Shown piece after piece: positions 1 to 50,837 of a stretch of DNA of 50,837 nt. Below the pieces are notes generated by a model that saw only the letters and a list, made by a program, of their open reading frames with translations, had not been told where the DNA came from and did not search any database. The position numbers and the translations under genes were made by a program. Within the stretch, counting starts at the first letter, position 1; each line of letters begins with the position of its first letter. Source of the DNA: Candidatus Rifleibacteriota bacterium (lineage in GTDB: Bacteria; Muiribacteriota; Ozemobacteria; Ozemobacterales; Ozemobacteraceae); contig JAAYVD010000098.1 of the NCBI GenBank assembly GCA_012517355.1, forward strand, positions 1-50,837, in the 5' to 3' direction.

Positions 1-428
1 GACAGGCCAAGATCGGAAGGAAGGCGGCGGACGAAGGCGGCGATCTCGTCTCGGACCCGGCGATAGTGAGCCAGCGCTTCTTCGGGGGTTTTCGCCTCTT
101 TGGCCAGGCGCGGCGGGTCGTCGAACCCGTGATGGATCTTCCGCGTTTTGGCTGGGAAGATCGGGCAGGCTTCGTCAGCGTGACCGCAGACGGTGACGAC
201 GAAATCGAAATCCCGGGTGGGGAGATCGGCCAGGGTTTTCGAGCGGTGACCCGTCATGTCGAGGCCCTTTTCGGCCATGACGGCTACCGCGTGGGGGTTG
301 AGGCCGTGGGCCTCGATCCCTGCTGAGAATACCTCGAACAGGTCGGGCCAGAGATGCCGGGCCCAGGCTTCCGCCATCTGGCTGCGACAGGAGTTGCCGG
401 TACACAGGAGCAACAGCCGGTGTTTCAT
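1..428 (-). CDS. arsC: Arsenate reductase, low-molecular-weight phosphatase type (partial, 3' end outside window)
   Basis: Reduces arsenate to arsenite in the cytoplasm, using the low-molecular-weight tyrosine-phosphatase fold. The translation begins MKHRLLLLCTGNSCRSQMAE, which holds the CX5R phosphate-binding loop (CTGNSCR) near residue 9, as in thioredoxin-coupled ArsC and related phosphatases. Further on, VVTVCGHADEACP supplies the additional cysteines expected of the redox cascade, and a DDPP motif follows. The ATG (complement of 426-428) overlaps the arsR stop codon (complement of 425-427) in an ATGA junction, so the gene is the third of an arsM-arsR-arsC operon and is probably translationally coupled to arsR. 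The reading frame is open to base 1, so about 140 residues are seen and the C-terminus is missing. An efflux gene such as acr3 could lie further left but cannot be seen. Confidence 0.93.
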   Translation of the reverse strand, partial: MKHRLLLLCTGNSCRSQMAEAWARHLWPDLFEVFSAGIEAHGLNPHAVAVMAEKGLDMTGHRSKTLADLPTRDFDFVVTVCGHADEACPIFPAKTRKIHHGFDDPPRLAKEAKTPEEALAHYRRVRDEIAAFVRRLPSDLGL

Positions 429-811
429 CGCCTGGCCCTCCGTTTGCGTTTGTCGTTCAAGGGGAGGCAGATATCCTCGAGACTCAGCGACTTGATCGTG
501 GTCAGCCGCTCGGCATCCCGGGCGATGGGCCCGGTCCCCGCCAGCGATTCCCTGACAAGAGCCAGCGCTTTCTTCACCGGCGCGGGAGCGGTGGAACCGG
601 CCAGACGGCAGTATGCCCACTTCCCGCATTTCTGCTTCTCGATCAGCCCGGCCTGATCGAGAAGGGAGAGATGGCGGGAAACCGTGGACGGAGCCATTCC
701 GAGAAGGGAGGTCATCTGACAGATGCAGAGTTCGCCGCCGCGGAGGGCCATGAGGATCCGGAGACGGGTTTCGTCGGCGAGGGCCTTGGTGAGGTTCAGG
801 AACGAACGCAT
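425..811 (-). CDS. arsR: ArsR-family metalloregulatory repressor
   Basis: A 128-residue winged-helix repressor that should release DNA on binding arsenite. The product starts MRSFLNLTKALADETRLRIL, then has the ELCICQM segment whose CxC pair matches the As(III)-binding ELCVC motif of E. coli-type ArsR. The recognition helix SLLGMAPSTVSRHLSLLDQAGLI follows in typical order. I chose the ATG at the complement of 809-811 because the family begins there and an AG-rich stretch (GGAGGGAGAAAGG) precedes it; the frame stays open upstream to 880. The C-terminal ~45 residues are Lys/Arg-rich and longer than in minimal ArsR proteins. It lies 25 bp after arsM and overlaps arsC by 4 bp. The likely operator is the inverted repeat at 1775-1804. 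Confidence 0.93.
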   Translation of the reverse strand: MRSFLNLTKALADETRLRILMALRGGELCICQMTSLLGMAPSTVSRHLSLLDQAGLIEKQKCGKWAYCRLAGSTAPAPVKKALALVRESLAGTGPIARDAERLTTIKSLSLEDICLPLNDKRKRRARR

Positions 812-836
812 GGAAGCCTTTCTCCCTCCGGGCCGG

Positions 837-1727
837 CTAGCGCCTGGGCCCGACCGCCGGCATCGACGGCCGTGTGGCATCGATGGCCAGGCTGGTCACA
901 TACTCCGCCAGGGACATTCCCTTGGGAAGCGCGGCGAGGATCTCGTGCGGCAGCGGCTCGCTCCCCGAGAGCATGGCGTCGATGGCCTGGGGTTTTTCGG
1001 TGAGCCTGGGGGCATCGAACCCCGCGGCTGCCATCCAGGCCCTGGTCTCTTCGATGAGGGGCGCTCCGGCGATGCAGCCCACGAGGGCGGCGACGGAATC
1101 CCGAATGGCCGGAGGAAGGGGGCGGCGCAGGGCGAGATCCGAGATGGCCACCCGACCCCCGGGCCGGAGGACGCGGAAGATCTCGCGCCAGACCTGGCCC
1201 TTGTCGGGCGACAGGTTGAGGACGCAGTTGGAAATGACCACATCGACCGACTGGTCGGCGACGGGCAGGTGCTCGATCTCCCCGAGCCGGAACTCGACGT
1301 TGGCCAGGCCGGTGCGTTCCTTGAACCCGCCGATCTGGCCCCGCGCACGGGCGATCATGTCGGGAGTCATGTCGACACCGATGACGCGACCGGTGGGGCC
1401 GACGCGGGGGGCGGCGACGAAACAGTCGAAACCGCCCCCGCTGCCCAGGTCGAGAACGACTTCGCCGGGTTGCAGGGCGGCGAGAGCGGTGGGGTTGCCG
1501 CAGGAAAGGCCGAGGTTGGCACCTTCGGGGATGGTCGCAAGGTCGGCTTCCTGGTAGCCGAGATCCTTGGCCAGTTTGGCTGGGGCCGCTGAACCGCAGC
1601 ACGAGGAGGTGGCGGCGGCAGAACTGCCGCAACAGGATCCCTGGCCCCGGGCGATCTTCCCGTAGCCATCACGAACGGAAATGCGGACATGATCGGGGTG
1701 AAGGGTGGCCGGTTTTTTCGGGGACAT
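837..1727 (-). CDS. arsM: Arsenite S-adenosylmethionine methyltransferase
   Basis: Methylates arsenite using SAM in the cytoplasm, producing methylated (often volatile) arsenicals. The 296-residue product has the class I SAM motif VLDLGSGGGFDCF (about residues 91-103) and VIGVDMTPDMI after it. Three family cysteines are visible: LSCGNPTAL, the Cys in GGGFDC or ISNCVLNLSPDK, and ALVGCIAGA. The ISNCVLNLSPDK segment is diagnostic for ArsM. A Cys-rich SCCGSSAAATSSCCGSA stretch near residue 30 also matches family members and may be an extra metalloid site. The ATG at the complement of 1725-1727 follows GGAGG by 4 bases; the longer frame to 1820 would run through the operator and promoter, so I reject it. 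It is the first gene of the ars operon. Confidence 0.95.
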   Translation of the reverse strand: MSPKKPATLHPDHVRISVRDGYGKIARGQGSCCGSSAAATSSCCGSAAPAKLAKDLGYQEADLATIPEGANLGLSCGNPTALAALQPGEVVLDLGSGGGFDCFVAAPRVGPTGRVIGVDMTPDMIARARGQIGGFKERTGLANVEFRLGEIEHLPVADQSVDVVISNCVLNLSPDKGQVWREIFRVLRPGGRVAISDLALRRPLPPAIRDSVAALVGCIAGAPLIEETRAWMAAAGFDAPRLTEKPQAIDAMLSGSEPLPHEILAALPKGMSLAEYVTSLAIDATRPSMPAVGPRR

Positions 1728-1774
1728 GGGGCCTCCGTGGATGTTTTTCGACCGAGGATCGTCAGGGAGCATCG

Positions 1775-1804
1775 TCGTTGTTTCGTTGAGACTCGAAACA
1801 ACGA
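1775..1804. promoter_or_regulatory. Inverted-repeat operator, probable ArsR site
   Basis: A perfect 11-bp inverted repeat, TCGTTGTTTCG (1775-1785) and CGAAACAACGA (1794-1804), with an 8-bp spacer. It covers the expected transcription start just downstream of the -10 box on the minus strand, which is the usual place for a metalloregulator to block RNA polymerase. Assignment to ArsR is inferred from position. Confidence 0.75.
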
Positions 1805-1805
1805 A

Positions 1806-1834
1806 ATGATAAAACCTCATGGGACGCTTGTCAA
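1806..1834 (-). promoter_or_regulatory. Sigma70-type promoter of the ars operon
   Basis: Read on the minus strand there is a perfect -35 TTGACA (complement of 1829-1834), a 17-bp spacer and a -10 TATCAT (complement of 1806-1811). The start would fall near 1799, inside the inverted repeat. This is the best promoter match I found in the window. Confidence 0.8.
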
Positions 1835-1861
1835 GGATGACGGGAACCGGCCTCGGGACCC

Positions 1862-2158
1862 AGGCCGGCGGCGACAGACTCGCACTTCCATATCAAGACC
1901 AAGAACAGAAGACCTGACGGGCAGTTCAGCGAACCCTCTGGAATCGCGGTGGATTCCGTTGACAACGTCTATGTTGCCGATGAGGACAATGACCGAATCC
2001 AGAAGTTCACCTCAACGGGAGTCTTTGTGTCCACATTCGGTTCCGCAGGTTCCGGCGACTGGCAATTTGCCAGTCCAACCGGTGTCGCGGTCGATTCGAC
2101 GGGGAGGGTCTTGGTGGCCGACTCGGCAAATCACCGCGTCAGAGCATTCTCTCCCTGA
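1862..2158 (+). pseudogene. NHL-repeat protein remnant
   Basis: The last ~90 codons of this frame encode two NHL beta-propeller blades: SGIAVDSVDNVYVADEDNDR followed by SPTGVAVDSTGRVLVADSAN, ending at a TGA at 2156-2158. The first blade is already under way before the only good start (GTG 1949), and the frame runs upstream without a recognisable signal peptide or ribosome binding site. NHL propellers need about six blades, so this looks like the 3' end of a gene that lost its 5' part. The break lies between the ars promoter region and this point. A short functional two-blade protein is less likely. Base composition here is lower in GC than in the neighbours. Confidence 0.6.
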
Positions 2159-2349
2159 GAGGCTGCCCCGACCTCGTGCGCGAGCGCAAGACCGCCGCCT
2201 TCGGTTCCTACGGCCGGAGCGGGGGTGGGCGGCCTTGTTCCCGGCGCGACCCTCGTGATACCCTTGTTCAGAGGCGGAGGTGGCGGTGGGCGAGGTCTGG
2301 CGGTGAGGGCAGGCGTGGCCTTGGTCCGGTCGGCCGGGGAGGGGAAGAG

Positions 2350-2429
2350 CCCTTGCCCCGCGCGAAACCGGCCTTCCGTGCGGCCAGCCGTGGGGGCAAG
2401 CAGGAATGTCCGGCATGGTGCCGGCGGCC
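2350..2429 (-). repeat. Family A palindromic element, copy A1 (diverged)
   Basis: Reverse-orientation copy ending about 15 bp before the hydrophobic start of the PilX/GspK-like protein at 2444. The GCGCGAAAC and CCGTGG(G)GGCAA blocks and the terminal hairpin (GTCCGGCATGGTGCCGG) are kept. It is the most diverged of the copies I count as certain. Confidence 0.6.
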
Positions 2430-2443
2430 GCGGCCGCCGCGGA

Positions 2444-4669
2444 ATGGCGTTTTCCATCATCCTGTGCATCATCCTGCTGCTGGCCACCGTCTTTTTCGTG
2501 ACCACCTTCATGACCCGGGCCCAACAGCAGACCGCCCGCTTCCTGTACGACACCGAGGGCGCCCTCACCCTCGCCGAGAGTGCTGCGCACGAACTGGTCT
2601 GGGCCCTTCGGACCCTGAACCACCCGGGTGAATCCCGGCCCGACCTGCAGGCCCTCTACGACCAGCTCCTGGACGTGCCGGCCGGCCGGGAGACCGCCGC
2701 CCTCGACCTGCAGCCCGGGCCGGTCGTCGAGCAGCTGCTCGCGGCGATGGGCGCGGTCTCCCCCCTCGGGGTCACGGTGAAGGTCTTCCTGGGCGGGTTC
2801 CGGCCGATCACCCTGCCGCCGCGTGCTCTCGGGCTGGTTCCCGACCCGCGCGAGAAGGAGGGCCTGCTGCGGCTCGAGATCACGGCCCGGTGCGGCGAGG
2901 CCACCCGCGTCCTCAACGTCCTGCACCGGGTGAAGACCGTCCGCGTCACCCACCCCGTCCTGTCGCGTTTTTCCCTGTTCATCAAGGAGGCCCCGACCAC
3001 CGGCGACTGGACGCGCCAGATGAACCCCCTGCACCAGGACGAGCAGAGCCTGCAGGCCGACCCCGACGCGTTCTTCCTGGCGGGGGGGCGCGAGCCGGCC
3101 ACCCCCGTCGTCCTGGCCCACGGCGGCACGCTCGATCTCGCCCCCGGCGGCGCCTACGATTTTCCTCAGCAGTGGGACGAGGTCAAAACGCTCGCGGCGG
3201 CCAACGCCCCCGTCTTCCTCGGCGGGAAATGGCGCGCCGGGCTGGCCGAGGGCGACGACCGCAGCCGCGGCTCCGAGCGGTTCCTGGTGCGGCTGGCCAA
3301 GTATGACCTGTTGCCCGACGTCGAGGAGATGAGCCAGGAGGCCACCCGGCACACGCTGCTCTCGATCCCGCCGCGGTCGAACATCCATGCCGCCTGGCTG
3401 CAGACGTTCGGCGTGAACGACGACTGGCGGATGGGCGGCCGGCGCGTCCCCCTCGAACAGTCGCAGGCCTACCGGTTCTACAAGCACCCCGACCCCGAGC
3501 ATCCCACCCCCATCGACCAGATGAAGGGCAGTTTCGCGTTCCGGTTGTTCGGCACCCTCGACCGGTTCTCCCCGACCCTCGTCCTGGGCGATGTCGAGCG
3601 GTTCTACCAGCGGTTCGTCACCATCGACTGCGACTTCCGCGGGCTGCGGTTCAACGCGGTCACCCTGCCCTTCCTCGACGAGGAGTGGTTCAGCCGCCTG
3701 AAAGCCCCTGCCCGTCTCGACCGGTTCGGTCTCGACCCGACCACCATGAACACCCTGCAGGGCGTGGCCGCCGTGTTCGGCCTGCGACCCGGCAGCGACG
3801 ACGACCTCGGCTTCGCCTGGGAATACTACCGCGACCGGTTCCGCTGCCTGCTCCTGCCCGAGCATGCCATGCGGGGCCTCGACTTCCTGCTCACCAACCG
3901 CGAGACGGGGAGGCGCGGCCAGCCGGTGACGAAGAACAACGGCACCTGCCCGGTTCCCAAGAACGGCGAGGTCTTCGCCGCCCTGCCCTGGCGGCACCTC
4001 GAACTGCCGCCCCCGCCGGGGTCGGGGAAGGAGCCCGAGAAGCCGCTGCTGGGCCGCCAGGTGACCCTGCGGGACGCCCAGCGGGCGGTCCTGTTCCAGG
4101 GCGACCTCAACGATGTCGACGGGCTGCACGACATGGCGGTGCGCGGCGCCATGCGGTTCCCCACGGTGGCCGCCTTCCTGGAACGCTGCCGCCTGCCCGC
4201 CGTCCGGCCCGGCACCCTCCACCTGGCCCTGCCCGGCCCCGTCATCGTCGATCCAGGGCCCGGCAACGCCCTGCGCTTCACGCAGCCGGTGCGCATCGAG
4301 CGCGGCGGCGTGCTCCTGGTGATGGGCGATGTGGTGCTGAAGGCGCCCGTGCAGGTGGTGCCGGGGGAGACGTTGACCATCGTCGCCCGGGGCCGCACGA
4401 TCATCGCCACGACCCAGCCCGTCGAAGCCTCGCTGATCGCGATGGGCGGCCTGACCAAGGACCCGGCCGTGCCCGGCTTCGGGATCGCCGGCCCGGTGGC
4501 CGCCTCCCGCGTCGATTTCGCCGCCCTCGTGGCCGGGGGCGGTCCCAAGAGCATCACCTATTCACCGGCTTTCGACGAACTGCAGCCCCGGCCCGAGGAA
4601 CCCCATTTCCCGCGCCGGTTCGTCGTGTCCGACGAATTCCGGCAGTATTTCGGAAAGGGGGGCCGGTGA
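2444..4669 (+). CDS. PilX/GspK-like pseudopilus-associated exoprotein, locus 1
   Basis: About 741 residues: one N-terminal hydrophobic helix (MAFSIILCIILLLATVFFV) preceded by GRGRRG, then a large extracytoplasmic region. The arrangement of basic residues, Gly, then a hydrophobic helix is what prepilin peptidase recognises, though Glu at +5 is missing, as it is in PilX/GspK-type minor pilins. The protein is paralogous to the product of 31685-33718. Shared landmarks in the same order are SRFSLFIKEAP / SRFTLFLREPP, LFGTLDRFSPTLVLGDVERF / LFGTLGYPTPALVVGKVRRV, VLFQGDLNDVD / VLFDGDLGKVD and SLIAMGGL / SLVSLGGD. The true start may lie upstream (GTG 2315 or TTG 2321), because a cleaved leader has to include the RRG residues. 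If so, the leader is encoded by repeat copy A1. The stop overlaps the next start (TGATG). Confidence 0.7.
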   Translation: MAFSIILCIILLLATVFFVTTFMTRAQQQTARFLYDTEGALTLAESAAHELVWALRTLNHPGESRPDLQALYDQLLDVPAGRETAALDLQPGPVVEQLLAAMGAVSPLGVTVKVFLGGFRPITLPPRALGLVPDPREKEGLLRLEITARCGEATRVLNVLHRVKTVRVTHPVLSRFSLFIKEAPTTGDWTRQMNPLHQDEQSLQADPDAFFLAGGREPATPVVLAHGGTLDLAPGGAYDFPQQWDEVKTLAAANAPVFLGGKWRAGLAEGDDRSRGSERFLVRLAKYDLLPDVEEMSQEATRHTLLSIPPRSNIHAAWLQTFGVNDDWRMGGRRVPLEQSQAYRFYKHPDPEHPTPIDQMKGSFAFRLFGTLDRFSPTLVLGDVERFYQRFVTIDCDFRGLRFNAVTLPFLDEEWFSRLKAPARLDRFGLDPTTMNTLQGVAAVFGLRPGSDDDLGFAWEYYRDRFRCLLLPEHAMRGLDFLLTNRETGRRGQPVTKNNGTCPVPKNGEVFAALPWRHLELPPPPGSGKEPEKPLLGRQVTLRDAQRAVLFQGDLNDVDGLHDMAVRGAMRFPTVAAFLERCRLPAVRPGTLHLALPGPVIVDPGPGNALRFTQPVRIERGGVLLVMGDVVLKAPVQVVPGETLTIVARGRTIIATTQPVEASLIAMGGLTKDPAVPGFGIAGPVAASRVDFAALVAGGGPKSITYSPAFDELQPRPEEPHFPRRFVVSDEFRQYFGKGGR

Positions 4670-5052
4670 TGCGCGGCCGGGGCTTCACCATCATCGAACT
4701 GCTGGTGGCGATCGTCCTCGCCACGCTGATCCTGCCCCTCTCCTTCAACATCTGGAAGCACCTGCGGCGGGGCTCCGACCAGGTCACCGAGCAGGCCCGC
4801 TACTACCAGGCGGTCGGCCGCTTCCTGGCCACGTTCAAGCCCGACGTGCGGGTGGCCCGGCGGATCCGGCGGGAGGGCGACGGCCTCGTCCTCTCGCTCG
4901 ACACCGAGGAATTCGGGCGCACCCGGGAGGTCTGTTACACCATCGACCAGGAGCGCCACCGCATCACCCGCACCGAGGACGGCCACGTCTCGGTGTTCGA
5001 TTTCGGGGCCCCGCCTCCCGGGGCCGGAACCTTCGTGTTCCGCATCGAATGA
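4669..5052 (+). CDS. Prepilin-type N-terminal cleavage/methylation protein (GspJ/PilW-like)
   Basis: A 127-residue pseudopilin: MRGRG followed by FTIIELLVAIVLATLILPLSF, the canonical type IV prepilin N-terminus (cleavage after Gly, mature Phe +1, Glu +5). A short soluble domain follows, with a segment (REVCYTIDQERHRITRTEDG) similar to the YTFDADRRAVTRDDG strand of the pseudopilin at 6131. The start ATG shares one base with the preceding stop. It would sit in the inner membrane and join the pseudopilus tip together with the upstream PilX/GspK-like protein. Confidence 0.88.
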   Translation: MRGRGFTIIELLVAIVLATLILPLSFNIWKHLRRGSDQVTEQARYYQAVGRFLATFKPDVRVARRIRREGDGLVLSLDTEEFGRTREVCYTIDQERHRITRTEDGHVSVFDFGAPPPGAGTFVFRIE

Positions 5053-5191
5053 GGTTCCAGGAGGGATCGGCGTGAAGGGTGGTCATGTTCTGGAGGCCTG
5101 CGGCCCGGCCCTGGCACTTGCCTGGGTTTTCGCCGCCGGTCTCCCCCGGGGTGGGAACCTTCGTGTTCCGCCTCGAATGAAGATCCAGGAG
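5027..5191 (+). repeat. Direct repeat pair, 128-bp offset
   Basis: The last codons and stop of the gene ending at 5052, plus the following ribosome-binding sequence, are duplicated. GAACCTTCGTGTTCCGC...TCGAATGA..TCCAGGAGG occurs at 5027-5063 and again at 5155-5191 with few mismatches. The second copy now provides the AGGAGG for the gene starting at 5200. Confidence 0.75.
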
Positions 5192-5200
5192 GCATCGTGA
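5072..5200 (+). CDS. Possible 42-residue hydrophobic peptide
   Basis: A GTG at 5072 stands 7-8 bases after AGGAGGG and opens a frame of 42 codons: MKGGHVLEACGPALALAWVF, then AAGLPRGG and a basic tail. Its TGA overlaps the ATG at 5200 (TGATG), which would couple it to the next gene. The middle is hydrophobic enough for a membrane helix. It lies across the duplicated segment, so it could be an accident of that duplication. No homology is recognised. Confidence 0.25.
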   Translation: MKGGHVLEACGPALALAWVFAAGLPRGGNLRVPPRMKIQEAS

Positions 5201-5871
5201 TGACGTCTTGGTCTGTCCGTCGGCCAGCTTCCGCCCGTGGGAACGGGCAGGTCCGTCCGCTCTCCCTTCTTGCCGTGGCGCTCCTGACGGGCTTGCTGCT
5301 CGCCGGGGCGGGGTCGCCCGCCCCGGGGCAGCCGGCTCCCGCGGCCGCGCCCCCGCCCGGCGCCAGCGTGGGTTCCGGCGCCGTCAAGGTTACCGTCGGC
5401 TTCACCGGCCACCTCGTGGAGACCCGGATCCAGGCGCCCCGCCTGACCGGTTCGGCGACCGCCGAGTGGGTGACCTCCGACACCGTCGAGGTGCGGCAGG
5501 CCCACGCCGCCCCGGCTCCCGGGAAGAAGACCTGGAGCCCGAACGTCTACCTGCCCGGGAACGTCCCCGCCCGCCCCGGCCAGCCCGACGACGTCCCCCA
5601 GACGCGCGAGGTCCCCGTTCCCTTCGGCCAGCCTTCGGGTGGGGCGGCCGCCGCTCCCGCGGGGCCGGCGGGGCCGGTGACCGGGCCAGGCACCCGCAAG
5701 GAGGCCATCGACGCCTTCCTGGCCAAGCGGCCCGACATCGTGCAGTTCATCCGCGACAACACCGGTATCAGCGATCCGCAGAAGATCCTGGAAAAATGGG
5801 TCTACGACGTGATGCAATCGGAAGACTCGGACTGGGCCGAGGCGAAGGAGATCCTGGAAAAGGACTGGTGA
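5200..5871 (+). CDS. Exported protein with C-terminal RPDI helical module
   Basis: Unknown function, 223 residues. A basic N-terminus and hydrophobic stretch (LSLLAVALLTGLLLAGAGS, about residues 22-40) form a long signal peptide. A Pro/Ala/Gly-rich linker follows, then a short beta-like segment, another Pro-rich linker, and a C-terminal module of about 55 residues starting AIDAFLAKRPDIVQF and ending AKEILEKDW. That module resembles the N-terminus of the mature glycoside hydrolase-like protein at 7734-9536 (LDEFFQQRPDIPDNI ... ARRILADLEK). The ATG at 5200 follows AGGAGG at 5187-5192; GTG 5197 is an alternative start. Sharing this module within one pseudopilin locus suggests a common partner or secretion role. 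That is inference. Confidence 0.72.
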   Translation: MTSWSVRRPASARGNGQVRPLSLLAVALLTGLLLAGAGSPAPGQPAPAAAPPPGASVGSGAVKVTVGFTGHLVETRIQAPRLTGSATAEWVTSDTVEVRQAHAAPAPGKKTWSPNVYLPGNVPARPGQPDDVPQTREVPVPFGQPSGGAAAAPAGPAGPVTGPGTRKEAIDAFLAKRPDIVQFIRDNTGISDPQKILEKWVYDVMQSEDSDWAEAKEILEKDW

Positions 5872-6130
5872 GGCGAAACTCCAGCCCGTCGATCGAGCCG
5901 GGAGAGAGACAAAAACGGGCAAGCCCTCGCCGCGGCGCTCGCTGCCGTATTCGCCGCTTTATTTGCCGTCGTCTTCGCCGGACAGGGTCACCCGCGCCGA
6001 GGGCGCGGCGTCCGTGGTGCGGCGTCATCCGTGGCGGCGGCAAGGGTGGGGGGGGGGCCGGATCGTGGCCGGTGGGAGATGGCCCCACCCTGTGGGCCGG
6101 CGCACGGTGGAAAGCGGCGGTCAGAGGTTC
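5872..6130. other. Convergent intergenic region
   Basis: This gap lies between the converging halves of pseudopilin locus 1. It is GC-rich, with a run of ten G around 6048-6057 and a CATCCGTGGCGGCGGCAAGG segment (6025-6045) that resembles part of family A. I see no convincing gene or terminator. Confidence 0.4.
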
Positions 6131-6817
6131 TCAGGGTTCCTGCCAGGTCAGGTCGTCGGGCTTGACGTCGGCCGAGAACCGTGAAGCGCGCATCACCTCG
6201 CAGGAGAAGGCCTGCGGCTTGCCCAACTCGCCGCCCAGGCGGACCTCCACGCGCAGGACGGTGGCCTGGCCGGGAGGCAGGCTTCGGCGGCGGGTCTCGT
6301 CGAGAAAGGACAGGGTGAAGGTGAACGGGCGCAGGTCGCGGGTGGCCTCGGCGAAGCCGATGGTGCGGGTCGAGGCGCCGTCGTCGCGCGTCACCGCCCG
6401 GCGGTCCGCGTCGAAGGTGTAGACCACCCTGGCGACGGGCCGGCCGGCCGCATCGACCGTTCCGAGGATCTCGAGTCGGCCGCCGTCGGGACAGTCCCAG
6501 CCGGTCGCGGCCACGGAGTCGGTGCGCAGGGCCTCGTGCAGCAGCTGCATCTGCAACCCGCCCGCATCGCGGACCATGGTCTCGCGAGAGTTGTGGGACA
6601 GCCACCGCCAGATGCCGAAGGCGAAGGCCAGGAGCAGGGCTCCGAGGCCCACGGCGATCATCACCTCGGTCACCGTGAAGCCGCATCGGCCCTGCCGCGA
6701 CGGGGCCCGGGGGCGGTCGGGATCTGGAAGGGCAGCGGGAGATGGAGCATCAGAGGCCGAAGGAGGGGAAGAGGACGCAGGGACGGAAGGAGAAAAAGGC
6801 CTCGGGATCTTGGTCAC
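6131..6817 (-). CDS. Pseudopilin, GspJ-like, locus 1
   Basis: The mature protein starts after CG with FTVTEVMIAVGLGALLLAFA: Phe +1, Glu +5 and a hydrophobic helix, as in type II secretion minor pseudopilins. A ~190-residue soluble domain follows with strands such as VVYTFDADRRAVTRDD and TFTLSFLDETRR. No ATG lies close to the leader. The nearest usable in-frame start is GTG at the complement of 6815-6817, giving a leader of about 45 residues rich in Ser/Pro/Asp. The frame stays open far upstream (to 7663), and the next in-frame ATG is near 7062, on the far side of repeat B1. It is the last gene of the minus-strand half of locus 1, with 420 bp of repeat-rich DNA before it. The start is uncertain; the family call is good. 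Confidence 0.75.
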   Translation of the reverse strand: MTKIPRPFSPSVPASSSPPSASDAPSPAALPDPDRPRAPSRQGRCGFTVTEVMIAVGLGALLLAFAFGIWRWLSHNSRETMVRDAGGLQMQLLHEALRTDSVAATGWDCPDGGRLEILGTVDAAGRPVARVVYTFDADRRAVTRDDGASTRTIGFAEATRDLRPFTFTLSFLDETRRRSLPPGQATVLRVEVRLGGELGKPQAFSCEVMRASRFSADVKPDDLTWQEP

Positions 6818-6822
6818 GGCGG

Positions 6823-6940
6823 CGGAGGGGCTCCGCCCCTCCGGGCCACCCTGCCAGGGGCCGAGGGCCCCTGGACCCCCGCTGGCGGCCCGGCGAACGC
6901 GCAGCGTTCGCCGGGCGGGGGGACCGCTTCGCGGTTCACC
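6823..6940 (+). repeat. Family B hairpin repeat, copy B1
   Basis: A chain of four strong hairpins: GGAGGGGCTCCGCCCCTCC, CCAGGGGCC-GAG-GGCCCCTGG, GGCGAACGC-GCA-GCGTTCGCC and ACCGCTTCGCGGT. B2 lies 140 bp away in inverted orientation. B3 and B4 share the first two hairpins and the words between them. Confidence 0.7.
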
Positions 6941-7079
6941 ACTGAAGCCGGAATCCGGTCCTGGTACAGTCAGTGAATCTGTGTCAGGCCAGATGTCTCC
7001 ATGCCCGTCAACGGCCGGGAACAGGCCTTCCCTCGAACGAGCCACCGCTGCCGGCCATGTGGCCATCGACTTCCGCCTC

Positions 7080-7171
7080 GTGAGCGCTTTGCGCTCATGA
7101 GGCCGCGAACAGGGGTCCAGGGGCCGATGGCCCCTGGCCAGGTGGTCGGGAGGGGCCGCGCCCCTCCCGCT
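7080..7171 (-). repeat. Family B hairpin repeat, copy B2
   Basis: Reverse copy. Read on the minus strand it has GGGAGGGGC-GCG-GCCCCTCCC, the linker CGACCACCTGGCCAGGGGCC, its GGCCCCTGG partner, and a final GAGCGC-AAA-GCGCTC hairpin. With B1 it fills most of the gap between the two minus-strand pseudopilin genes. Confidence 0.7.
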
Positions 7172-7239
7172 CCGGGGCTCGTCGGAGTCGGTCCCGACCG
7201 GGGGAGGAACCGGCCGAGGCATCGAGCCAGGCGGTTGGT

Positions 7240-7656
7240 TCACAGCGGCCGGGGGCGCATGCGGAAGGAGCGCAGGCCGATGTCGTGCTTCTTGTCGGGG
7301 GTTCCGGGGAGGTGCCACAGGACCCGGACCTCCAGACGCCAGCCGATGACGGGGGGGCGGGCTTTTTCGAAACCCGGCACCGGGTCGACCAGGGTGGCGG
7401 TTGGCACGATCTCGAAGGCCATGCCGTTGATCTCGCGGTTTTCCGCGGCGAGGGGAAGGGAGAAGCTGGCCATCGCCTCGAGTTCGCCCAGTTTCCCGGC
7501 CGCCAGGGAGGTGGCGACGACCCAGTTGCGGGCGTCGATGCTCTGGCGGCGCACCTCGATGAAGCGCGGGATCATCGGGGCGAGCGCCAGGGCCAGCAGG
7601 GCGACCGCCACCAGGATCTCGACGAGGCTGAACCCCGGCCGTCGGGGGCGGCCCAT
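7240..7656 (-). CDS. Pseudopilin, GspI-like, locus 1
   Basis: A 138-residue type II secretion minor pseudopilin. The leader MGRPRRPG is cleaved before FSLVEILVAVALLALALAPM (Phe +1, Glu +5, hydrophobic helix). The segment IEVRRQSIDARNWVVATSLAAGKLGEL matches the part of GspI/PilV proteins that follows the helix (xxNxxxAxxLAxxKLxEL). The ATG at the complement of 7654-7656 lies closest to the leader; the ATG at 7663 is out of frame. It lies 77 bp downstream of the exported glycoside hydrolase-like gene on the same strand and probably shares its transcript. Confidence 0.9.
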   Translation of the reverse strand: MGRPRRPGFSLVEILVAVALLALALAPMIPRFIEVRRQSIDARNWVVATSLAAGKLGELEAMASFSLPLAAENREINGMAFEIVPTATLVDPVPGFEKARPPVIGWRLEVRVLWHLPGTPDKKHDIGLRSFRMRPRPL

Positions 7657-7733
7657 CCGGCATCCTGCCGGTCGGGACGGCGGCGGACGGCGGTGGCGGT
7701 GGGGCACGGCTGGCCCGGGTCGGCGCGGGGTGA

Positions 7734-9536
7734 TCAGCGGTTGGCGGGGTCGTGGAAGGCGGCCCGCATGTCCTCGCGGGCCTTGGGGATCTTGCGGAGG
7801 GCGAAGCTTCCCCACTGGCCGTCGTCGCGGTCGACGAACCAGCACAGGGCGCGCACCGGCGGCAGGCCGCCGCGGGCGGCGTTGTAGGCGCGCACCGCCT
7901 CGTAGGCTTTCAGCAGCCACCCGGACTGGTAGGTGTCGACGGGGTTGGGGGCGTCGAGGCCGTTGGTGTCGGTGTTGCATTCGGTGATGTAGAGGGGCTT
8001 GCTGTCGCCCCACTTCTTGGCGATGACCTTGGCCTGGTCGCGGAAGGACTGGAAGCCGCCGTCGAACGGCCACCCGTTGCGGTTGCACGGCTGACGCGGG
8101 TCGGCGTTGCCCTGGGTGGGGTCGCCGTAGGCGTGGATGGCGAACCCGTCGACCTGGGTGATGCGGTTGCACATGTCGGCCATCCAGTCGAGGTAGTTGC
8201 CGTCGGCGAACTTCCCTTCGGCGTTGACGTTGGGCGAGAAGGTGGCCGAGCAGCAGGCCAGCAGCAGGATGCCTGCGGGCATCTCCTTCTTGCGGTTGTA
8301 GATGTAGGTGAAGGCGGCGGCGTAGCGCTGGGCGTTGATGAAGGATTCGATGTTGGGCTCGTTGCCGACGATGAAGTGGCGGGCGACGCCGGAGAACTGT
8401 TTGACCAGCTCGATGAAGCGGTCGCCGTAGGCCTGGAACTCGGCGGGTTCCTTGGGCACCGGGCAGCCGCCGCGCCAGTCGAGCCGGATGATGTTGGTCA
8501 GGCCGTGCTCCTTCGCCCGGCGTGCGTTCTGCATGGCGGTATCGACCTGGCCGCCCTGGTCGAGGCCGCAGACCGTCTCGACGTTCCAGCCGCCACGGTC
8601 GCCGATCATCTCCTTGTCACCGCTGTACCAGTGCACCCCGGCCAGGTTGCCGCTCTCGCTGTCGGAGGAGGCGGCCGGCGGGGCGGCCGCCCCGTCGTCG
8701 TCGGATCCCGGGGCGGGCGCGGGCGGTTCGCCGGGGGCCGGGTTGCCGGGCGGCGGGGTGAACCCGTCGGACGGCTCGTTCCCGGGGTTGGGGGCGGGGG
8801 GCGTCTCGTCGGGCGGGGCCTGCCGGCTCTCCTTGCGGAAGGTGAGCAGGAAGCAGGTGTGGATGGTGAAGGCAGGCTGCTCGGGGGTTCCCAGGCCCAT
8901 GCCCTCGACCTTGTCGCTGGGCAGGCCGTCGCTGACGCGCGCGCCGTAGCAGTTGCCGGCATGGTACATGGGGAAGTTGGCGCCCAGTTCGGGGGCGGGC
9001 TTGTCTTCGGTGCGGGCCTTGGTCTCACCGTCGGCCCAGAAGAAGGTGACCTCGACGCCGGTCTGCCGGCCGCCGCCCTCGTTCTGGGTCTCGACGTAGA
9101 TGTGGTGGCGGCCGCCTGCCGCCTGCTCGTCCAGCCATTGGATGTCGACGAGGCGCCAGTGCGGGCCGTCGGCGCCGCAGCGCACGACCCGCACGCCGAG
9201 CTTCTCGAGCGCTCCGGCGCTGGGGCCGGACGGGGCGGTGGGGCTGCCGCCGGGGCCGGGGACGGTCGGGGTCGACGGCGGGGCGGCCGTTCCCTTCTCG
9301 AGGTCGGCCAGGATGCGCCGCGCGGTCTCGTAGTCCTCGTTGCGTTCGGTGGTGATCTTGATCCATTCGCGCAGGATCCAGACCTTGTCGGTGTTGCCCG
9401 ACCATTTCGAGATGTTGTCGGGAATGTCGGGGCGCTGCTGGAAGAACTCGTCGAGGGTCACGGCCCCCGCGGGCCCGGTCATCACCCACAGCACCATCAG
9501 GGCCGCGGCCATCAACACACCATGGAACCGGCGCAT
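7734..9536 (-). CDS. Exported glycoside hydrolase-like protein (clan A type TIM barrel)
   Basis: 600 residues with a signal peptide (MRRFHGVLMAAALMVLWVMT ... GAVT). The mature N-terminus carries the ~55-residue RPDI helical module also found at the end of the 5200-5871 product. A beta-rich domain follows (VDIQWLDEQAAGGRHHIYVE to FTIHTCFLLTFRKE), of a kind seen next to catalytic domains in secreted proteins. After a Pro/Gly-rich linker, the C-terminal ~290 residues look like a (beta/alpha)8 hydrolase: HFIVGNEPNIES offers the NEP acid/base motif and PLYITECNTDTNG the candidate nucleophile Glu. The substrate cannot be predicted. The ATG (complement of 9534-9536) follows GGAGGAAG. Its place upstream of two pseudopilins suggests it could be cargo of that secretion system. 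Confidence 0.78.
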   Translation of the reverse strand: MRRFHGVLMAAALMVLWVMTGPAGAVTLDEFFQQRPDIPDNISKWSGNTDKVWILREWIKITTERNEDYETARRILADLEKGTAAPPSTPTVPGPGGSPTAPSGPSAGALEKLGVRVVRCGADGPHWRLVDIQWLDEQAAGGRHHIYVETQNEGGGRQTGVEVTFFWADGETKARTEDKPAPELGANFPMYHAGNCYGARVSDGLPSDKVEGMGLGTPEQPAFTIHTCFLLTFRKESRQAPPDETPPAPNPGNEPSDGFTPPPGNPAPGEPPAPAPGSDDDGAAAPPAASSDSESGNLAGVHWYSGDKEMIGDRGGWNVETVCGLDQGGQVDTAMQNARRAKEHGLTNIIRLDWRGGCPVPKEPAEFQAYGDRFIELVKQFSGVARHFIVGNEPNIESFINAQRYAAAFTYIYNRKKEMPAGILLLACCSATFSPNVNAEGKFADGNYLDWMADMCNRITQVDGFAIHAYGDPTQGNADPRQPCNRNGWPFDGGFQSFRDQAKVIAKKWGDSKPLYITECNTDTNGLDAPNPVDTYQSGWLLKAYEAVRAYNAARGGLPPVRALCWFVDRDDGQWGSFALRKIPKAREDMRAAFHDPANR

Positions 9537-9887
9537 ATTGCTTCCTCCTGTCGCCCGAGGCGTTCTCTCTCTGACCATAGCAGTCGCCGGGGGTACCCGT
9601 CAACACGGGAGCGCCGGCCGGATCGCCACCCGGGGGGGCGGGGAAGGACAGTGCCACCCCCGGAGACAGGCTCCCAGGGCGCCATGCCGGCGATCGCGGC
9701 GCGGACCGGCGGGCGGGTCTGCCCACCACCCGGGCTCCGGCGCAGGGAACAGACCCGCCACCGAGGCTGGCCCCGGCCTTCCGTTTCCCCGGCGGGGAAC
9801 CTCCAGGGCTCCGGCGTCGGGCCGAGTATGCTATAAAAGACCCTGGGGGCGGCCATGTCCCCGCGAGCGGAAGGGGAGGAGGGAGCC
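9537..9887. other. Divergent intergenic region
   Basis: Holds the start regions of the minus-strand hydrolase gene and the plus-strand gene at 9888. Apart from the candidate TATAAA box at 9832-9837 I see only unstructured GC-rich sequence. Confidence 0.4.
9832..9837 (+). promoter_or_regulatory. Candidate -10 box upstream of the 9888 gene
   Basis: TATAAA stands out in a GC-rich setting 50 bp before the ATG at 9888. No clear TTGACA lies 17 bp upstream, so support is limited to the AT-rich hexamer and its position. Confidence 0.35.
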
Positions 9888-11969
9888 ATGATCCAGGGAC
9901 GGAGCGGAAACGGTTGGACGTGCGGCTTCGGCGGCAATGCCGGGAGGCGGGCCCGCCTGGCCGCCTGGCTCGTGATGGTCCTGCTGTCGGCGGGAACGTG
10001 GGTCACCCCTGGACGCGCGGCGGACGATCCCTTCCGGGGCTGGAATGCCGGCTGGCTGGCGATGCTGGCGGGCCGGGTGCCTGCGTCCCCCGACCGGGTG
10101 GCGGCCCTGGAGAAGCAGACCGCGGCCGCCGGCGACGAGGTCCTGCGGCGGCCGGCCTTCTGGCTGGGCGAGTTCCAGGCCGGCCTGCGCCTGGCCCCGC
10201 CGGCGCGGGAGGCGCTGGCCCGGCGGGTCGATTTTGCCATGGTCCAGGAGGGGCGGCGCGATCTCGGTCCCCTGCGGGACTTCCTGCGCCGGCCAGCCGG
10301 TGTGGCCCCTCCGAGCCGGGACGGCGGGCCGGGTTCCCCCGCCGGGGCCTCGCCCCGGGTGATCTCGCTGGCGCGCGGGTTTGCGCGGTCGCTGACCGGC
10401 GTCTCGGCGGACGGGGGCACCTTCCGCTTCGCCGTGGCCCGCGAGACGGGGCGGTCGTTCCCGCCGTTCCGGCGTGGCGACCTCCTGGTCGGGGGCGAGG
10501 ACGAGCGGTTCCCCGATGGCTTCCTCAAGCAGGTCACGGCGGTCGAGACGCGTGGCGATGGCCTGGTCGTCACCACCGAGCCGGTCGGATTCGAGGACCT
10601 GGTTGCCGGGTCGGCGGGGTTCCGGCGGGAACTCGGCCCGGAGGACGTGGACGAGGTGACGGTGGGACCCGGGGCGGCCCGCCCCGAAGGCCGGAACAGG
10701 CCAGGCCGCGACCCCGGTTCCCGGGACGGGGACCCGGTGGTGGGAACCGTCCGGCTCCTGCAGCCGCCGTCCGGGCGGCCACCGCACCCCGCGCCCCCCG
10801 GGCCTCCGGGGTCCGGTCATCCCCCTCATCCCGGGGCTCCGGGCCAGCCGGGTCATCCGGGCCCGCCGGTCACGCCGCCTACCGGGCATGGTGACGACCT
10901 GTCGGGCGAGCCCGAGGAAGGTTCCCCGCCGGCGTCGGGCACCTGGTGGGAGAAGGCGAAGCGGCATGCCATCTTTTCGTCGGGGGTGGCTTTGGCCTTC
11001 CAGGTGAAGGGGGTCGACTGCGCCCTGCAGGTCCGGCTGCTGCACCCCGAGTTGACCATCACCCGTGAGGAGATCGGCTTCCGCGGCCAGCTGGTCGCGG
11101 TGACCTCGGTGGGCCTCTGGCCGGCCAAGGACCTCGCCTTCAAGACGAACCTGCTGACCCTGCGGCTGCACCCGGTTCCCCTCGGCTTCTGGGGGCCGGT
11201 GCCGCTGTACGTGCGGCCGGTGCTCAAACTGTCGATCCGCGGCCGCCTGACGGGCAGCGTCGGTGTGGGTGGGGGCGTCTCCTGGGTGGCGCCCATCTCG
11301 GTGCGGATCCGCAAGGAGAACGGCGTCTGGCGTCACGTCTCGGAGAGCCAGGTGAAGGCCGAGGTGTCGGGATTCCGGTTCGACGGCACCGTCGGCAGCC
11401 TCGATGCGAAGATCGCGATGGGGCCCTCCCTGAGCCTGTTCGTCGACGACCTGGCGGGGCCCACCCTGCGCGGGCAGGTTTTTCTGGCCTTCCAGGCACT
11501 GGCCACCCTGGTCAAGACCGGTTCCCCGCGCCCCGTGCCGGTGATGTCGCTGTTCAGCGTCAAGGCCGGGGCGGAAGCCCTGGTCGGTGGGGCCCTGCAG
11601 TTCTTCCGGAACGCCGAGTTCCTGGCCACCGTGGTGCGGGTCGACACGCCATTGTACAGATTGCGAATTTGTGGCATCGACCTGGACCCCGCCCGGCTCA
11701 CCCTCGATGCGGGCTCTGTCCTCGATCCGGCGGCCGTGACCATCTGGCCCCTCTACCAGGAGCGTGTCCAGGGCGAGGATCGGGCCAGGAAACGGCTGTC
11801 GTTCCGTCTGCGGGGCGATCTCGGCGAGTGGGAGCCCTCCCCCGGCCCGGACGGCCGGTTGGCCGTGCCCGCCACGGCCGGGGAGAGCGTCTTCCGCTGT
11901 CGCCTTCCCCTCCTGGACGAGGACCTTCCCGCGGCCGCCGCCGACCTGCCGGTCATCATCCGGCCGTAA
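9888..11969 (+). CDS. Large exported protein of unknown function
   Basis: 693 residues. A long basic N-terminus leads to the hydrophobic stretch LAAWLVMVLLSAGTWVTPGRA, a signal peptide with a plausible AxA site. The first ~240 mature residues include a domain around FRFAVARETGRSFPPFRRGDLLVGG. A ~60-residue linker of Pro/Gly/His (HPAPPGPPGSGHPPHPGAPG) follows. The second half is beta-rich (VALAFQVKGVDCALQVRLL, GRLTGSVGVGGGVSWVAP) and could be a beta-barrel-like or adhesin-like domain. The start follows GAGGAGGGAGCC. The gene is monocistronic, divergent from the hydrolase and convergent with the next gene. I do not recognise a family. Confidence 0.75.
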   Translation: MIQGRSGNGWTCGFGGNAGRRARLAAWLVMVLLSAGTWVTPGRAADDPFRGWNAGWLAMLAGRVPASPDRVAALEKQTAAAGDEVLRRPAFWLGEFQAGLRLAPPAREALARRVDFAMVQEGRRDLGPLRDFLRRPAGVAPPSRDGGPGSPAGASPRVISLARGFARSLTGVSADGGTFRFAVARETGRSFPPFRRGDLLVGGEDERFPDGFLKQVTAVETRGDGLVVTTEPVGFEDLVAGSAGFRRELGPEDVDEVTVGPGAARPEGRNRPGRDPGSRDGDPVVGTVRLLQPPSGRPPHPAPPGPPGSGHPPHPGAPGQPGHPGPPVTPPTGHGDDLSGEPEEGSPPASGTWWEKAKRHAIFSSGVALAFQVKGVDCALQVRLLHPELTITREEIGFRGQLVAVTSVGLWPAKDLAFKTNLLTLRLHPVPLGFWGPVPLYVRPVLKLSIRGRLTGSVGVGGGVSWVAPISVRIRKENGVWRHVSESQVKAEVSGFRFDGTVGSLDAKIAMGPSLSLFVDDLAGPTLRGQVFLAFQALATLVKTGSPRPVPVMSLFSVKAGAEALVGGALQFFRNAEFLATVVRVDTPLYRLRICGIDLDPARLTLDAGSVLDPAAVTIWPLYQERVQGEDRARKRLSFRLRGDLGEWEPSPGPDGRLAVPATAGESVFRCRLPLLDEDLPAAAADLPVIIRP

Positions 11970-12218
11970 GGGCCGGAGGGCCGTCCGACCTTGAGAGCGA
12001 GGCTGCCAGTTCTCCACAGGCGTAGCGTGGGGGATTCCGGGCATCGGGACGGGACCGTCGGGTTTCGTCCTGACCCCGGGCAGGATGACCACCTCCGGGC
12101 CGGTGGGAAGGCAGGGTGACCGGAACCACGGGGGTCCATGGGGAACCGTGGGGATCACGACAGGCCTCCCGGCCGTCCGGTGGGTCTGTTTCCTCCCTCC
12201 GGTCGGGAACCGCCCGGC

Positions 12219-13739
12219 TTACGGGGTGGGGGCGGCGGGCCCGGCCGGGGCGGGTTCGGCGGGGGGCGGGGCGAGCAGCGCCGAGAGCAGGTGGAAGCCG
12301 GGCCAGAAGTTGGGGCTGCTGGCCAGTTCGTTGATGACCGAGGTGTCGTTGCCCTGGACCCAGATGTTGAGGGTGCCCGCGTTGAAGCCCATGTTGACGA
12401 TCGACGTGATCGGCACGATGACGGGGGGATGGCTGCCCCACAGCATGCCCGGGGCGCGGAACTCGAGGGTGAAGTCGGGCAGGAACCGCAGGTTGGGGGT
12501 CCAGTCGACGGCGCGGCCGGCCTTCAGTTCGTCGAGCAGGCGGCCGGCGATGACCTGGGCGATGTGCTGCCGGAGGCCGTCGAGTTCCTCGTCGATGCCC
12601 TGCAGGGTCGTGTTGAAGGAGATGGTCTGGCGGCCGGGGCCGGGGGCGGGGACGAAGGTCAGGTTGAGCGAGGTTCCCGAGTAGACGCCGTTCACGAACA
12701 TGCGCGTGGCGGTGTAGGTGAACGAGATCATGTCGCGATACATCAGCCTGGGCTCGGAGAACAGGCCCCGCTGGCTGACCCCGTACTGGTGGCAGCGGAA
12801 CCGCCAGCGCCGCATCCAGGCGGCCAACGCGGCCAGGCCGCCCGCGCAGAGCAGCAGGATGACCATCGGCACCACCTCGCCGCCCGTCAGGGCGAAGGCC
12901 GCCACCGTGACCAACAGGGCGCCGCCCCCCCAGAACCAGGCCCAGCCCGCCTCGGATTTGCGCTCGAACAGCACCCGGCCGAGGGAGCCGGTCGGGGGTT
13001 CGCCCTGGCCCAGCTGGCCGGCCAGCTTCTCGCGCAGCAGGCGCTCGAGCAGCAGGGCGTTCATCGACTTTGCCGGGATGCGGAAGAACGGCTCGTCCTC
13101 GTCCTTCTGCCAGACGCACAGCTCGCGGTCGAACACGCCGATGTCGGCCACCTGGTCGAGGTAGAGCCGTCGCGGCCCGGCGGGGGTCTGGGCGGCGAGC
13201 GAGCGCTGATCGAGCTTCCAGCCCTCGCCAACCACCTCGTTGCCCTTGTCGAGCACCGCGCGGGCCTTGTCGGTGAGCCGGTCGGCCAGGCGCTTCTCGA
13301 GGTCGAGGAAGGGGTTGGGGGCCTGCACCGGGTGGGTCAGTTCGAGGTCGACCTGCTCGTAGCGGCCGTTCCCCTCGTCGAGCCACAGGCGGAGCTGCTG
13401 GGTGAACGTCTCGGCGATGCCCTGCGAGAAGTTGGTCTGCGAGAACATGGCCAGGCTCAGCACCTGCGAATCCTGGTACGGTCGGCGTCCGCGCCGGTCG
13501 TTGATGGTGAAGCCGGCGTCGTCGATGGTCAGGGTCCGCCACTGGGCGGCGAGCCGGATGCCGCGCCGAACCGCGAACACCCCGGCGACCACCGCCCCGA
13601 TCAGGCAGAACCGGGCCGCCTCGGGTTCGGTATTGACGTGGAACAGCAAGGTCAGGATGCCGAGGATCACGGTCACGACCACCAGCACGATGAACGTGGT
13701 CTCCTTCAGGGTCTTGCCGACGATCAGTTCCTGCGCCAT
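12219..13739 (-). CDS. Membrane protein with two helical hairpins, function unknown
   Basis: 506 residues. Two hydrophobic helices lie near the N-terminus (TTFIVLVVVTVILGILTLLF and FCLIGAVVAGVFAV) and two more near residue 270 (FWGGGALLVTVAAFALTGG and VVPMVILLLCAGGLAALAAW). Each pair is followed by a soluble segment that begins like a bacterial PH-type domain (WRTLTIDDAGFTINDRRG; FRCHQYGVSQRGLFSEP). The plan therefore looks like an internal duplication of helical hairpin plus PH-like domain, followed by a C-terminal beta segment with TLNIWVQGNDTSVI. The ATG at the complement of 13737-13739 follows GGAGG by 6 bases; the frame continues upstream but into the next gene. It lies 83 bp downstream of the radical SAM gene on the same strand. 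Confidence 0.72.
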   Translation of the reverse strand: MAQELIVGKTLKETTFIVLVVVTVILGILTLLFHVNTEPEAARFCLIGAVVAGVFAVRRGIRLAAQWRTLTIDDAGFTINDRRGRRPYQDSQVLSLAMFSQTNFSQGIAETFTQQLRLWLDEGNGRYEQVDLELTHPVQAPNPFLDLEKRLADRLTDKARAVLDKGNEVVGEGWKLDQRSLAAQTPAGPRRLYLDQVADIGVFDRELCVWQKDEDEPFFRIPAKSMNALLLERLLREKLAGQLGQGEPPTGSLGRVLFERKSEAGWAWFWGGGALLVTVAAFALTGGEVVPMVILLLCAGGLAALAAWMRRWRFRCHQYGVSQRGLFSEPRLMYRDMISFTYTATRMFVNGVYSGTSLNLTFVPAPGPGRQTISFNTTLQGIDEELDGLRQHIAQVIAGRLLDELKAGRAVDWTPNLRFLPDFTLEFRAPGMLWGSHPPVIVPITSIVNMGFNAGTLNIWVQGNDTSVINELASSPNFWPGFHLLSALLAPPPAEPAPAGPAAPTP

Positions 13740-13822
13740 GCGACCTCCACGCGAACCTTCGGATCTCCGTAGCCCCGCCAACCTAGCACGCGCCGCTTCC
13801 CCGAGACAACGGGGCTGCGGGG

Positions 13823-15277
13823 TCAGCGCAGGTGGAGGAGGCCGAGCAGGATGTCGACGGCCTTGCCGGGGTTGGCGAGAGCCTTCTGCCACAGCCCGGC
13901 CGGCCCGCCGAAGACCAGGCGGCGGAGCTGGTGGCGTCGCCAGCGGCGCTCGGCATAGGCGCAGGCCTTCTCGAGGGTGGCGGCGGACAACGTGTCGCTG
14001 CGGAAGACGGCCGAGGTGTAGCCGTCGTAGCGGGTGAAATCGAGCGAGGTCAGGCGGTCCTCGCGCCGCAGGGTCTGGAACAGGTCGCACCCGGGGAACG
14101 GCGTCAGGATCGAGAACTGCACAGAGACGGGGTCGAGCTCGAGGGCGGTGTCGACGGTCTTTTTGATGGTCTCCTTCGTCTCGCCGGGCAGGCCGAAGGT
14201 GAAGGTCAGGTGGACCTTGATGCCGAGCGAGCGGGCGAACCGGATGTGGCGGAAGGCCACGGCGAGGTCGAGCGACTTGCGGGCCCCGTCGACCAGCGCC
14301 TGGTCGGCCGATTCCAGGCCGAACTTGGCGGCCTCGAGGCCGGCCTCCCGCAGGCGCGCCAGGGTCTCCTCGTCGGAGGTGTCGGCGCGGGCCATCATGC
14401 CCCACGGCAGGCCGACCTGCCGCCGCTGAAGTTCGGCGGCCAGTTCCAGCATGCGTTCCTTGCCGATGTTGAAGGTGTCGTCGTCGAAATAGAACGACCG
14501 GTAGGGGAACCGGGCCCGCTCGGCCACGATCTCGTCGACGATCCGGGCGGGTCGCCGGGCGCGGTAGGTGCGGCTGCGGTACATGATCTGCGGCCAGACG
14601 CAGAACACGCAGCCGTAGGGGCACCCCCGCGAACCCCACAATTGCAGGGAGGGCGCGGGCAGGCAGCCCGACAGGTCTTCGTACCGGTGCATGTCGAACA
14701 GGTGGCGGGCGGGGTGGGGAAGCGTGTCGAGGTCGGCGCGGAGGGGGCGGGCCGGGGTGCGGAGGACGTTCGTTCCGTCGCGGAGTTCCAGGGAAGGAAT
14801 GGTGCGGGTGGGCCGGCCGTCGGCCAGGGCCTGAGCCAGTTCCAGCAGGGTCTCCTCATACTCGCCGGGCAGGAAGAAGTCGGCCTCGGGCACCTGTGAC
14901 AGGTAGCTGCGGCCGTCGGGATCCTGCCAGGCGCCTGCCACCGCGAACCGGCCGCCGTCGGGCACGCGGCGCCGCATCTGCTGGAGCACCTCCCGGTCGT
15001 TGGCGAAGGACGGGGTGGAGGTCTCCATCAGGACCAGATCGGGGCGGGCGCTTTCGACCCGCGCCAGGAAGGCGGTGGCGGTCAGCCGCTCGGCGCAGGC
15101 GTCGACGACCGCCGGGGCAAACCCGCTTTGTTCCAGCAGGGCGGCGGCGTAGGCCATGAAGAACGGAAATGGCATATACCGGGTGCCGGCCCGCTCGAAA
15201 TGCGGCCAGCGTGAACCCGCCCGCACGTAGTAGTGCCCGGGTTTCTCCCAAGGGGGATTCACCAGCAGGACCCGCAT
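13823..15277 (-). CDS. B12-binding-domain radical SAM enzyme
   Basis: 484 residues with the usual two-part design. The N-terminus (MRVLLVNPPW ... PDLVLMETSTPS) is a Rossmann-like cobalamin-binding domain. The centre holds the radical SAM cluster motif in WGSRGCPYGCVFCVWPQ (CxxxCxxC), followed by SFYFDDDTFNIGKERM and GLPWGMMARADT, typical of this superfamily. Such enzymes use [4Fe-4S], SAM and often methylcobalamin for methylations or rearrangements in lipid, hopanoid or antibiotic pathways. The substrate is unknown. The start at the complement of 15275-15277 is preceded by GGAAGGAC. The divergent O-antigen ligase and membrane glycosyltransferase suggest envelope chemistry. Confidence 0.88.
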   Translation of the reverse strand: MRVLLVNPPWEKPGHYYVRAGSRWPHFERAGTRYMPFPFFMAYAAALLEQSGFAPAVVDACAERLTATAFLARVESARPDLVLMETSTPSFANDREVLQQMRRRVPDGGRFAVAGAWQDPDGRSYLSQVPEADFFLPGEYEETLLELAQALADGRPTRTIPSLELRDGTNVLRTPARPLRADLDTLPHPARHLFDMHRYEDLSGCLPAPSLQLWGSRGCPYGCVFCVWPQIMYRSRTYRARRPARIVDEIVAERARFPYRSFYFDDDTFNIGKERMLELAAELQRRQVGLPWGMMARADTSDEETLARLREAGLEAAKFGLESADQALVDGARKSLDLAVAFRHIRFARSLGIKVHLTFTFGLPGETKETIKKTVDTALELDPVSVQFSILTPFPGCDLFQTLRREDRLTSLDFTRYDGYTSAVFRSDTLSAATLEKACAYAERRWRRHQLRRLVFGGPAGLWQKALANPGKAVDILLGLLHLR

Positions 15278-15715
15278 GTCCTTCCGCTCCCATTGGTTTC
15301 CGAAGTGACCGGCACCCAGGCCGGCCGGGTCCATTATACATGATGACGGCCCCCGGCCGCCCGTTCCGGCTGACGGGAACGGGTCGAACCATCGATGCTC
15401 ACCGATGTGCACCTGGCTGTGATCCGTCAGGTGTCGTGCTCTTCCGCGCGCGATCCCGTCGGGACCAGGGCCATGGTTTCCCGCGGCCCCGCCTGGGTGC
15501 TCGGTCTTCGCGGCCGGGCCTCCTCGCCCTTTCTTCACCGGAACTCGTCCTTCCACCCTGGCCCACGGCGCGACTTGGCCTGGGCTGCCCCGGCCCTCCT
15601 CGGCAGCGGGCTCCAAGGCAAAACGCCTGCCTTCCCGGCGGCAGTCCCGGTCAGCCAAGGCGGGCCTTGGGCTTGGGATGCGTGCCCGGCAGCCCCGTGG
15701 TATTGTACCGGGCAT
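15278..15715. other. Divergent intergenic region, 438 bp
   Basis: Lies between the radical SAM start and the ATG at 15716. The frame of the downstream gene stays open back to 15395, but that extension has no ribosome binding site and an unstructured composition. A TATTGT sequence (15701-15706) just before the ATG is a weak -10 candidate. I see no other structure. Confidence 0.4.
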
Positions 15716-18700
15716 ATGGACACTCCCACCGCAGGACCGGAGGGCGGGGCGGCGGGTTCGCCGGCCACCCCCGACCGGGGCATTCCCGGGGGAACCGCTT
15801 CCCCAGGCGAATTCCCGGGAGGTGGTTCCGGCGGTCCCCCCTTGCCCGGGGGAAACGGCGGGCCGTCTCTGTGGCTGCGCGGGATCTGGAATCTGGTGCT
15901 GCTGGCGGTGACCGCCGGGTGGGTGGGCTGGTACGAAATCCCCTGGAGTGGTGACCTGCTGGGGTCTCCGGCCATCGACCTGGCGGCCATGGGCATCGCC
16001 GCCGTCGCCGCCGCCTGGCGCGGGAACTCCCTGCCCGAAAGCCTGTTGTGGCTCGTCCTGTCCCGCCGGATCCATCTCGAGGCGAAAGGGGAACTCGAGG
16101 CCTTCCAGGCGCTGATGTCGATCAGCTGGGGTGGCTGGGTTCTCGGGCTGGCCTGGGCCACCACGGGGCAGGCCCGGCTGCTGCTGGCCGGCTACCATCT
16201 CGGGCTGACCTTCGACCCCGGCATCTGCCGTCCCATCGGCCTGGGCATGAGCATCGGCCATGACGCGGCCGCCCTCGACCTGCTGCTCCTGTCGGCGGCG
16301 GTCGGCCGGTTCCTCGCCTCGCCCTGGCCGGCCTGGCGGCCCCTGCCCGCGGGGGTGCTGGGCGGCGGCCTCGTCTGGCTCCTGGCCACCCATGCGGTCC
16401 GGCCGGGCGGTGAGGTCACCGCCGACCTCCTGGCCACTCTCGCTTCGGTGTCCCTGTTCCTGTTGGCACTCGGCCCCGGCGCCGCCGCGGCCGCCGCCGG
16501 GGGCACCCCCAGCCCTGCCGTCGCGGCTGGGCCCGACCCTGGAACCGGCGGCCCCGCCGTCCCGTACGCGCCCGGCCCCGACCGGCTGCGGCAGGTGCTC
16601 GTCCTGGCCGGGCTGCCGCTGGTACTGGCCGCCCAGGGGTTGACCTTCCTGGGGGAGGGCGACCTGTGGGTGGCCCTGCAGAAACGGGTCTTCGCCGGCG
16701 GCCTGCACGCCAACCTGCTGGCTGCCTGGTCGCTGGCCATGCTGGCGTTCATCCTCCAGCCCGGGGAGTGGGACCTGTTCCCCCCATCGACCCGCCGCCT
16801 GGCCCGGGTCGGGGGCTTCCTGGTCTACTTCCTCACCCTCATCGCCAGCGGCGGACGGGCGGCGATCCTGGTCTTTTTGGTGATGGTCGCGGTCGCCGCA
16901 CGGAGGCGGCTGCCGGGCCTCTCCCCGGCCCGGGCTGCCGTGGTGGTCGGGGCAATCATTTTTCTTGGTTTGTACAAACTATGGTGGACCTCTCTGTGGG
17001 GCGAGGTCCTCCATAACGAACGGTGGTTCATCTGGCGGGCGGCCGTGGACCTCATCCAGGCGAATCCCTGGACCGGCTGGGGCCTCCTCGCCTTCGGGCA
17101 GCTGCCACAGACGCTTCCTCCGGAGATGGCCCTGATCCCCTACGATTGGGTCTACCCCCACACCCACCAGCTCCTGCTCGAGGTGGCACTGACGGGGGGA
17201 ATCCCCCTGCTGCTGTTGTTCTTGGCTTGTCTCGGCCTGTGGGCGGCGTCGCCCGCCCTGACTCCCACGGGGCTGACCCTGGGAGCGGGTTTCCTCGCCC
17301 TCGGATTTTTCGACTTCGTCTGTTTCACCCCGTCGCTGTCAGCACTCCTGCTGGGGGTCTTCCTGGAAGCCCTCCGAGACCCGGCCGGCGTGGCTCCCCG
17401 GCCGGGCCCGGCCGCGGTTGGACCTCGGGATCCGGCCGCCTGGGCCCGGTGGGTGATGGTGGGACTGGCTGCCCTGGCCGGGGTCGGCCTTCTGGGCATC
17501 CACCAGGGGCCCTTCCTCTACCGGGCCGCCCTGGACCGGCTGCAGGCCGGAAACCCGTCCTGGGCCGGGCTTCTCGAGAAAGCCGTGCAGGCCCGGCCGG
17601 GATGCCTGCCGTTGCGCCTCCAGCGGCTGTTGATCCGCTGGGGAACCGGCCTTCCCCCCACCGGTGACGACCTGCCCGAGCTCGACGGCCTGGTCGGCGG
17701 CTGGCCGGGCTATTACCTGCCCCGGTTCCTGCGGGGGCGGGTGCTGATGCTGCTCGGCCAGGCCGACCGGGCGACCGGAGACCTGGAGGAATCCGTCCGG
17801 CTCGAACCCCGCGACCTGACGGGGGTCCGGTGGGGCCAGCTGGCCCTGGCCCGGGAATGGGCCGGCCAGGATCCGGCCTCCGCGGCCTGGGAGGCGACCC
17901 GGCGCGGTGGGTGGGGCGCCGCCCTGGTGCTCGACCACCCGGCCGTCGGGGCGAGCCTGTCGGCCGCCCTGGCCGGCCGCTGGGCCGTCGCGGTTCCCGA
18001 CTCCATCTACGCGGTGGGGGACCTCGCCGAGGTCGGTCAGCAACTGAGCCGGCGCGGCCTGGTGCTTCCAGCCCGGGGTCTGCCCGCCGCGCTCGAGGCT
18101 GGTCTGCCACCCCACATCCGCGAAACCTGGGACCTGGTGGCACTGCAGCAGGGGGCGCTGGCCTCCGGGCCGGCCCCGGCCCTGGCGGCGGCCTTCCCCG
18201 ACGCCGAGGGGTGGGGAATGGCCCGCCTGGAATGGCTGCTCGAAGCGGCGGCGCGGGCCGGCGACCGCGACCTGTTCGCGCGGGTCTACCCGCTGGTCCA
18301 GGACCGGGTCGCCCGCCGCAGCAAGGAGCACGAACACCTGCGCAGCGCCTTCCTGTCGCTGCGGTTCCTGCCCCCCGGCCTGGCTCTCGACCGGTTGCAG
18401 GGCCTGCTGGAGGCCGACCCCGGCAACCCCTGGCTCCTCGAGCGGTTCGGCGACGCGCTGGCCGCGGCCGGCCGGCCCGACGAGGCGCGAGGTGCCTGGC
18501 AGGAGGCCCTCGGTCTCTGCCCGCAGGTCCGCCTGGAACCGGTCTTTGCCGACGGGCCCCGGCCCTGGGCCCTGGGCCCCACCGGCGACCAGTGGACCTT
18601 CGCTTTCGAACGGGTGCTGCGGCGGTTCGATGTCGAGGCTCCCCGCTATCATCGCGTGGCCTGGGAGGCCTTCCTCGCGCGGCTCGGCGCCAAGGCCGGC

Positions 18701-18751
18701 GGCGGCGGCCCGCCGGGTGGAGCCGGGGGTGGGGGTGGGAATGGACCGTAG
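15716..18751 (+). CDS. O-antigen ligase/polymerase-like membrane protein with C-terminal TPR-like region
   Basis: 1011 residues. After a Gly/Pro-rich cytoplasmic N-terminus come about 12 hydrophobic helices (residues ~60-570). The Wzy/WaaL signature is present: WRAAVDLIQANPWTGWGLLAFGQ, then a periplasmic loop with YPHTHQLLLEVALTGGIP. The last ~400 residues are soluble and made of helical repeats (RFLRGRVLMLLGQADRATGDLEESVRLEP, LLERFGDALAAAGRPDEARGAW) like TPRs. The family ligates O-antigen to lipid A-core, polymerises repeat units, or glycosylates pilins. ATG 15716 fits the start of a normal N-terminus, but no ribosome binding site is seen. The gene overlaps the next by 11 bp. Pilin glycosylation is possible here, given the many pseudopilins. 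Confidence 0.85.
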   Translation: MDTPTAGPEGGAAGSPATPDRGIPGGTASPGEFPGGGSGGPPLPGGNGGPSLWLRGIWNLVLLAVTAGWVGWYEIPWSGDLLGSPAIDLAAMGIAAVAAAWRGNSLPESLLWLVLSRRIHLEAKGELEAFQALMSISWGGWVLGLAWATTGQARLLLAGYHLGLTFDPGICRPIGLGMSIGHDAAALDLLLLSAAVGRFLASPWPAWRPLPAGVLGGGLVWLLATHAVRPGGEVTADLLATLASVSLFLLALGPGAAAAAAGGTPSPAVAAGPDPGTGGPAVPYAPGPDRLRQVLVLAGLPLVLAAQGLTFLGEGDLWVALQKRVFAGGLHANLLAAWSLAMLAFILQPGEWDLFPPSTRRLARVGGFLVYFLTLIASGGRAAILVFLVMVAVAARRRLPGLSPARAAVVVGAIIFLGLYKLWWTSLWGEVLHNERWFIWRAAVDLIQANPWTGWGLLAFGQLPQTLPPEMALIPYDWVYPHTHQLLLEVALTGGIPLLLLFLACLGLWAASPALTPTGLTLGAGFLALGFFDFVCFTPSLSALLLGVFLEALRDPAGVAPRPGPAAVGPRDPAAWARWVMVGLAALAGVGLLGIHQGPFLYRAALDRLQAGNPSWAGLLEKAVQARPGCLPLRLQRLLIRWGTGLPPTGDDLPELDGLVGGWPGYYLPRFLRGRVLMLLGQADRATGDLEESVRLEPRDLTGVRWGQLALAREWAGQDPASAAWEATRRGGWGAALVLDHPAVGASLSAALAGRWAVAVPDSIYAVGDLAEVGQQLSRRGLVLPARGLPAALEAGLPPHIRETWDLVALQQGALASGPAPALAAAFPDAEGWGMARLEWLLEAAARAGDRDLFARVYPLVQDRVARRSKEHEHLRSAFLSLRFLPPGLALDRLQGLLEADPGNPWLLERFGDALAAAGRPDEARGAWQEALGLCPQVRLEPVFADGPRPWALGPTGDQWTFAFERVLRRFDVEAPRYHRVAWEAFLARLGAKAGGGGPPGGAGGGGGNGP

Positions 18752-21359
18752 AACGGTGGCCCGGCTTCTGGCCGTCGGCGCGGTGCTGGTGCTGGTGGCC
18801 TATGCCGACGGGCATCCCCTGGCGGGTTCCCCGGTGCCCGACCGGGCGGACCTGGCCCTGGCCCTCGCCGCCGGTGTCGCCGCCCTCGCCGGCTGCCTGG
18901 TGGCCATGCTGGGGCTGGAGCGGCTGGGCGGCGGCCTTTTCGCCGTTCTGCGGGTGCCGGCGGCCGGCCCCGTGGCGCGGTTGACCGCCGGGCTGGTCTG
19001 GCTGGCGGCGGGCGCGGTGGTTCTGTTGACGGCCGGCATCCTGCGACCCTGGTCGGGGCTGGTGCTCGCCCTGCCCCTGCTGCCCGGCCTCTGGCGGTTG
19101 CCGCGCGAGGAAGGGGAGACGGTGTTGTCCGGGGTCCACTGGTCGTCCTGGGTGGTCCTGCTGGGGTTCGGCGCCCTGGCCGGTGCCTTTGCCCTGGCCC
19201 CCTCGACGGCGCACGACGACCACGTCTACCACCTCCCGGCCATCCGCGAGTTCGTGGAACACGGCTCGCTCTGGCAGCCGTCCCCGCAGCCCAACGTCCA
19301 TCGGCCGCTGGCTCATGCCGCCCTGCTGGCCTGGGTGCGGCTGCTCGGCGGAGAGACCCTGGGCGGACTGGGGAACCTGTTTTTCCTGGTGGCCGCCGGC
19401 CTCCTGCTGGCCCGGAAAAACGGGCTCGCGGGAACGGTCGGCCTGCTGGCCTGGGTTTCGAACCCTCAGCTGGTCTTCCTGGCGGGGACCTCGTATGCCG
19501 AACCCCTCCAGTGCCTGGTGCTCGTCCTGCTCTGCCTGCACCTCGGGCCCCCGCTGGAACCCCCGCCGAAACCCCCGTCGGAACCCCCGTCGGAACCCCC
19601 GTCGGAATCCGTGGGGGGTGAGCCGACCGACACGACGGTGGAAGGGTTTCCCTTGTGCCGCCACGGAGAGCGGCCCGAAACCCCGGTTTCGGGCATCGCA
19701 GAGGGGCCGTTCGCGGCGGCTGGCGGGCAGACCCTCGAGACGGACGGCCCCGGCGCCGTTCCCGCCGGGCTGCCCGCCCGTTCCGCCTCCGGGCCGGGAG
19801 CGGCCGGCCGCCCTCGCGTGGCCTTCTGGTTGGGAGGCCTGCTGGCCGGCCTCCTGCCTGCCACGAAATACTCCGGTCTCTTCCTGCTGCCGGTGACCCT
19901 TCTGCTGGCGTTCTCCCGGTCGGAACAGGACGGCCTCCTTGCACCGCGCGAAACGGGCGATTCGCCCCGCCATCCGTTGCGGCAAGGAGCCCCTTCCGAC
20001 GTCGTGCCGGTCGGCTTCCGCCCCAGGCGGCAAGGGGGTGTGACCGGCATTTTGACAATCGGAGCGTCGCGACGCGACAATCTGGGGGCGTTCCTCATCG
20101 GCGGACTGGTTTCCCTGGCCCTTGTCGCCGCGCCGTTCTACTGGCGGAACCAGGTGATGACCGGCAACCCCCTCTACCCGCACGCTTCTTCCTGGTTTGC
20201 CGGCACGAAGGGCGGGTTCAGCCTGTCCTTCGACGGGCTGGCCACGGGAACCACCGACCTGATCGACTTCTCCTACGAGGGATTCACCGACCGGTTCGGC
20301 ATGGGCCGCGATCCCTGGAACCTGCTGTGGGCGCCGTGGAACGTGATCGTCCATGGACAATTCCACGACGAGCGGTTTCCCCTGCGCTTCTTCGACGGGC
20401 AGTTGAGCCCCTTCGTCCTCGTGTTCTGGCTGCTGCTGCTGGCCTCCTTCCCCCGCCGCCCCGCGGCCGGCCGGGTGGGGGGCGGGGCCGGGGCCGGGGC
20501 CGGGTCGCCGGCCGGGCCCGGATCGACGGTTGGCCCCCTGGCGATGCGCGAAACGGGCGTTTCGCGCCGCCATCCGTCGCGGCATGGGGACACTTCCGAC
20601 GTCGTGTCGGTCGGAATCGGGGGGACGGTCGAGCCACAGGCCAGCGCCGGGCCAGTTGAAGGAGCAGGCAGGCCGGCATCACCGCCCGATTCCCACCCAC
20701 CCATGACGGGCGAAACACCGGGGGAGGGGGGAGGTCCGTCGGTGATCCTCCTGGCCGCCGCCTGGATGCTGGTCAGCTGGCTGGCGGGCAGCCACCAGGT
20801 GCGGTTCCTGCTTCCCCTCGTCGCCTTCGCCGCCTGGGCCGTTCCCTGGCTGCTGCAGTCCCGGCCGTTCCTGCCGATCGCCTTCTGGGTCGTCCTGGGC
20901 CTGCTCGCCAGCCCCTGGACCATCTCCTACGGCCTCGGCCGCATCGTTCGCGTCGCCCCCTTCCTGTCCGGCCACCTCGATCGGGAGGGGTTCCTGGCTT
21001 CCCGACTGCCCTGTCATGCCGGTTTCACCTGGGCCAACCGCCACCTGCCCGGTTCCGGCCGCCTGCTGGTTTTGTTCGAGGAGCGGACCTACCTGCTCCG
21101 GCGGCCCTTCCTCTGGACCGGCCTGATGCCCTATGCGTTCATCAACTTCCTGCATCGGAGCGGGTCGGGGGCCACCGCCGAACGACTGCTCAAGGAGCAG
21201 AAGGTCGGGGCGGTCTTCCTGCCCCGGTTCGGAGGGCGGCTGCTGCAGCAGATCCAGGGCGAGACCTTCCAGCGGGTCCGGCAGGACCTTTTCGATGACC
21301 GGCTGCGGTCGGTCTACGCCGATTCCCAGTGCGAGATCCTGATCTGGAAGGAACCGTGA
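18741..21359 (+). CDS. ArnT/GT39-like membrane glycosyltransferase carrying three in-frame repeat insertions
   Basis: 872 residues with many hydrophobic helices. The motif STAHDDHVYHLPAIREFVEHG (about residues 155-175) corresponds to the first periplasmic loop of GT-C transferases, where an acidic pair binds the lipid-linked donor and metal. YAEPLQCLVLV and TKYSGLFLLPVTLLLAF match later helices. Loops are swollen by three family A copies read in frame (PTDTTVEGFPLCRHGERPET, LLAPRETGDSPRHPLRQGAP, PLAMRETGVSRRHPSRHGDT) and by a 12-bp minisatellite giving PSEPPSEPP. Each insertion falls between hydrophobic segments. The ATG at 18741 follows GGGGGTGGGA and overlaps the previous stop, so the two are likely co-translated. 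Donor and acceptor are unknown; O-antigen, core sugar or pilin modification all fit. Confidence 0.82.
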   Translation: MDRRTVARLLAVGAVLVLVAYADGHPLAGSPVPDRADLALALAAGVAALAGCLVAMLGLERLGGGLFAVLRVPAAGPVARLTAGLVWLAAGAVVLLTAGILRPWSGLVLALPLLPGLWRLPREEGETVLSGVHWSSWVVLLGFGALAGAFALAPSTAHDDHVYHLPAIREFVEHGSLWQPSPQPNVHRPLAHAALLAWVRLLGGETLGGLGNLFFLVAAGLLLARKNGLAGTVGLLAWVSNPQLVFLAGTSYAEPLQCLVLVLLCLHLGPPLEPPPKPPSEPPSEPPSESVGGEPTDTTVEGFPLCRHGERPETPVSGIAEGPFAAAGGQTLETDGPGAVPAGLPARSASGPGAAGRPRVAFWLGGLLAGLLPATKYSGLFLLPVTLLLAFSRSEQDGLLAPRETGDSPRHPLRQGAPSDVVPVGFRPRRQGGVTGILTIGASRRDNLGAFLIGGLVSLALVAAPFYWRNQVMTGNPLYPHASSWFAGTKGGFSLSFDGLATGTTDLIDFSYEGFTDRFGMGRDPWNLLWAPWNVIVHGQFHDERFPLRFFDGQLSPFVLVFWLLLLASFPRRPAAGRVGGGAGAGAGSPAGPGSTVGPLAMRETGVSRRHPSRHGDTSDVVSVGIGGTVEPQASAGPVEGAGRPASPPDSHPPMTGETPGEGGGPSVILLAAAWMLVSWLAGSHQVRFLLPLVAFAAWAVPWLLQSRPFLPIAFWVVLGLLASPWTISYGLGRIVRVAPFLSGHLDREGFLASRLPCHAGFTWANRHLPGSGRLLVLFEERTYLLRRPFLWTGLMPYAFINFLHRSGSGATAERLLKEQKVGAVFLPRFGGRLLQQIQGETFQRVRQDLFDDRLRSVYADSQCEILIWKEP
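19547..19614 (+). repeat. 12-bp minisatellite
   Basis: About five imperfect tandem units of CCCCCGTCGGAA, coding for Pro-Ser-Glu-Pro repeats in a loop of the membrane glycosyltransferase. It directly abuts family A copy A2. Confidence 0.85.
19623..19708 (+). repeat. Family A palindromic element, copy A2 (inside a gene)
   Basis: Forward copy in frame in the membrane glycosyltransferase gene. Its third hairpin has arms GCCCGAAACC and GGTTTCGGGC where other copies have GCGCGAAACG and CGTTTCGCGC. Two base pairs are exchanged on both sides, so pairing is kept. Confidence 0.85.
19932..20014 (-). repeat. Family A palindromic element, copy A3 (inside a gene)
   Basis: Reverse copy, read through in frame by the glycosyltransferase gene. 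GCGCGAAACGGGCG, GCCATCCGTTGCGGC and the terminal CCGACGTCGTGCCGGTCGG are recognisable. Confidence 0.85.
20532..20614 (-). repeat. Family A palindromic element, copy A4 (inside a gene)
   Basis: Reverse copy, third in the same gene, with a perfect 10-bp stem in the large hairpin and CCGACGTCGTGTCGGTCGG at its end. A3 and A4 are more like each other than like A2. Confidence 0.88.
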
Positions 21360-21387
21360 GCCGCCGCACGACCGGGGCCGGATCGGG

Positions 21388-21393
21388 TATAAT
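21388..21393 (+). promoter_or_regulatory. Candidate -10 box upstream of the 21432 gene
   Basis: A perfect TATAAT lies 39 bp before the GTG start at 21432, in an otherwise GC-rich gap after the glycosyltransferase stop. No good -35 is present at the right distance, so independent transcription of the radical SAM gene is only suggested. Confidence 0.4.
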
Positions 21394-21431
21394 GCACGGG
21401 ACCCGCATCGACGCGCACCGAGGAGCGACCC

Positions 21432-22490
21432 GTGGCCTGGACCTGGATCGGCAGCTGGCGTGACCGGCTGGAGGACCTGAAGCGGCACTTCCAGATCGTC
21501 ACCAAGAACCCCACCCCCGCCCGCTGGTTCAACTTCGCGGTCAACGAACTCTGCGCGCGGTTCCGCACCCTGACCGTGCCGGGCTTCCCGTACGTGCTGG
21601 TCGCCGACCCGACCAACCGGTGCAACCTGCGCTGCCCCTTGTGCCCGACCGGTCTCGGCTGGAAGGGTCGGCCTCGCGGCGATATGCCCTGGAACCTGTA
21701 TCTCAAGGTCCTGCGGGAACTCGCGCCCTGGGCCATCCGCATCTGGTTCTTCAACTGGGGCGAACCCCTGCTGCACCCGCGCCTGTTCGACATGGTGCGC
21801 GAGGCGGGCCGGCGCGGTCTGGCCACCAACCTGAGCACCAACGTCCAGCTGCTCGACCGCGATCGGGCCCGCGACCTGCTCGATTCCGGGCTCGACTACC
21901 TGATCATCTCGATGGATGGGTACGACGCCGAATCGTATGCCCGCTACCGCATCGGTGGCTCGTTCGAGCGGGCGATGGAGAACATCCGGTTCCTGCTCGC
22001 CGAGCGGCAGCGGTTGGGCCGCACCAGCCTGCGCGTCGAATGGCAGTCGCTGGTCACCGCCCACAACCAGGACCACCTCGACAGGATCACCGACCTCGCT
22101 TCGCGCACCGGGGTCGACCGCGTCCGGTTCATGCCCCTCGAGCTGGCCGACTCGCCCTGGACCGGGCGGGCTCCGGGGCCCGAACGGGCCTGGCTGCCCG
22201 ACGCCCGCACCCCTTACCGGTACGAGTTCTCCCCGGAGAGGCCGTTGTCGGAGCACGCCTGTTTCTGGCTGTACGAAACGATCACCGTCAACCCCGACGG
22301 CGGGGTCGCCCCCTGCTGCCGCACGTTCGACCCGCGGGACGACTTCGGGAACGTGCGCCGCGAGTCGATCCGCGCCATCTTCAACGGGGTGGCCTTCCAG
22401 CGGGCGCGCGCCCTGTTCCGGAAGGGCGCCGCGCTGCCCGGTTCGCCGATCGTGTGCGACCGGTGCCGGGAATACACCCACGCGCGATAA
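21432..22490 (+). CDS. Radical SAM/SPASM-domain protein
   Basis: 352 residues. The cluster motif NRCNLRCPLCPTGLG (CxxxCxxC) lies near residue 62, followed by WFFNWGEPLLHPRLFDMVRE and the SAM-binding region, all standard for radical SAM enzymes. The C-terminal ~100 residues hold a SPASM-like cysteine set: CFWLYETITVNPDGGVAPCC, CDRCREYTH. SPASM proteins carry auxiliary Fe-S clusters and act in peptide modification or in cofactor and sugar pathways. This subgroup often sits with glycosyltransferases. The start is GTG at 21432 after GAGGAGCG. It follows the O-antigen-type ligase and glycosyltransferase by 72 bp. Confidence 0.88.
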   Translation: MAWTWIGSWRDRLEDLKRHFQIVTKNPTPARWFNFAVNELCARFRTLTVPGFPYVLVADPTNRCNLRCPLCPTGLGWKGRPRGDMPWNLYLKVLRELAPWAIRIWFFNWGEPLLHPRLFDMVREAGRRGLATNLSTNVQLLDRDRARDLLDSGLDYLIISMDGYDAESYARYRIGGSFERAMENIRFLLAERQRLGRTSLRVEWQSLVTAHNQDHLDRITDLASRTGVDRVRFMPLELADSPWTGRAPGPERAWLPDARTPYRYEFSPERPLSEHACFWLYETITVNPDGGVAPCCRTFDPRDDFGNVRRESIRAIFNGVAFQRARALFRKGAALPGSPIVCDRCREYTHAR

Positions 22491-22534
22491 AGGAGGGAAA
22501 CGGTTTCCCGGGTGACCTCGCCTTCCCGGCCGGT

Positions 22535-22602
22535 GTCGGCCACACCGCTTTGCCGCCACGGCAGGCGGCGCGAAGTGCCCGTTTCGCGCAGGGCAAGGGG
22601 CC
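22535..22602 (+). repeat. Family A palindromic element, copy A5 (intergenic)
   Basis: Forward copy whose left end is worn. The GCCGCC-ACGGCA-GGCGGC hairpin and the CGTTTCGCGC...CAAGGGGCC right end are intact. Confidence 0.8.
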
Positions 22603-22690
22603 GTTGTCAGGAGAGAGACCTGGACGTGATCGATGATCAGGGCCGGTCGGGTTCGGAGCCCGGCACCGGTCGGAGGAGGAGGAGACAGGA

Positions 22691-24184
22691 ATGAGGATGG
22701 ACGGACGGGTGGGAACGGGGCTGTTGGTCATCAGTCTGCTGGTGGGGGGCTGCCTGGCGGCCCTGGCCAACGGCGGCGGCTACACCTACGGGGTGCCGCG
22801 GCAGGGGGCGGTGCGGCTGTTCCAGCCCACCGGCGCCGAGGCCGTCGAGATGCGGCGCGAGCGCCTGGACATCGCCCTGCGCTTCCGCCAGGCCCACGTC
22901 GACATCGAGTACGAGCTGCACCACCCCGGCACGGCTCCGGTGACCATCGAGGCGGGTTTCCCCTGCACCGCCTTCCGTGACACCGACTGGTGGGGGCCGT
23001 GGGGCGACCCGTACGGGAGCGCCTCCGACACGCTGGGTCGGCCCATCTTCCGCGATTTCACCATCCTCGCCGACGGGGCGACCCTTCCCTGGACCTTCGT
23101 GGCCGACGCTTCGGAGGCCGCCGGCCTCGTTCCCACCAACCTCGAGGACGGGTTCGACCGCGATGTCGACGCCGACCTCGAACGGGAGGGCGATCTGGGG
23201 AAGCGGCTGTGCTGGCACACGTTCAAGCTCGCCTTCGCCCCGGGCCAGACCCGCACCCTGCGCGTTTCCTATGACACCCCGTACTTCGGCGAGGACCGCT
23301 ACGTCTCCGATGACCGGCATGTGACCGCACCGGTCTTCATCTACCTGTTTTCGACCGCCGCCATCTGGAAGGGGCCGATCCGGAACGGCGAAGTCACCAT
23401 CCGCGCCGTTTCGGTCGATCCCGACCTGGTGCTGTTCAACCGGCCCGGCCGGTTTTTACGCGCCGGGAACACCTGGACCTGGCGGTTCACCGACCTCGAG
23501 CCCGGTTTCGCCGACGATCTGCGTCTGGTGATCAGGCCCGGCTACACCGTGATGACCCGCCCGGAAAACCCCGAGCACCGGAACGACGATTCCAAGTCGT
23601 GGGTCGACTTCGTCGAACGCGACGGGCGGTGGTCGGTGCAGCATGCCCAGTATCGGGCCAGGGCCGGTTCCTCCCTTCCCTCGCGGGAAACGCGGAAGGA
23701 CGAGGCCGACCGGCAGTCGGAGAGCGACCATGGGGAGGAATCGATGGTGGCCACGATCACCCGCACCTACGGCCCGGGCAACCTGGCCGACGGCGACCCG
23801 CGCACCGCCTGGGTCGAAGGGGTGGAAGGGGACGGCATCGGGGAGAGCGTGACCCTGACCTTGAACCGCCCCCGGCCCCTCAGCGCCATCGGCGTCCGCA
23901 CCGGCCTGTGCCGCAACCCCGACGTGTTCCGCAAGAACGGCCGGGTCGCCGGCCTCCGCATCACCCTCGACGGGCGTCCCCCCATCGAGGCCGCCCTGCC
24001 CGACGAACTCATCGAAGGCGAGTACTGGTATGTGCGACTGCCGGAGGACTGGACCCCGGTGAAGAAGGTGCATCTGGTCGTCACCGCCGTCCATCCCGGC
24101 TCGAAATACCGCGACACGGCGATGTCCGACCTCGTCCTGGTCACCCCGCTGAAGAAGAAACCCGAAATCCGCGGCTGCCGCTGA
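22691..24184 (+). CDS. Exported protein with C-terminal discoidin-like (NedA-type) glycan-binding domain
   Basis: 497 residues with an N-terminal signal sequence (VGTGLLVISLLVGGCLAALA). Either a lipobox ending VGGC or an ordinary cleavage before NGGG is possible. The middle region (residues ~40-310) is beta-rich and includes VDIEYELHHPGTAPVTIEAG and TRTLRVSYDTPYFGEDRYVS, like DUF4424-type proteins. The end carries TYGPGNLADGDPRTAWVEGV, then VFRKNGRVAGLRITLDG, the pattern of F5/8 type C (NADase-type) carbohydrate-binding domains. The ATG follows GGAGGAGGAGACAGGA. It is likely surface-exposed or periplasmic and may bind glycans made by the upstream genes. That link is inference. Confidence 0.75.
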   Translation: MRMDGRVGTGLLVISLLVGGCLAALANGGGYTYGVPRQGAVRLFQPTGAEAVEMRRERLDIALRFRQAHVDIEYELHHPGTAPVTIEAGFPCTAFRDTDWWGPWGDPYGSASDTLGRPIFRDFTILADGATLPWTFVADASEAAGLVPTNLEDGFDRDVDADLEREGDLGKRLCWHTFKLAFAPGQTRTLRVSYDTPYFGEDRYVSDDRHVTAPVFIYLFSTAAIWKGPIRNGEVTIRAVSVDPDLVLFNRPGRFLRAGNTWTWRFTDLEPGFADDLRLVIRPGYTVMTRPENPEHRNDDSKSWVDFVERDGRWSVQHAQYRARAGSSLPSRETRKDEADRQSESDHGEESMVATITRTYGPGNLADGDPRTAWVEGVEGDGIGESVTLTLNRPRPLSAIGVRTGLCRNPDVFRKNGRVAGLRITLDGRPPIEAALPDELIEGEYWYVRLPEDWTPVKKVHLVVTAVHPGSKYRDTAMSDLVLVTPLKKKPEIRGCR

Positions 24185-24357
24185 CCAGGATTTTCGGGAA
24201 TTCGGGGGAATCCGGGGACGTACGACCTGAGCTCTTTTCGCCCGGGCAAATTCCGGGGAAAATCCAGGGATAGAGGACCGGAGACCCTTTCACGGGGGGG
24301 AAAGGGAATTTGGTCATGTGTCCCCGGAATTTCCCGGGAATTTCTGGAATTTTCTGG
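24185..24357. repeat. REPIN-like inverted repeat
   Basis: Imperfect 35-38 bp arms at 24185-24219 and 24320-24357, facing each other across about 100 bp. Both contain the CCGGGGAC / GTCCCCGG core next to AATTC-rich sequence. Pairs like this resemble REP doublets mobilised by RAYT transposases. It fills the whole gap between two convergent genes and reaches the stop codon at 24358, so it may also act as a bidirectional terminator. Confidence 0.65.
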
Positions 24358-25560
24358 TCAGGGGATGTTTTCGCGCAGCAGGCGGTCCTTGTGCATGATG
24401 TGGCCGGTCAGGGGCTTTTTGGCACCGCCGACGGTGTCCTTGTTCAGGTGGAGGGTGTAGCAGAGCGCGCCTTCGCCCTGTTCGACGGCGACCTGGGCGT
24501 TGACATACTCGGTGACGCGGTGCTGCAGGGCGGTGCGGGTGGTGTCGGTCCACTCGATGGCCGCTTCCTGCTGCCACTGCGGGCTGGTGATGTGGACGCG
24601 CAGGATCTTGGCGCCGGGGGCGGCCTTCTCGACGACGGTGCGGGCCATCGCCTTCAGTTCTTCGGCGTCGGGCCCGGCGAACTGGTCGGGCAGCATCCGG
24701 CGGTTCTTGAGGATGCTCTGGTCGGCTTCCTCCATCTTCCGGTCGAGCTCGCCCTTCCTGGCGTTCAAGGCCTCGACCTCAGGAGTGCCGGGGAACAGGC
24801 GGTTGGAGTTGTCGACGAGGGTGACGATGCGCTCGTATTGGCTCTTGTCGAGGTTGGTCTTCAGCGCGTCGCCCGTGCGGCCGGCGAACCAGGCCAGCGC
24901 CTCGTCGACCTTCTGCACCGCCATCGCCGGGATGCGGGCGCGGCTCTCCTCGTAGTTGACGATGGCGGTTCGGATGTCATACTCGGCCTGGCGCAGCGCG
25001 TGGTGGTCGTCCTTGTTCAGGCCCGTCGCCAGGAACTCGGCCAGGACGGCCTTGGCCTCCTCGTACCGGGCCCGGTTCTTCAGAAGCTGGTCGACGTCTT
25101 CGGTGGGAAGGCCGAATCCGCCCTTGGCCATGTCGCAGGCGTCGGCCTTGAACGCGCCCAGTTTCTCGGCCCAGCCGACCAGGACCTGCTCCGACGCCGC
25201 CGCGGTCGCGGCCTGGTCGGCCTTGGCCTTCTCCTTGGCGCCCGCCGCCCCGCCCAGCGAGGCTTCGACCTCGGCGATGCGCTTTTCCGCCGCCGCCACG
25301 TCGGCATGGGCCGCCGCGTCGGGATACGACTTCCTGATCTCGGCCAGTGCCTCGATGGCCCGGTCGAGATCGTTGCGGCTGGTCGACCCGCTCTTCAGCC
25401 GCTCGACGGTCTTGTCGAGGTAGCCGGTGATCTTCTTGAGCCGGCTGGTGACGCCCCCCGGCAGCTTGGCCTGGGCGGTGACGGGATCGGCGGGGACCAG
25501 GAGCAGCGCCCCGGCCAGGAGGGCCGCGAACCCGGCCCGCTTCACGTTCTGCATCGACAT
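24358..25560 (-). CDS. Exported helical protein of unknown function
   Basis: 400 residues with a signal peptide (MSMQNVKRAGFAALLAGALLLV ... VTAQA). The mature part is almost entirely helical: LDKTVERLKSGSTSRNDLDR, AAAHADVAAAEKRIAEVEAS and later KQ/ER-rich stretches suggest coiled-coil or TPR-like helices. A C-terminal alpha/beta domain follows (AKILRVHITSPQWQQEAAIE, YVNAQVAVEQGEGALCYTLH). The ATG at the complement of 25558-25560 follows GGGAGG; the frame is open for 700 codons upstream, but that part is antisense to the next gene. It is divergent from the fusion gene at 25792. No family is recognised. Confidence 0.72.
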   Translation of the reverse strand: MSMQNVKRAGFAALLAGALLLVPADPVTAQAKLPGGVTSRLKKITGYLDKTVERLKSGSTSRNDLDRAIEALAEIRKSYPDAAAHADVAAAEKRIAEVEASLGGAAGAKEKAKADQAATAAASEQVLVGWAEKLGAFKADACDMAKGGFGLPTEDVDQLLKNRARYEEAKAVLAEFLATGLNKDDHHALRQAEYDIRTAIVNYEESRARIPAMAVQKVDEALAWFAGRTGDALKTNLDKSQYERIVTLVDNSNRLFPGTPEVEALNARKGELDRKMEEADQSILKNRRMLPDQFAGPDAEELKAMARTVVEKAAPGAKILRVHITSPQWQQEAAIEWTDTTRTALQHRVTEYVNAQVAVEQGEGALCYTLHLNKDTVGGAKKPLTGHIMHKDRLLRENIP

Positions 25561-25672
25561 CGGAAAGCCTCCCGAACGACTGGTTTGGTGCCCGTCCGCG
25601 CCAGGCCGCCGGCTTGGCGTCCACCCGCGGGCGGGGTGACCCCCTTCCCCGGATGACCGGTGGAAGGGGTCC

Positions 25673-25688
25673 GGGGTAAGCTTACCCC
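25673..25688. promoter_or_regulatory. Perfect 16-bp palindrome in a divergent promoter region
   Basis: GGGGTAAG followed by CTTACCCC, an uninterrupted perfect palindrome, lies between two divergent genes (starts at 25560 and 25792). This is the form and position of a dimeric repressor's operator. No candidate regulator is adjacent. Confidence 0.5.
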
Positions 25689-25747
25689 AGCACCGAGCAT
25701 GATGCACCTCCGAAATATCCGAATGGACCCGCCGGCATTGCGGGGAA

Positions 25748-25833
25748 CCGACCGACACGATGTCGGAAGGGCTTCCCCTTTGCCGCCACGGATGCCGGCG
25801 CGAGAAGCCCGCTTCACGCATCGCCAAGGGGCC
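25748..25833 (+). repeat. Family A palindromic element, copy A6 (supplies a gene start)
   Basis: Forward copy with an intact CCGACACGATGTCGG first hairpin. Its ATG at 25792 is the start codon of the downstream fusion gene, and the element codes for that protein's first 14 residues. Confidence 0.9.
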
Positions 25834-28734
25834 CTCCTGCTCGCGGTCACCTGGCTGGCCGTGGTGAGCATCGCCCTGGGGGGCGCTGCCCCCGCCCGGG
25901 GGGGAGCCTTCCTCCCCGTCTACATCAGCGAATCCCACGCCGGAACCTTTTTCTCCCTGGCCGCGGGTCGCCCGGCAGGGCCGCCCTGCACGCTCGTGCT
26001 GATCGATGCGCACGACGACGCCAACGCCGTCTTCGGTTCCGATGCCCTGCGGCGGGCCAGGCGCGGCTGGCGCGGCCTTGCGGCGCGAAACCGTGGGCTG
26101 GCCGACTGGCGGCGGCGCGGGGTCATCCAGTGCTTCGACTGGATCGAGCCGCTGATGCCCGACCTGGTCGGCCGGGTGCTCTGGGTGCCGGCCGGCCGGC
26201 CGGGTGCCTGGCGGTGCGCCCGGTTGGCCCGGCAGGCGCGGGCCCGGCTCGATGCCTGCGAAGAGGCCGAACCGCGTGGGTGCGGGGAACTGGGTGCGCG
26301 CTGGCGGGTGGCCGGCCTGGCGGGCCTGGCCTCGGACCCCTGGCTGGCGGCTGATGGTGGGCCGGTCGTGGTGTCGGTCGATCTTGACTTCTTCGCCGAT
26401 GTTCCCGCCGCCGAGCTGGCCGAAACCTTCCGGCAGACCTGGGAAACGGTGCTGGCGCTGCCCGGGTTGAGCGCGGTCACGTTCGCCGTCTCGGCCCCGT
26501 GGCAGCCCGACCGGGCCCGCGCCGAGCGGCTGACCGTGCTCGCCGTCGAGGCGGCCACCGCGATCGCCAACGCCCGGGTCGCCCTCGACCTCCTGGCGGA
26601 CTGCGGCCCCGACCGGTCGCGGCGCGGCCGTGACGGGCCAGGGAACCCCCGGCTGGAGCATTCCCTCCAGGACCCTATCGATACCCCGCACGTCGATTCT
26701 GAGGCTGCCTTCGCCCTGACCACGGCCGGACCCGAATTGCGAACGATGCTGTTGCAACGCCGTGGTCGCCTGGCGGTGCCCGCCGCCGACGAGGAACGGT
26801 GGCGCGCCCTCCTCGACGGCTGGGCGGCCCATCCATTCCAGCCCGCGATCCGGGTGGACGCTTGCCAAGCGGCCGGCCACTGGCGGCCCCGACTCGCGGA
26901 CCCGGACGGGCCGGTGCGGGTCCATGCCGACGAGGTCTTCCGTGTCCGGCTGGCCAACCCCGCCGGAGGGACGGTGCGTTGGTTCGCGCAGGTTCCGGCC
27001 GCCGCGGCGTTCAACGTCTTCGGCAACGGGTTCGGGTTCGCTGAGGGGGCCCCCCGCTGGGTCAGGCGCCAGCCGCGGTTGGTGGCCACGGGGAGCGTGC
27101 TCTTCAGCCGCGATCTCGCGCCCGTCCTCGACCCTGAACTCCGCTCCGGGAGTGTGTTTCTCTGGGCGGAGGTCGACCGCGACGGCGAGCGGTGGCGTTC
27201 CGACGAGGTCTGCCTGGCCGTGAGGGTGGCCGGCATGACCGGCTTCCGGGCGGCGCTGAGCGAGCTGTTCGGCCGACCCTATGTGTTCGGGGCGGCCCTG
27301 CTGCGCCAGGATGGCCGCTCCGGTCCTGACCTGGCTACCGGCGCCGATTGCGCCACCTTCCTGATCGATGGCCTGCGCCACGTCGGCTGGCGGGTGCCCT
27401 GGACGGACCCGGCGTGCTTCTCCCGCTTCCTCGAGCCCCTGGCGGTCGGTGGCCTGTCGCGGGCGAGCGGTCACCGGCCGATCCGGTTGTCGCCGGCCGA
27501 CCTCGAGGCGGGCCTGTTCCTGCACCTCGGCCGCCACATGGCCGCGGTCTGGGAAGATCGCCCGCCGGTCGGTTCCCTCGACCCGGGGGACTTGGCAGCA
27601 CATCAGTTGGAGGATCTTCCCCAAATTGTGCCAATCAGTAAACTTGTACAAAATAGGAAGAAGTGGCGACTACTGCGGTGGCCACAGCATGCAGAAACGG
27701 TGCGGCTGGTCTTTGGCGGCGACGTGATGCTCGGCCGCCGGGTGGGGGAAGCCATCGACCGGCGCGGTCTCGACCCGTTCGTCGCGCTGGCTCCCTTCCT
27801 GGCCTCGGCCGACCGGGTGATCGTCAACCTCGAAGCGGTGCCGGCCGCCGTGGGGACCGTTTCCGGGGCTCAGGGGGCAGCGCCCGGGCCGACCGGGCCC
27901 CGGGTCGCCCCGCCGCCCAACCGCCGGCGGGGGCCTGCCGTCTTCGTGGCCACCCCGGCCACGCCCGCCCTGCTGGCGAGAGCCGGCATCGACCTGGTCT
28001 CGCTCGCCAACAACCACGCCGGGGACCTCGGCCCCGGATGCCTCGTTGCCGCCATCGACCGGCTGAACGCGGCCGGGGTCGCCACCTGTGGGGCAGGAGA
28101 GGATCCCTTCTCCCCTGCCTCCTTCGAGGTGCGGGGAACCCGGTTCGCGGTGTTCGGGTTCTCCGACGGGCCCGCCGCCGGTCCCACCGCCGGTCCCACC
28201 GTGGGACCCGGCACTGGTTTGGGCGGCGGGTTCGGCAACGATCTTGCCAAAGGGGTGGCCAACGGTCCGGTCGTCGGCCCCGCCAGCGGGCCTGGCAAGG
28301 GAGTCGCCAACGGTATCGGCGGCGGGGTGACCGCCGGGGACCGACTGGCCGCCCTGACCCGGGCAATGCGGGCGGTGCCGGCCGGCACCGTTGTCATCGT
28401 CTTCGTCCACTGGGGCGACGAGCACCGGGCCGCGGTGTCCGACCGGCAACGGCGGGTGGCCGACGCCCTCCTCGCCGCCGGCGCGCGGGTGATCGTGGGC
28501 AGCGGCCCGCACCTGGTGCAGCCCCTCGCCGACCGCCAGGGCGTGCCGGTCGCCTGGTCGCTCGGCAACCTCGTGTTCGACGGCCCCGGCCCCGACCCTG
28601 CCTGGTCCCGCGGCGCCCTCCTCGAGGTCACGTTCATCCCCGACGGTCGCTGCGTCCGGGCCCGCCACCTGTTCGTGCGGATCGGCGACGACGGCCGGGC
28701 GTTCCCGGAACCCGGCGGCGGCTTCCCGGAGTGA
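25792..28734 (+). CDS. Exported three-part fusion: UPF0489/arginase-like, NlpC/P60-like and CapA/PgsA-like domains
   Basis: 980 residues. The N-terminus MPAREARFTHRQGA is encoded by repeat copy A6 and serves as the basic n-region of a signal peptide whose hydrophobic core is LLLAVTWLAVVSIALGG. Domain 1 (about residues 40-270) has LVLIDAHDDANAVFG and VVVSVDLDFFADV, the two acidic motifs of UPF0489/ureohydrolase-like metal enzymes. Domain 2 (about 480-600) has GADCATFLIDGLRHVGWRVP, like the catalytic Cys region of NlpC/P60 peptidases. Domain 3 (about 640-970) has LVFGGDVMLGRRVGE, NLEAV, SLANNHAGD, VHWGDE and GSGPHLVQPL, the metallophosphatase-like motifs of CapA/PgsA proteins. Domain 3 holds a ~50-residue Gly/Pro/Val-rich insert. 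Cell-wall or capsule peptide processing is plausible. No clear ribosome binding site precedes the ATG. Confidence 0.75.
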   Translation: MPAREARFTHRQGALLLAVTWLAVVSIALGGAAPARGGAFLPVYISESHAGTFFSLAAGRPAGPPCTLVLIDAHDDANAVFGSDALRRARRGWRGLAARNRGLADWRRRGVIQCFDWIEPLMPDLVGRVLWVPAGRPGAWRCARLARQARARLDACEEAEPRGCGELGARWRVAGLAGLASDPWLAADGGPVVVSVDLDFFADVPAAELAETFRQTWETVLALPGLSAVTFAVSAPWQPDRARAERLTVLAVEAATAIANARVALDLLADCGPDRSRRGRDGPGNPRLEHSLQDPIDTPHVDSEAAFALTTAGPELRTMLLQRRGRLAVPAADEERWRALLDGWAAHPFQPAIRVDACQAAGHWRPRLADPDGPVRVHADEVFRVRLANPAGGTVRWFAQVPAAAAFNVFGNGFGFAEGAPRWVRRQPRLVATGSVLFSRDLAPVLDPELRSGSVFLWAEVDRDGERWRSDEVCLAVRVAGMTGFRAALSELFGRPYVFGAALLRQDGRSGPDLATGADCATFLIDGLRHVGWRVPWTDPACFSRFLEPLAVGGLSRASGHRPIRLSPADLEAGLFLHLGRHMAAVWEDRPPVGSLDPGDLAAHQLEDLPQIVPISKLVQNRKKWRLLRWPQHAETVRLVFGGDVMLGRRVGEAIDRRGLDPFVALAPFLASADRVIVNLEAVPAAVGTVSGAQGAAPGPTGPRVAPPPNRRRGPAVFVATPATPALLARAGIDLVSLANNHAGDLGPGCLVAAIDRLNAAGVATCGAGEDPFSPASFEVRGTRFAVFGFSDGPAAGPTAGPTVGPGTGLGGGFGNDLAKGVANGPVVGPASGPGKGVANGIGGGVTAGDRLAALTRAMRAVPAGTVVIVFVHWGDEHRAAVSDRQRRVADALLAAGARVIVGSGPHLVQPLADRQGVPVAWSLGNLVFDGPGPDPAWSRGALLEVTFIPDGRCVRARHLFVRIGDDGRAFPEPGGGFPE

Positions 28735-29097
28735 CAGGCGGGGTCCCCCCTGGTAAGATCGTGGTGAGTTCGCCGGCAGGAGGTCCGTGTCAGGCATGAT
28801 GGTGGTCGTGGGTTCTTCGGATTCTCCGCGTTCCTGCCCGACCGGGTCGAGGGGAGGTCCTTCGAGCACGTGGCGGGGAAATGGCTCCCCCAGCCGGATC
28901 AGAACTTCCCCAGCCCATCCCAGCCCCCCGACCCGTCCCGGTGATCACCCCCAAGGATCCCTTCCCCCGAGAATTCCCGCAAGGTTTCCTCCGGCCTGTC
29001 GGTCTGCCGCCGATGGCGGCAGCCTGTTCCGTCGCACCGGTTGACAGCGGGCCTCCCCAGAACCTCCCGGTTTCCCACCGGTGAAAGGACCGACCCG
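28735..29097 (+). other. Intergenic region, 363 bp
   Basis: Between the fusion gene and the MltA-like gene. A TTGACA at 29040-29045 has no matching -10. A short open frame (28787-29044) is rich in Ser/Pro/Arg and has no support. I see no repeats here. Confidence 0.4.
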
Positions 29098-30261
29098 ATG
29101 AACGTTCGATCTTGTTTCCCTCTCCTGGTGGCCGGGCTGGCCTTCCTGTCGGCCGGCCTTCCTGCCGGCGCGCAGACCGGACGGGGCTACGACTTCGCCG
29201 GCGACGGCAAGCGGGCCGGCACCGTCCAGGCCGAGGCCTGGGTGGCCGAATCGGCGGTGGTTCGCGCGACGCTGTCGTCACCCGCCGACCTTGTCCTTCC
29301 CGTGCGCTCCGCGGCGGCGAAGCAGGCTGCCCGCGCCAATCTCGAGGTGGCCGACCGCCTGGCCGCGAAGAAGACCGTGAAGGTCGGGAACCTCGAGGTC
29401 GGCGGCGCCGACCTCGCCCGCACCGCCCGTGCGGTTGCCGCCTGGCTGGCCTCCGGCCGCCCGGGCGGGGCGTTTCCCTTCCGCCTCTACCGTTCGCAGG
29501 GTGAGGACGGCCAGGGCAACGTGCAGTTCACCGGCTATTTCACCCCCCGCCTGGAGGTGGCCGCCGCCCCCGACGCCCGATTCCGGTTCCCGCTGTACCG
29601 CTTTCCGGCAGGGTTTCCCAAGCCCCTGCCTTCACGCCAGGAGATCGATGAGGGGAAGGCCCTGGCCAGCCGCAGTCTCGAGATCGCCTGGGCCGACGAC
29701 CTGCTCGAGGTCTACTTCCTGCAGGTGCAGGGCTCGGGCCGCCTCCATTTCCAGGACGGACGCGAGAAGTGGATCGCCTTCGCCGGCTCCAACGGCATTC
29801 CCTACCAGAGCCTCGGCCGGATGCTGGTCGAGCGCGGCAGCATCCCCGCCGACCGCATCAGCCTGCGGGCCATCCGCGCCTGGATGCACGCCCACCCCGA
29901 GGACCTCGCTCTGCTGAACCGCAATCCCTCCTACGTGTTCTTCAAGGAGGCGAAAAGTGCCCCGGTCGGGGCCGCCGGCATCCCGGTGATCCCGGGAGCG
30001 TCGGTGGCGGCCGACCAGCGCTACATCCCGCCCGGGGCCTGCCTGTTGGCCGAGGTGCCGCTCCTCGATCCCACCGGGGCCCTGCTCGGCCACGAGTGGC
30101 GCCTGCTGTTCGCCCACGACACCGGCGGCGCCATCAAGGGGCCCGGCCACCTCGACCTCTACTTCGGCCTGGGCCCCGCCGCCGGCGAGCGCGCCGGCGA
30201 CCTGCACCACTACGGCCGGATCTGGCTCGTCCTCGCGGGGAAGCCACCGGCCCGGAAATGA
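29098..30261 (+). CDS. mltA: MltA-type membrane-bound lytic murein transglycosylase
   Basis: 387 residues. Cleaves the MurNAc-GlcNAc bond of peptidoglycan in the periplasm, forming 1,6-anhydro ends. A signal peptide (MNVRSCFPLLVAGLAFLSAG ... AGAQ) is present. It ends in GAQ rather than a lipobox Cys, so unlike E. coli MltA it is probably soluble. The MltA domain shows TGYFTPRLEVAAAPD, then EIAWADDLLEVYFLQVQGSG and AFAGSNGIPYQSLGRMLVER. The C-terminal 3D domain has FAHDTGGAIKGPGHLDLYFG, where the Asp of DTGGAI is the expected catalytic acid. ATG 29098 is preceded by a weak GAAAGGA. It is one of the few genes here with a clear housekeeping role and supports a diderm cell. Confidence 0.92.
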   Translation: MNVRSCFPLLVAGLAFLSAGLPAGAQTGRGYDFAGDGKRAGTVQAEAWVAESAVVRATLSSPADLVLPVRSAAAKQAARANLEVADRLAAKKTVKVGNLEVGGADLARTARAVAAWLASGRPGGAFPFRLYRSQGEDGQGNVQFTGYFTPRLEVAAAPDARFRFPLYRFPAGFPKPLPSRQEIDEGKALASRSLEIAWADDLLEVYFLQVQGSGRLHFQDGREKWIAFAGSNGIPYQSLGRMLVERGSIPADRISLRAIRAWMHAHPEDLALLNRNPSYVFFKEAKSAPVGAAGIPVIPGASVAADQRYIPPGACLLAEVPLLDPTGALLGHEWRLLFAHDTGGAIKGPGHLDLYFGLGPAAGERAGDLHHYGRIWLVLAGKPPARK

Positions 30262-30541
30262 TGCCCGCCGGCGGCGGGGAGCCTCGCCATGCCCGGGGAA
30301 GCCGGGCCCGACCGACCGGATGTCCAAAGCGCTCGCTGGCCGCCAAGGGCGGCGGGCCGGGCAGGGGTGGTGCCCTGCGACAGGATCGCTCGCGCTCAAT
30401 GGGAATGGAAAGGCCTGACGGGAAAGAGCCCCAAGACCTTGCCCCTGCGAGAGAAGTGGCACCCGCCCCATGTTTCCCCGCCTTGCCGGCGGCCGGCCGA
30501 TGATCTACACTCGGAGGAAGGATTTTTCGCGGAGGAGCGGG

Positions 30542-31465
30542 ATGGGTCATTCGCGGCGATCCCGGCGCTGGCCGGGGTTTTGGGGGTTCGCCCTGGCGGC
30601 GCTCCTGGCCTGGCCTTTCGCCGCACCCGGCGCCGGCACCGACCTGCCAACCGACCTGCCGGCCGCGCTCAACGTCCTGCTCAACGTCCCCCAGCGCCTG
30701 GAGAGCGTCGGTGCGGCGCTCGAGGCCTTCTTCGCCCTTTCCCCCGCCGACCTGCGCGGCGGCAGCCCACCTCCCCAGCCCGCCGACGAGAGCACCCTCC
30801 TGCAGGCCCCGGTCGTGTTGACCGGCAAGGATCTGCCGCCCCACTGCGCCGAGGCCATCTTCGATTTCCGCCTGTCCGCCCGCAAGGACTTCCAGACCTA
30901 CGCGGGGGCGGCCGACGGCTGGCTGGACCGCGGCCAGTTCAACCGGCTCGTCGCCGACGGCCGCCTGCCGGTCAAGACCGACCCCGACGCCTACTTCGCC
31001 GCCCACGACATCGACGGCGACGGCCGGCTCACCATCGGCGAATTCTCGCCGACCGCCACCGAGGTCGCCCGCTCCCAGGACGTCGCCGCCATCACCACCG
31101 CCTTCCTGACCAACCGGCCCTATCCCACCGGTGCCCGCCCGGTCTCCTCCCCCCGACAGGTGCCGGGCGTTGGCACCGGCCCCGCTCCCGGTCCGGGACC
31201 GCCTCCCGGCGGCCCCGGCCTCCCCGGCGATCCCGACCTGGATGCCATCGCCGGCACCTATTGGGACAAGGACGACGAGTTCGACCGCCTCTCCCGCGAG
31301 TTCGGGCCCCGCTACCCGGGCCTGCGGCCGGTGGCCATGGACCTGCGCGCCCTGGCGCAACGCTACGTCGATACGGCCGAGGCGAAGTTCCCCGGCGATC
31401 CCGAGATCGGCCGCTGGCGCTCCGAGGTCCGCTACTGGTCCGACGTCCTGTTCGGCCTGCCGTAG
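30542..31465 (+). CDS. Exported protein with an EF-hand calcium-binding loop
   Basis: 307 residues with a signal peptide (SRRWPGFWGFALAALLAWPF, cleavage near GAGT). Around residue 160 the sequence AHDIDGDGRLTIGEFSP is a canonical 12-residue EF loop (Asp1, Asp3, Asp5, Glu12). Only one loop is clear, so it may pair with another degenerate one or be dockerin-like. A Gly/Pro-rich linker separates it from a helical C-terminal domain (DDEFDRLSREFGPRYPGLRP). ATG 30542 follows GGAGGAGCGGG; the frame is open back to 30470. It lies 220 bp before the second PilX/GspK-like gene and parallels the position of secreted genes in locus 1. Calcium binding is known to matter for type II secretion tips; a link here is inference. 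Confidence 0.72.
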   Translation: MGHSRRSRRWPGFWGFALAALLAWPFAAPGAGTDLPTDLPAALNVLLNVPQRLESVGAALEAFFALSPADLRGGSPPPQPADESTLLQAPVVLTGKDLPPHCAEAIFDFRLSARKDFQTYAGAADGWLDRGQFNRLVADGRLPVKTDPDAYFAAHDIDGDGRLTIGEFSPTATEVARSQDVAAITTAFLTNRPYPTGARPVSSPRQVPGVGTGPAPGPGPPPGGPGLPGDPDLDAIAGTYWDKDDEFDRLSREFGPRYPGLRPVAMDLRALAQRYVDTAEAKFPGDPEIGRWRSEVRYWSDVLFGLP

Positions 31466-31488
31466 CCGGTGACGCCCCGCCAACCGCC

Positions 31489-31574
31489 CCGACCGGCACG
31501 ATGTCGGGAGGGATTCCCCTTTGCCACCACGGATGGCGATGCGGAACGCCTGTTTCGCGCACCGCACAGGGGCC
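31489..31574 (+). repeat. Family A palindromic element, copy A7 (tandem with A8)
   Basis: Forward copy. In its third hairpin two A-T or G-C pairs have become G-T, so the stem would still form in RNA. The next copy begins two bases before its end. Confidence 0.88.
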
Positions 31575-31658
31575 GACCGGCACGATGTCGGAAGGACTTC
31601 CCCCTGGCCGCCACCGATGGCGGCGCGAAACGCCCGTTTGGCGCGCCGCCAGGGGGCC
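31573..31658 (+). repeat. Family A palindromic element, copy A8 (tandem with A7)
   Basis: Forward copy, 84 bp after A7, ending about 26 bp before the hydrophobic segment of the PilX/GspK-like protein. Its GCCGCC-ACCGAT-GGCGGC hairpin is perfect. Confidence 0.88.
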
Positions 31659-31684
31659 CCCCGCCCGCCCGCCGCGGCGGGATC

Positions 31685-33718
31685 ATGATCTTCATCGTGA
31701 TCTCCGTCCTGGTCATCCTCGCCTTTCTGGGAACCACCCTCTACCGGAGCCTGCGGGAACGGGCGCACTTCGTCAGCGCCCACGTCATGACCAGCCTGCT
31801 GGACTTCGCCGCCATGGAGATGGCGGCCGTCATCTACGAGGACATCGGTCGGGAGATGGCGAGCGGTCCGGCCAGTGAGCTGTTCAAGGACGTCGTCGCC
31901 GCTCCGGTCACCGGGTTCCAGCCGATCGCGGTCACCGGCCGCGACGCGCGGTGGCTGGCGGCCTGCACCTTCCCTTCCCGGCCCGAATATGCCGGCTTCG
32001 GGTCGGCCGTCACCCTGACTTTCACTGACGCCGAGCCCCTGGCGGCCACCGCCACCTGGCGAGATCCGCGCGAAAAGCTGTGCGCGCTCGATCTGACCCT
32101 CGACCTGTCGCTGGGCCGGGCCCAGGTCACCCGGCGGGTGCGGCGGGTCTACCGGTACCGGAAACTGTGCAAGGTCGTGGCCTTCCACCTGCCCGTGGTC
32201 TCGCGGTTCACCCTCTTCCTGCGCGAGCCGCCGGCGACCGACGAGAAGGCCGAGGGGCTCAACTGCTTCCAGAACTCGATCGACGGGCGGGCCCTGCAGA
32301 CCACGAAGGTCCAGCCCCTGACCCTGTTCAACGCCGACCGCCCGGGGCAGTTCGACTTGTACAAATCGGGTCACATCTATCTGGGCGGGTCGCGCGAGAT
32401 CCAGCTGCACGCCACCTCGGGCGGCGATTCCCAGTACGGCGAACTCTTCCAGTTCTACAATGCCGGCACCCCGAGCCCCAATCCCCCGGTCTTCCTGGTC
32501 GAGAACCCGCCCGCCACCCGCGCCTTTTCCGGACAGTTCCCCATCAGCACCCACCCGCCGCTGTTCGGCAAGCTGCTCCTGCTCGGCACCTGGTTCGGGT
32601 TCTACCTGCTCGACAACGGCAACCCGGCCCAGGACATGAACTACAACAACACCCTCGAGCGGTATCTCGCCGGCACCGCCTGCCGCACCATGAAGTCCTC
32701 CTTCCTGCACCTGTTCGGAACCCTGGGCTATCCTACCCCCGCGCTGGTGGTGGGGAAGGTCAGGCGCGTATTCGCCCAGTACACCGCCCTGTGTTTCGAC
32801 ACCGACGGCGACAACAGTTCCGACGGGGTGCTGGCCAACCTGCGGTCGCCCGCCGCCCAGCAGACCTCCGGCGGCGCCGCTCCGACCTTCTGGGAGACGC
32901 TGAAACTCCCCGTCCGGATGGGGAAGAACCGCAAGACGGGCGAGGCCCTGAAGTTTCTCGAACTCGACATGCAGGGCGTGTTCGAAACCCGGCCGACCTA
33001 CCTCGACCATGCCAGCCGCCTGCTCATCGAGCCGGTCAACCGGGTCTACGACTACCTGTCCGACGATTCACGCAAATACCCGCCGAAGGAGCTGTTCAAG
33101 CCGAAATACGGCGAGTATGAACAGGACGGGGCCGCCTTCCGGATCACCCGGCAGACCGGCGACCGGCCGGTGCTGTTCGATGGCGATCTCGGAAAGGTCG
33201 ATTCGTCCGCCCTGGTGACCGACCGCCCGACGCTGGTGCTCGACAACGGCGACCAATTCCGCGACCGGTTCCTCGCCGGTCGCGATCTCGATCTGAAGGG
33301 CGGGTTCGTCTTCGTGCAGAAGGGGCCCCTCGAGGTGCCCGCCGGGACCACCGTCGTCAATCCCGGTCTCGTCGCGGTCCGCGGCGACATCCGGGTGCTG
33401 GGCGACATCAAGGACGGGGCACCCAAGCCCCAGGTGTCGCTCGTCTCGCTCGGCGGCGACGTCGTCCTCGACGGCACCAACCAGGAGGTGTTCGCCCACC
33501 TGGTCGCCCTCGACGGCACGGTGCGGCCAGCCAAGACCAACAACCGCGTGAAGATCCGGGGCGCCCTCGCCGTCAAGACCCTGGACCCCCTGGCCTGGGC
33601 CGCCGGCGGCGAGCTCACCTACGAGAGCCGCTTCGACCCGTCGCTCAGCGAAGAGGGCAGCTACGCCGTCCACTTCGCCGATTTCTACGACCGGTGGGAG
33701 GTCTCCCCGGGAAACTGA
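31685..33718 (+). CDS. PilX/GspK-like pseudopilus-associated exoprotein, locus 2
   Basis: About 677 residues, paralogous to the product of 2444-4669. The hydrophobic N-terminus (IMIFIVISVLVILAFLGTTL) follows PARRGG, again the basic-Gly-hydrophobic pattern of prepilin-type leaders. The rest is extracytoplasmic. Shared landmarks include VVSRFTLFLREPP, LHLFGTLGYPTPALVVG, RPVLFDGDLGKVDSSALV and the C-terminal beta-helix-like run GLVAVRGDIRVLGDIKDG with VSLVSLGGDVVLDG. If the leader includes RRGG, ATG 31685 is too late. The only other in-frame start is GTG 31469, right after the previous stop, which would make the tandem repeats A7/A8 encode a 70-residue leader. Confidence 0.7.
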   Translation: MIFIVISVLVILAFLGTTLYRSLRERAHFVSAHVMTSLLDFAAMEMAAVIYEDIGREMASGPASELFKDVVAAPVTGFQPIAVTGRDARWLAACTFPSRPEYAGFGSAVTLTFTDAEPLAATATWRDPREKLCALDLTLDLSLGRAQVTRRVRRVYRYRKLCKVVAFHLPVVSRFTLFLREPPATDEKAEGLNCFQNSIDGRALQTTKVQPLTLFNADRPGQFDLYKSGHIYLGGSREIQLHATSGGDSQYGELFQFYNAGTPSPNPPVFLVENPPATRAFSGQFPISTHPPLFGKLLLLGTWFGFYLLDNGNPAQDMNYNNTLERYLAGTACRTMKSSFLHLFGTLGYPTPALVVGKVRRVFAQYTALCFDTDGDNSSDGVLANLRSPAAQQTSGGAAPTFWETLKLPVRMGKNRKTGEALKFLELDMQGVFETRPTYLDHASRLLIEPVNRVYDYLSDDSRKYPPKELFKPKYGEYEQDGAAFRITRQTGDRPVLFDGDLGKVDSSALVTDRPTLVLDNGDQFRDRFLAGRDLDLKGGFVFVQKGPLEVPAGTTVVNPGLVAVRGDIRVLGDIKDGAPKPQVSLVSLGGDVVLDGTNQEVFAHLVALDGTVRPAKTNNRVKIRGALAVKTLDPLAWAAGGELTYESRFDPSLSEEGSYAVHFADFYDRWEVSPGN

Positions 33719-33998
33719 GAGAGCGGGGTTCCTTCATTCTCCGCCCAGCCACACCCGGAACCCGGTCTGGACGATCCCCCTCCTGAAAGCGGAAAGGGGG
33801 GGCAGGCAAAGCCGTTTCGCGGATCCCGTGGGCGTCCGCGCCGCCCTGTCCGAAGCCCACCGGATACTTGCTCGCAGCCCACCCCCGGTTCCCGTTGTCG
33901 GGCCTTGGGGATTCGTCTGGTCATTTCCCTCATCTGGATCGAACAGGTCCAGGAACCATTCCCAGCAACTTCCGGCCAGTCCGGTGTGGAAACTCCCG
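33719..33998. other. Convergent intergenic region of locus 2
   Basis: Lies between the converging plus and minus halves. Around 33780-33850 a stretch with CCGTTTCGCGG and GCGCCGCC faintly resembles family A but cannot be aligned with confidence. No terminator stands out. Confidence 0.35.
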
Positions 33999-35393
33999 TC
34001 AGGGAGCCTGGTCGAAGACCTCTCCCGGCGCGGGAAGGGTCGCGGAGCCGGTCACCGGCCCGGAAACAGGGTCCTCCGGCTGGCCGTCGGTGGCCGTGAC
34101 GGCTGGCGGCTGTGCCGGCGAAGCGGTGGCGGGTGGCCAGGAGGTGCCGGAGAGACCGACGGTTGCGTGGGAGGAGGGGGTTGCCGCCGCGTCGGCTGGC
34201 GCCGGGGAGCCGGGGGAAACGACACTCCCGGGAAGGGTGGCTGGTGCAGTGTTCGCCGCGGTGGCGGGGTCCGCGTTCAGGGCGGGGGGGGCGTGGTCCG
34301 CAGGGAGGATGGTCGGACTGGCCGTCTCGGGGGCAACCACCGTTTCCGAAGCGCGGGTCGGAAGGAGCGTGGCGGGTGCCGCGGCCGCGGGAGCGGCCAG
34401 CGCGGCGGCCTCCAGGCCGGCCAACCACCCGCCCAGGGCGGAAATGGCCTTCCCACCCGTCGGGGGAGGGGCGGCCACGATCCCGGGCGGCAGCGCCTGT
34501 GGGGGACGAACCCTTCCCGCCAGACCCCACTCCTGCTGCTTCAGGAGAATGGTGCCGGCGGCCCCCCGGAGGGAAAGGCCCCCGGCCTCCCCGTGGGCGA
34601 GGGTGTGGTCGGCGGCAACCCAGAGGGTGAACCCGGCGCGGTCGGGGGTGGTGACGGTTGCGGTGGGGGTTTCGACGCGCCAGCCGGGCGCGCCCGCGTC
34701 GATGGCCACCCGCAGGACCCCGGCGGCCAGCCGGACGACGCCGTTGCCCGCGAACGCGAGCCGGGAACCGGGGTCGACCTGGACCCGGCCGCCGGTGGGG
34801 GTCTCGACCGTGGCCGGTTCCAGGATCAGGTATTCCGCGTCGACGGTGAGCGGCTCGCCTGGCTTGACCAGCGCCTGGCCGGCCGTCAGGCGGGCGGCCC
34901 CCTGAGCCAGGACCGGCAACCCGTCCGTGCCGCCCGGGCGCGGCCCGGGCCCGGGAGGCAGTCTTCCCCGCCCCAGGAGCAGGATTCCGGCGACGAGCAG
35001 CAGGGAAAAGGCGAGGGCGGGACCCCGCCATCCGGAAAGGATGGACTCGAAGAGGTTCTCCCAGGGTGACGGTTGGCCGGGCCCGGCGGCCAGGGTGGGC
35101 GGTTCCGGCACCCGTGCCGGTCGGCGGGAAGGTCCGGCAGGGCCGGTGGCCGGCCGGGTGGCAGGGCGTGTCGCGGCGGTTTCGGCGGGGGCGGCGGCCG
35201 GGGCCGGGGCCGCGTCGGGGTCGAAATGGGCGTAGAACTCCCGCATCCGGAGGAGGCCGGCGTTGAGCTTTTCCCATTCGGCGCGGCAGGCGGGGCAGCC
35301 CTTGAGGTGGGCGGAGAGTTCGGCCCCTTCCTGGGGTGGAAGATCGCCGGAGGCGAGGTCGGCCAGGCGGGCCAGGACGCTGGGGCAATCCAT
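33999..35393 (-). CDS. Membrane anti-sigma factor with zinc finger and FecR-like domain
   Basis: 464 residues. The N-terminus has LSAHLKGCPACRAEWEKLNA, the HxxxCxxC zinc-binding anti-sigma motif (zf-HC2), in the cytoplasm. A Pro/Ala-rich linker leads to one membrane helix (GPALAFSLLLVAGILLLGRG, about residues 125-145). Outside is a FecR-like beta domain: ARLTAGQALVKPGEPLTVDA, then GGRVQVDPGSRLAFAGNGVV. The last ~150 residues are Ala/Pro/Thr-rich and probably unstructured. The ATG at the complement of 35391-35393 follows GAGGAGG. Its natural partner is the ECF sigma factor at 37780-38436, separated by three genes. Confidence 0.85.
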   Translation of the reverse strand: MDCPSVLARLADLASGDLPPQEGAELSAHLKGCPACRAEWEKLNAGLLRMREFYAHFDPDAAPAPAAAPAETAATRPATRPATGPAGPSRRPARVPEPPTLAAGPGQPSPWENLFESILSGWRGPALAFSLLLVAGILLLGRGRLPPGPGPRPGGTDGLPVLAQGAARLTAGQALVKPGEPLTVDAEYLILEPATVETPTGGRVQVDPGSRLAFAGNGVVRLAAGVLRVAIDAGAPGWRVETPTATVTTPDRAGFTLWVAADHTLAHGEAGGLSLRGAAGTILLKQQEWGLAGRVRPPQALPPGIVAAPPPTGGKAISALGGWLAGLEAAALAAPAAAAPATLLPTRASETVVAPETASPTILPADHAPPALNADPATAANTAPATLPGSVVSPGSPAPADAAATPSSHATVGLSGTSWPPATASPAQPPAVTATDGQPEDPVSGPVTGSATLPAPGEVFDQAP

Positions 35394-35485
35394 GGAAACT
35401 CCTCCTCTGGTCATCCGGGATCCGGGGCCGTGGAAACGGTGCGGCCCACCGCCCCCGGGCGGAGCGGTGGGCCGGTCAGCTTTGC

Positions 35486-36085
35486 CTACTCGGTGTCTGA
35501 GGCGACGTCAGCGGTCTCCGAGGCGACGGTTGCCGTATCCGAAGCCACCGCTGCGGTGTCGGAACCCACCGGGAACGGGCGTCCCCAGCCGAACGGGCCG
35601 GGGCCCCAGGGCCGTCCCCAGCCGCCGAAGGGCCGACCCCACCCGAAGAAGGGGGCCCGCCAGCCGCCGAAGGGCCCGCGCCAGCCGAAGGGGCCGGGGC
35701 CGCCCCAGAAGTGGAACCACGGGGGCATGAAGCGCCAGGGGTTGGGGGGCATGAACCGGGAGGAGACCTGCAGGAACATGCCGATCAGGATGCGGACGAT
35801 CGGGTCGCTGATGTCGATGGTGGTCGAGCCGACGGTCACCGAACTGCTGGCCGTTTCAGTGTCGCTGGCCACGGTGGCGGCGTCGGGGATCTCCTCCTCA
35901 TCCTCCTCGTCCTCGACGGCGACCGTCGCGGTGGTGCTGGCGGTGTCGGTGGCCAGCGTGGCGGTGTCGGAGGCCTCTTCCAGGACGTCGCCGGGGCTGG
36001 TGACCTCGGCGAAGGCGGCGGGCCCGGCCAGGACCAGGGCGAACAGGACCGTCAGAGCCATCGAAAACATCCGAAGCTGGTTCAT
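35486..36085 (-). CDS. Exported SDTA-repeat and Gly/Trp/Phe/Pro-rich protein
   Basis: 199 residues. Signal peptide MNQLRMFSMALTVLFALVLA ... AFAE. The mature protein has two Ser/Asp/Thr/Ala repeat tracts, EEASDTATLATDTASTTATV near the start and SDTAAVASDTATVASETADV at the end, built on an ~7-residue SDTATVA unit. Between them are an acidic run (EDEEDEEE), a hydrophobic patch (IVRILIGMFLQV) and a Gly/Trp/Phe/Pro/Arg tract repeating FGWGRPFGGWGRP. No family is recognised. The composition suggests a structural or surface protein. It lies 92 bp before the anti-sigma gene on the same strand, with its own AGGAGG. Repeats are visible at both DNA and protein level. Confidence 0.7.
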   Translation of the reverse strand: MNQLRMFSMALTVLFALVLAGPAAFAEVTSPGDVLEEASDTATLATDTASTTATVAVEDEEDEEEIPDAATVASDTETASSSVTVGSTTIDISDPIVRILIGMFLQVSSRFMPPNPWRFMPPWFHFWGGPGPFGWRGPFGGWRAPFFGWGRPFGGWGRPWGPGPFGWGRPFPVGSDTAAVASDTATVASETADVASDTE

Positions 36086-36422
36086 GGTCTTCCTCCTGTC
36101 GTGCATCTCGCGTTTTTTCACGGGTCACTGATGATGACGCAGGATTTTTCCTGTTGTGACAAAAAAAAGCCATGCTCCGCAAAAAGGCTTGCAAAGAGGC
36201 TTTGCCCCTTCCCCCCCCTTTTTTCCATTTCCCCGCCGCCCTCGAGGTTTCTGTCGAAATGCGGAAGTCTCCATCGATTCTGCCGCCGCCGATCGGGCCG
36301 GCGGCTCCCCACGCCCTTCCGCAGCCCTCTTCAAGGGTTCCGTCGAAAGGCAAAAGTCCCGGAACGATGTCCGACCGCCTACCCGTCATGCCCGGGCCGG
36401 GTCAGGCCGTTGTCCGGCCGGC
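36086..36422 (-). other. Intergenic region with homopolymer runs, 337 bp
   Basis: Unusually AT-containing for this window. It has A8 (around 36161), C9 and T6 runs (36210-36225) and a small CAGGA-TTTT-TCCTG hairpin (36141-36154). It could contain the terminator of the pseudopilin pair and the promoter of the SDTA-repeat gene, but I cannot place hexamers with confidence. Confidence 0.4.
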
Positions 36423-37019
36423 TCAGGAGCCGGGAATGCCCTTGTGGAACCAGGTTCTGCCCAGCCAGCGGTTGACGAAATGCGGGGAGATGATCGTCTG
36501 GAAATCGATCGCCGCGCTCTTGTCGCGGGCCTGGGCCATGTTGAAGGTCCGCACCTTGACCGGGAACTGGATCGAGTCGGGGATCGTGGCCCCGGCCGTG
36601 GCGAAGCGGGCCTCCACCTGGATGTCGAACTCCTGGCACCGGCTCCGGGCCAGCGAATTGGTGCGCACCCCGTCCTCGATGCGGCTCAGGTTCCCCGTGG
36701 CGGCATCGAACGCGTAGATCACGGCGATCTGGCGGTCCCATTTCCGGCGGGTGATGCGGAACCCCTCGGGGATGGCCTCGACGATCTTCGCCCAGTGGCC
36801 CAGGTCCCGCCCCGGGATGTCGGCCAGGCTCAGGTCCTCGCGCAGGAGGGTGACGATCTGCCAGCATTCGGTCACGCTTTCCGTGCGGTCGTCGACCTTG
36901 AGGTAGGACCGGAAGGAATGCTCGAAGAAGAAATACAGCACGCTGGCCACCACGACGAAGATGGTCATCACCACCAGGATCTCGACCAGGGAGAACCCGA
37001 CCGGCACGAGGTCGGCCAT
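36423..37019 (-). CDS. Pseudopilin, GspJ-like, locus 2 (leader from repeat A9)
   Basis: 198 residues. The leader MADLVPVG is followed by FSLVEILVVMTIFVVVASVL: cleavage after Gly, Phe +1, Glu +5. The soluble domain contains RRKWDRQIAVIYAFDAATGN, comparable to the strand pairs in the locus 1 GspJ-like protein, and ends with WLGRTWFHKGIPGS. The ATG at the complement of 37017-37019, the AAGGG before it and all leader residues lie within palindromic copy A9 (36997-37079). The Gly before the cleavage site is encoded by the element's outermost bases. It follows the other pseudopilin gene by 110 bp. Confidence 0.88.
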   Translation of the reverse strand: MADLVPVGFSLVEILVVMTIFVVVASVLYFFFEHSFRSYLKVDDRTESVTECWQIVTLLREDLSLADIPGRDLGHWAKIVEAIPEGFRITRRKWDRQIAVIYAFDAATGNLSRIEDGVRTNSLARSRCQEFDIQVEARFATAGATIPDSIQFPVKVRTFNMAQARDKSAAIDFQTIISPHFVNRWLGRTWFHKGIPGS

Positions 37020-37079
37020 ATCCCTTGGCCGGCACGGATGGCGGCGCGAAACGCGAGTTTCGCGCACCGCCAAGGGGCC
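36997..37079 (+). repeat. Family A palindromic element, copy A9 (supplies a prepilin leader)
   Basis: Forward on the plus strand, so the minus-strand gene reads it backwards. The large hairpin has a 9-bp perfect stem (GCGCGAAAC / GTTTCGCGC). Its left end forms the leader of the pseudopilin. Confidence 0.9.
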
Positions 37080-37129
37080 GTCCCTTCCCGGACCGGGGCT
37101 TGGGCGCGGGGACCGGCTCGGCAGGAGCA

Positions 37130-37756
37130 TCAGCGACCTCCCTGGTGGGTGACGAAGGTGAAACTCAGCTCGAGGTCGGCCCGGGGCTGGTCGAGGACGA
37201 TGACCCCGAGCCGGATCACCTTGCCGGGACGGTCGGGCAGGTCGCTGACCCGAAGGGTCCGGAAATACCCATCGGGGAGTGGGGAAAGGTCGATGCGGGT
37301 GTGGGGGTTGCCGGTGACGAGCGTGACGGGGCCGCTGCGGATACCGGTCAGGTCGTAATCGTCGGCGGGGATCTCGGCCACCGCCAGGCTCTGGAGCTGG
37401 GTGGCCATCTCGCTGATGGCGGAATGGACCACGGCCCGGGCATACAGCACCTTGGAATTCTCGATGGTGAACGAGAACATGTGCATGATGGGCAGAACCG
37501 TGGTGAGGAAGCAGGCGATCGCGATGAGGATCTCGATCAGGCCCATCCCGTGCCGGTCCGCGTCCGGCCGGGAGGCCGCGGGTGGCCGCCGGCCCGGCGG
37601 TTTTCCGCAGGGAACCCCGACGGTGGCCAGGCGTCTGACCGCCGCCCGGCAAGGTCTTCCCACGCCCCGGGTGACGGGCAGGGCGGTCTGGGCCCGGTGG
37701 CGGTCCGCCGCCTGGGCGGATGCTTCCCGCGCCTCCCGACGACTGGCTGTGGCCAT
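37130..37756 (-). CDS. Pseudopilin, GspI-like, locus 2 (start uncertain)
   Basis: The core is DRHG followed by MGLIEILIAIACFLTTVLPI: Met at +1, Glu at +5 and a hydrophobic helix, then FTIENSKVLYARAVVHSAIS, comparable to GspI/PilV proteins. Because Met +1 belongs to the mature protein, translation must begin upstream. The first in-frame ATG is at the complement of 37754-37756, 23 bp after the sigma factor stop, giving a ~70-residue basic leader. The alternative is that ATG 37546 is used and the protein is not cleaved in the normal way. About 208 residues in the long form and 138 in the short one. Probably co-transcribed with the sigma factor. Confidence 0.75.
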   Translation of the reverse strand: MATASRREAREASAQAADRHRAQTALPVTRGVGRPCRAAVRRLATVGVPCGKPPGRRPPAASRPDADRHGMGLIEILIAIACFLTTVLPIMHMFSFTIENSKVLYARAVVHSAISEMATQLQSLAVAEIPADDYDLTGIRSGPVTLVTGNPHTRIDLSPLPDGYFRTLRVSDLPDRPGKVIRLGVIVLDQPRADLELSFTFVTHQGGR

Positions 37757-37779
37757 GGGCGACCTTTCCCGGCCCCTCC

Positions 37780-38436
37780 CTACCGCGTGCATGAGCGCAT
37801 GAACTCGAGGCCGCGCGACACCCGCTTGCGGGCGGCGGTCTCGGTCACTTCGAGGATCGGGCAGATCTCGGCATACGGCAGGTTTTCGACGAACCGCAAC
37901 CAGATGAGGAGGCCGTCCACCGGGGGCAGGCGTTCCAGAAAACCAAGGATGGCCTTTTCGTCCCAGGAGGAGTCGGCAGGCAGCTGCAGTTCGGGCTGGG
38001 GGGGGGCCGGCAGGGGCGCATCGTCGGGGATGGATACCTCCTGGAGGCGTTGCCGACGGCCGTGGTCCACGCAGAGATGATAGGCGATCGAGAGGAGCCA
38101 TCCCTTGAGCCGCGCGGGCTGCTGCAGCCGGTCGAGCGATCGGAAGGCCTTCAGGAAGGTCTCCTGGCACAGGTCGTCCATCAGGGAGCGGTCGCGCAGG
38201 TAGTTCCAGATCGTGGTCTTGACCAGGCGCTCGTACTTCCTGACCAGCTGGTCGGCGGCCCGGGGGTCGCCCTGGCGATGGGCCACGACCAGGGCGGCGT
38301 CTTCCGGGCTTCCGGCCGGGGCGGGGCCACCCCGGACCGCTCTCGCGTCAGGGGCCGTCGGGGCGGGGGAAGGTTCGGTTCCCTCGTGGGCGAAGAGGGG
38401 GAAAAACAAGCGCCGGGTTCCTCCAGTTATGGCCAT
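37780..38436 (-). CDS. ECF-type RNA polymerase sigma factor
   Basis: 218 residues. Region 2 is seen in LVRKYERLVKTTIWNYLRDR, DDLCQETFLKAFRSLDRLQQ and LKGWLLSIAYHLCVDHGRR, which match -10 recognition and core binding. Region 4 is in LERLPPVDGLLIWLRFVENL followed by YAEICPILEVTETAARKRVSR, a helix-turn-helix for the -35. The ~70 residues before region 2 are longer than usual and Pro/Ala-rich. I chose ATG at the complement of 38434-38436; the ribosome binding site is weak. It heads a minus-strand run with two pseudopilins, and the zinc-finger/FecR anti-sigma follows further down, which suggests that the secretion locus is switched by an envelope signal. Confidence 0.88.
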   Translation of the reverse strand: MAITGGTRRLFFPLFAHEGTEPSPAPTAPDARAVRGGPAPAGSPEDAALVVAHRQGDPRAADQLVRKYERLVKTTIWNYLRDRSLMDDLCQETFLKAFRSLDRLQQPARLKGWLLSIAYHLCVDHGRRQRLQEVSIPDDAPLPAPPQPELQLPADSSWDEKAILGFLERLPPVDGLLIWLRFVENLPYAEICPILEVTETAARKRVSRGLEFMRSCTR

Positions 38437-38827
38437 GCCTGGAGAGTGTGGGGGGGAGACGGACAGGGGGCCTCCCCTCTCAGACCAGGGTACCGCATCG
38501 GATGCTATCGACCGGATCTTACCACATTCCCATCCCGTCCGGACAGGGGCCGCCACCTCACTCCAGGGCGAATGCCAACAGTGGGATCGCGGTCAGAGCG
38601 GGAGGAGCTTTGCTCCTCCAGACCACCTCGCCAGGGGCCACAGGCCCCTGGACCAACTTGTCTGCCTGCCGAACGCTCCTCGCTGGGCAGGCGGGCCGCC
38701 CTATCCGTGCGTCTCTGCTGACGATGCGGGTTTCAGTCTTGCGTTTGCCCGATACCCCGCCCGGAGCGGTCCGGACCCGTTCCGGCCCTGCCGATCGGGA
38801 GGCGGGCGGGAAGGGACCGTGCCGGGC
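38437..38827 (-). other. Intergenic region between prfC and the sigma gene, 391 bp
   Basis: Must contain the sigma factor promoter and the prfC terminator. The central third is repeat B3. I cannot assign a -35/-10 pair for an ECF promoter. Confidence 0.4.
38592..38696 (+). repeat. Family B hairpin repeat, copy B3
   Basis: Shares GGTCAGAGCGGGAGGAGC...GCTCCTCC, GACCACCTCGCCAGGGGCC and GGCCCCTGGACC with the other copies. It ends in a CTGCCTGCCGAACG...GGGCAGGCGGG hairpin of its own. Confidence 0.7.
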
Positions 38828-40426
38828 TCAGGCGGCGGGGCGGTGGTCGCGGATGGTGTGGAACTCGATCTGCGGCCACTTCTCGGCGAGCCGGTCGAAC
38901 AAAAAGAGGTTCCCCACCAGGTAGACCAGGTGCCCGTCGATGTCGTGGGCCATCTGGCCGCGGTGCTCGCGCTGGAACTCCTTCAGCTTCGTCTCGTCGG
39001 TCGAGGTCGGCCAGCGGGCGCTCACGTAGTCGACGGGCGAGTAGTCGGCCTCGACCCCGTATTCCTCGAGCAGGCGCACCTTGGTGACCTCGAACTGCAG
39101 CGCCCCGACCGCGCCGAGGATGACCTCGCCGGCGTGCAAGAGCGGCCGGAAGACCTGGACCGCGCCCTCCTCGGACAGCTGCTTCAGCCCGACCTGCATC
39201 TGCTTCGAGCGCAGCGGATTCCTGAGCCGCACCGACCGGAACAGCTCCGGCGCGAACCGCGGGATGCCCACGAACTGCAGCGGCTCCTTCTCGGTCAGCG
39301 TGTCGCCGATCTCGAGCGTGCCGCGGTTGTGGATGCCGATGATGTCGCCGGGGTAGGCCTCCTCGACGTTGGTGCGCTCGCGCGCCAGGAACATCGTGGC
39401 GTTCTTGATCGCCATCTCCTTGCCGAGCCGGTGGTGGCGCACCTCCAGGCCACGGGTGAACTTCCCCGAACAGACCCGCAGGAAGGCGATCCGGTCGCGG
39501 TGCGCCGGGTCCATGTTGGCCTGGATCTTGAAGACGAACCCCGTGAAGGCCGGCTCGTCGGGGGCCACGACCCGCGTCGTGGTGGCGCGCGGTTGCGGCG
39601 GCGGGGACAGGTCGATCACCGCGTCGAGGACCTCCATGACGCCGAAGTTGTTCAGCGCGCTGCCGAAGAACACGGGCGTCTGGCTGGCGCGACGGTACTG
39701 CTCCAGGGCGAAGGGGGCGGCCGCTCCGGCCAGCAGCTCGACGTCGCGGCGCAGGTCGTCGGCCTGCTCTCCCAGGTGCGCGTCGAGGGCGGGGTCACCC
39801 AGGTCGTTGATCACCATCACGTCTTCGGGACGGCGGTTGGTTCCCGGCCGGAACAGCCGCAGTTCGCGGCGGCCCAGGTCGTAGACCCCGCGGAAGCTTC
39901 CCCCCTTGCCGACCGGCCAGGTCATCGGAACGCACTCGATCTGCAGGTCGTCCTCGATGTTCTGGAGCAGGTCGAGCGGCCCCCAGCCCTCGCGGTCGAG
40001 CTTGTTGATGAAGGTGATGATCGGCGTGTTGCGCAGCCGGCAGACCTCCATCAGCTTGCGGGTCTGGGTCTCGACCCCCTTGCCGCTGTCGATCACCATC
40101 AGCGCCCCGTCGACCGCCGTCAGCACCCGGTAGGTGTCTTCCGAGAAGTCCTGGTGGCCAGGGGTGTCGAGCAGGTTGAGGTCGGTGTCGCGGAACCGGA
40201 AGCTCATCACCGAGCTGGTCACCGAGATGCCGCGCTCGCGCTCGATGCTCATCCAGTCGGAGGTCGCGTAGCGGGCCGCCTTGCGGGCCTTGATCGAACC
40301 CGCCATCTGGATGGCGCCCCCGAACAGCAGCATCTTCTCGGTGAGCGTGGTCTTTCCCGCGTCGGGATGGCTGATGATGGCGAACGTGCGCCGATGCGCG
40401 ATTTCGTGACGGAGTGACGGTTGCAT
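38828..40426 (-). CDS. prfC: Peptide chain release factor 3
   Basis: 532 residues, the normal length for RF3 (about 529). This translational GTPase removes RF1/RF2 from the ribosome after termination. The G motifs are clear: [20 protein letters not shown] (P-loop), [17 protein letters not shown] (G3) and [20 protein letters not shown] (G4). [14 protein letters not shown] is the RF3 form of switch I. The C-terminal domain ([20 protein letters not shown]) is also complete. The ATG at the complement of 40424-40426 matches the family start; the frame extends 50 codons upstream through the inverted repeat but without homology. It is divergent from lysA. Confidence 0.96.
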
Positions 40427-40485
40427 GACAGGCCCCCTCAGTCGTGAGAGCCCTATGTGTACCACCCTTCGGGCCCCCTGACAAG

Positions 40486-40694
40486 GGAAAATGGTGCCAC
40501 CATACCATTTTCGTGGTCGCTCAAGGTGTCCCGGTTTTTTCCTGGCTTGGGAAGCGGGTTCCCAGGGATTTTCCACCGTTGCCCGTTGACCATGGACGTC
40601 GGCCGTCCCCCCCCCCTTTCAGGGCGGCTGGGAGCGGTGGAAAAAGAGGGACACCTTGCGAAGCCCGGAAAAGAGTATGGTGGCACCATTTTCC
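40486..40694. repeat. 209-bp inverted repeat between prfC and lysA
   Basis: Perfect 20-bp outer arms, GGAAAATGGTGCCACCATAC (40486-40505) and its complement (40675-40694). Then a 17-bp diverged step on each side and perfect inner 10-bp arms, AAGGTGTCCC (40523-40532) and GGGACACCTT (40648-40657). The arms are thus colinear over 47 bp. The loop is about 115 bp and includes a C9 run. It could be a MITE-like element or paired operator sites serving the two divergent genes. Confidence 0.75.
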
Positions 40695-40753
40695 ACGGAT
40701 CTGATACCCTGGCGGAGAGAAATTTCCTGTTCAGGATCGATCGAGGAGGTTCC

Positions 40754-42196
40754 ATGTTCCCACGCGCTCGGGCGTTCGTTTTCTGGCTGATGGTCCTGGC
40801 CCTGGTCGTGCCGTCTGGGGCTCTTCGTGCCGAATCCGGGGCGGGGCCGGCCCCGTTGCCGGAACCCCCCGTCACCGTTCCCGCCGCGGGCATGGGAACC
40901 CTTCACGACGCCCTGCAGCTGGCCCGGGCCGACCAGGCCGACCACCCCGCCGCCATCGCCGGTTTCCAGCGCCTGGCCTGGGAGTTCGGCACCCCGTTGT
41001 ACATCTATGACCGCGCCACGATCATCGGACAGGCCCGGCTGGTCAAAGAGGCGTTCGGGGCCCGCTTCCCCCGCCTGAAACTGTTCTATGCCGCGAAGGC
41101 CAACACCAGCCTGGCGGTCATGTCCCTCCTGCGTCAGCAAGGTCTCGGCATGGAAACCATCTCCGGCGGGGAGATCATCGCCGCCCTCCGGCTCGGCGTT
41201 CCCGGGCCGGACATCCTGTTCACCAGCTCCTCGAAGAGCCCGTGGGAGATCGAACTGGCCCTGCGCGAAGGGGTCCTGCTGAACCTCGATTCCCTCGACG
41301 AACTCGCCCAGGTCGAGGTCACCGCCGCCCGCCTGGGAACCACCGCCCGCGTCTCCTTCCGGGTCAACCCCGGGGTCGACCCGCATACCATCCACCAGAT
41401 CAATACCGGCATCTCCGAATCCAAGTTCGGCCTCCACCTGGCGGGCGGTGCCGCCCTGGCCGCCTACCGGCGCGCCCTCCGGCTGCGGCACGTGCAGGTG
41501 GTCGGGCTGCACTGCCACATCGGGTCGCAGATCACCGATCCCGAAGGCTACGTCCTGGCCGCCGGCAAGGTCCTGGAGTTCGCCCGGGAACTGAAGGAGC
41601 AGCTTGGCCTGCAGCTCGCCTTCATCGACCTGGGCGGCGGCATCGGCATCCCCTACCACGACGGCGAGACGGTCATGACCCCCGCCGATCTCGCCGCCGC
41701 CCTGCAGCCCATCTGGCAAAAGGGCATCGCCCGCCTGGGCTACGAACCCACCCTCTGGCTCGAACCCGGCCGGTTCTTCGTGGCCCCCGCCGGCTTCCTG
41801 CTGACCCGGGTGAACTCGGTGAAGACGACCCCGGTGAAGACCTTCATCAACGTGGATGCCGGGTTCAACACCCTCGTGCGACCCGCCATGTACCAGGCCT
41901 ATCACCGGGTCAGGGTCATCGGGCCGAAGAACCGCGTGGTGAAGGCCGATCTCGCCGGCAACGTCTGCGAGACCGGCGACATCCTCGCCGCCGACCGGAT
42001 GCTGCCCCGCCCCCAGCCCGGCGACCTGGCCGTCATCCTCGATGCGGGGGCCTACGGGTTTGCGATGGCCAGCGAGTACAACTCCCGCCCGCTGCCCGCC
42101 GAGGTCCTGGTCGATGGTGACGAGGTCGAGGTCATCCGCGGCCGCGGCCGCCCCGACGACCTCTTCCGGCATCAGCGAATCCCCGGATCCTGGTGA
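40754..42196 (+). CDS. lysA: Diaminopimelate decarboxylase with an N-terminal signal peptide
   Basis: 480 residues. The family decarboxylates meso-diaminopimelate to lysine with PLP. The catalytic features are all present: RLKLFYAAKANTSLAVMSLL (PLP Lys), VVGLHCHIGSQ, FIDLGGGIGIPYHDGE, LWLEPGRFFVAPAG, LAGNVCETGDILAADR (substrate Cys-Glu) and YGFAMASEYNSRPLPAEV. Unusually, the protein begins MFPRARAFVFWLMVLALVVP ... ALRAESG, a textbook Sec signal peptide, and the ATG follows GAGGAGG by 5 bases, so this is the used start. A later Met (40892) lacks a ribosome binding site. The family is normally cytoplasmic, so either the enzyme works in the periplasm on another amino acid or the first residues anchor it. 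It is divergent from prfC across the inverted repeat. Confidence 0.9.
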   Translation: MFPRARAFVFWLMVLALVVPSGALRAESGAGPAPLPEPPVTVPAAGMGTLHDALQLARADQADHPAAIAGFQRLAWEFGTPLYIYDRATIIGQARLVKEAFGARFPRLKLFYAAKANTSLAVMSLLRQQGLGMETISGGEIIAALRLGVPGPDILFTSSSKSPWEIELALREGVLLNLDSLDELAQVEVTAARLGTTARVSFRVNPGVDPHTIHQINTGISESKFGLHLAGGAALAAYRRALRLRHVQVVGLHCHIGSQITDPEGYVLAAGKVLEFARELKEQLGLQLAFIDLGGGIGIPYHDGETVMTPADLAAALQPIWQKGIARLGYEPTLWLEPGRFFVAPAGFLLTRVNSVKTTPVKTFINVDAGFNTLVRPAMYQAYHRVRVIGPKNRVVKADLAGNVCETGDILAADRMLPRPQPGDLAVILDAGAYGFAMASEYNSRPLPAEVLVDGDEVEVIRGRGRPDDLFRHQRIPGSW

Positions 42197-42257
42197 CGAG
42201 ATATCGGTGATACTCGGCCATTTCTCTGACCCGCTTCGGAGGCGGGCTCTGGAGGGG

Positions 42258-42303
42258 CAAGGGGTTCCCGTCCGGTCCCCGTCTGGAGGGCGGGACCCCT
42301 TGG
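42258..42303. terminator. Hairpin between convergent genes
   Basis: CAAGGGGTTCCCGTCC (from 42258) pairs with GGGCGGGACCCCTTGG (to 42303) across a 14-base loop. It sits between the convergent lysA and the 42325 gene. No U-tract follows, so a role as bidirectional terminator is plausible but unproven. Confidence 0.45.
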
Positions 42304-42324
42304 TCTCCGCCAACCCTCATGTGA

Positions 42325-43737
42325 TCAGGGTTTGGAAATGGGTGCGGTGACGCCGGTTTCTGCGCAGGTCCGGACGGTGGGCTCGAGGTGGGGCCAGTAG
42401 ACCAGGCCGAAATTCCGCCGCCAGACGATGCGGCGGGCGTCCGCGGTGAAGCGGGCCCCGGGAGTCCGGGCCAGGTGGCCGAAGGGGGGGCGGGCCGGGA
42501 AGCACAGGTAGATGAGCGTCCCCGCCCGGTCGGCCGGGGCCCGGAGGGTGGCCGCGGCGGCGTCATAGGTCGCCGGTTCGCCGGCCGGTGAACAGGACCA
42601 GCAGAGCCGCAGGTGGAAGGCGCCGATCTCGGCCTCGATGGGACAGGGTGGGGCGGTCGCGCCCGGCCCATCCCCCACCAGGGCGTCCGGTGGCATTTCG
42701 TGCATCCGGATGTAGTCGCTGGGTTCCAGCTTGCCGAGCAGGTCCTGCCGGCGCCGCTCCAGGTCTCTGTCCGTCTCCGGAGGTTGCCGGGACAGGAATC
42801 CGAACAGGCCGGCCTTGTCCACGTCGAGGGCATGGTCGGTGATCCCCTCGATGGCCCGGTACAGCCCGCGTCGTTCCTTGTTGGTGGCCGACGCCAGGGC
42901 GGCGCGCAGGTGGGGGAACAACCGGATCCCCGCCCGGCCCAGGTGCGTGGCGGCGTCCCGTCTGACCTCGGCGTTGGTATGACGCAGCAGGGGAAGCAGC
43001 ACCTCGGCCACCACCCCCGCCACCTCCGCCTCGGTCCTGTGGAAGGCGGTGACCAGTTCCCTCATCCGCCATCCGAGCCCCAAAGCCTCCTTCGATTCTC
43101 GCACCCGCTCCGCCAGGGCGCGCACCTGCTCCCCCTCCTGCCGGACGAACCCCAGGAACGGTTCCCGCTCCTTCGCCCCCATCAGGTCGGTCAGCAGGCA
43201 GGTGTACAACTCCCGGGGCAGGCAGTTGTAGCCGTCGTAGTGGTTGACCCGGGCCCGCAGCAGGTCGGGCGGCACTCCGGCCAGGGGGAACCGGCCGGCG
43301 GCCTCCCCGTGGCTCAACGCCTGGCGCAGCGACTCGGCCAGGTCGCGCAGGGCGAAGGCCAGGTTCGACTGGATGTCGTCGTAATCCCCCGCCGCCCCCT
43401 GGTAGCGGGCCCGGTACTCGGTGACCGCGGGCGAGCACCACACCATGCCCTGCACCAGAGCGGTCAACACGGGAACCGTCAGGTCGTCGGGGGAGCGGCC
43501 CAGCCATTCCCGCACCCCCTCGACCGCCCGCGATACCTCCGCCTCGAGCGGGGTTCCCTCGTAGCCCTGGCTGGCATCCACGACCAGGAGGATGTCGGTT
43601 CCTGCCTTCGCCGGCGGGATCTTCCCCGCGGCTGCCAGGAAGGTGGTTACCGGCTCCGGCAGATCGGGGGTGGGCGGGGCGCCGGCTGCCCCGGCGGGGT
43701 CGGCCACGGGTGGGCGGGCGTCGCGGGCGGGCGTCAT
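42325..43737 (-). CDS. Soluble protein of unknown function with HEAT-like helices
   Basis: 470 residues with no signal peptide or membrane helix. Near residue 45, GTDILLVVDASQGYEG looks like the first strand and metal site of a von Willebrand A-like fold, but the rest of that fold is not evident. The central part includes LPLLRHTNAEVRRDAATHLG and LFPHLRAALASATNKERRGL, which resemble HEAT repeats. The C-terminus is a beta-rich domain (RFTADARRIVWRRNFGLVYW). The start codon shares one base with the stop of the upstream zinc-ribbon gene (TGATG), so they form a coupled pair. I do not recognise a family. Confidence 0.7.
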   Translation of the reverse strand: MTPARDARPPVADPAGAAGAPPTPDLPEPVTTFLAAAGKIPPAKAGTDILLVVDASQGYEGTPLEAEVSRAVEGVREWLGRSPDDLTVPVLTALVQGMVWCSPAVTEYRARYQGAAGDYDDIQSNLAFALRDLAESLRQALSHGEAAGRFPLAGVPPDLLRARVNHYDGYNCLPRELYTCLLTDLMGAKEREPFLGFVRQEGEQVRALAERVRESKEALGLGWRMRELVTAFHRTEAEVAGVVAEVLLPLLRHTNAEVRRDAATHLGRAGIRLFPHLRAALASATNKERRGLYRAIEGITDHALDVDKAGLFGFLSRQPPETDRDLERRRQDLLGKLEPSDYIRMHEMPPDALVGDGPGATAPPCPIEAEIGAFHLRLCWSCSPAGEPATYDAAAATLRAPADRAGTLIYLCFPARPPFGHLARTPGARFTADARRIVWRRNFGLVYWPHLEPTVRTCAETGVTAPISKP

Positions 43738-44240
43738 CAGCGGGTTTCGCGGTGGACGAGCCAGACATCGACGAACGAGTAGAGGAACAGGCCGATCGCC
43801 ACCTGGTGCCAGACGATGGCATCCAGGGCGGCCTGCTGGTCGGCCGAGAAGGCCCGCATGTGGCCCCTCAGGGCATCCTGCATCACCTTGGCATAGATGG
43901 GAAGCGCTTCCTGGGCATACAGCAGCACGGCCAGGATCAACCCGGCCCCGATCACGAATCCACGCAGCCGCCGCCCCAGCCGCCAGGTGCCGAGGCCCGG
44001 GCAGAGCAGGTTGGCGAGCATCAGCGACCACAACGAGGGCCGGGGCGGGGGAGGCGCCCCGGCGGCCGCCCGGCCTGCGGCGTCCGGCCGGGGGCTCGCC
44101 CCATCGCCGCCGGCCACGCCCACGACGAACGGCCGGCCCCGGTCGTCGACCAGCATGCTCTGGCAGTGCCGGCACTTCTTCGCCTCGGCCAGGATCGGCT
44201 CGGCGCAGAACGGGCACGGCCGCGTCTCCGGGTTTCCCAT
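43737..44240 (-). CDS. Small zinc-ribbon membrane protein
   Basis: 167 residues. The N-terminus RPCPFCAEPILAEAKKCRHC carries two Cys pairs (CPFC, CRHC), a zinc ribbon of the kind found in many small bacterial membrane proteins. After a Pro/Ala linker come hydrophobic segments LWSLMLANLLCPGLGTWRLG, FVIGAGLILAVLLYAQEALP and VAIGLFLYSFVDVWLVH, giving two to three membrane helices. The PGLGTWRLGRRLRGF stretch is like TM2/DUF-type short membrane proteins. It is coupled to the 42325 gene and may recruit that product to the membrane. That role is inference. Confidence 0.75.
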   Translation of the reverse strand: MGNPETRPCPFCAEPILAEAKKCRHCQSMLVDDRGRPFVVGVAGGDGASPRPDAAGRAAAGAPPPPRPSLWSLMLANLLCPGLGTWRLGRRLRGFVIGAGLILAVLLYAQEALPIYAKVMQDALRGHMRAFSADQQAALDAIVWHQVAIGLFLYSFVDVWLVHRETR

Positions 44241-44548
44241 GACCCCATTCTACCAGGAACACCCCGTTCGCGCCCCAGGATTCGGGTATTGGCAGGGCGA
44301 ACGCCACCCTCGGAAACGCTGTCAGAACGGGAGGTGCTCCGCTCGTCCCGACCACCTCGCCAGCAGAGAGGGTCCAGGGCCATCCGCCCTGCTGGGGGGA
44401 AGGAGCAAAGCCCTTTCGGAAAGCCTTTCCTCGGATCAGGGAATGGATTCCGTTCTCTGAGGGGAAGTCCTCCGGACCCGGGTGGGGAAAGGGCCCGCCC
44501 GCCTCTGGCCGTGGTAGACTACCGGCAGTCCATCCAGGGAGGAACCCC
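44241..44548 (+). other. Divergent intergenic region, 308 bp
   Basis: Contains repeat B4 and the start regions of the zinc-ribbon gene (minus) and the dihydropyrimidinase-like gene (plus). No promoter hexamers are convincing. Confidence 0.4.
44321..44400 (+). repeat. Family B hairpin repeat, copy B4
   Basis: Shares CTGTCAGAACGGGAGG...CTCC, CCCGACCACCTCGCCAG and a rearranged CAGCAGAG...CTGCTGG hairpin with B3. The most diverged of the four. Confidence 0.6.
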
Positions 44549-45922
44549 ATGCACGACCTCGTCATCAAGGATGCGCTGCTGCGGGACGGCTTCCAGACGA
44601 TCGCCGCCGACCTCGCCGTCGACGGCGAACGCATCGCCGCCATCGGCACCGGCCTGGCCGGCCGCCGCGAGATCGGCGCGGCCGGGAAATGGCTGCTGCC
44701 CGGCTTCCTCGACGTCCACACGCACATGTCGCTGCCCTTCGCGGGGGCGGTCTCGCGCGACGATTTCTTCACCGGCACCCGCGCCGGCGCGTTCGGCGGG
44801 GTCACCACGATCATCGATTTCACGGCACAGAAGCCGGGGGAAGGCCTGCGCGAGGGGTTCGCCCGCCGCCTGGCCGAGGCGGAGGGGAAGGCCGCCGTCG
44901 ACTACTCCTTCCACGCCTGCATCGGCACGGTCACCGACCGGGCCCTGGCCGACCTGCCCTGGGCCGCCTCGGCCGGCCTGACCAGCCTGAAGGTGTTCAT
45001 GGCCTATTCGCGCTCCGGGCTGATGCAGGACGACGCGGGCCTCTTCCGGGTCCTGGAGGCCTGCCGGGCGGCCGACGTGCTGATCACCGTCCATGCCGAG
45101 AACGGCGGGGTGATCGACCTGCTGACCGACCGCGCCGCCGCCGCGGGCGACCTGGGCATCGCCGCTCTTCCCCGCACCCGCCCCCTCTTCACCGAGGTCG
45201 AGGCCATCACCCGTCTCGGCCACCTGGCCCGGGCCACCGGCGCCCCCACCTACGTCGTCCACGTCTCCTCGGGGGCAGGCGCCGACGCCATCCGCGACGC
45301 CCGCCGGCAGGGCGCGCCTCTCTTCGGCGAGACCTGCCCGCAGTACCTGTTCCTCGACGACACCGTCTTCGACGGCCCGCGCGGGCAGGACTTCGGCTGC
45401 TGCCCGCCCGTCCGCCCGCCCGGCCAGGCCGCCGGCCTGTGGCGTGGCCTGCGCGAGGGTCACCTGCAGGTGCTGGCCACCGACCACTGCCCGTTCACCC
45501 GCGCCGACAAGGACCTGTGGCAGGGCGCGATCACCCGCCTGCCCATGGGCCTGCCCGGCATCGAGACGCTCGGCCCCCTCGCCCTGTGGGGAAGCGGCGC
45601 GGGGGAGTTGCCGTCCGACACGGCGATCCGCGCCCTCACCGCCAACCCGGCCCGCCTGTTCGGACTCTGGCCGCGGAAGGGCTCCCTGCAGCCGGGCGCC
45701 GACGCCGACCTTGTCTTGTACGATCCGAAGAAATATGGTGAACTGGCCGCGGCCACCCTCCACATGGGGTCGGATTATTCCCCCTACGAAGGCCGCCGGG
45801 GAACCGGGTGGCCGGTGCTGACCGTCAGCCGGGGCGAGATCCTGGTCCAGGACGGCGCCTGGCTCGGGCGGCCCGGCCGCGGCCGCTTCCTGGCCCGGGG
45901 CCCCGGACATCTCCTGGCCTGA
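44549..45922 (+). CDS. Dihydropyrimidinase / hydantoinase-type amidohydrolase
   Basis: 457 residues. Opens cyclic amides such as dihydropyrimidines or hydantoins with a binuclear metal site. Metal ligands are visible in order: FLDVHTHMSLPF (two His), SLKVFMAYSRSGLM (carbamylated Lys), VHAENGGVID (His), VVHVSSGAGA (His) and LATDHCPFT (Asp). The end, GSLQPGADADLVLYDPKKY, is the family's closing beta-sandwich. Length and motif order fit D-hydantoinase/dihydropyrimidinase better than allantoinase or dihydroorotase. The ATG follows GGGAGGAACCCC. No other pyrimidine-degradation gene is in the window, so the substrate is open. Confidence 0.9.
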   Translation: MHDLVIKDALLRDGFQTIAADLAVDGERIAAIGTGLAGRREIGAAGKWLLPGFLDVHTHMSLPFAGAVSRDDFFTGTRAGAFGGVTTIIDFTAQKPGEGLREGFARRLAEAEGKAAVDYSFHACIGTVTDRALADLPWAASAGLTSLKVFMAYSRSGLMQDDAGLFRVLEACRAADVLITVHAENGGVIDLLTDRAAAAGDLGIAALPRTRPLFTEVEAITRLGHLARATGAPTYVVHVSSGAGADAIRDARRQGAPLFGETCPQYLFLDDTVFDGPRGQDFGCCPPVRPPGQAAGLWRGLREGHLQVLATDHCPFTRADKDLWQGAITRLPMGLPGIETLGPLALWGSGAGELPSDTAIRALTANPARLFGLWPRKGSLQPGADADLVLYDPKKYGELAAATLHMGSDYSPYEGRRGTGWPVLTVSRGEILVQDGAWLGRPGRGRFLARGPGHLLA

Positions 45923-46293
45923 ACTGCCGGGGCGGGGCCGGGCCGGGCCGCTGTCACGGGAAGGTTCCCGCCAGGCCCGGCCCCCTGGGCGGGAACGAAG
46001 AGCAAGAACCGAAAAGTCGGAACGGGGGAGGCGGTCGTATGATCGGGTCCGTTCACCAAGACCGCCCGGGGCGATGGACGCCCCGACCTACGACAAGGAG
46101 ATGCACCCCAATGCAACCCGCCACCGACCTGTCCCTTCCCACCCCGATGCTCCGGCCCCCGGAAAGGCTTTCTCCGCCTCTCCCTGCCGGGCTGACCGGC
46201 CACTCCGCCTCCTTCCATCCGTTCCCCCGTTTCCGCCAGGCCCGACCGACACATGATCGGCCCGGCCAGCTTCCGGCTGCGGGGAAGGGCGCG
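45923..46293 (+). other. Intergenic region, 371 bp
   Basis: Between the hydantoinase-like gene and the DJ-1/PfpI-like gene. Near 46243 the sequence CCGACCGACACATGATCGG resembles the first hairpin of family A, but the rest does not align well. The frame of the next gene stays open through here without support. Confidence 0.35.
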
Positions 46294-47298
46294 ATGCGCC
46301 AGTTCCGCGCCTCGCCGGCGGGAGGCCGCACCCGGCTCGGCTCCTGGTCCGGCCTGGCCACCGTCCTGCCTCTCGTCCTCGTTTTGGCCCTCGCCATTGC
46401 GCCGGCCTGGGCCTACGACATCGTGCAACCGGGCGAGGTCGATGCCGGCCTCCCCTACGACGTGCGGCCGGTGCCGGTCACCGACCCGGGTTCCCTGGCC
46501 GGCGTCCGGGTCGCCCTCGTCGCGGCGCACGGCTTCGAAGAGGTCGAAGCCACCTACCCCCTGGAGTTCCTGACCGCCCGCGGGGCCGTCGTCGACGTCA
46601 TCACCCCCGACTGGATCAAGGACCGGGTCATGGCCGTGCGGTTCCTCAAACCCAGCGTCTGGATCCCCGTCACCAAGACCATATCCGCCGCCGATCCGGC
46701 CGACTATGATGCCGTGATCATCCCCGGTGGTGCCTGGAACCCCATCATCATGCGGACCGACGGGGCCATCCTGGCCTTCGTCCAGAAGGCCGCCAGGCGG
46801 GGAACCCTGATCGCCTCGATCTGCCACGGGCCGCAGGTCCTGATCAGCGCCGGCCTGGTGGCCGGCCGGGAAGTGACCGGAGTGGGGGACATCCGCCCCG
46901 ACCTGCGCCATGCCGGCGCCACGGTCCACGAGGACCGGGCGGTGGTCCTGGACGGCAATCTCCTGACCAGCCGGGATCCGAACGACCTGGCCGAGTTCGC
47001 CAAGGCCATCGAGGCCTTCCTGACCGCCCGGGCGCGGTTCGACCGGCTCCACGCCGGCCCGGAAGCGACCCCCGCCCTGGCTGCCGATTTCCAGACAGAT
47101 ACCGCGTCTGGCCTGACGGCCGCGCCGTCCCGCCCCGCCGCCCCCGCCCGCTCCGGCGGGGCCATTTGCCCCGTCTGCGAAGGCAACGGCCGCCTGCACG
47201 GGGGACCGGGCTTCTATCCCTACCCCTGCCCGACCTGCGGCGGCACCGGCCACGTCCAGCCGCCGTCCCACCAGCCACCCGTGAGCACCGACCATTGA
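46294..47298 (+). CDS. Exported DJ-1/PfpI-like protein with C-terminal DnaJ-type zinc finger
   Basis: 334 residues. Signal peptide: SGLATVLPLVLVLALAIAPA, cleavage near AWA. The core (about residues 65-250) is a DJ-1/PfpI domain: VRVALVAAHGFEEVEATYPL, YDAVIIPGGAWNP and LIASICHGPQVLISAGLVAG, where the Cys of SICHG is the expected nucleophile and the Glu of GFEEVE its partner. After an Ala/Pro linker, the last 45 residues contain CPVCEGNGRLHG and CPTCGGTGHVQP, two CxxCxGxG half-sites of a DnaJ-like zinc finger. ATG 46294 follows GGGGAAGGGCGCG. Family members are glyoxalases, deglycases, proteases or chaperones; here it would act outside the cytoplasm. Confidence 0.85.
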   Translation: MRQFRASPAGGRTRLGSWSGLATVLPLVLVLALAIAPAWAYDIVQPGEVDAGLPYDVRPVPVTDPGSLAGVRVALVAAHGFEEVEATYPLEFLTARGAVVDVITPDWIKDRVMAVRFLKPSVWIPVTKTISAADPADYDAVIIPGGAWNPIIMRTDGAILAFVQKAARRGTLIASICHGPQVLISAGLVAGREVTGVGDIRPDLRHAGATVHEDRAVVLDGNLLTSRDPNDLAEFAKAIEAFLTARARFDRLHAGPEATPALAADFQTDTASGLTAAPSRPAAPARSGGAICPVCEGNGRLHGGPGFYPYPCPTCGGTGHVQPPSHQPPVSTDH

Positions 47299-47418
47299 GC
47301 CGGCCCACCCCGCCCGACCGTCTGTCCACGCCGACCCCCGCCCCGACCCTGGCCGGCCTTTCCGCCGGCGGGGCCGGGGCGGACCGCCGCCCGGGAGGCC
47401 CAGAGTCCGCCCGGAGGC

Positions 47419-47504
47419 ATGACCACCACGATGTCCGAAGGGCTTCCCCCTTGCCGCCACGGATGGCGGCGCGATACGATCCGTTCGCGCCTTGCCAGGG
47501 GGCC
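47419..47504 (+). repeat. Family A palindromic element, copy A10 (intergenic)
   Basis: Forward copy ending 34 bp before the AraC-type gene. The large hairpin keeps a perfect GGCGCGA / TCGCGCC outer stem although its inner part has changed. Confidence 0.85.
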
Positions 47505-47538
47505 GACCCACGACCGTAGCCGGAATGGAGGAACCAGG

Positions 47539-48507
47539 ATGCCCATCGACCAGGAACGCACCCGCGCCGAGTATGTGGCCCGCGTCAACGCCATCGTCGA
47601 CTACATTCCCCGCCACCTCGAGGACGACCTGTCCCTGGGCGCCCTCGCCGAGGAGGCGGGGTTCTCCCATTTCCACTTCCATCGCATCTTCGCCGGGGTG
47701 GTGGGGGAACCGCTGCACGCCTTCGTCCGCCGGATGCGGCTCGAGCGGGCCGCCCTCGACCTCGGGCGGCAGCCCGCCCGGTCGATCACCGACATCGCGC
47801 TCGATTGCGGGTTTTCCTCGTCGGCCAACTTTTCCCGCGCCTTCAAGGAGGCCTTCGGCCTGAGCGCCCGGGAGTTCCGGCAGGCCCGCGTGCAGCATCC
47901 GGAGCAGGCCCGCGCCGTGGTCGAGGCCATCGAGGCCCGCATCCGGCGGGCCGCGGCGACCGTGCAGGCGAACCTGCTGGCGGCGCGCCGGCAGGAAGGC
48001 CACCCGGAGGTGCCCGTCACCCTCACGACCTTTCCCCCCGTGCGGCTGGCCTACCTCCGCCATTTCGGGCCTTACGAGGAGCGGCACAAGATCGCCCTGT
48101 TCCGGGGGATCCGGGAGTGGGCGGCGGCGGCGCTGCCGGCCGCGCCCGCCCCGACCTGGATCGGCATCTGTTACGGCGACCGGGGCCTGCTGGACGAGGA
48201 CCGCCGCCGGTACGATGCCGGCGTCGTGCTGCCGGACGGGTTCACCGGGCCGGTCGACCCGCCGGCCGCCGAACTCCTCGTGCCGGGCGGGTTGTGCGCC
48301 GTGCTGCGTCATCCGACGACCGGCCTCATGATCTGCGAGGCCTGGACCTCGCTTCACCGCGACTGGCTGCCGGGCAGCGGCTACGTCCCCGACGACCGGC
48401 CCTGCGTCGAGCGGTTCCCGGCCGGCTGGCCTCCCCTCGACGGCACCCCTTTCCCCATCGAAGTCTGCCAGGCCATCCGGCCGGGGACGTTCCCGCCGCG
48501 CCGCTGA
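47539..48507 (+). CDS. AraC-family regulator with GyrI-like effector-binding domain
   Basis: 322 residues. The N-terminal ~110 residues hold the two AraC helix-turn-helix motifs: DDLSLGALAEEAGFSHFHFH and SITDIALDCGFSSSANFSRAFKEAFGLSAREF. The rest is a GyrI-like (BmrR C-terminal type) domain: VTLTTFPPVRLAYLRHFGPY, WIGICYGDRGLLDEDRRRYD and RPCVERFPAGWPPLDGTPFP. This layout is that of the SoxS/Rob/DUF-type regulators with ligand-binding pockets (Rob-like order). ATG 47539 follows TGGAGGAACCAGG. The target is unknown. It lies after the DJ-1/PfpI gene, with repeat A10 between. Confidence 0.9.
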   Translation: MPIDQERTRAEYVARVNAIVDYIPRHLEDDLSLGALAEEAGFSHFHFHRIFAGVVGEPLHAFVRRMRLERAALDLGRQPARSITDIALDCGFSSSANFSRAFKEAFGLSAREFRQARVQHPEQARAVVEAIEARIRRAAATVQANLLAARRQEGHPEVPVTLTTFPPVRLAYLRHFGPYEERHKIALFRGIREWAAAALPAAPAPTWIGICYGDRGLLDEDRRRYDAGVVLPDGFTGPVDPPAAELLVPGGLCAVLRHPTTGLMICEAWTSLHRDWLPGSGYVPDDRPCVERFPAGWPPLDGTPFPIEVCQAIRPGTFPPRR

Positions 48508-48683
48508 CCCGGGGGTTGCCCCTTGCCGTTGGCGGGACGTGGGTTCCGCGCCGGCCCGCCTGGCGCCCAGGGGGCCTTCCGGCCACCTGTCGGTCGGCTC
48601 TCCGGCGGGTGCGAGACGGGGGAGGCGCCCCATCTTCCTGCCTTCCGCGCTGGCACCGGGGCCATGCCGCTCTCGTGTCGGTC

Positions 48684-48770
48684 GGACCCTTTGCGTTCCG
48701 CGAAACTCGCGGTACGTGCCGCCAACCGTGGCGACACAGGGGGAGGCCTTTCGACGTCGTGCCGGCCGCC
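48684..48770 (-). repeat. Family A palindromic element, copy A11
   Basis: Reverse copy directly after the end of a third, partial copy. Diverged in the large hairpin, but GCCGCCAACCGTGGCGACA and CGACGTCGTGCCGG are clear. Confidence 0.75.
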
Positions 48771-48793
48771 CCTACGGGATTGGGTCCCCTGAA

Positions 48794-48875
48794 GTCCCCC
48801 TTTCGGTGCGCGAAACGGGCGTTTCGCTCTGCCCTCCGTGGCGGCAAAAGGGCCCTGCCGACCTCGTGCGGTCGG
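48794..48875 (-). repeat. Family A palindromic element, copy A12
   Basis: Reverse copy. Its end hairpin is CCGACC-TCGTGC-GGTCGG, where both arms differ from the usual CCGACA...TGTCGG yet pair perfectly. Confidence 0.88.
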
Positions 48876-48935
48876 AAGGGCGGCGGAACGACGGCGCGGG
48901 GCCGACCAGGAGGAAGGGCCTGAACCCCGGCCGAC

Positions 48936-49916
48936 TCACGGGGGAGGCGCCTCCGCTGCCGGGGCCGAAATCCCGTCCGGCGCGGAACCAGTGGCCGTGG
49001 GATTCGGCAGGGCCTGACTGGCGGGGGTCGAGGTCGCCGCCGGAGCGGTCTGTTCCACCCCCGCACCGCCGGCGGTGGGCCCACCCAGGGAAACGGGCGG
49101 TGCCGCGGTTCCGGCCGCCCCCAGCATGTAGACGCCGAAAGCGGCGGCCAGGGCGAACCGGTACCAGGCGAACGGGGTCAGTTTCGTGCGGCCGAGGAAG
49201 CGCATGAAGCTCACCACGGCCAGCCAGGCGACCACGAACGAGACGGCGAAACCGATGCCGAAGATCGCCGCATCGTCGGCCGACAGCAGGTGGCGGCTCG
49301 ACCACAGGTCCTTTCCCGAGGCGGCCACCATCATGGGCACCGCCAGCAGGAACGAGAACTCGGCGGCCGGTTCGTGCGCGATGCCGAGCAGCAGACCGCC
49401 GGCGATGGTGGCGCCGGCCCGCGAAAAGCCCGGCCACAGGGCCAGGCACTGGAACAGCCCGACCCCCACCGCCTGCCGCCAGGTCAGGTCGTCGACCGTG
49501 GCCGCCCGCACCGGCGGCTGGTACCGCTCGGCCAGGATCAGGTAGACCCCCCCGACCACCAGCCCGACCAGCACCGTCGCCGGCGAGAAGAGATACAGCT
49601 TGATCTTCTTGTGGAACAGCAGGCCCATGACCACGGCCGGCACCATCGCCAGGCCGACGTGCCACAGGGTCAGGCGGCTGCTCGACCAGGGCAGGTCGCG
49701 CCACCGGCGCAGCATGTCAAGAATGCGTGATCTGTACAAGATGGCCACGGCGAGGATGGCGCCGAGCTGGATGAACACCTCGAAGGTGTCGGCCTTCTCT
49801 CCGGAGAACCCGAGCAGGTGGGCCGACAGGATGAGGTGCCCGGTCGAGCTGACGGGCAGAAACTCGGTCAGCCCCTCGACCACCCCCTGGATGGCGGCGA
49901 TGAGATGGAGGTTCAT
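48936..49916 (-). CDS. uppP: Undecaprenyl-diphosphatase
   Basis: 326 residues. Dephosphorylates undecaprenyl diphosphate in the membrane so the carrier can be reused for peptidoglycan and surface polysaccharides. The two signature motifs are present: VEGLTEFLPVSSTGHLIL (about residues 13-30) and LWPGFSRAGATIAGG (about 146-160). Some eight hydrophobic helices are seen. The C-terminus has an extra ~65-residue tail rich in Ala/Pro/Thr (GTAAPPVSLGGPTAGGAGVE), not part of the family. The ATG overlaps the stop of the adenylate kinase-like gene in an ATGA junction, so the two are translated together. Confidence 0.95.
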   Translation of the reverse strand: MNLHLIAAIQGVVEGLTEFLPVSSTGHLILSAHLLGFSGEKADTFEVFIQLGAILAVAILYRSRILDMLRRWRDLPWSSSRLTLWHVGLAMVPAVVMGLLFHKKIKLYLFSPATVLVGLVVGGVYLILAERYQPPVRAATVDDLTWRQAVGVGLFQCLALWPGFSRAGATIAGGLLLGIAHEPAAEFSFLLAVPMMVAASGKDLWSSRHLLSADDAAIFGIGFAVSFVVAWLAVVSFMRFLGRTKLTPFAWYRFALAAAFGVYMLGAAGTAAPPVSLGGPTAGGAGVEQTAPAATSTPASQALPNPTATGSAPDGISAPAAEAPPP

Positions 49917-50596
49917 GGCCGCGCGGCGGCCCGCACCACGGCAAGCACGTCCTCCAGGACCTGCTCCGGGGTCCGCCCCTCGGCCGCGATGGTCCGCAAC
50001 AGCCCCTGCTCCCGGTAGAACCGCTCGATGGGCCGGACCTCGGCAAGAAAGACCAGGTGCCGCCGCCGGATCGCCTCCCCGGTGTCGTCGGCCCGCCCCC
50101 GCGCCGCCAGCCGGCGCGCCAGCTCGGCGAACGAAACCTGCAGGCTGACCGCCGCGGTCAGCCCGCGGCCTTCCGCGCGCAGGTGCTCGTCGAACCGCCT
50201 GGCCTGTGCGATGGTTCGCGGAAACCCGTCGAGGATGAACCCCTGCAGAGCATCGGGCTTGGCCAGCCGTTTGAACAGCACCGCGAAGACCGTCCAGTCG
50301 TCCACCAGGTCACCCCGCTCCATGATGGCGGCGAGCTTCTTTCCGAGGTTGGATCCGCTCTCCTTCTCGGCACGGAACATGTCACCGATCGAGATGTGGG
50401 GAACCCCCAGCCGCTCCTGCAACTGCGCGCCGGTCGTGCTCTTGCCCGCCCCCGGGGGGCCGAGCAACACGAGTCGGAACTCCTCCCCGGCCGCCGGGTC
50501 GGCCCGGCAGCTCAGGGCCCCGGCGGCCCACAGGCCGGCCAGGACCAGCAGCAGAACGCACCGGAACGGGTGCCGGCGGGAAACGGTCGGACGCAT
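49913..50596 (-). CDS. Adenylate kinase-like protein with an N-terminal signal sequence
   Basis: 227 residues. The kinase core is complete: VLLGPPGAGKSTTGAQL (P-loop), PHISIGDMFRAE (AMP-binding), GFILDGFPRT and a short LID region RLAARGRADDTGEAIRRRHL. It is preceded by MRPTVSRRHPFRCVLLLVLAGLWAAGALSC, a basic n-region and hydrophobic core with a possible lipobox (ALSC). The ATG at the complement of 50594-50596 follows GAGGGAGGAACCC, so the signal sequence belongs to the gene. Adenylate kinases are cytoplasmic; export or membrane anchoring would be unusual. It overlaps uppP by 4 bp and precedes it in the operon. An alternative is that the N-terminal helix anchors the enzyme to the membrane facing inward. 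Confidence 0.88.
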   Translation of the reverse strand: MRPTVSRRHPFRCVLLLVLAGLWAAGALSCRADPAAGEEFRLVLLGPPGAGKSTTGAQLQERLGVPHISIGDMFRAEKESGSNLGKKLAAIMERGDLVDDWTVFAVLFKRLAKPDALQGFILDGFPRTIAQARRFDEHLRAEGRGLTAAVSLQVSFAELARRLAARGRADDTGEAIRRRHLVFLAEVRPIERFYREQGLLRTIAAEGRTPEQVLEDVLAVVRAAARP

Positions 50597-50710
50597 GCGG
50601 GTTCCTCCCTCGGAACGGACGTTTCCCGCGGTCGGTCGACCGCGGTCGCGGACACCTTACCCGAAACCGCCCGACAGGAAAAGCCCCTTTCCTCACTCCC
50701 CCTCCCCTTC

Positions 50711-50837
50711 GCCCTCCTCCCCCTGCGCCACATCGTCTCCGCCCGCTCCAAGCCTGCGTTCTCCCTTTCCCCCGCTTCTCCCCTTCTCCTTTCTTCCTTC
50801 CCCCGCCCTCCTCCCCCTGCGCCACATCGTCTCCGCC
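50711..50837. repeat. Tandem repeat with 94-bp period at the window edge
   Basis: GCCCTCCTCCCCCTGCGCCA followed by CATCGTCTCCGCC occurs at 50711-50743 and again at 50805-50837, exactly 94 bp apart. The window ends inside the second unit. The sequence between is a polypyrimidine tract on the plus strand. Confidence 0.75.

Follow-up and report, generated by a model that had tools for sequence, protein, structure and literature searches.

Family A, a palindromic element dispersed through the genome studied here, very probably extends export leaders that its host genes already possessed: as a stop-free palindrome it would be tolerated where the n-region of a leader can stretch, and it would donate neither start codons nor leaders. 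The unit, 81 or 84 nt long and mostly stop-free in six frames, would spread within the genus and at times land in genes, an insertion persisting only where 27-28 added residues are harmless; such places would lie mostly between genes and, within them, chiefly over the opening dozen codons of exported proteins. Translated there, a copy would add a spacer, basic in most cases, that separates the native start from the hydrophobic core of a signal peptide or prepilin, a region where added length is tolerated. In-frame copies would persist in leaders because the n-region has room for 27-28 more residues and is in most cases removed during export, and the element would extend leaders rather than donate them because it entered genes that already had their native start and h-region. 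The question was raised by the window (the whole 50,837-nt stretch analysed), on which an earlier note had proposed the element as a source of new or replacement start codons and export leaders. The sequence facts behind that proposal are correct, in that copies lie over or right beside the N-termini of the genes at 25792, 37019, 2444 and 31685, and its "four of 12 copies" at exported N-termini holds as four loci, although five copies are involved. The position of the element at N-termini, its enrichment there and its basic peptides also stand; the creation or replacement of starts and leaders is not supported, given the native starts upstream and the leaders of orthologues.

A profile search recovered 12 copies of family A from the window and 246 (E<=1e-4) from a 2.05 Mb sample of the 7.1 Mb host genome, a density that is possibly raised, the sample being made up of long contigs picked among contigs with element matches; the reversed sample, used as a control, gave zero matches. 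Aligned copy lengths peak at 80 and 83 nt, and because tandem copies are most commonly spaced 81 or 84 nt apart, the unit corresponds to 27 or 28 codons. RNAalifold across all 178 copies returned no structure, for which reason the fold was tested on the consensus instead, where three hairpins are predicted. Compensatory changes number 87, while shuffles average 51 and reach 69 at most; with so modest an excess, and with half of the 87 falling in one pair, selection acting on the structure is weakly supported. All six frames are stop-free in 125 of 178 near-complete copies as against 52 of 178 dinucleotide shuffles, an openness that may be inherited from a founder copy rather than selected. The element can be translated in either orientation, in several frames and as tandem arrays; the + orientation holds an ATG in the basic frame MAARNARFAHRKGA, and the frames found at the N-termini of exported proteins give mostly basic peptides. 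Family A copies appear, from sequence, to be translated, and the element is presumably spreading as selfish DNA. Rfam covariance models gave zero matches to the window at gathering score, and among 37 genomes of relatives clear copies, more diverged, occur besides the host only in one genome of the same genus. Other repeats in the window include another palindromic family (GGAGGAGCTTTGCTCCTCC...CCAGGGGCCNNNGGCCCCTGG; 6817-7174, 38564-38654 and 44293-44363) unrelated to family A, an AT-rich 54 nt inverted repeat with arms 101 nt apart upstream of the RF3 (prfC) gene (40486-40694) and, at the contig's very end (50710-50837), a 34 nt direct repeat in two identical copies 94 nt apart, possibly an assembly-end effect.

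Most copies lie outside genes: 129 of 185 loci are intergenic, and in-gene loci make up 30% although 86% of the sample is coding. The 5' enrichment of family A in exported proteins is real, and the genome-wide excess that the earlier note had asked for was found. Among the 56 in-gene loci outside the window, 15 fall at codons 2-14, and codons 15-42 hold none; the first 40 codons, where 9.75% of in-gene loci are expected, hold an excess (p=2e-4) whose size is approximate, since genes were called with a home-made codon-usage caller and starts corrected upstream only. The last 40 codons show no excess among the same 56 loci. Twelve of the 15 N-terminal loci pass the hydrophobicity threshold, two more (C124:116766 and C34:176504) have a signal peptide by eye, and the clear non-exported exception is MutY. 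Such an enrichment, together with the tandem in-frame arrays, might be taken to mean that the inserts are adaptive, a basic and expandable n-region being selected for altering export. However, the units are read in either orientation and in several frames that differ in composition (a variety that also argues against one adopted peptide), copies are found in MutY and directly after signal-peptide cleavage regions (C124:116726, C34:78081), and same-genus orthologues manage without units. Adaptive inserts are thus quite unlikely, and tolerance rather than benefit would lie behind the enrichment. A broader claim, that a coding-compatible repeat, its length divisible by three and all six of its frames kept readable, has by spreading through export leaders made translated, tandemly expandable n-regions a genus-specific feature with consequences for export, has an outside chance of being right.

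At the prepilin-like gene the earlier note had credited the element with an AAGGG, the ATG and the leader at 37019. The ATG at 37019 lies inside a copy and reads MADLVPVG-FSLVEILVV, starting MADLVPVGFSLVEILVV, with no Shine-Dalgarno (SD) sequence in range. Upstream of it no stop interrupts the frame across the element and on to ATG 37130, whose A is shared with the stop of the upstream gene. The protein read from ATG 37130 runs MLLPSRSPRPSPGPGRD, then the element residues, then GFSLVEILV. Homologue leaders directly precede the GFxxxE-type motif (for example MKLNR-AFSLVE), and in a host paralogue the leader ends PAGPGRQ-GYTMIE. Because the upstream start has its SD and TGATG overlap, 37019 has no SD and homologues have leaders of this kind, the element would here be an in-frame insertion interrupting an existing prepilin leader; start donation at 37019 was ruled out on the upstream SD, the stop overlap and the homologues. 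The prepilin genes stand between an ECF sigma factor and a weak anti-sigma-like match, both encoded on their strand (-; 33999-35393 and 37780-38286), and the prepilin cluster may have its own sigma/anti-sigma pair.

At all four of the window genes named above the open frame extends upstream of the element (Table 1). The tandem pair in the 31685 gene ends 27 nt before ATG 31685, where the gene begins with a hydrophobic segment; its two units lie in frame between GTG 31469 and PPPARRGGIMIFIVISVLV, and homologues have similar leader ends without units (GRSGSMMLIVM, GRRGSMMLVVV). In the 2444 gene, which also begins with a hydrophobic segment, the copy ends 20 nt before ATG 2444, the basic GRGRRG before MAFSIILC sits downstream of the element, and MTTARRSPALSLGAAGGRRGMALSVI is the sequence in the same-genus orthologue, which is 73% identical. 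ATG 25792, inside a + copy, reads MPAREARFTHRQGA-LLLAVTWLAV, starting MPAREARFTHRQGALLLAVTWLAV; none of the three upstream in-frame ATGs has an SD, a search of 40 genomes gave no orthologue of the N-terminal part, and the true start may lie upstream of the element or, if donated by it, at 25792.

Table 1. Family A copies and associated genes in the window, followed by units in leaders elsewhere in the sampled genome.
Feature	Position	Strand	Basis or remark
Family A copy (A9 of the earlier note), in frame in prepilin leader	36998..37079	+	profile match; frame open through copy
Prepilin-like gene, corrected start ATG 37130	36423..37130	-	N_methyl PF07963, TIGR02532; GGAGG 6 nt before start; TGATG overlap
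Family A copy over called start 25792 of PGA_cap-domain protein	25749..25833	+	profile match
PGA_cap protein open frame	25660..28734	+	candidate ATGs 25699, 25702, 25723 (upstream of element), 25792 (inside)
Two tandem family A copies, 84 nt spacing, in frame before h-region of 31685 gene	31490..31658	+
PilX/GspK-like gene, probable start GTG 31469 directly after upstream stop (31463-31465)	31469..33718	+	homologues with native leaders
Family A copy, leader region of 2444 gene	2350..2424	-	profile match
PilX/GspK-like gene; candidate native start GTG 2303 (SD GAGGT, 6 nt), called start 2444	2303..4669	+	same-genus orthologue leader
Family A copy in frame inside gene 18729-21359	19624..19708	+
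Family A copy in frame inside gene 18729-21359	19932..20013	-
Family A copy in frame inside gene 18729-21359	20532..20613	-
Intergenic family A copy	22531..22600	+	profile match
Family A copy upstream of AraC-type gene (own start 47539 with SD)	47421..47504	+
Intergenic family A copy	48684..48767	-	profile match
Intergenic family A copy	48796..48872	-	profile match
Unit in leader	C34:100446		MSRTERP-[unit]-RRGLTFVELL
Unit in leader	C10:97669		MTMPADQR-[unit]-HHRPAFSLVEV
Unit in leader	C127:155748		MRNERRA-[unit]-GHRAFTLVEI
Two units in leader	C153:19729
Three units in leader	C153:45768
Three units in leader	C34:106105
Three detected units and one degenerate in leader	C48:17965

MutY and a TAXI-type protein directly demonstrate, through their orthologues, insertion downstream of a native start. 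In the host MutY a first unit follows MPSLT and a second separates LPWR from DPYAILVSE; the two same-genus orthologues begin at the equivalent Met, carry no insert and have an uninterrupted LPWRETRDPY. For the TAXI-type protein, the GTG start of the host and the ATG starts of the two same-genus orthologues coincide at the end of the upstream gene; the tandem units are present in the host only, and the starts lie upstream of them. In mutY (C153:33046-34155), a DNA repair gene, LPWR and DPY are conserved motifs, and the second unit stands between them.

In 48 genes of the sample the called start coincides with an element or follows closely on one; in 31 of these genes it has no SD. A native start (in frame, at most 75 nt upstream of the element, and either with an SD or overlapping the preceding stop) lies upstream of the element in 11 of these 31 genes, compared with 27 of 723 controls, which are element-free genes given a pseudo-element of matched length (OR 14, p=5e-8); three of the 11 are the window genes that raised the question and eight are independent. 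Ten of the 11 are exported-like, against a baseline of 47% (p=0.004). These results bear on the model that the element itself provides ATG and basic n-region, which can point to called starts on the in-element ATG of the basic frame in several genes and to 25792, where no better start is proven. Yet a start or signal peptide elsewhere explains eight of the 11 called starts inside an element (25792 is among the remaining three), none of the 11 positively supports donation, and in-element ATGs have no SD in range. Native starts precede the element at 37130, in MutY and the TAXI protein, and in a further eight or more sampled genes, and element-free orthologues have native leaders, the very finding that the earlier note had named as refuting its model. 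Donation of starts and leaders is therefore highly improbable. The two readings predict different products: peptides MLLPSRSPRPSPGPGR and MTMPADQR if the element was inserted into existing leaders, and proteins starting MADLVPV or MPAREAR if it donated them. A caution follows for annotation, as starts are easily mis-called inside repeats, which makes repeats resemble leader donors.

Least probable is that the 5'-end copies are regulatory RNA hairpins in untranslated leaders with translation starting downstream: the intergenic majority of copies would suit it, as would the 17 of 48 element-proximal genes with an SD at the start downstream of the element, where the copy is probably untranslated, and a similar case has been argued for many 5' REPs (PMC3733652), but at C10:97669, C34:100446 and C127:155748 the downstream start has no SD and its use would lose the prepilin motif or n-region, and internal in-frame copies, such as that in MutY, cannot be untranslated.

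No target-site duplication, the mark of a MITE, was found at 64 solitary family A copies, whose borders show only a CC bias, and no transposase for family A was found. The genome has one Y1_Tnp gene, the nearest family A copy is about 6.6 kb away, and a RAYT was rejected as mobiliser of family A, this gene being flanked by a different palindrome. That RAYT-like gene (L338, C109, about 4003-4999) has its flanking palindrome around GTTCCGGGGACATGATACCGAA, pieces of which occur elsewhere in the sample as a second repeat family.

The tolerated insertion of family A into leaders has its closest likeness in the RPEs, 105-146 bp palindromic repeats of Rickettsia (Ogata et al., 2000; PMC2229807, PMC10969869), which some proteins carry at the NH2 terminus (PMC3733652). 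Both are small stop-free palindromes, intergenic as well as in frame in unrelated genes, and tolerated there; in-frame insertion is seen here at the 56 in-gene loci and in MutY and TAXI, whose orthologues have no inserts. Family A differs in that it is GC-rich, belongs to an unrelated genus, is read in several frames and either orientation, forms tandem translated arrays and is concentrated in export leaders. Judged on the published length of RPEs, it is not filed as one, its 81/84 nt unit being below the stated range. REPs of the GTAG/CGTC types are likewise palindromes found inside ORFs, with an NH2-terminal excess and with copies in DNA repair genes (here MutY), and neutrality has been argued for those inserted in linkers or at termini (PMC3733652). 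They are, however, 20-40 bp single hairpins with a tag, as against three predicted hairpins in 81/84 nt, and GTAG types flank a RAYT gene (PMC3733652), whereas family A copies do not flank the Y1_Tnp gene. Many NH2-terminal REPs were also judged extragenic (PMC3733652), while upstream native starts and orthologues argue for a place inside the gene in family A. The RU-1, RU-2 and RU-3 repeats of Yersinia and enterobacteria are small open-frame repeats fused to ORFs and were proposed to build new leaders or proteins (PMC2759123); family A would only lengthen leaders whose native start and h-region were already there. The best reading is that family A is a genus-restricted family of its own, RPE-like in its working. 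In-frame palindromic insertions have so far come mainly from Rickettsia, and the same process would operate here in an unrelated lineage with hundreds of copies, the n-region of export leaders being a site where proteins tolerate them. What is new beside these systems is the scale, the tandem in-frame units, the use of several frames and the precedence of the leader over the element in several genes.
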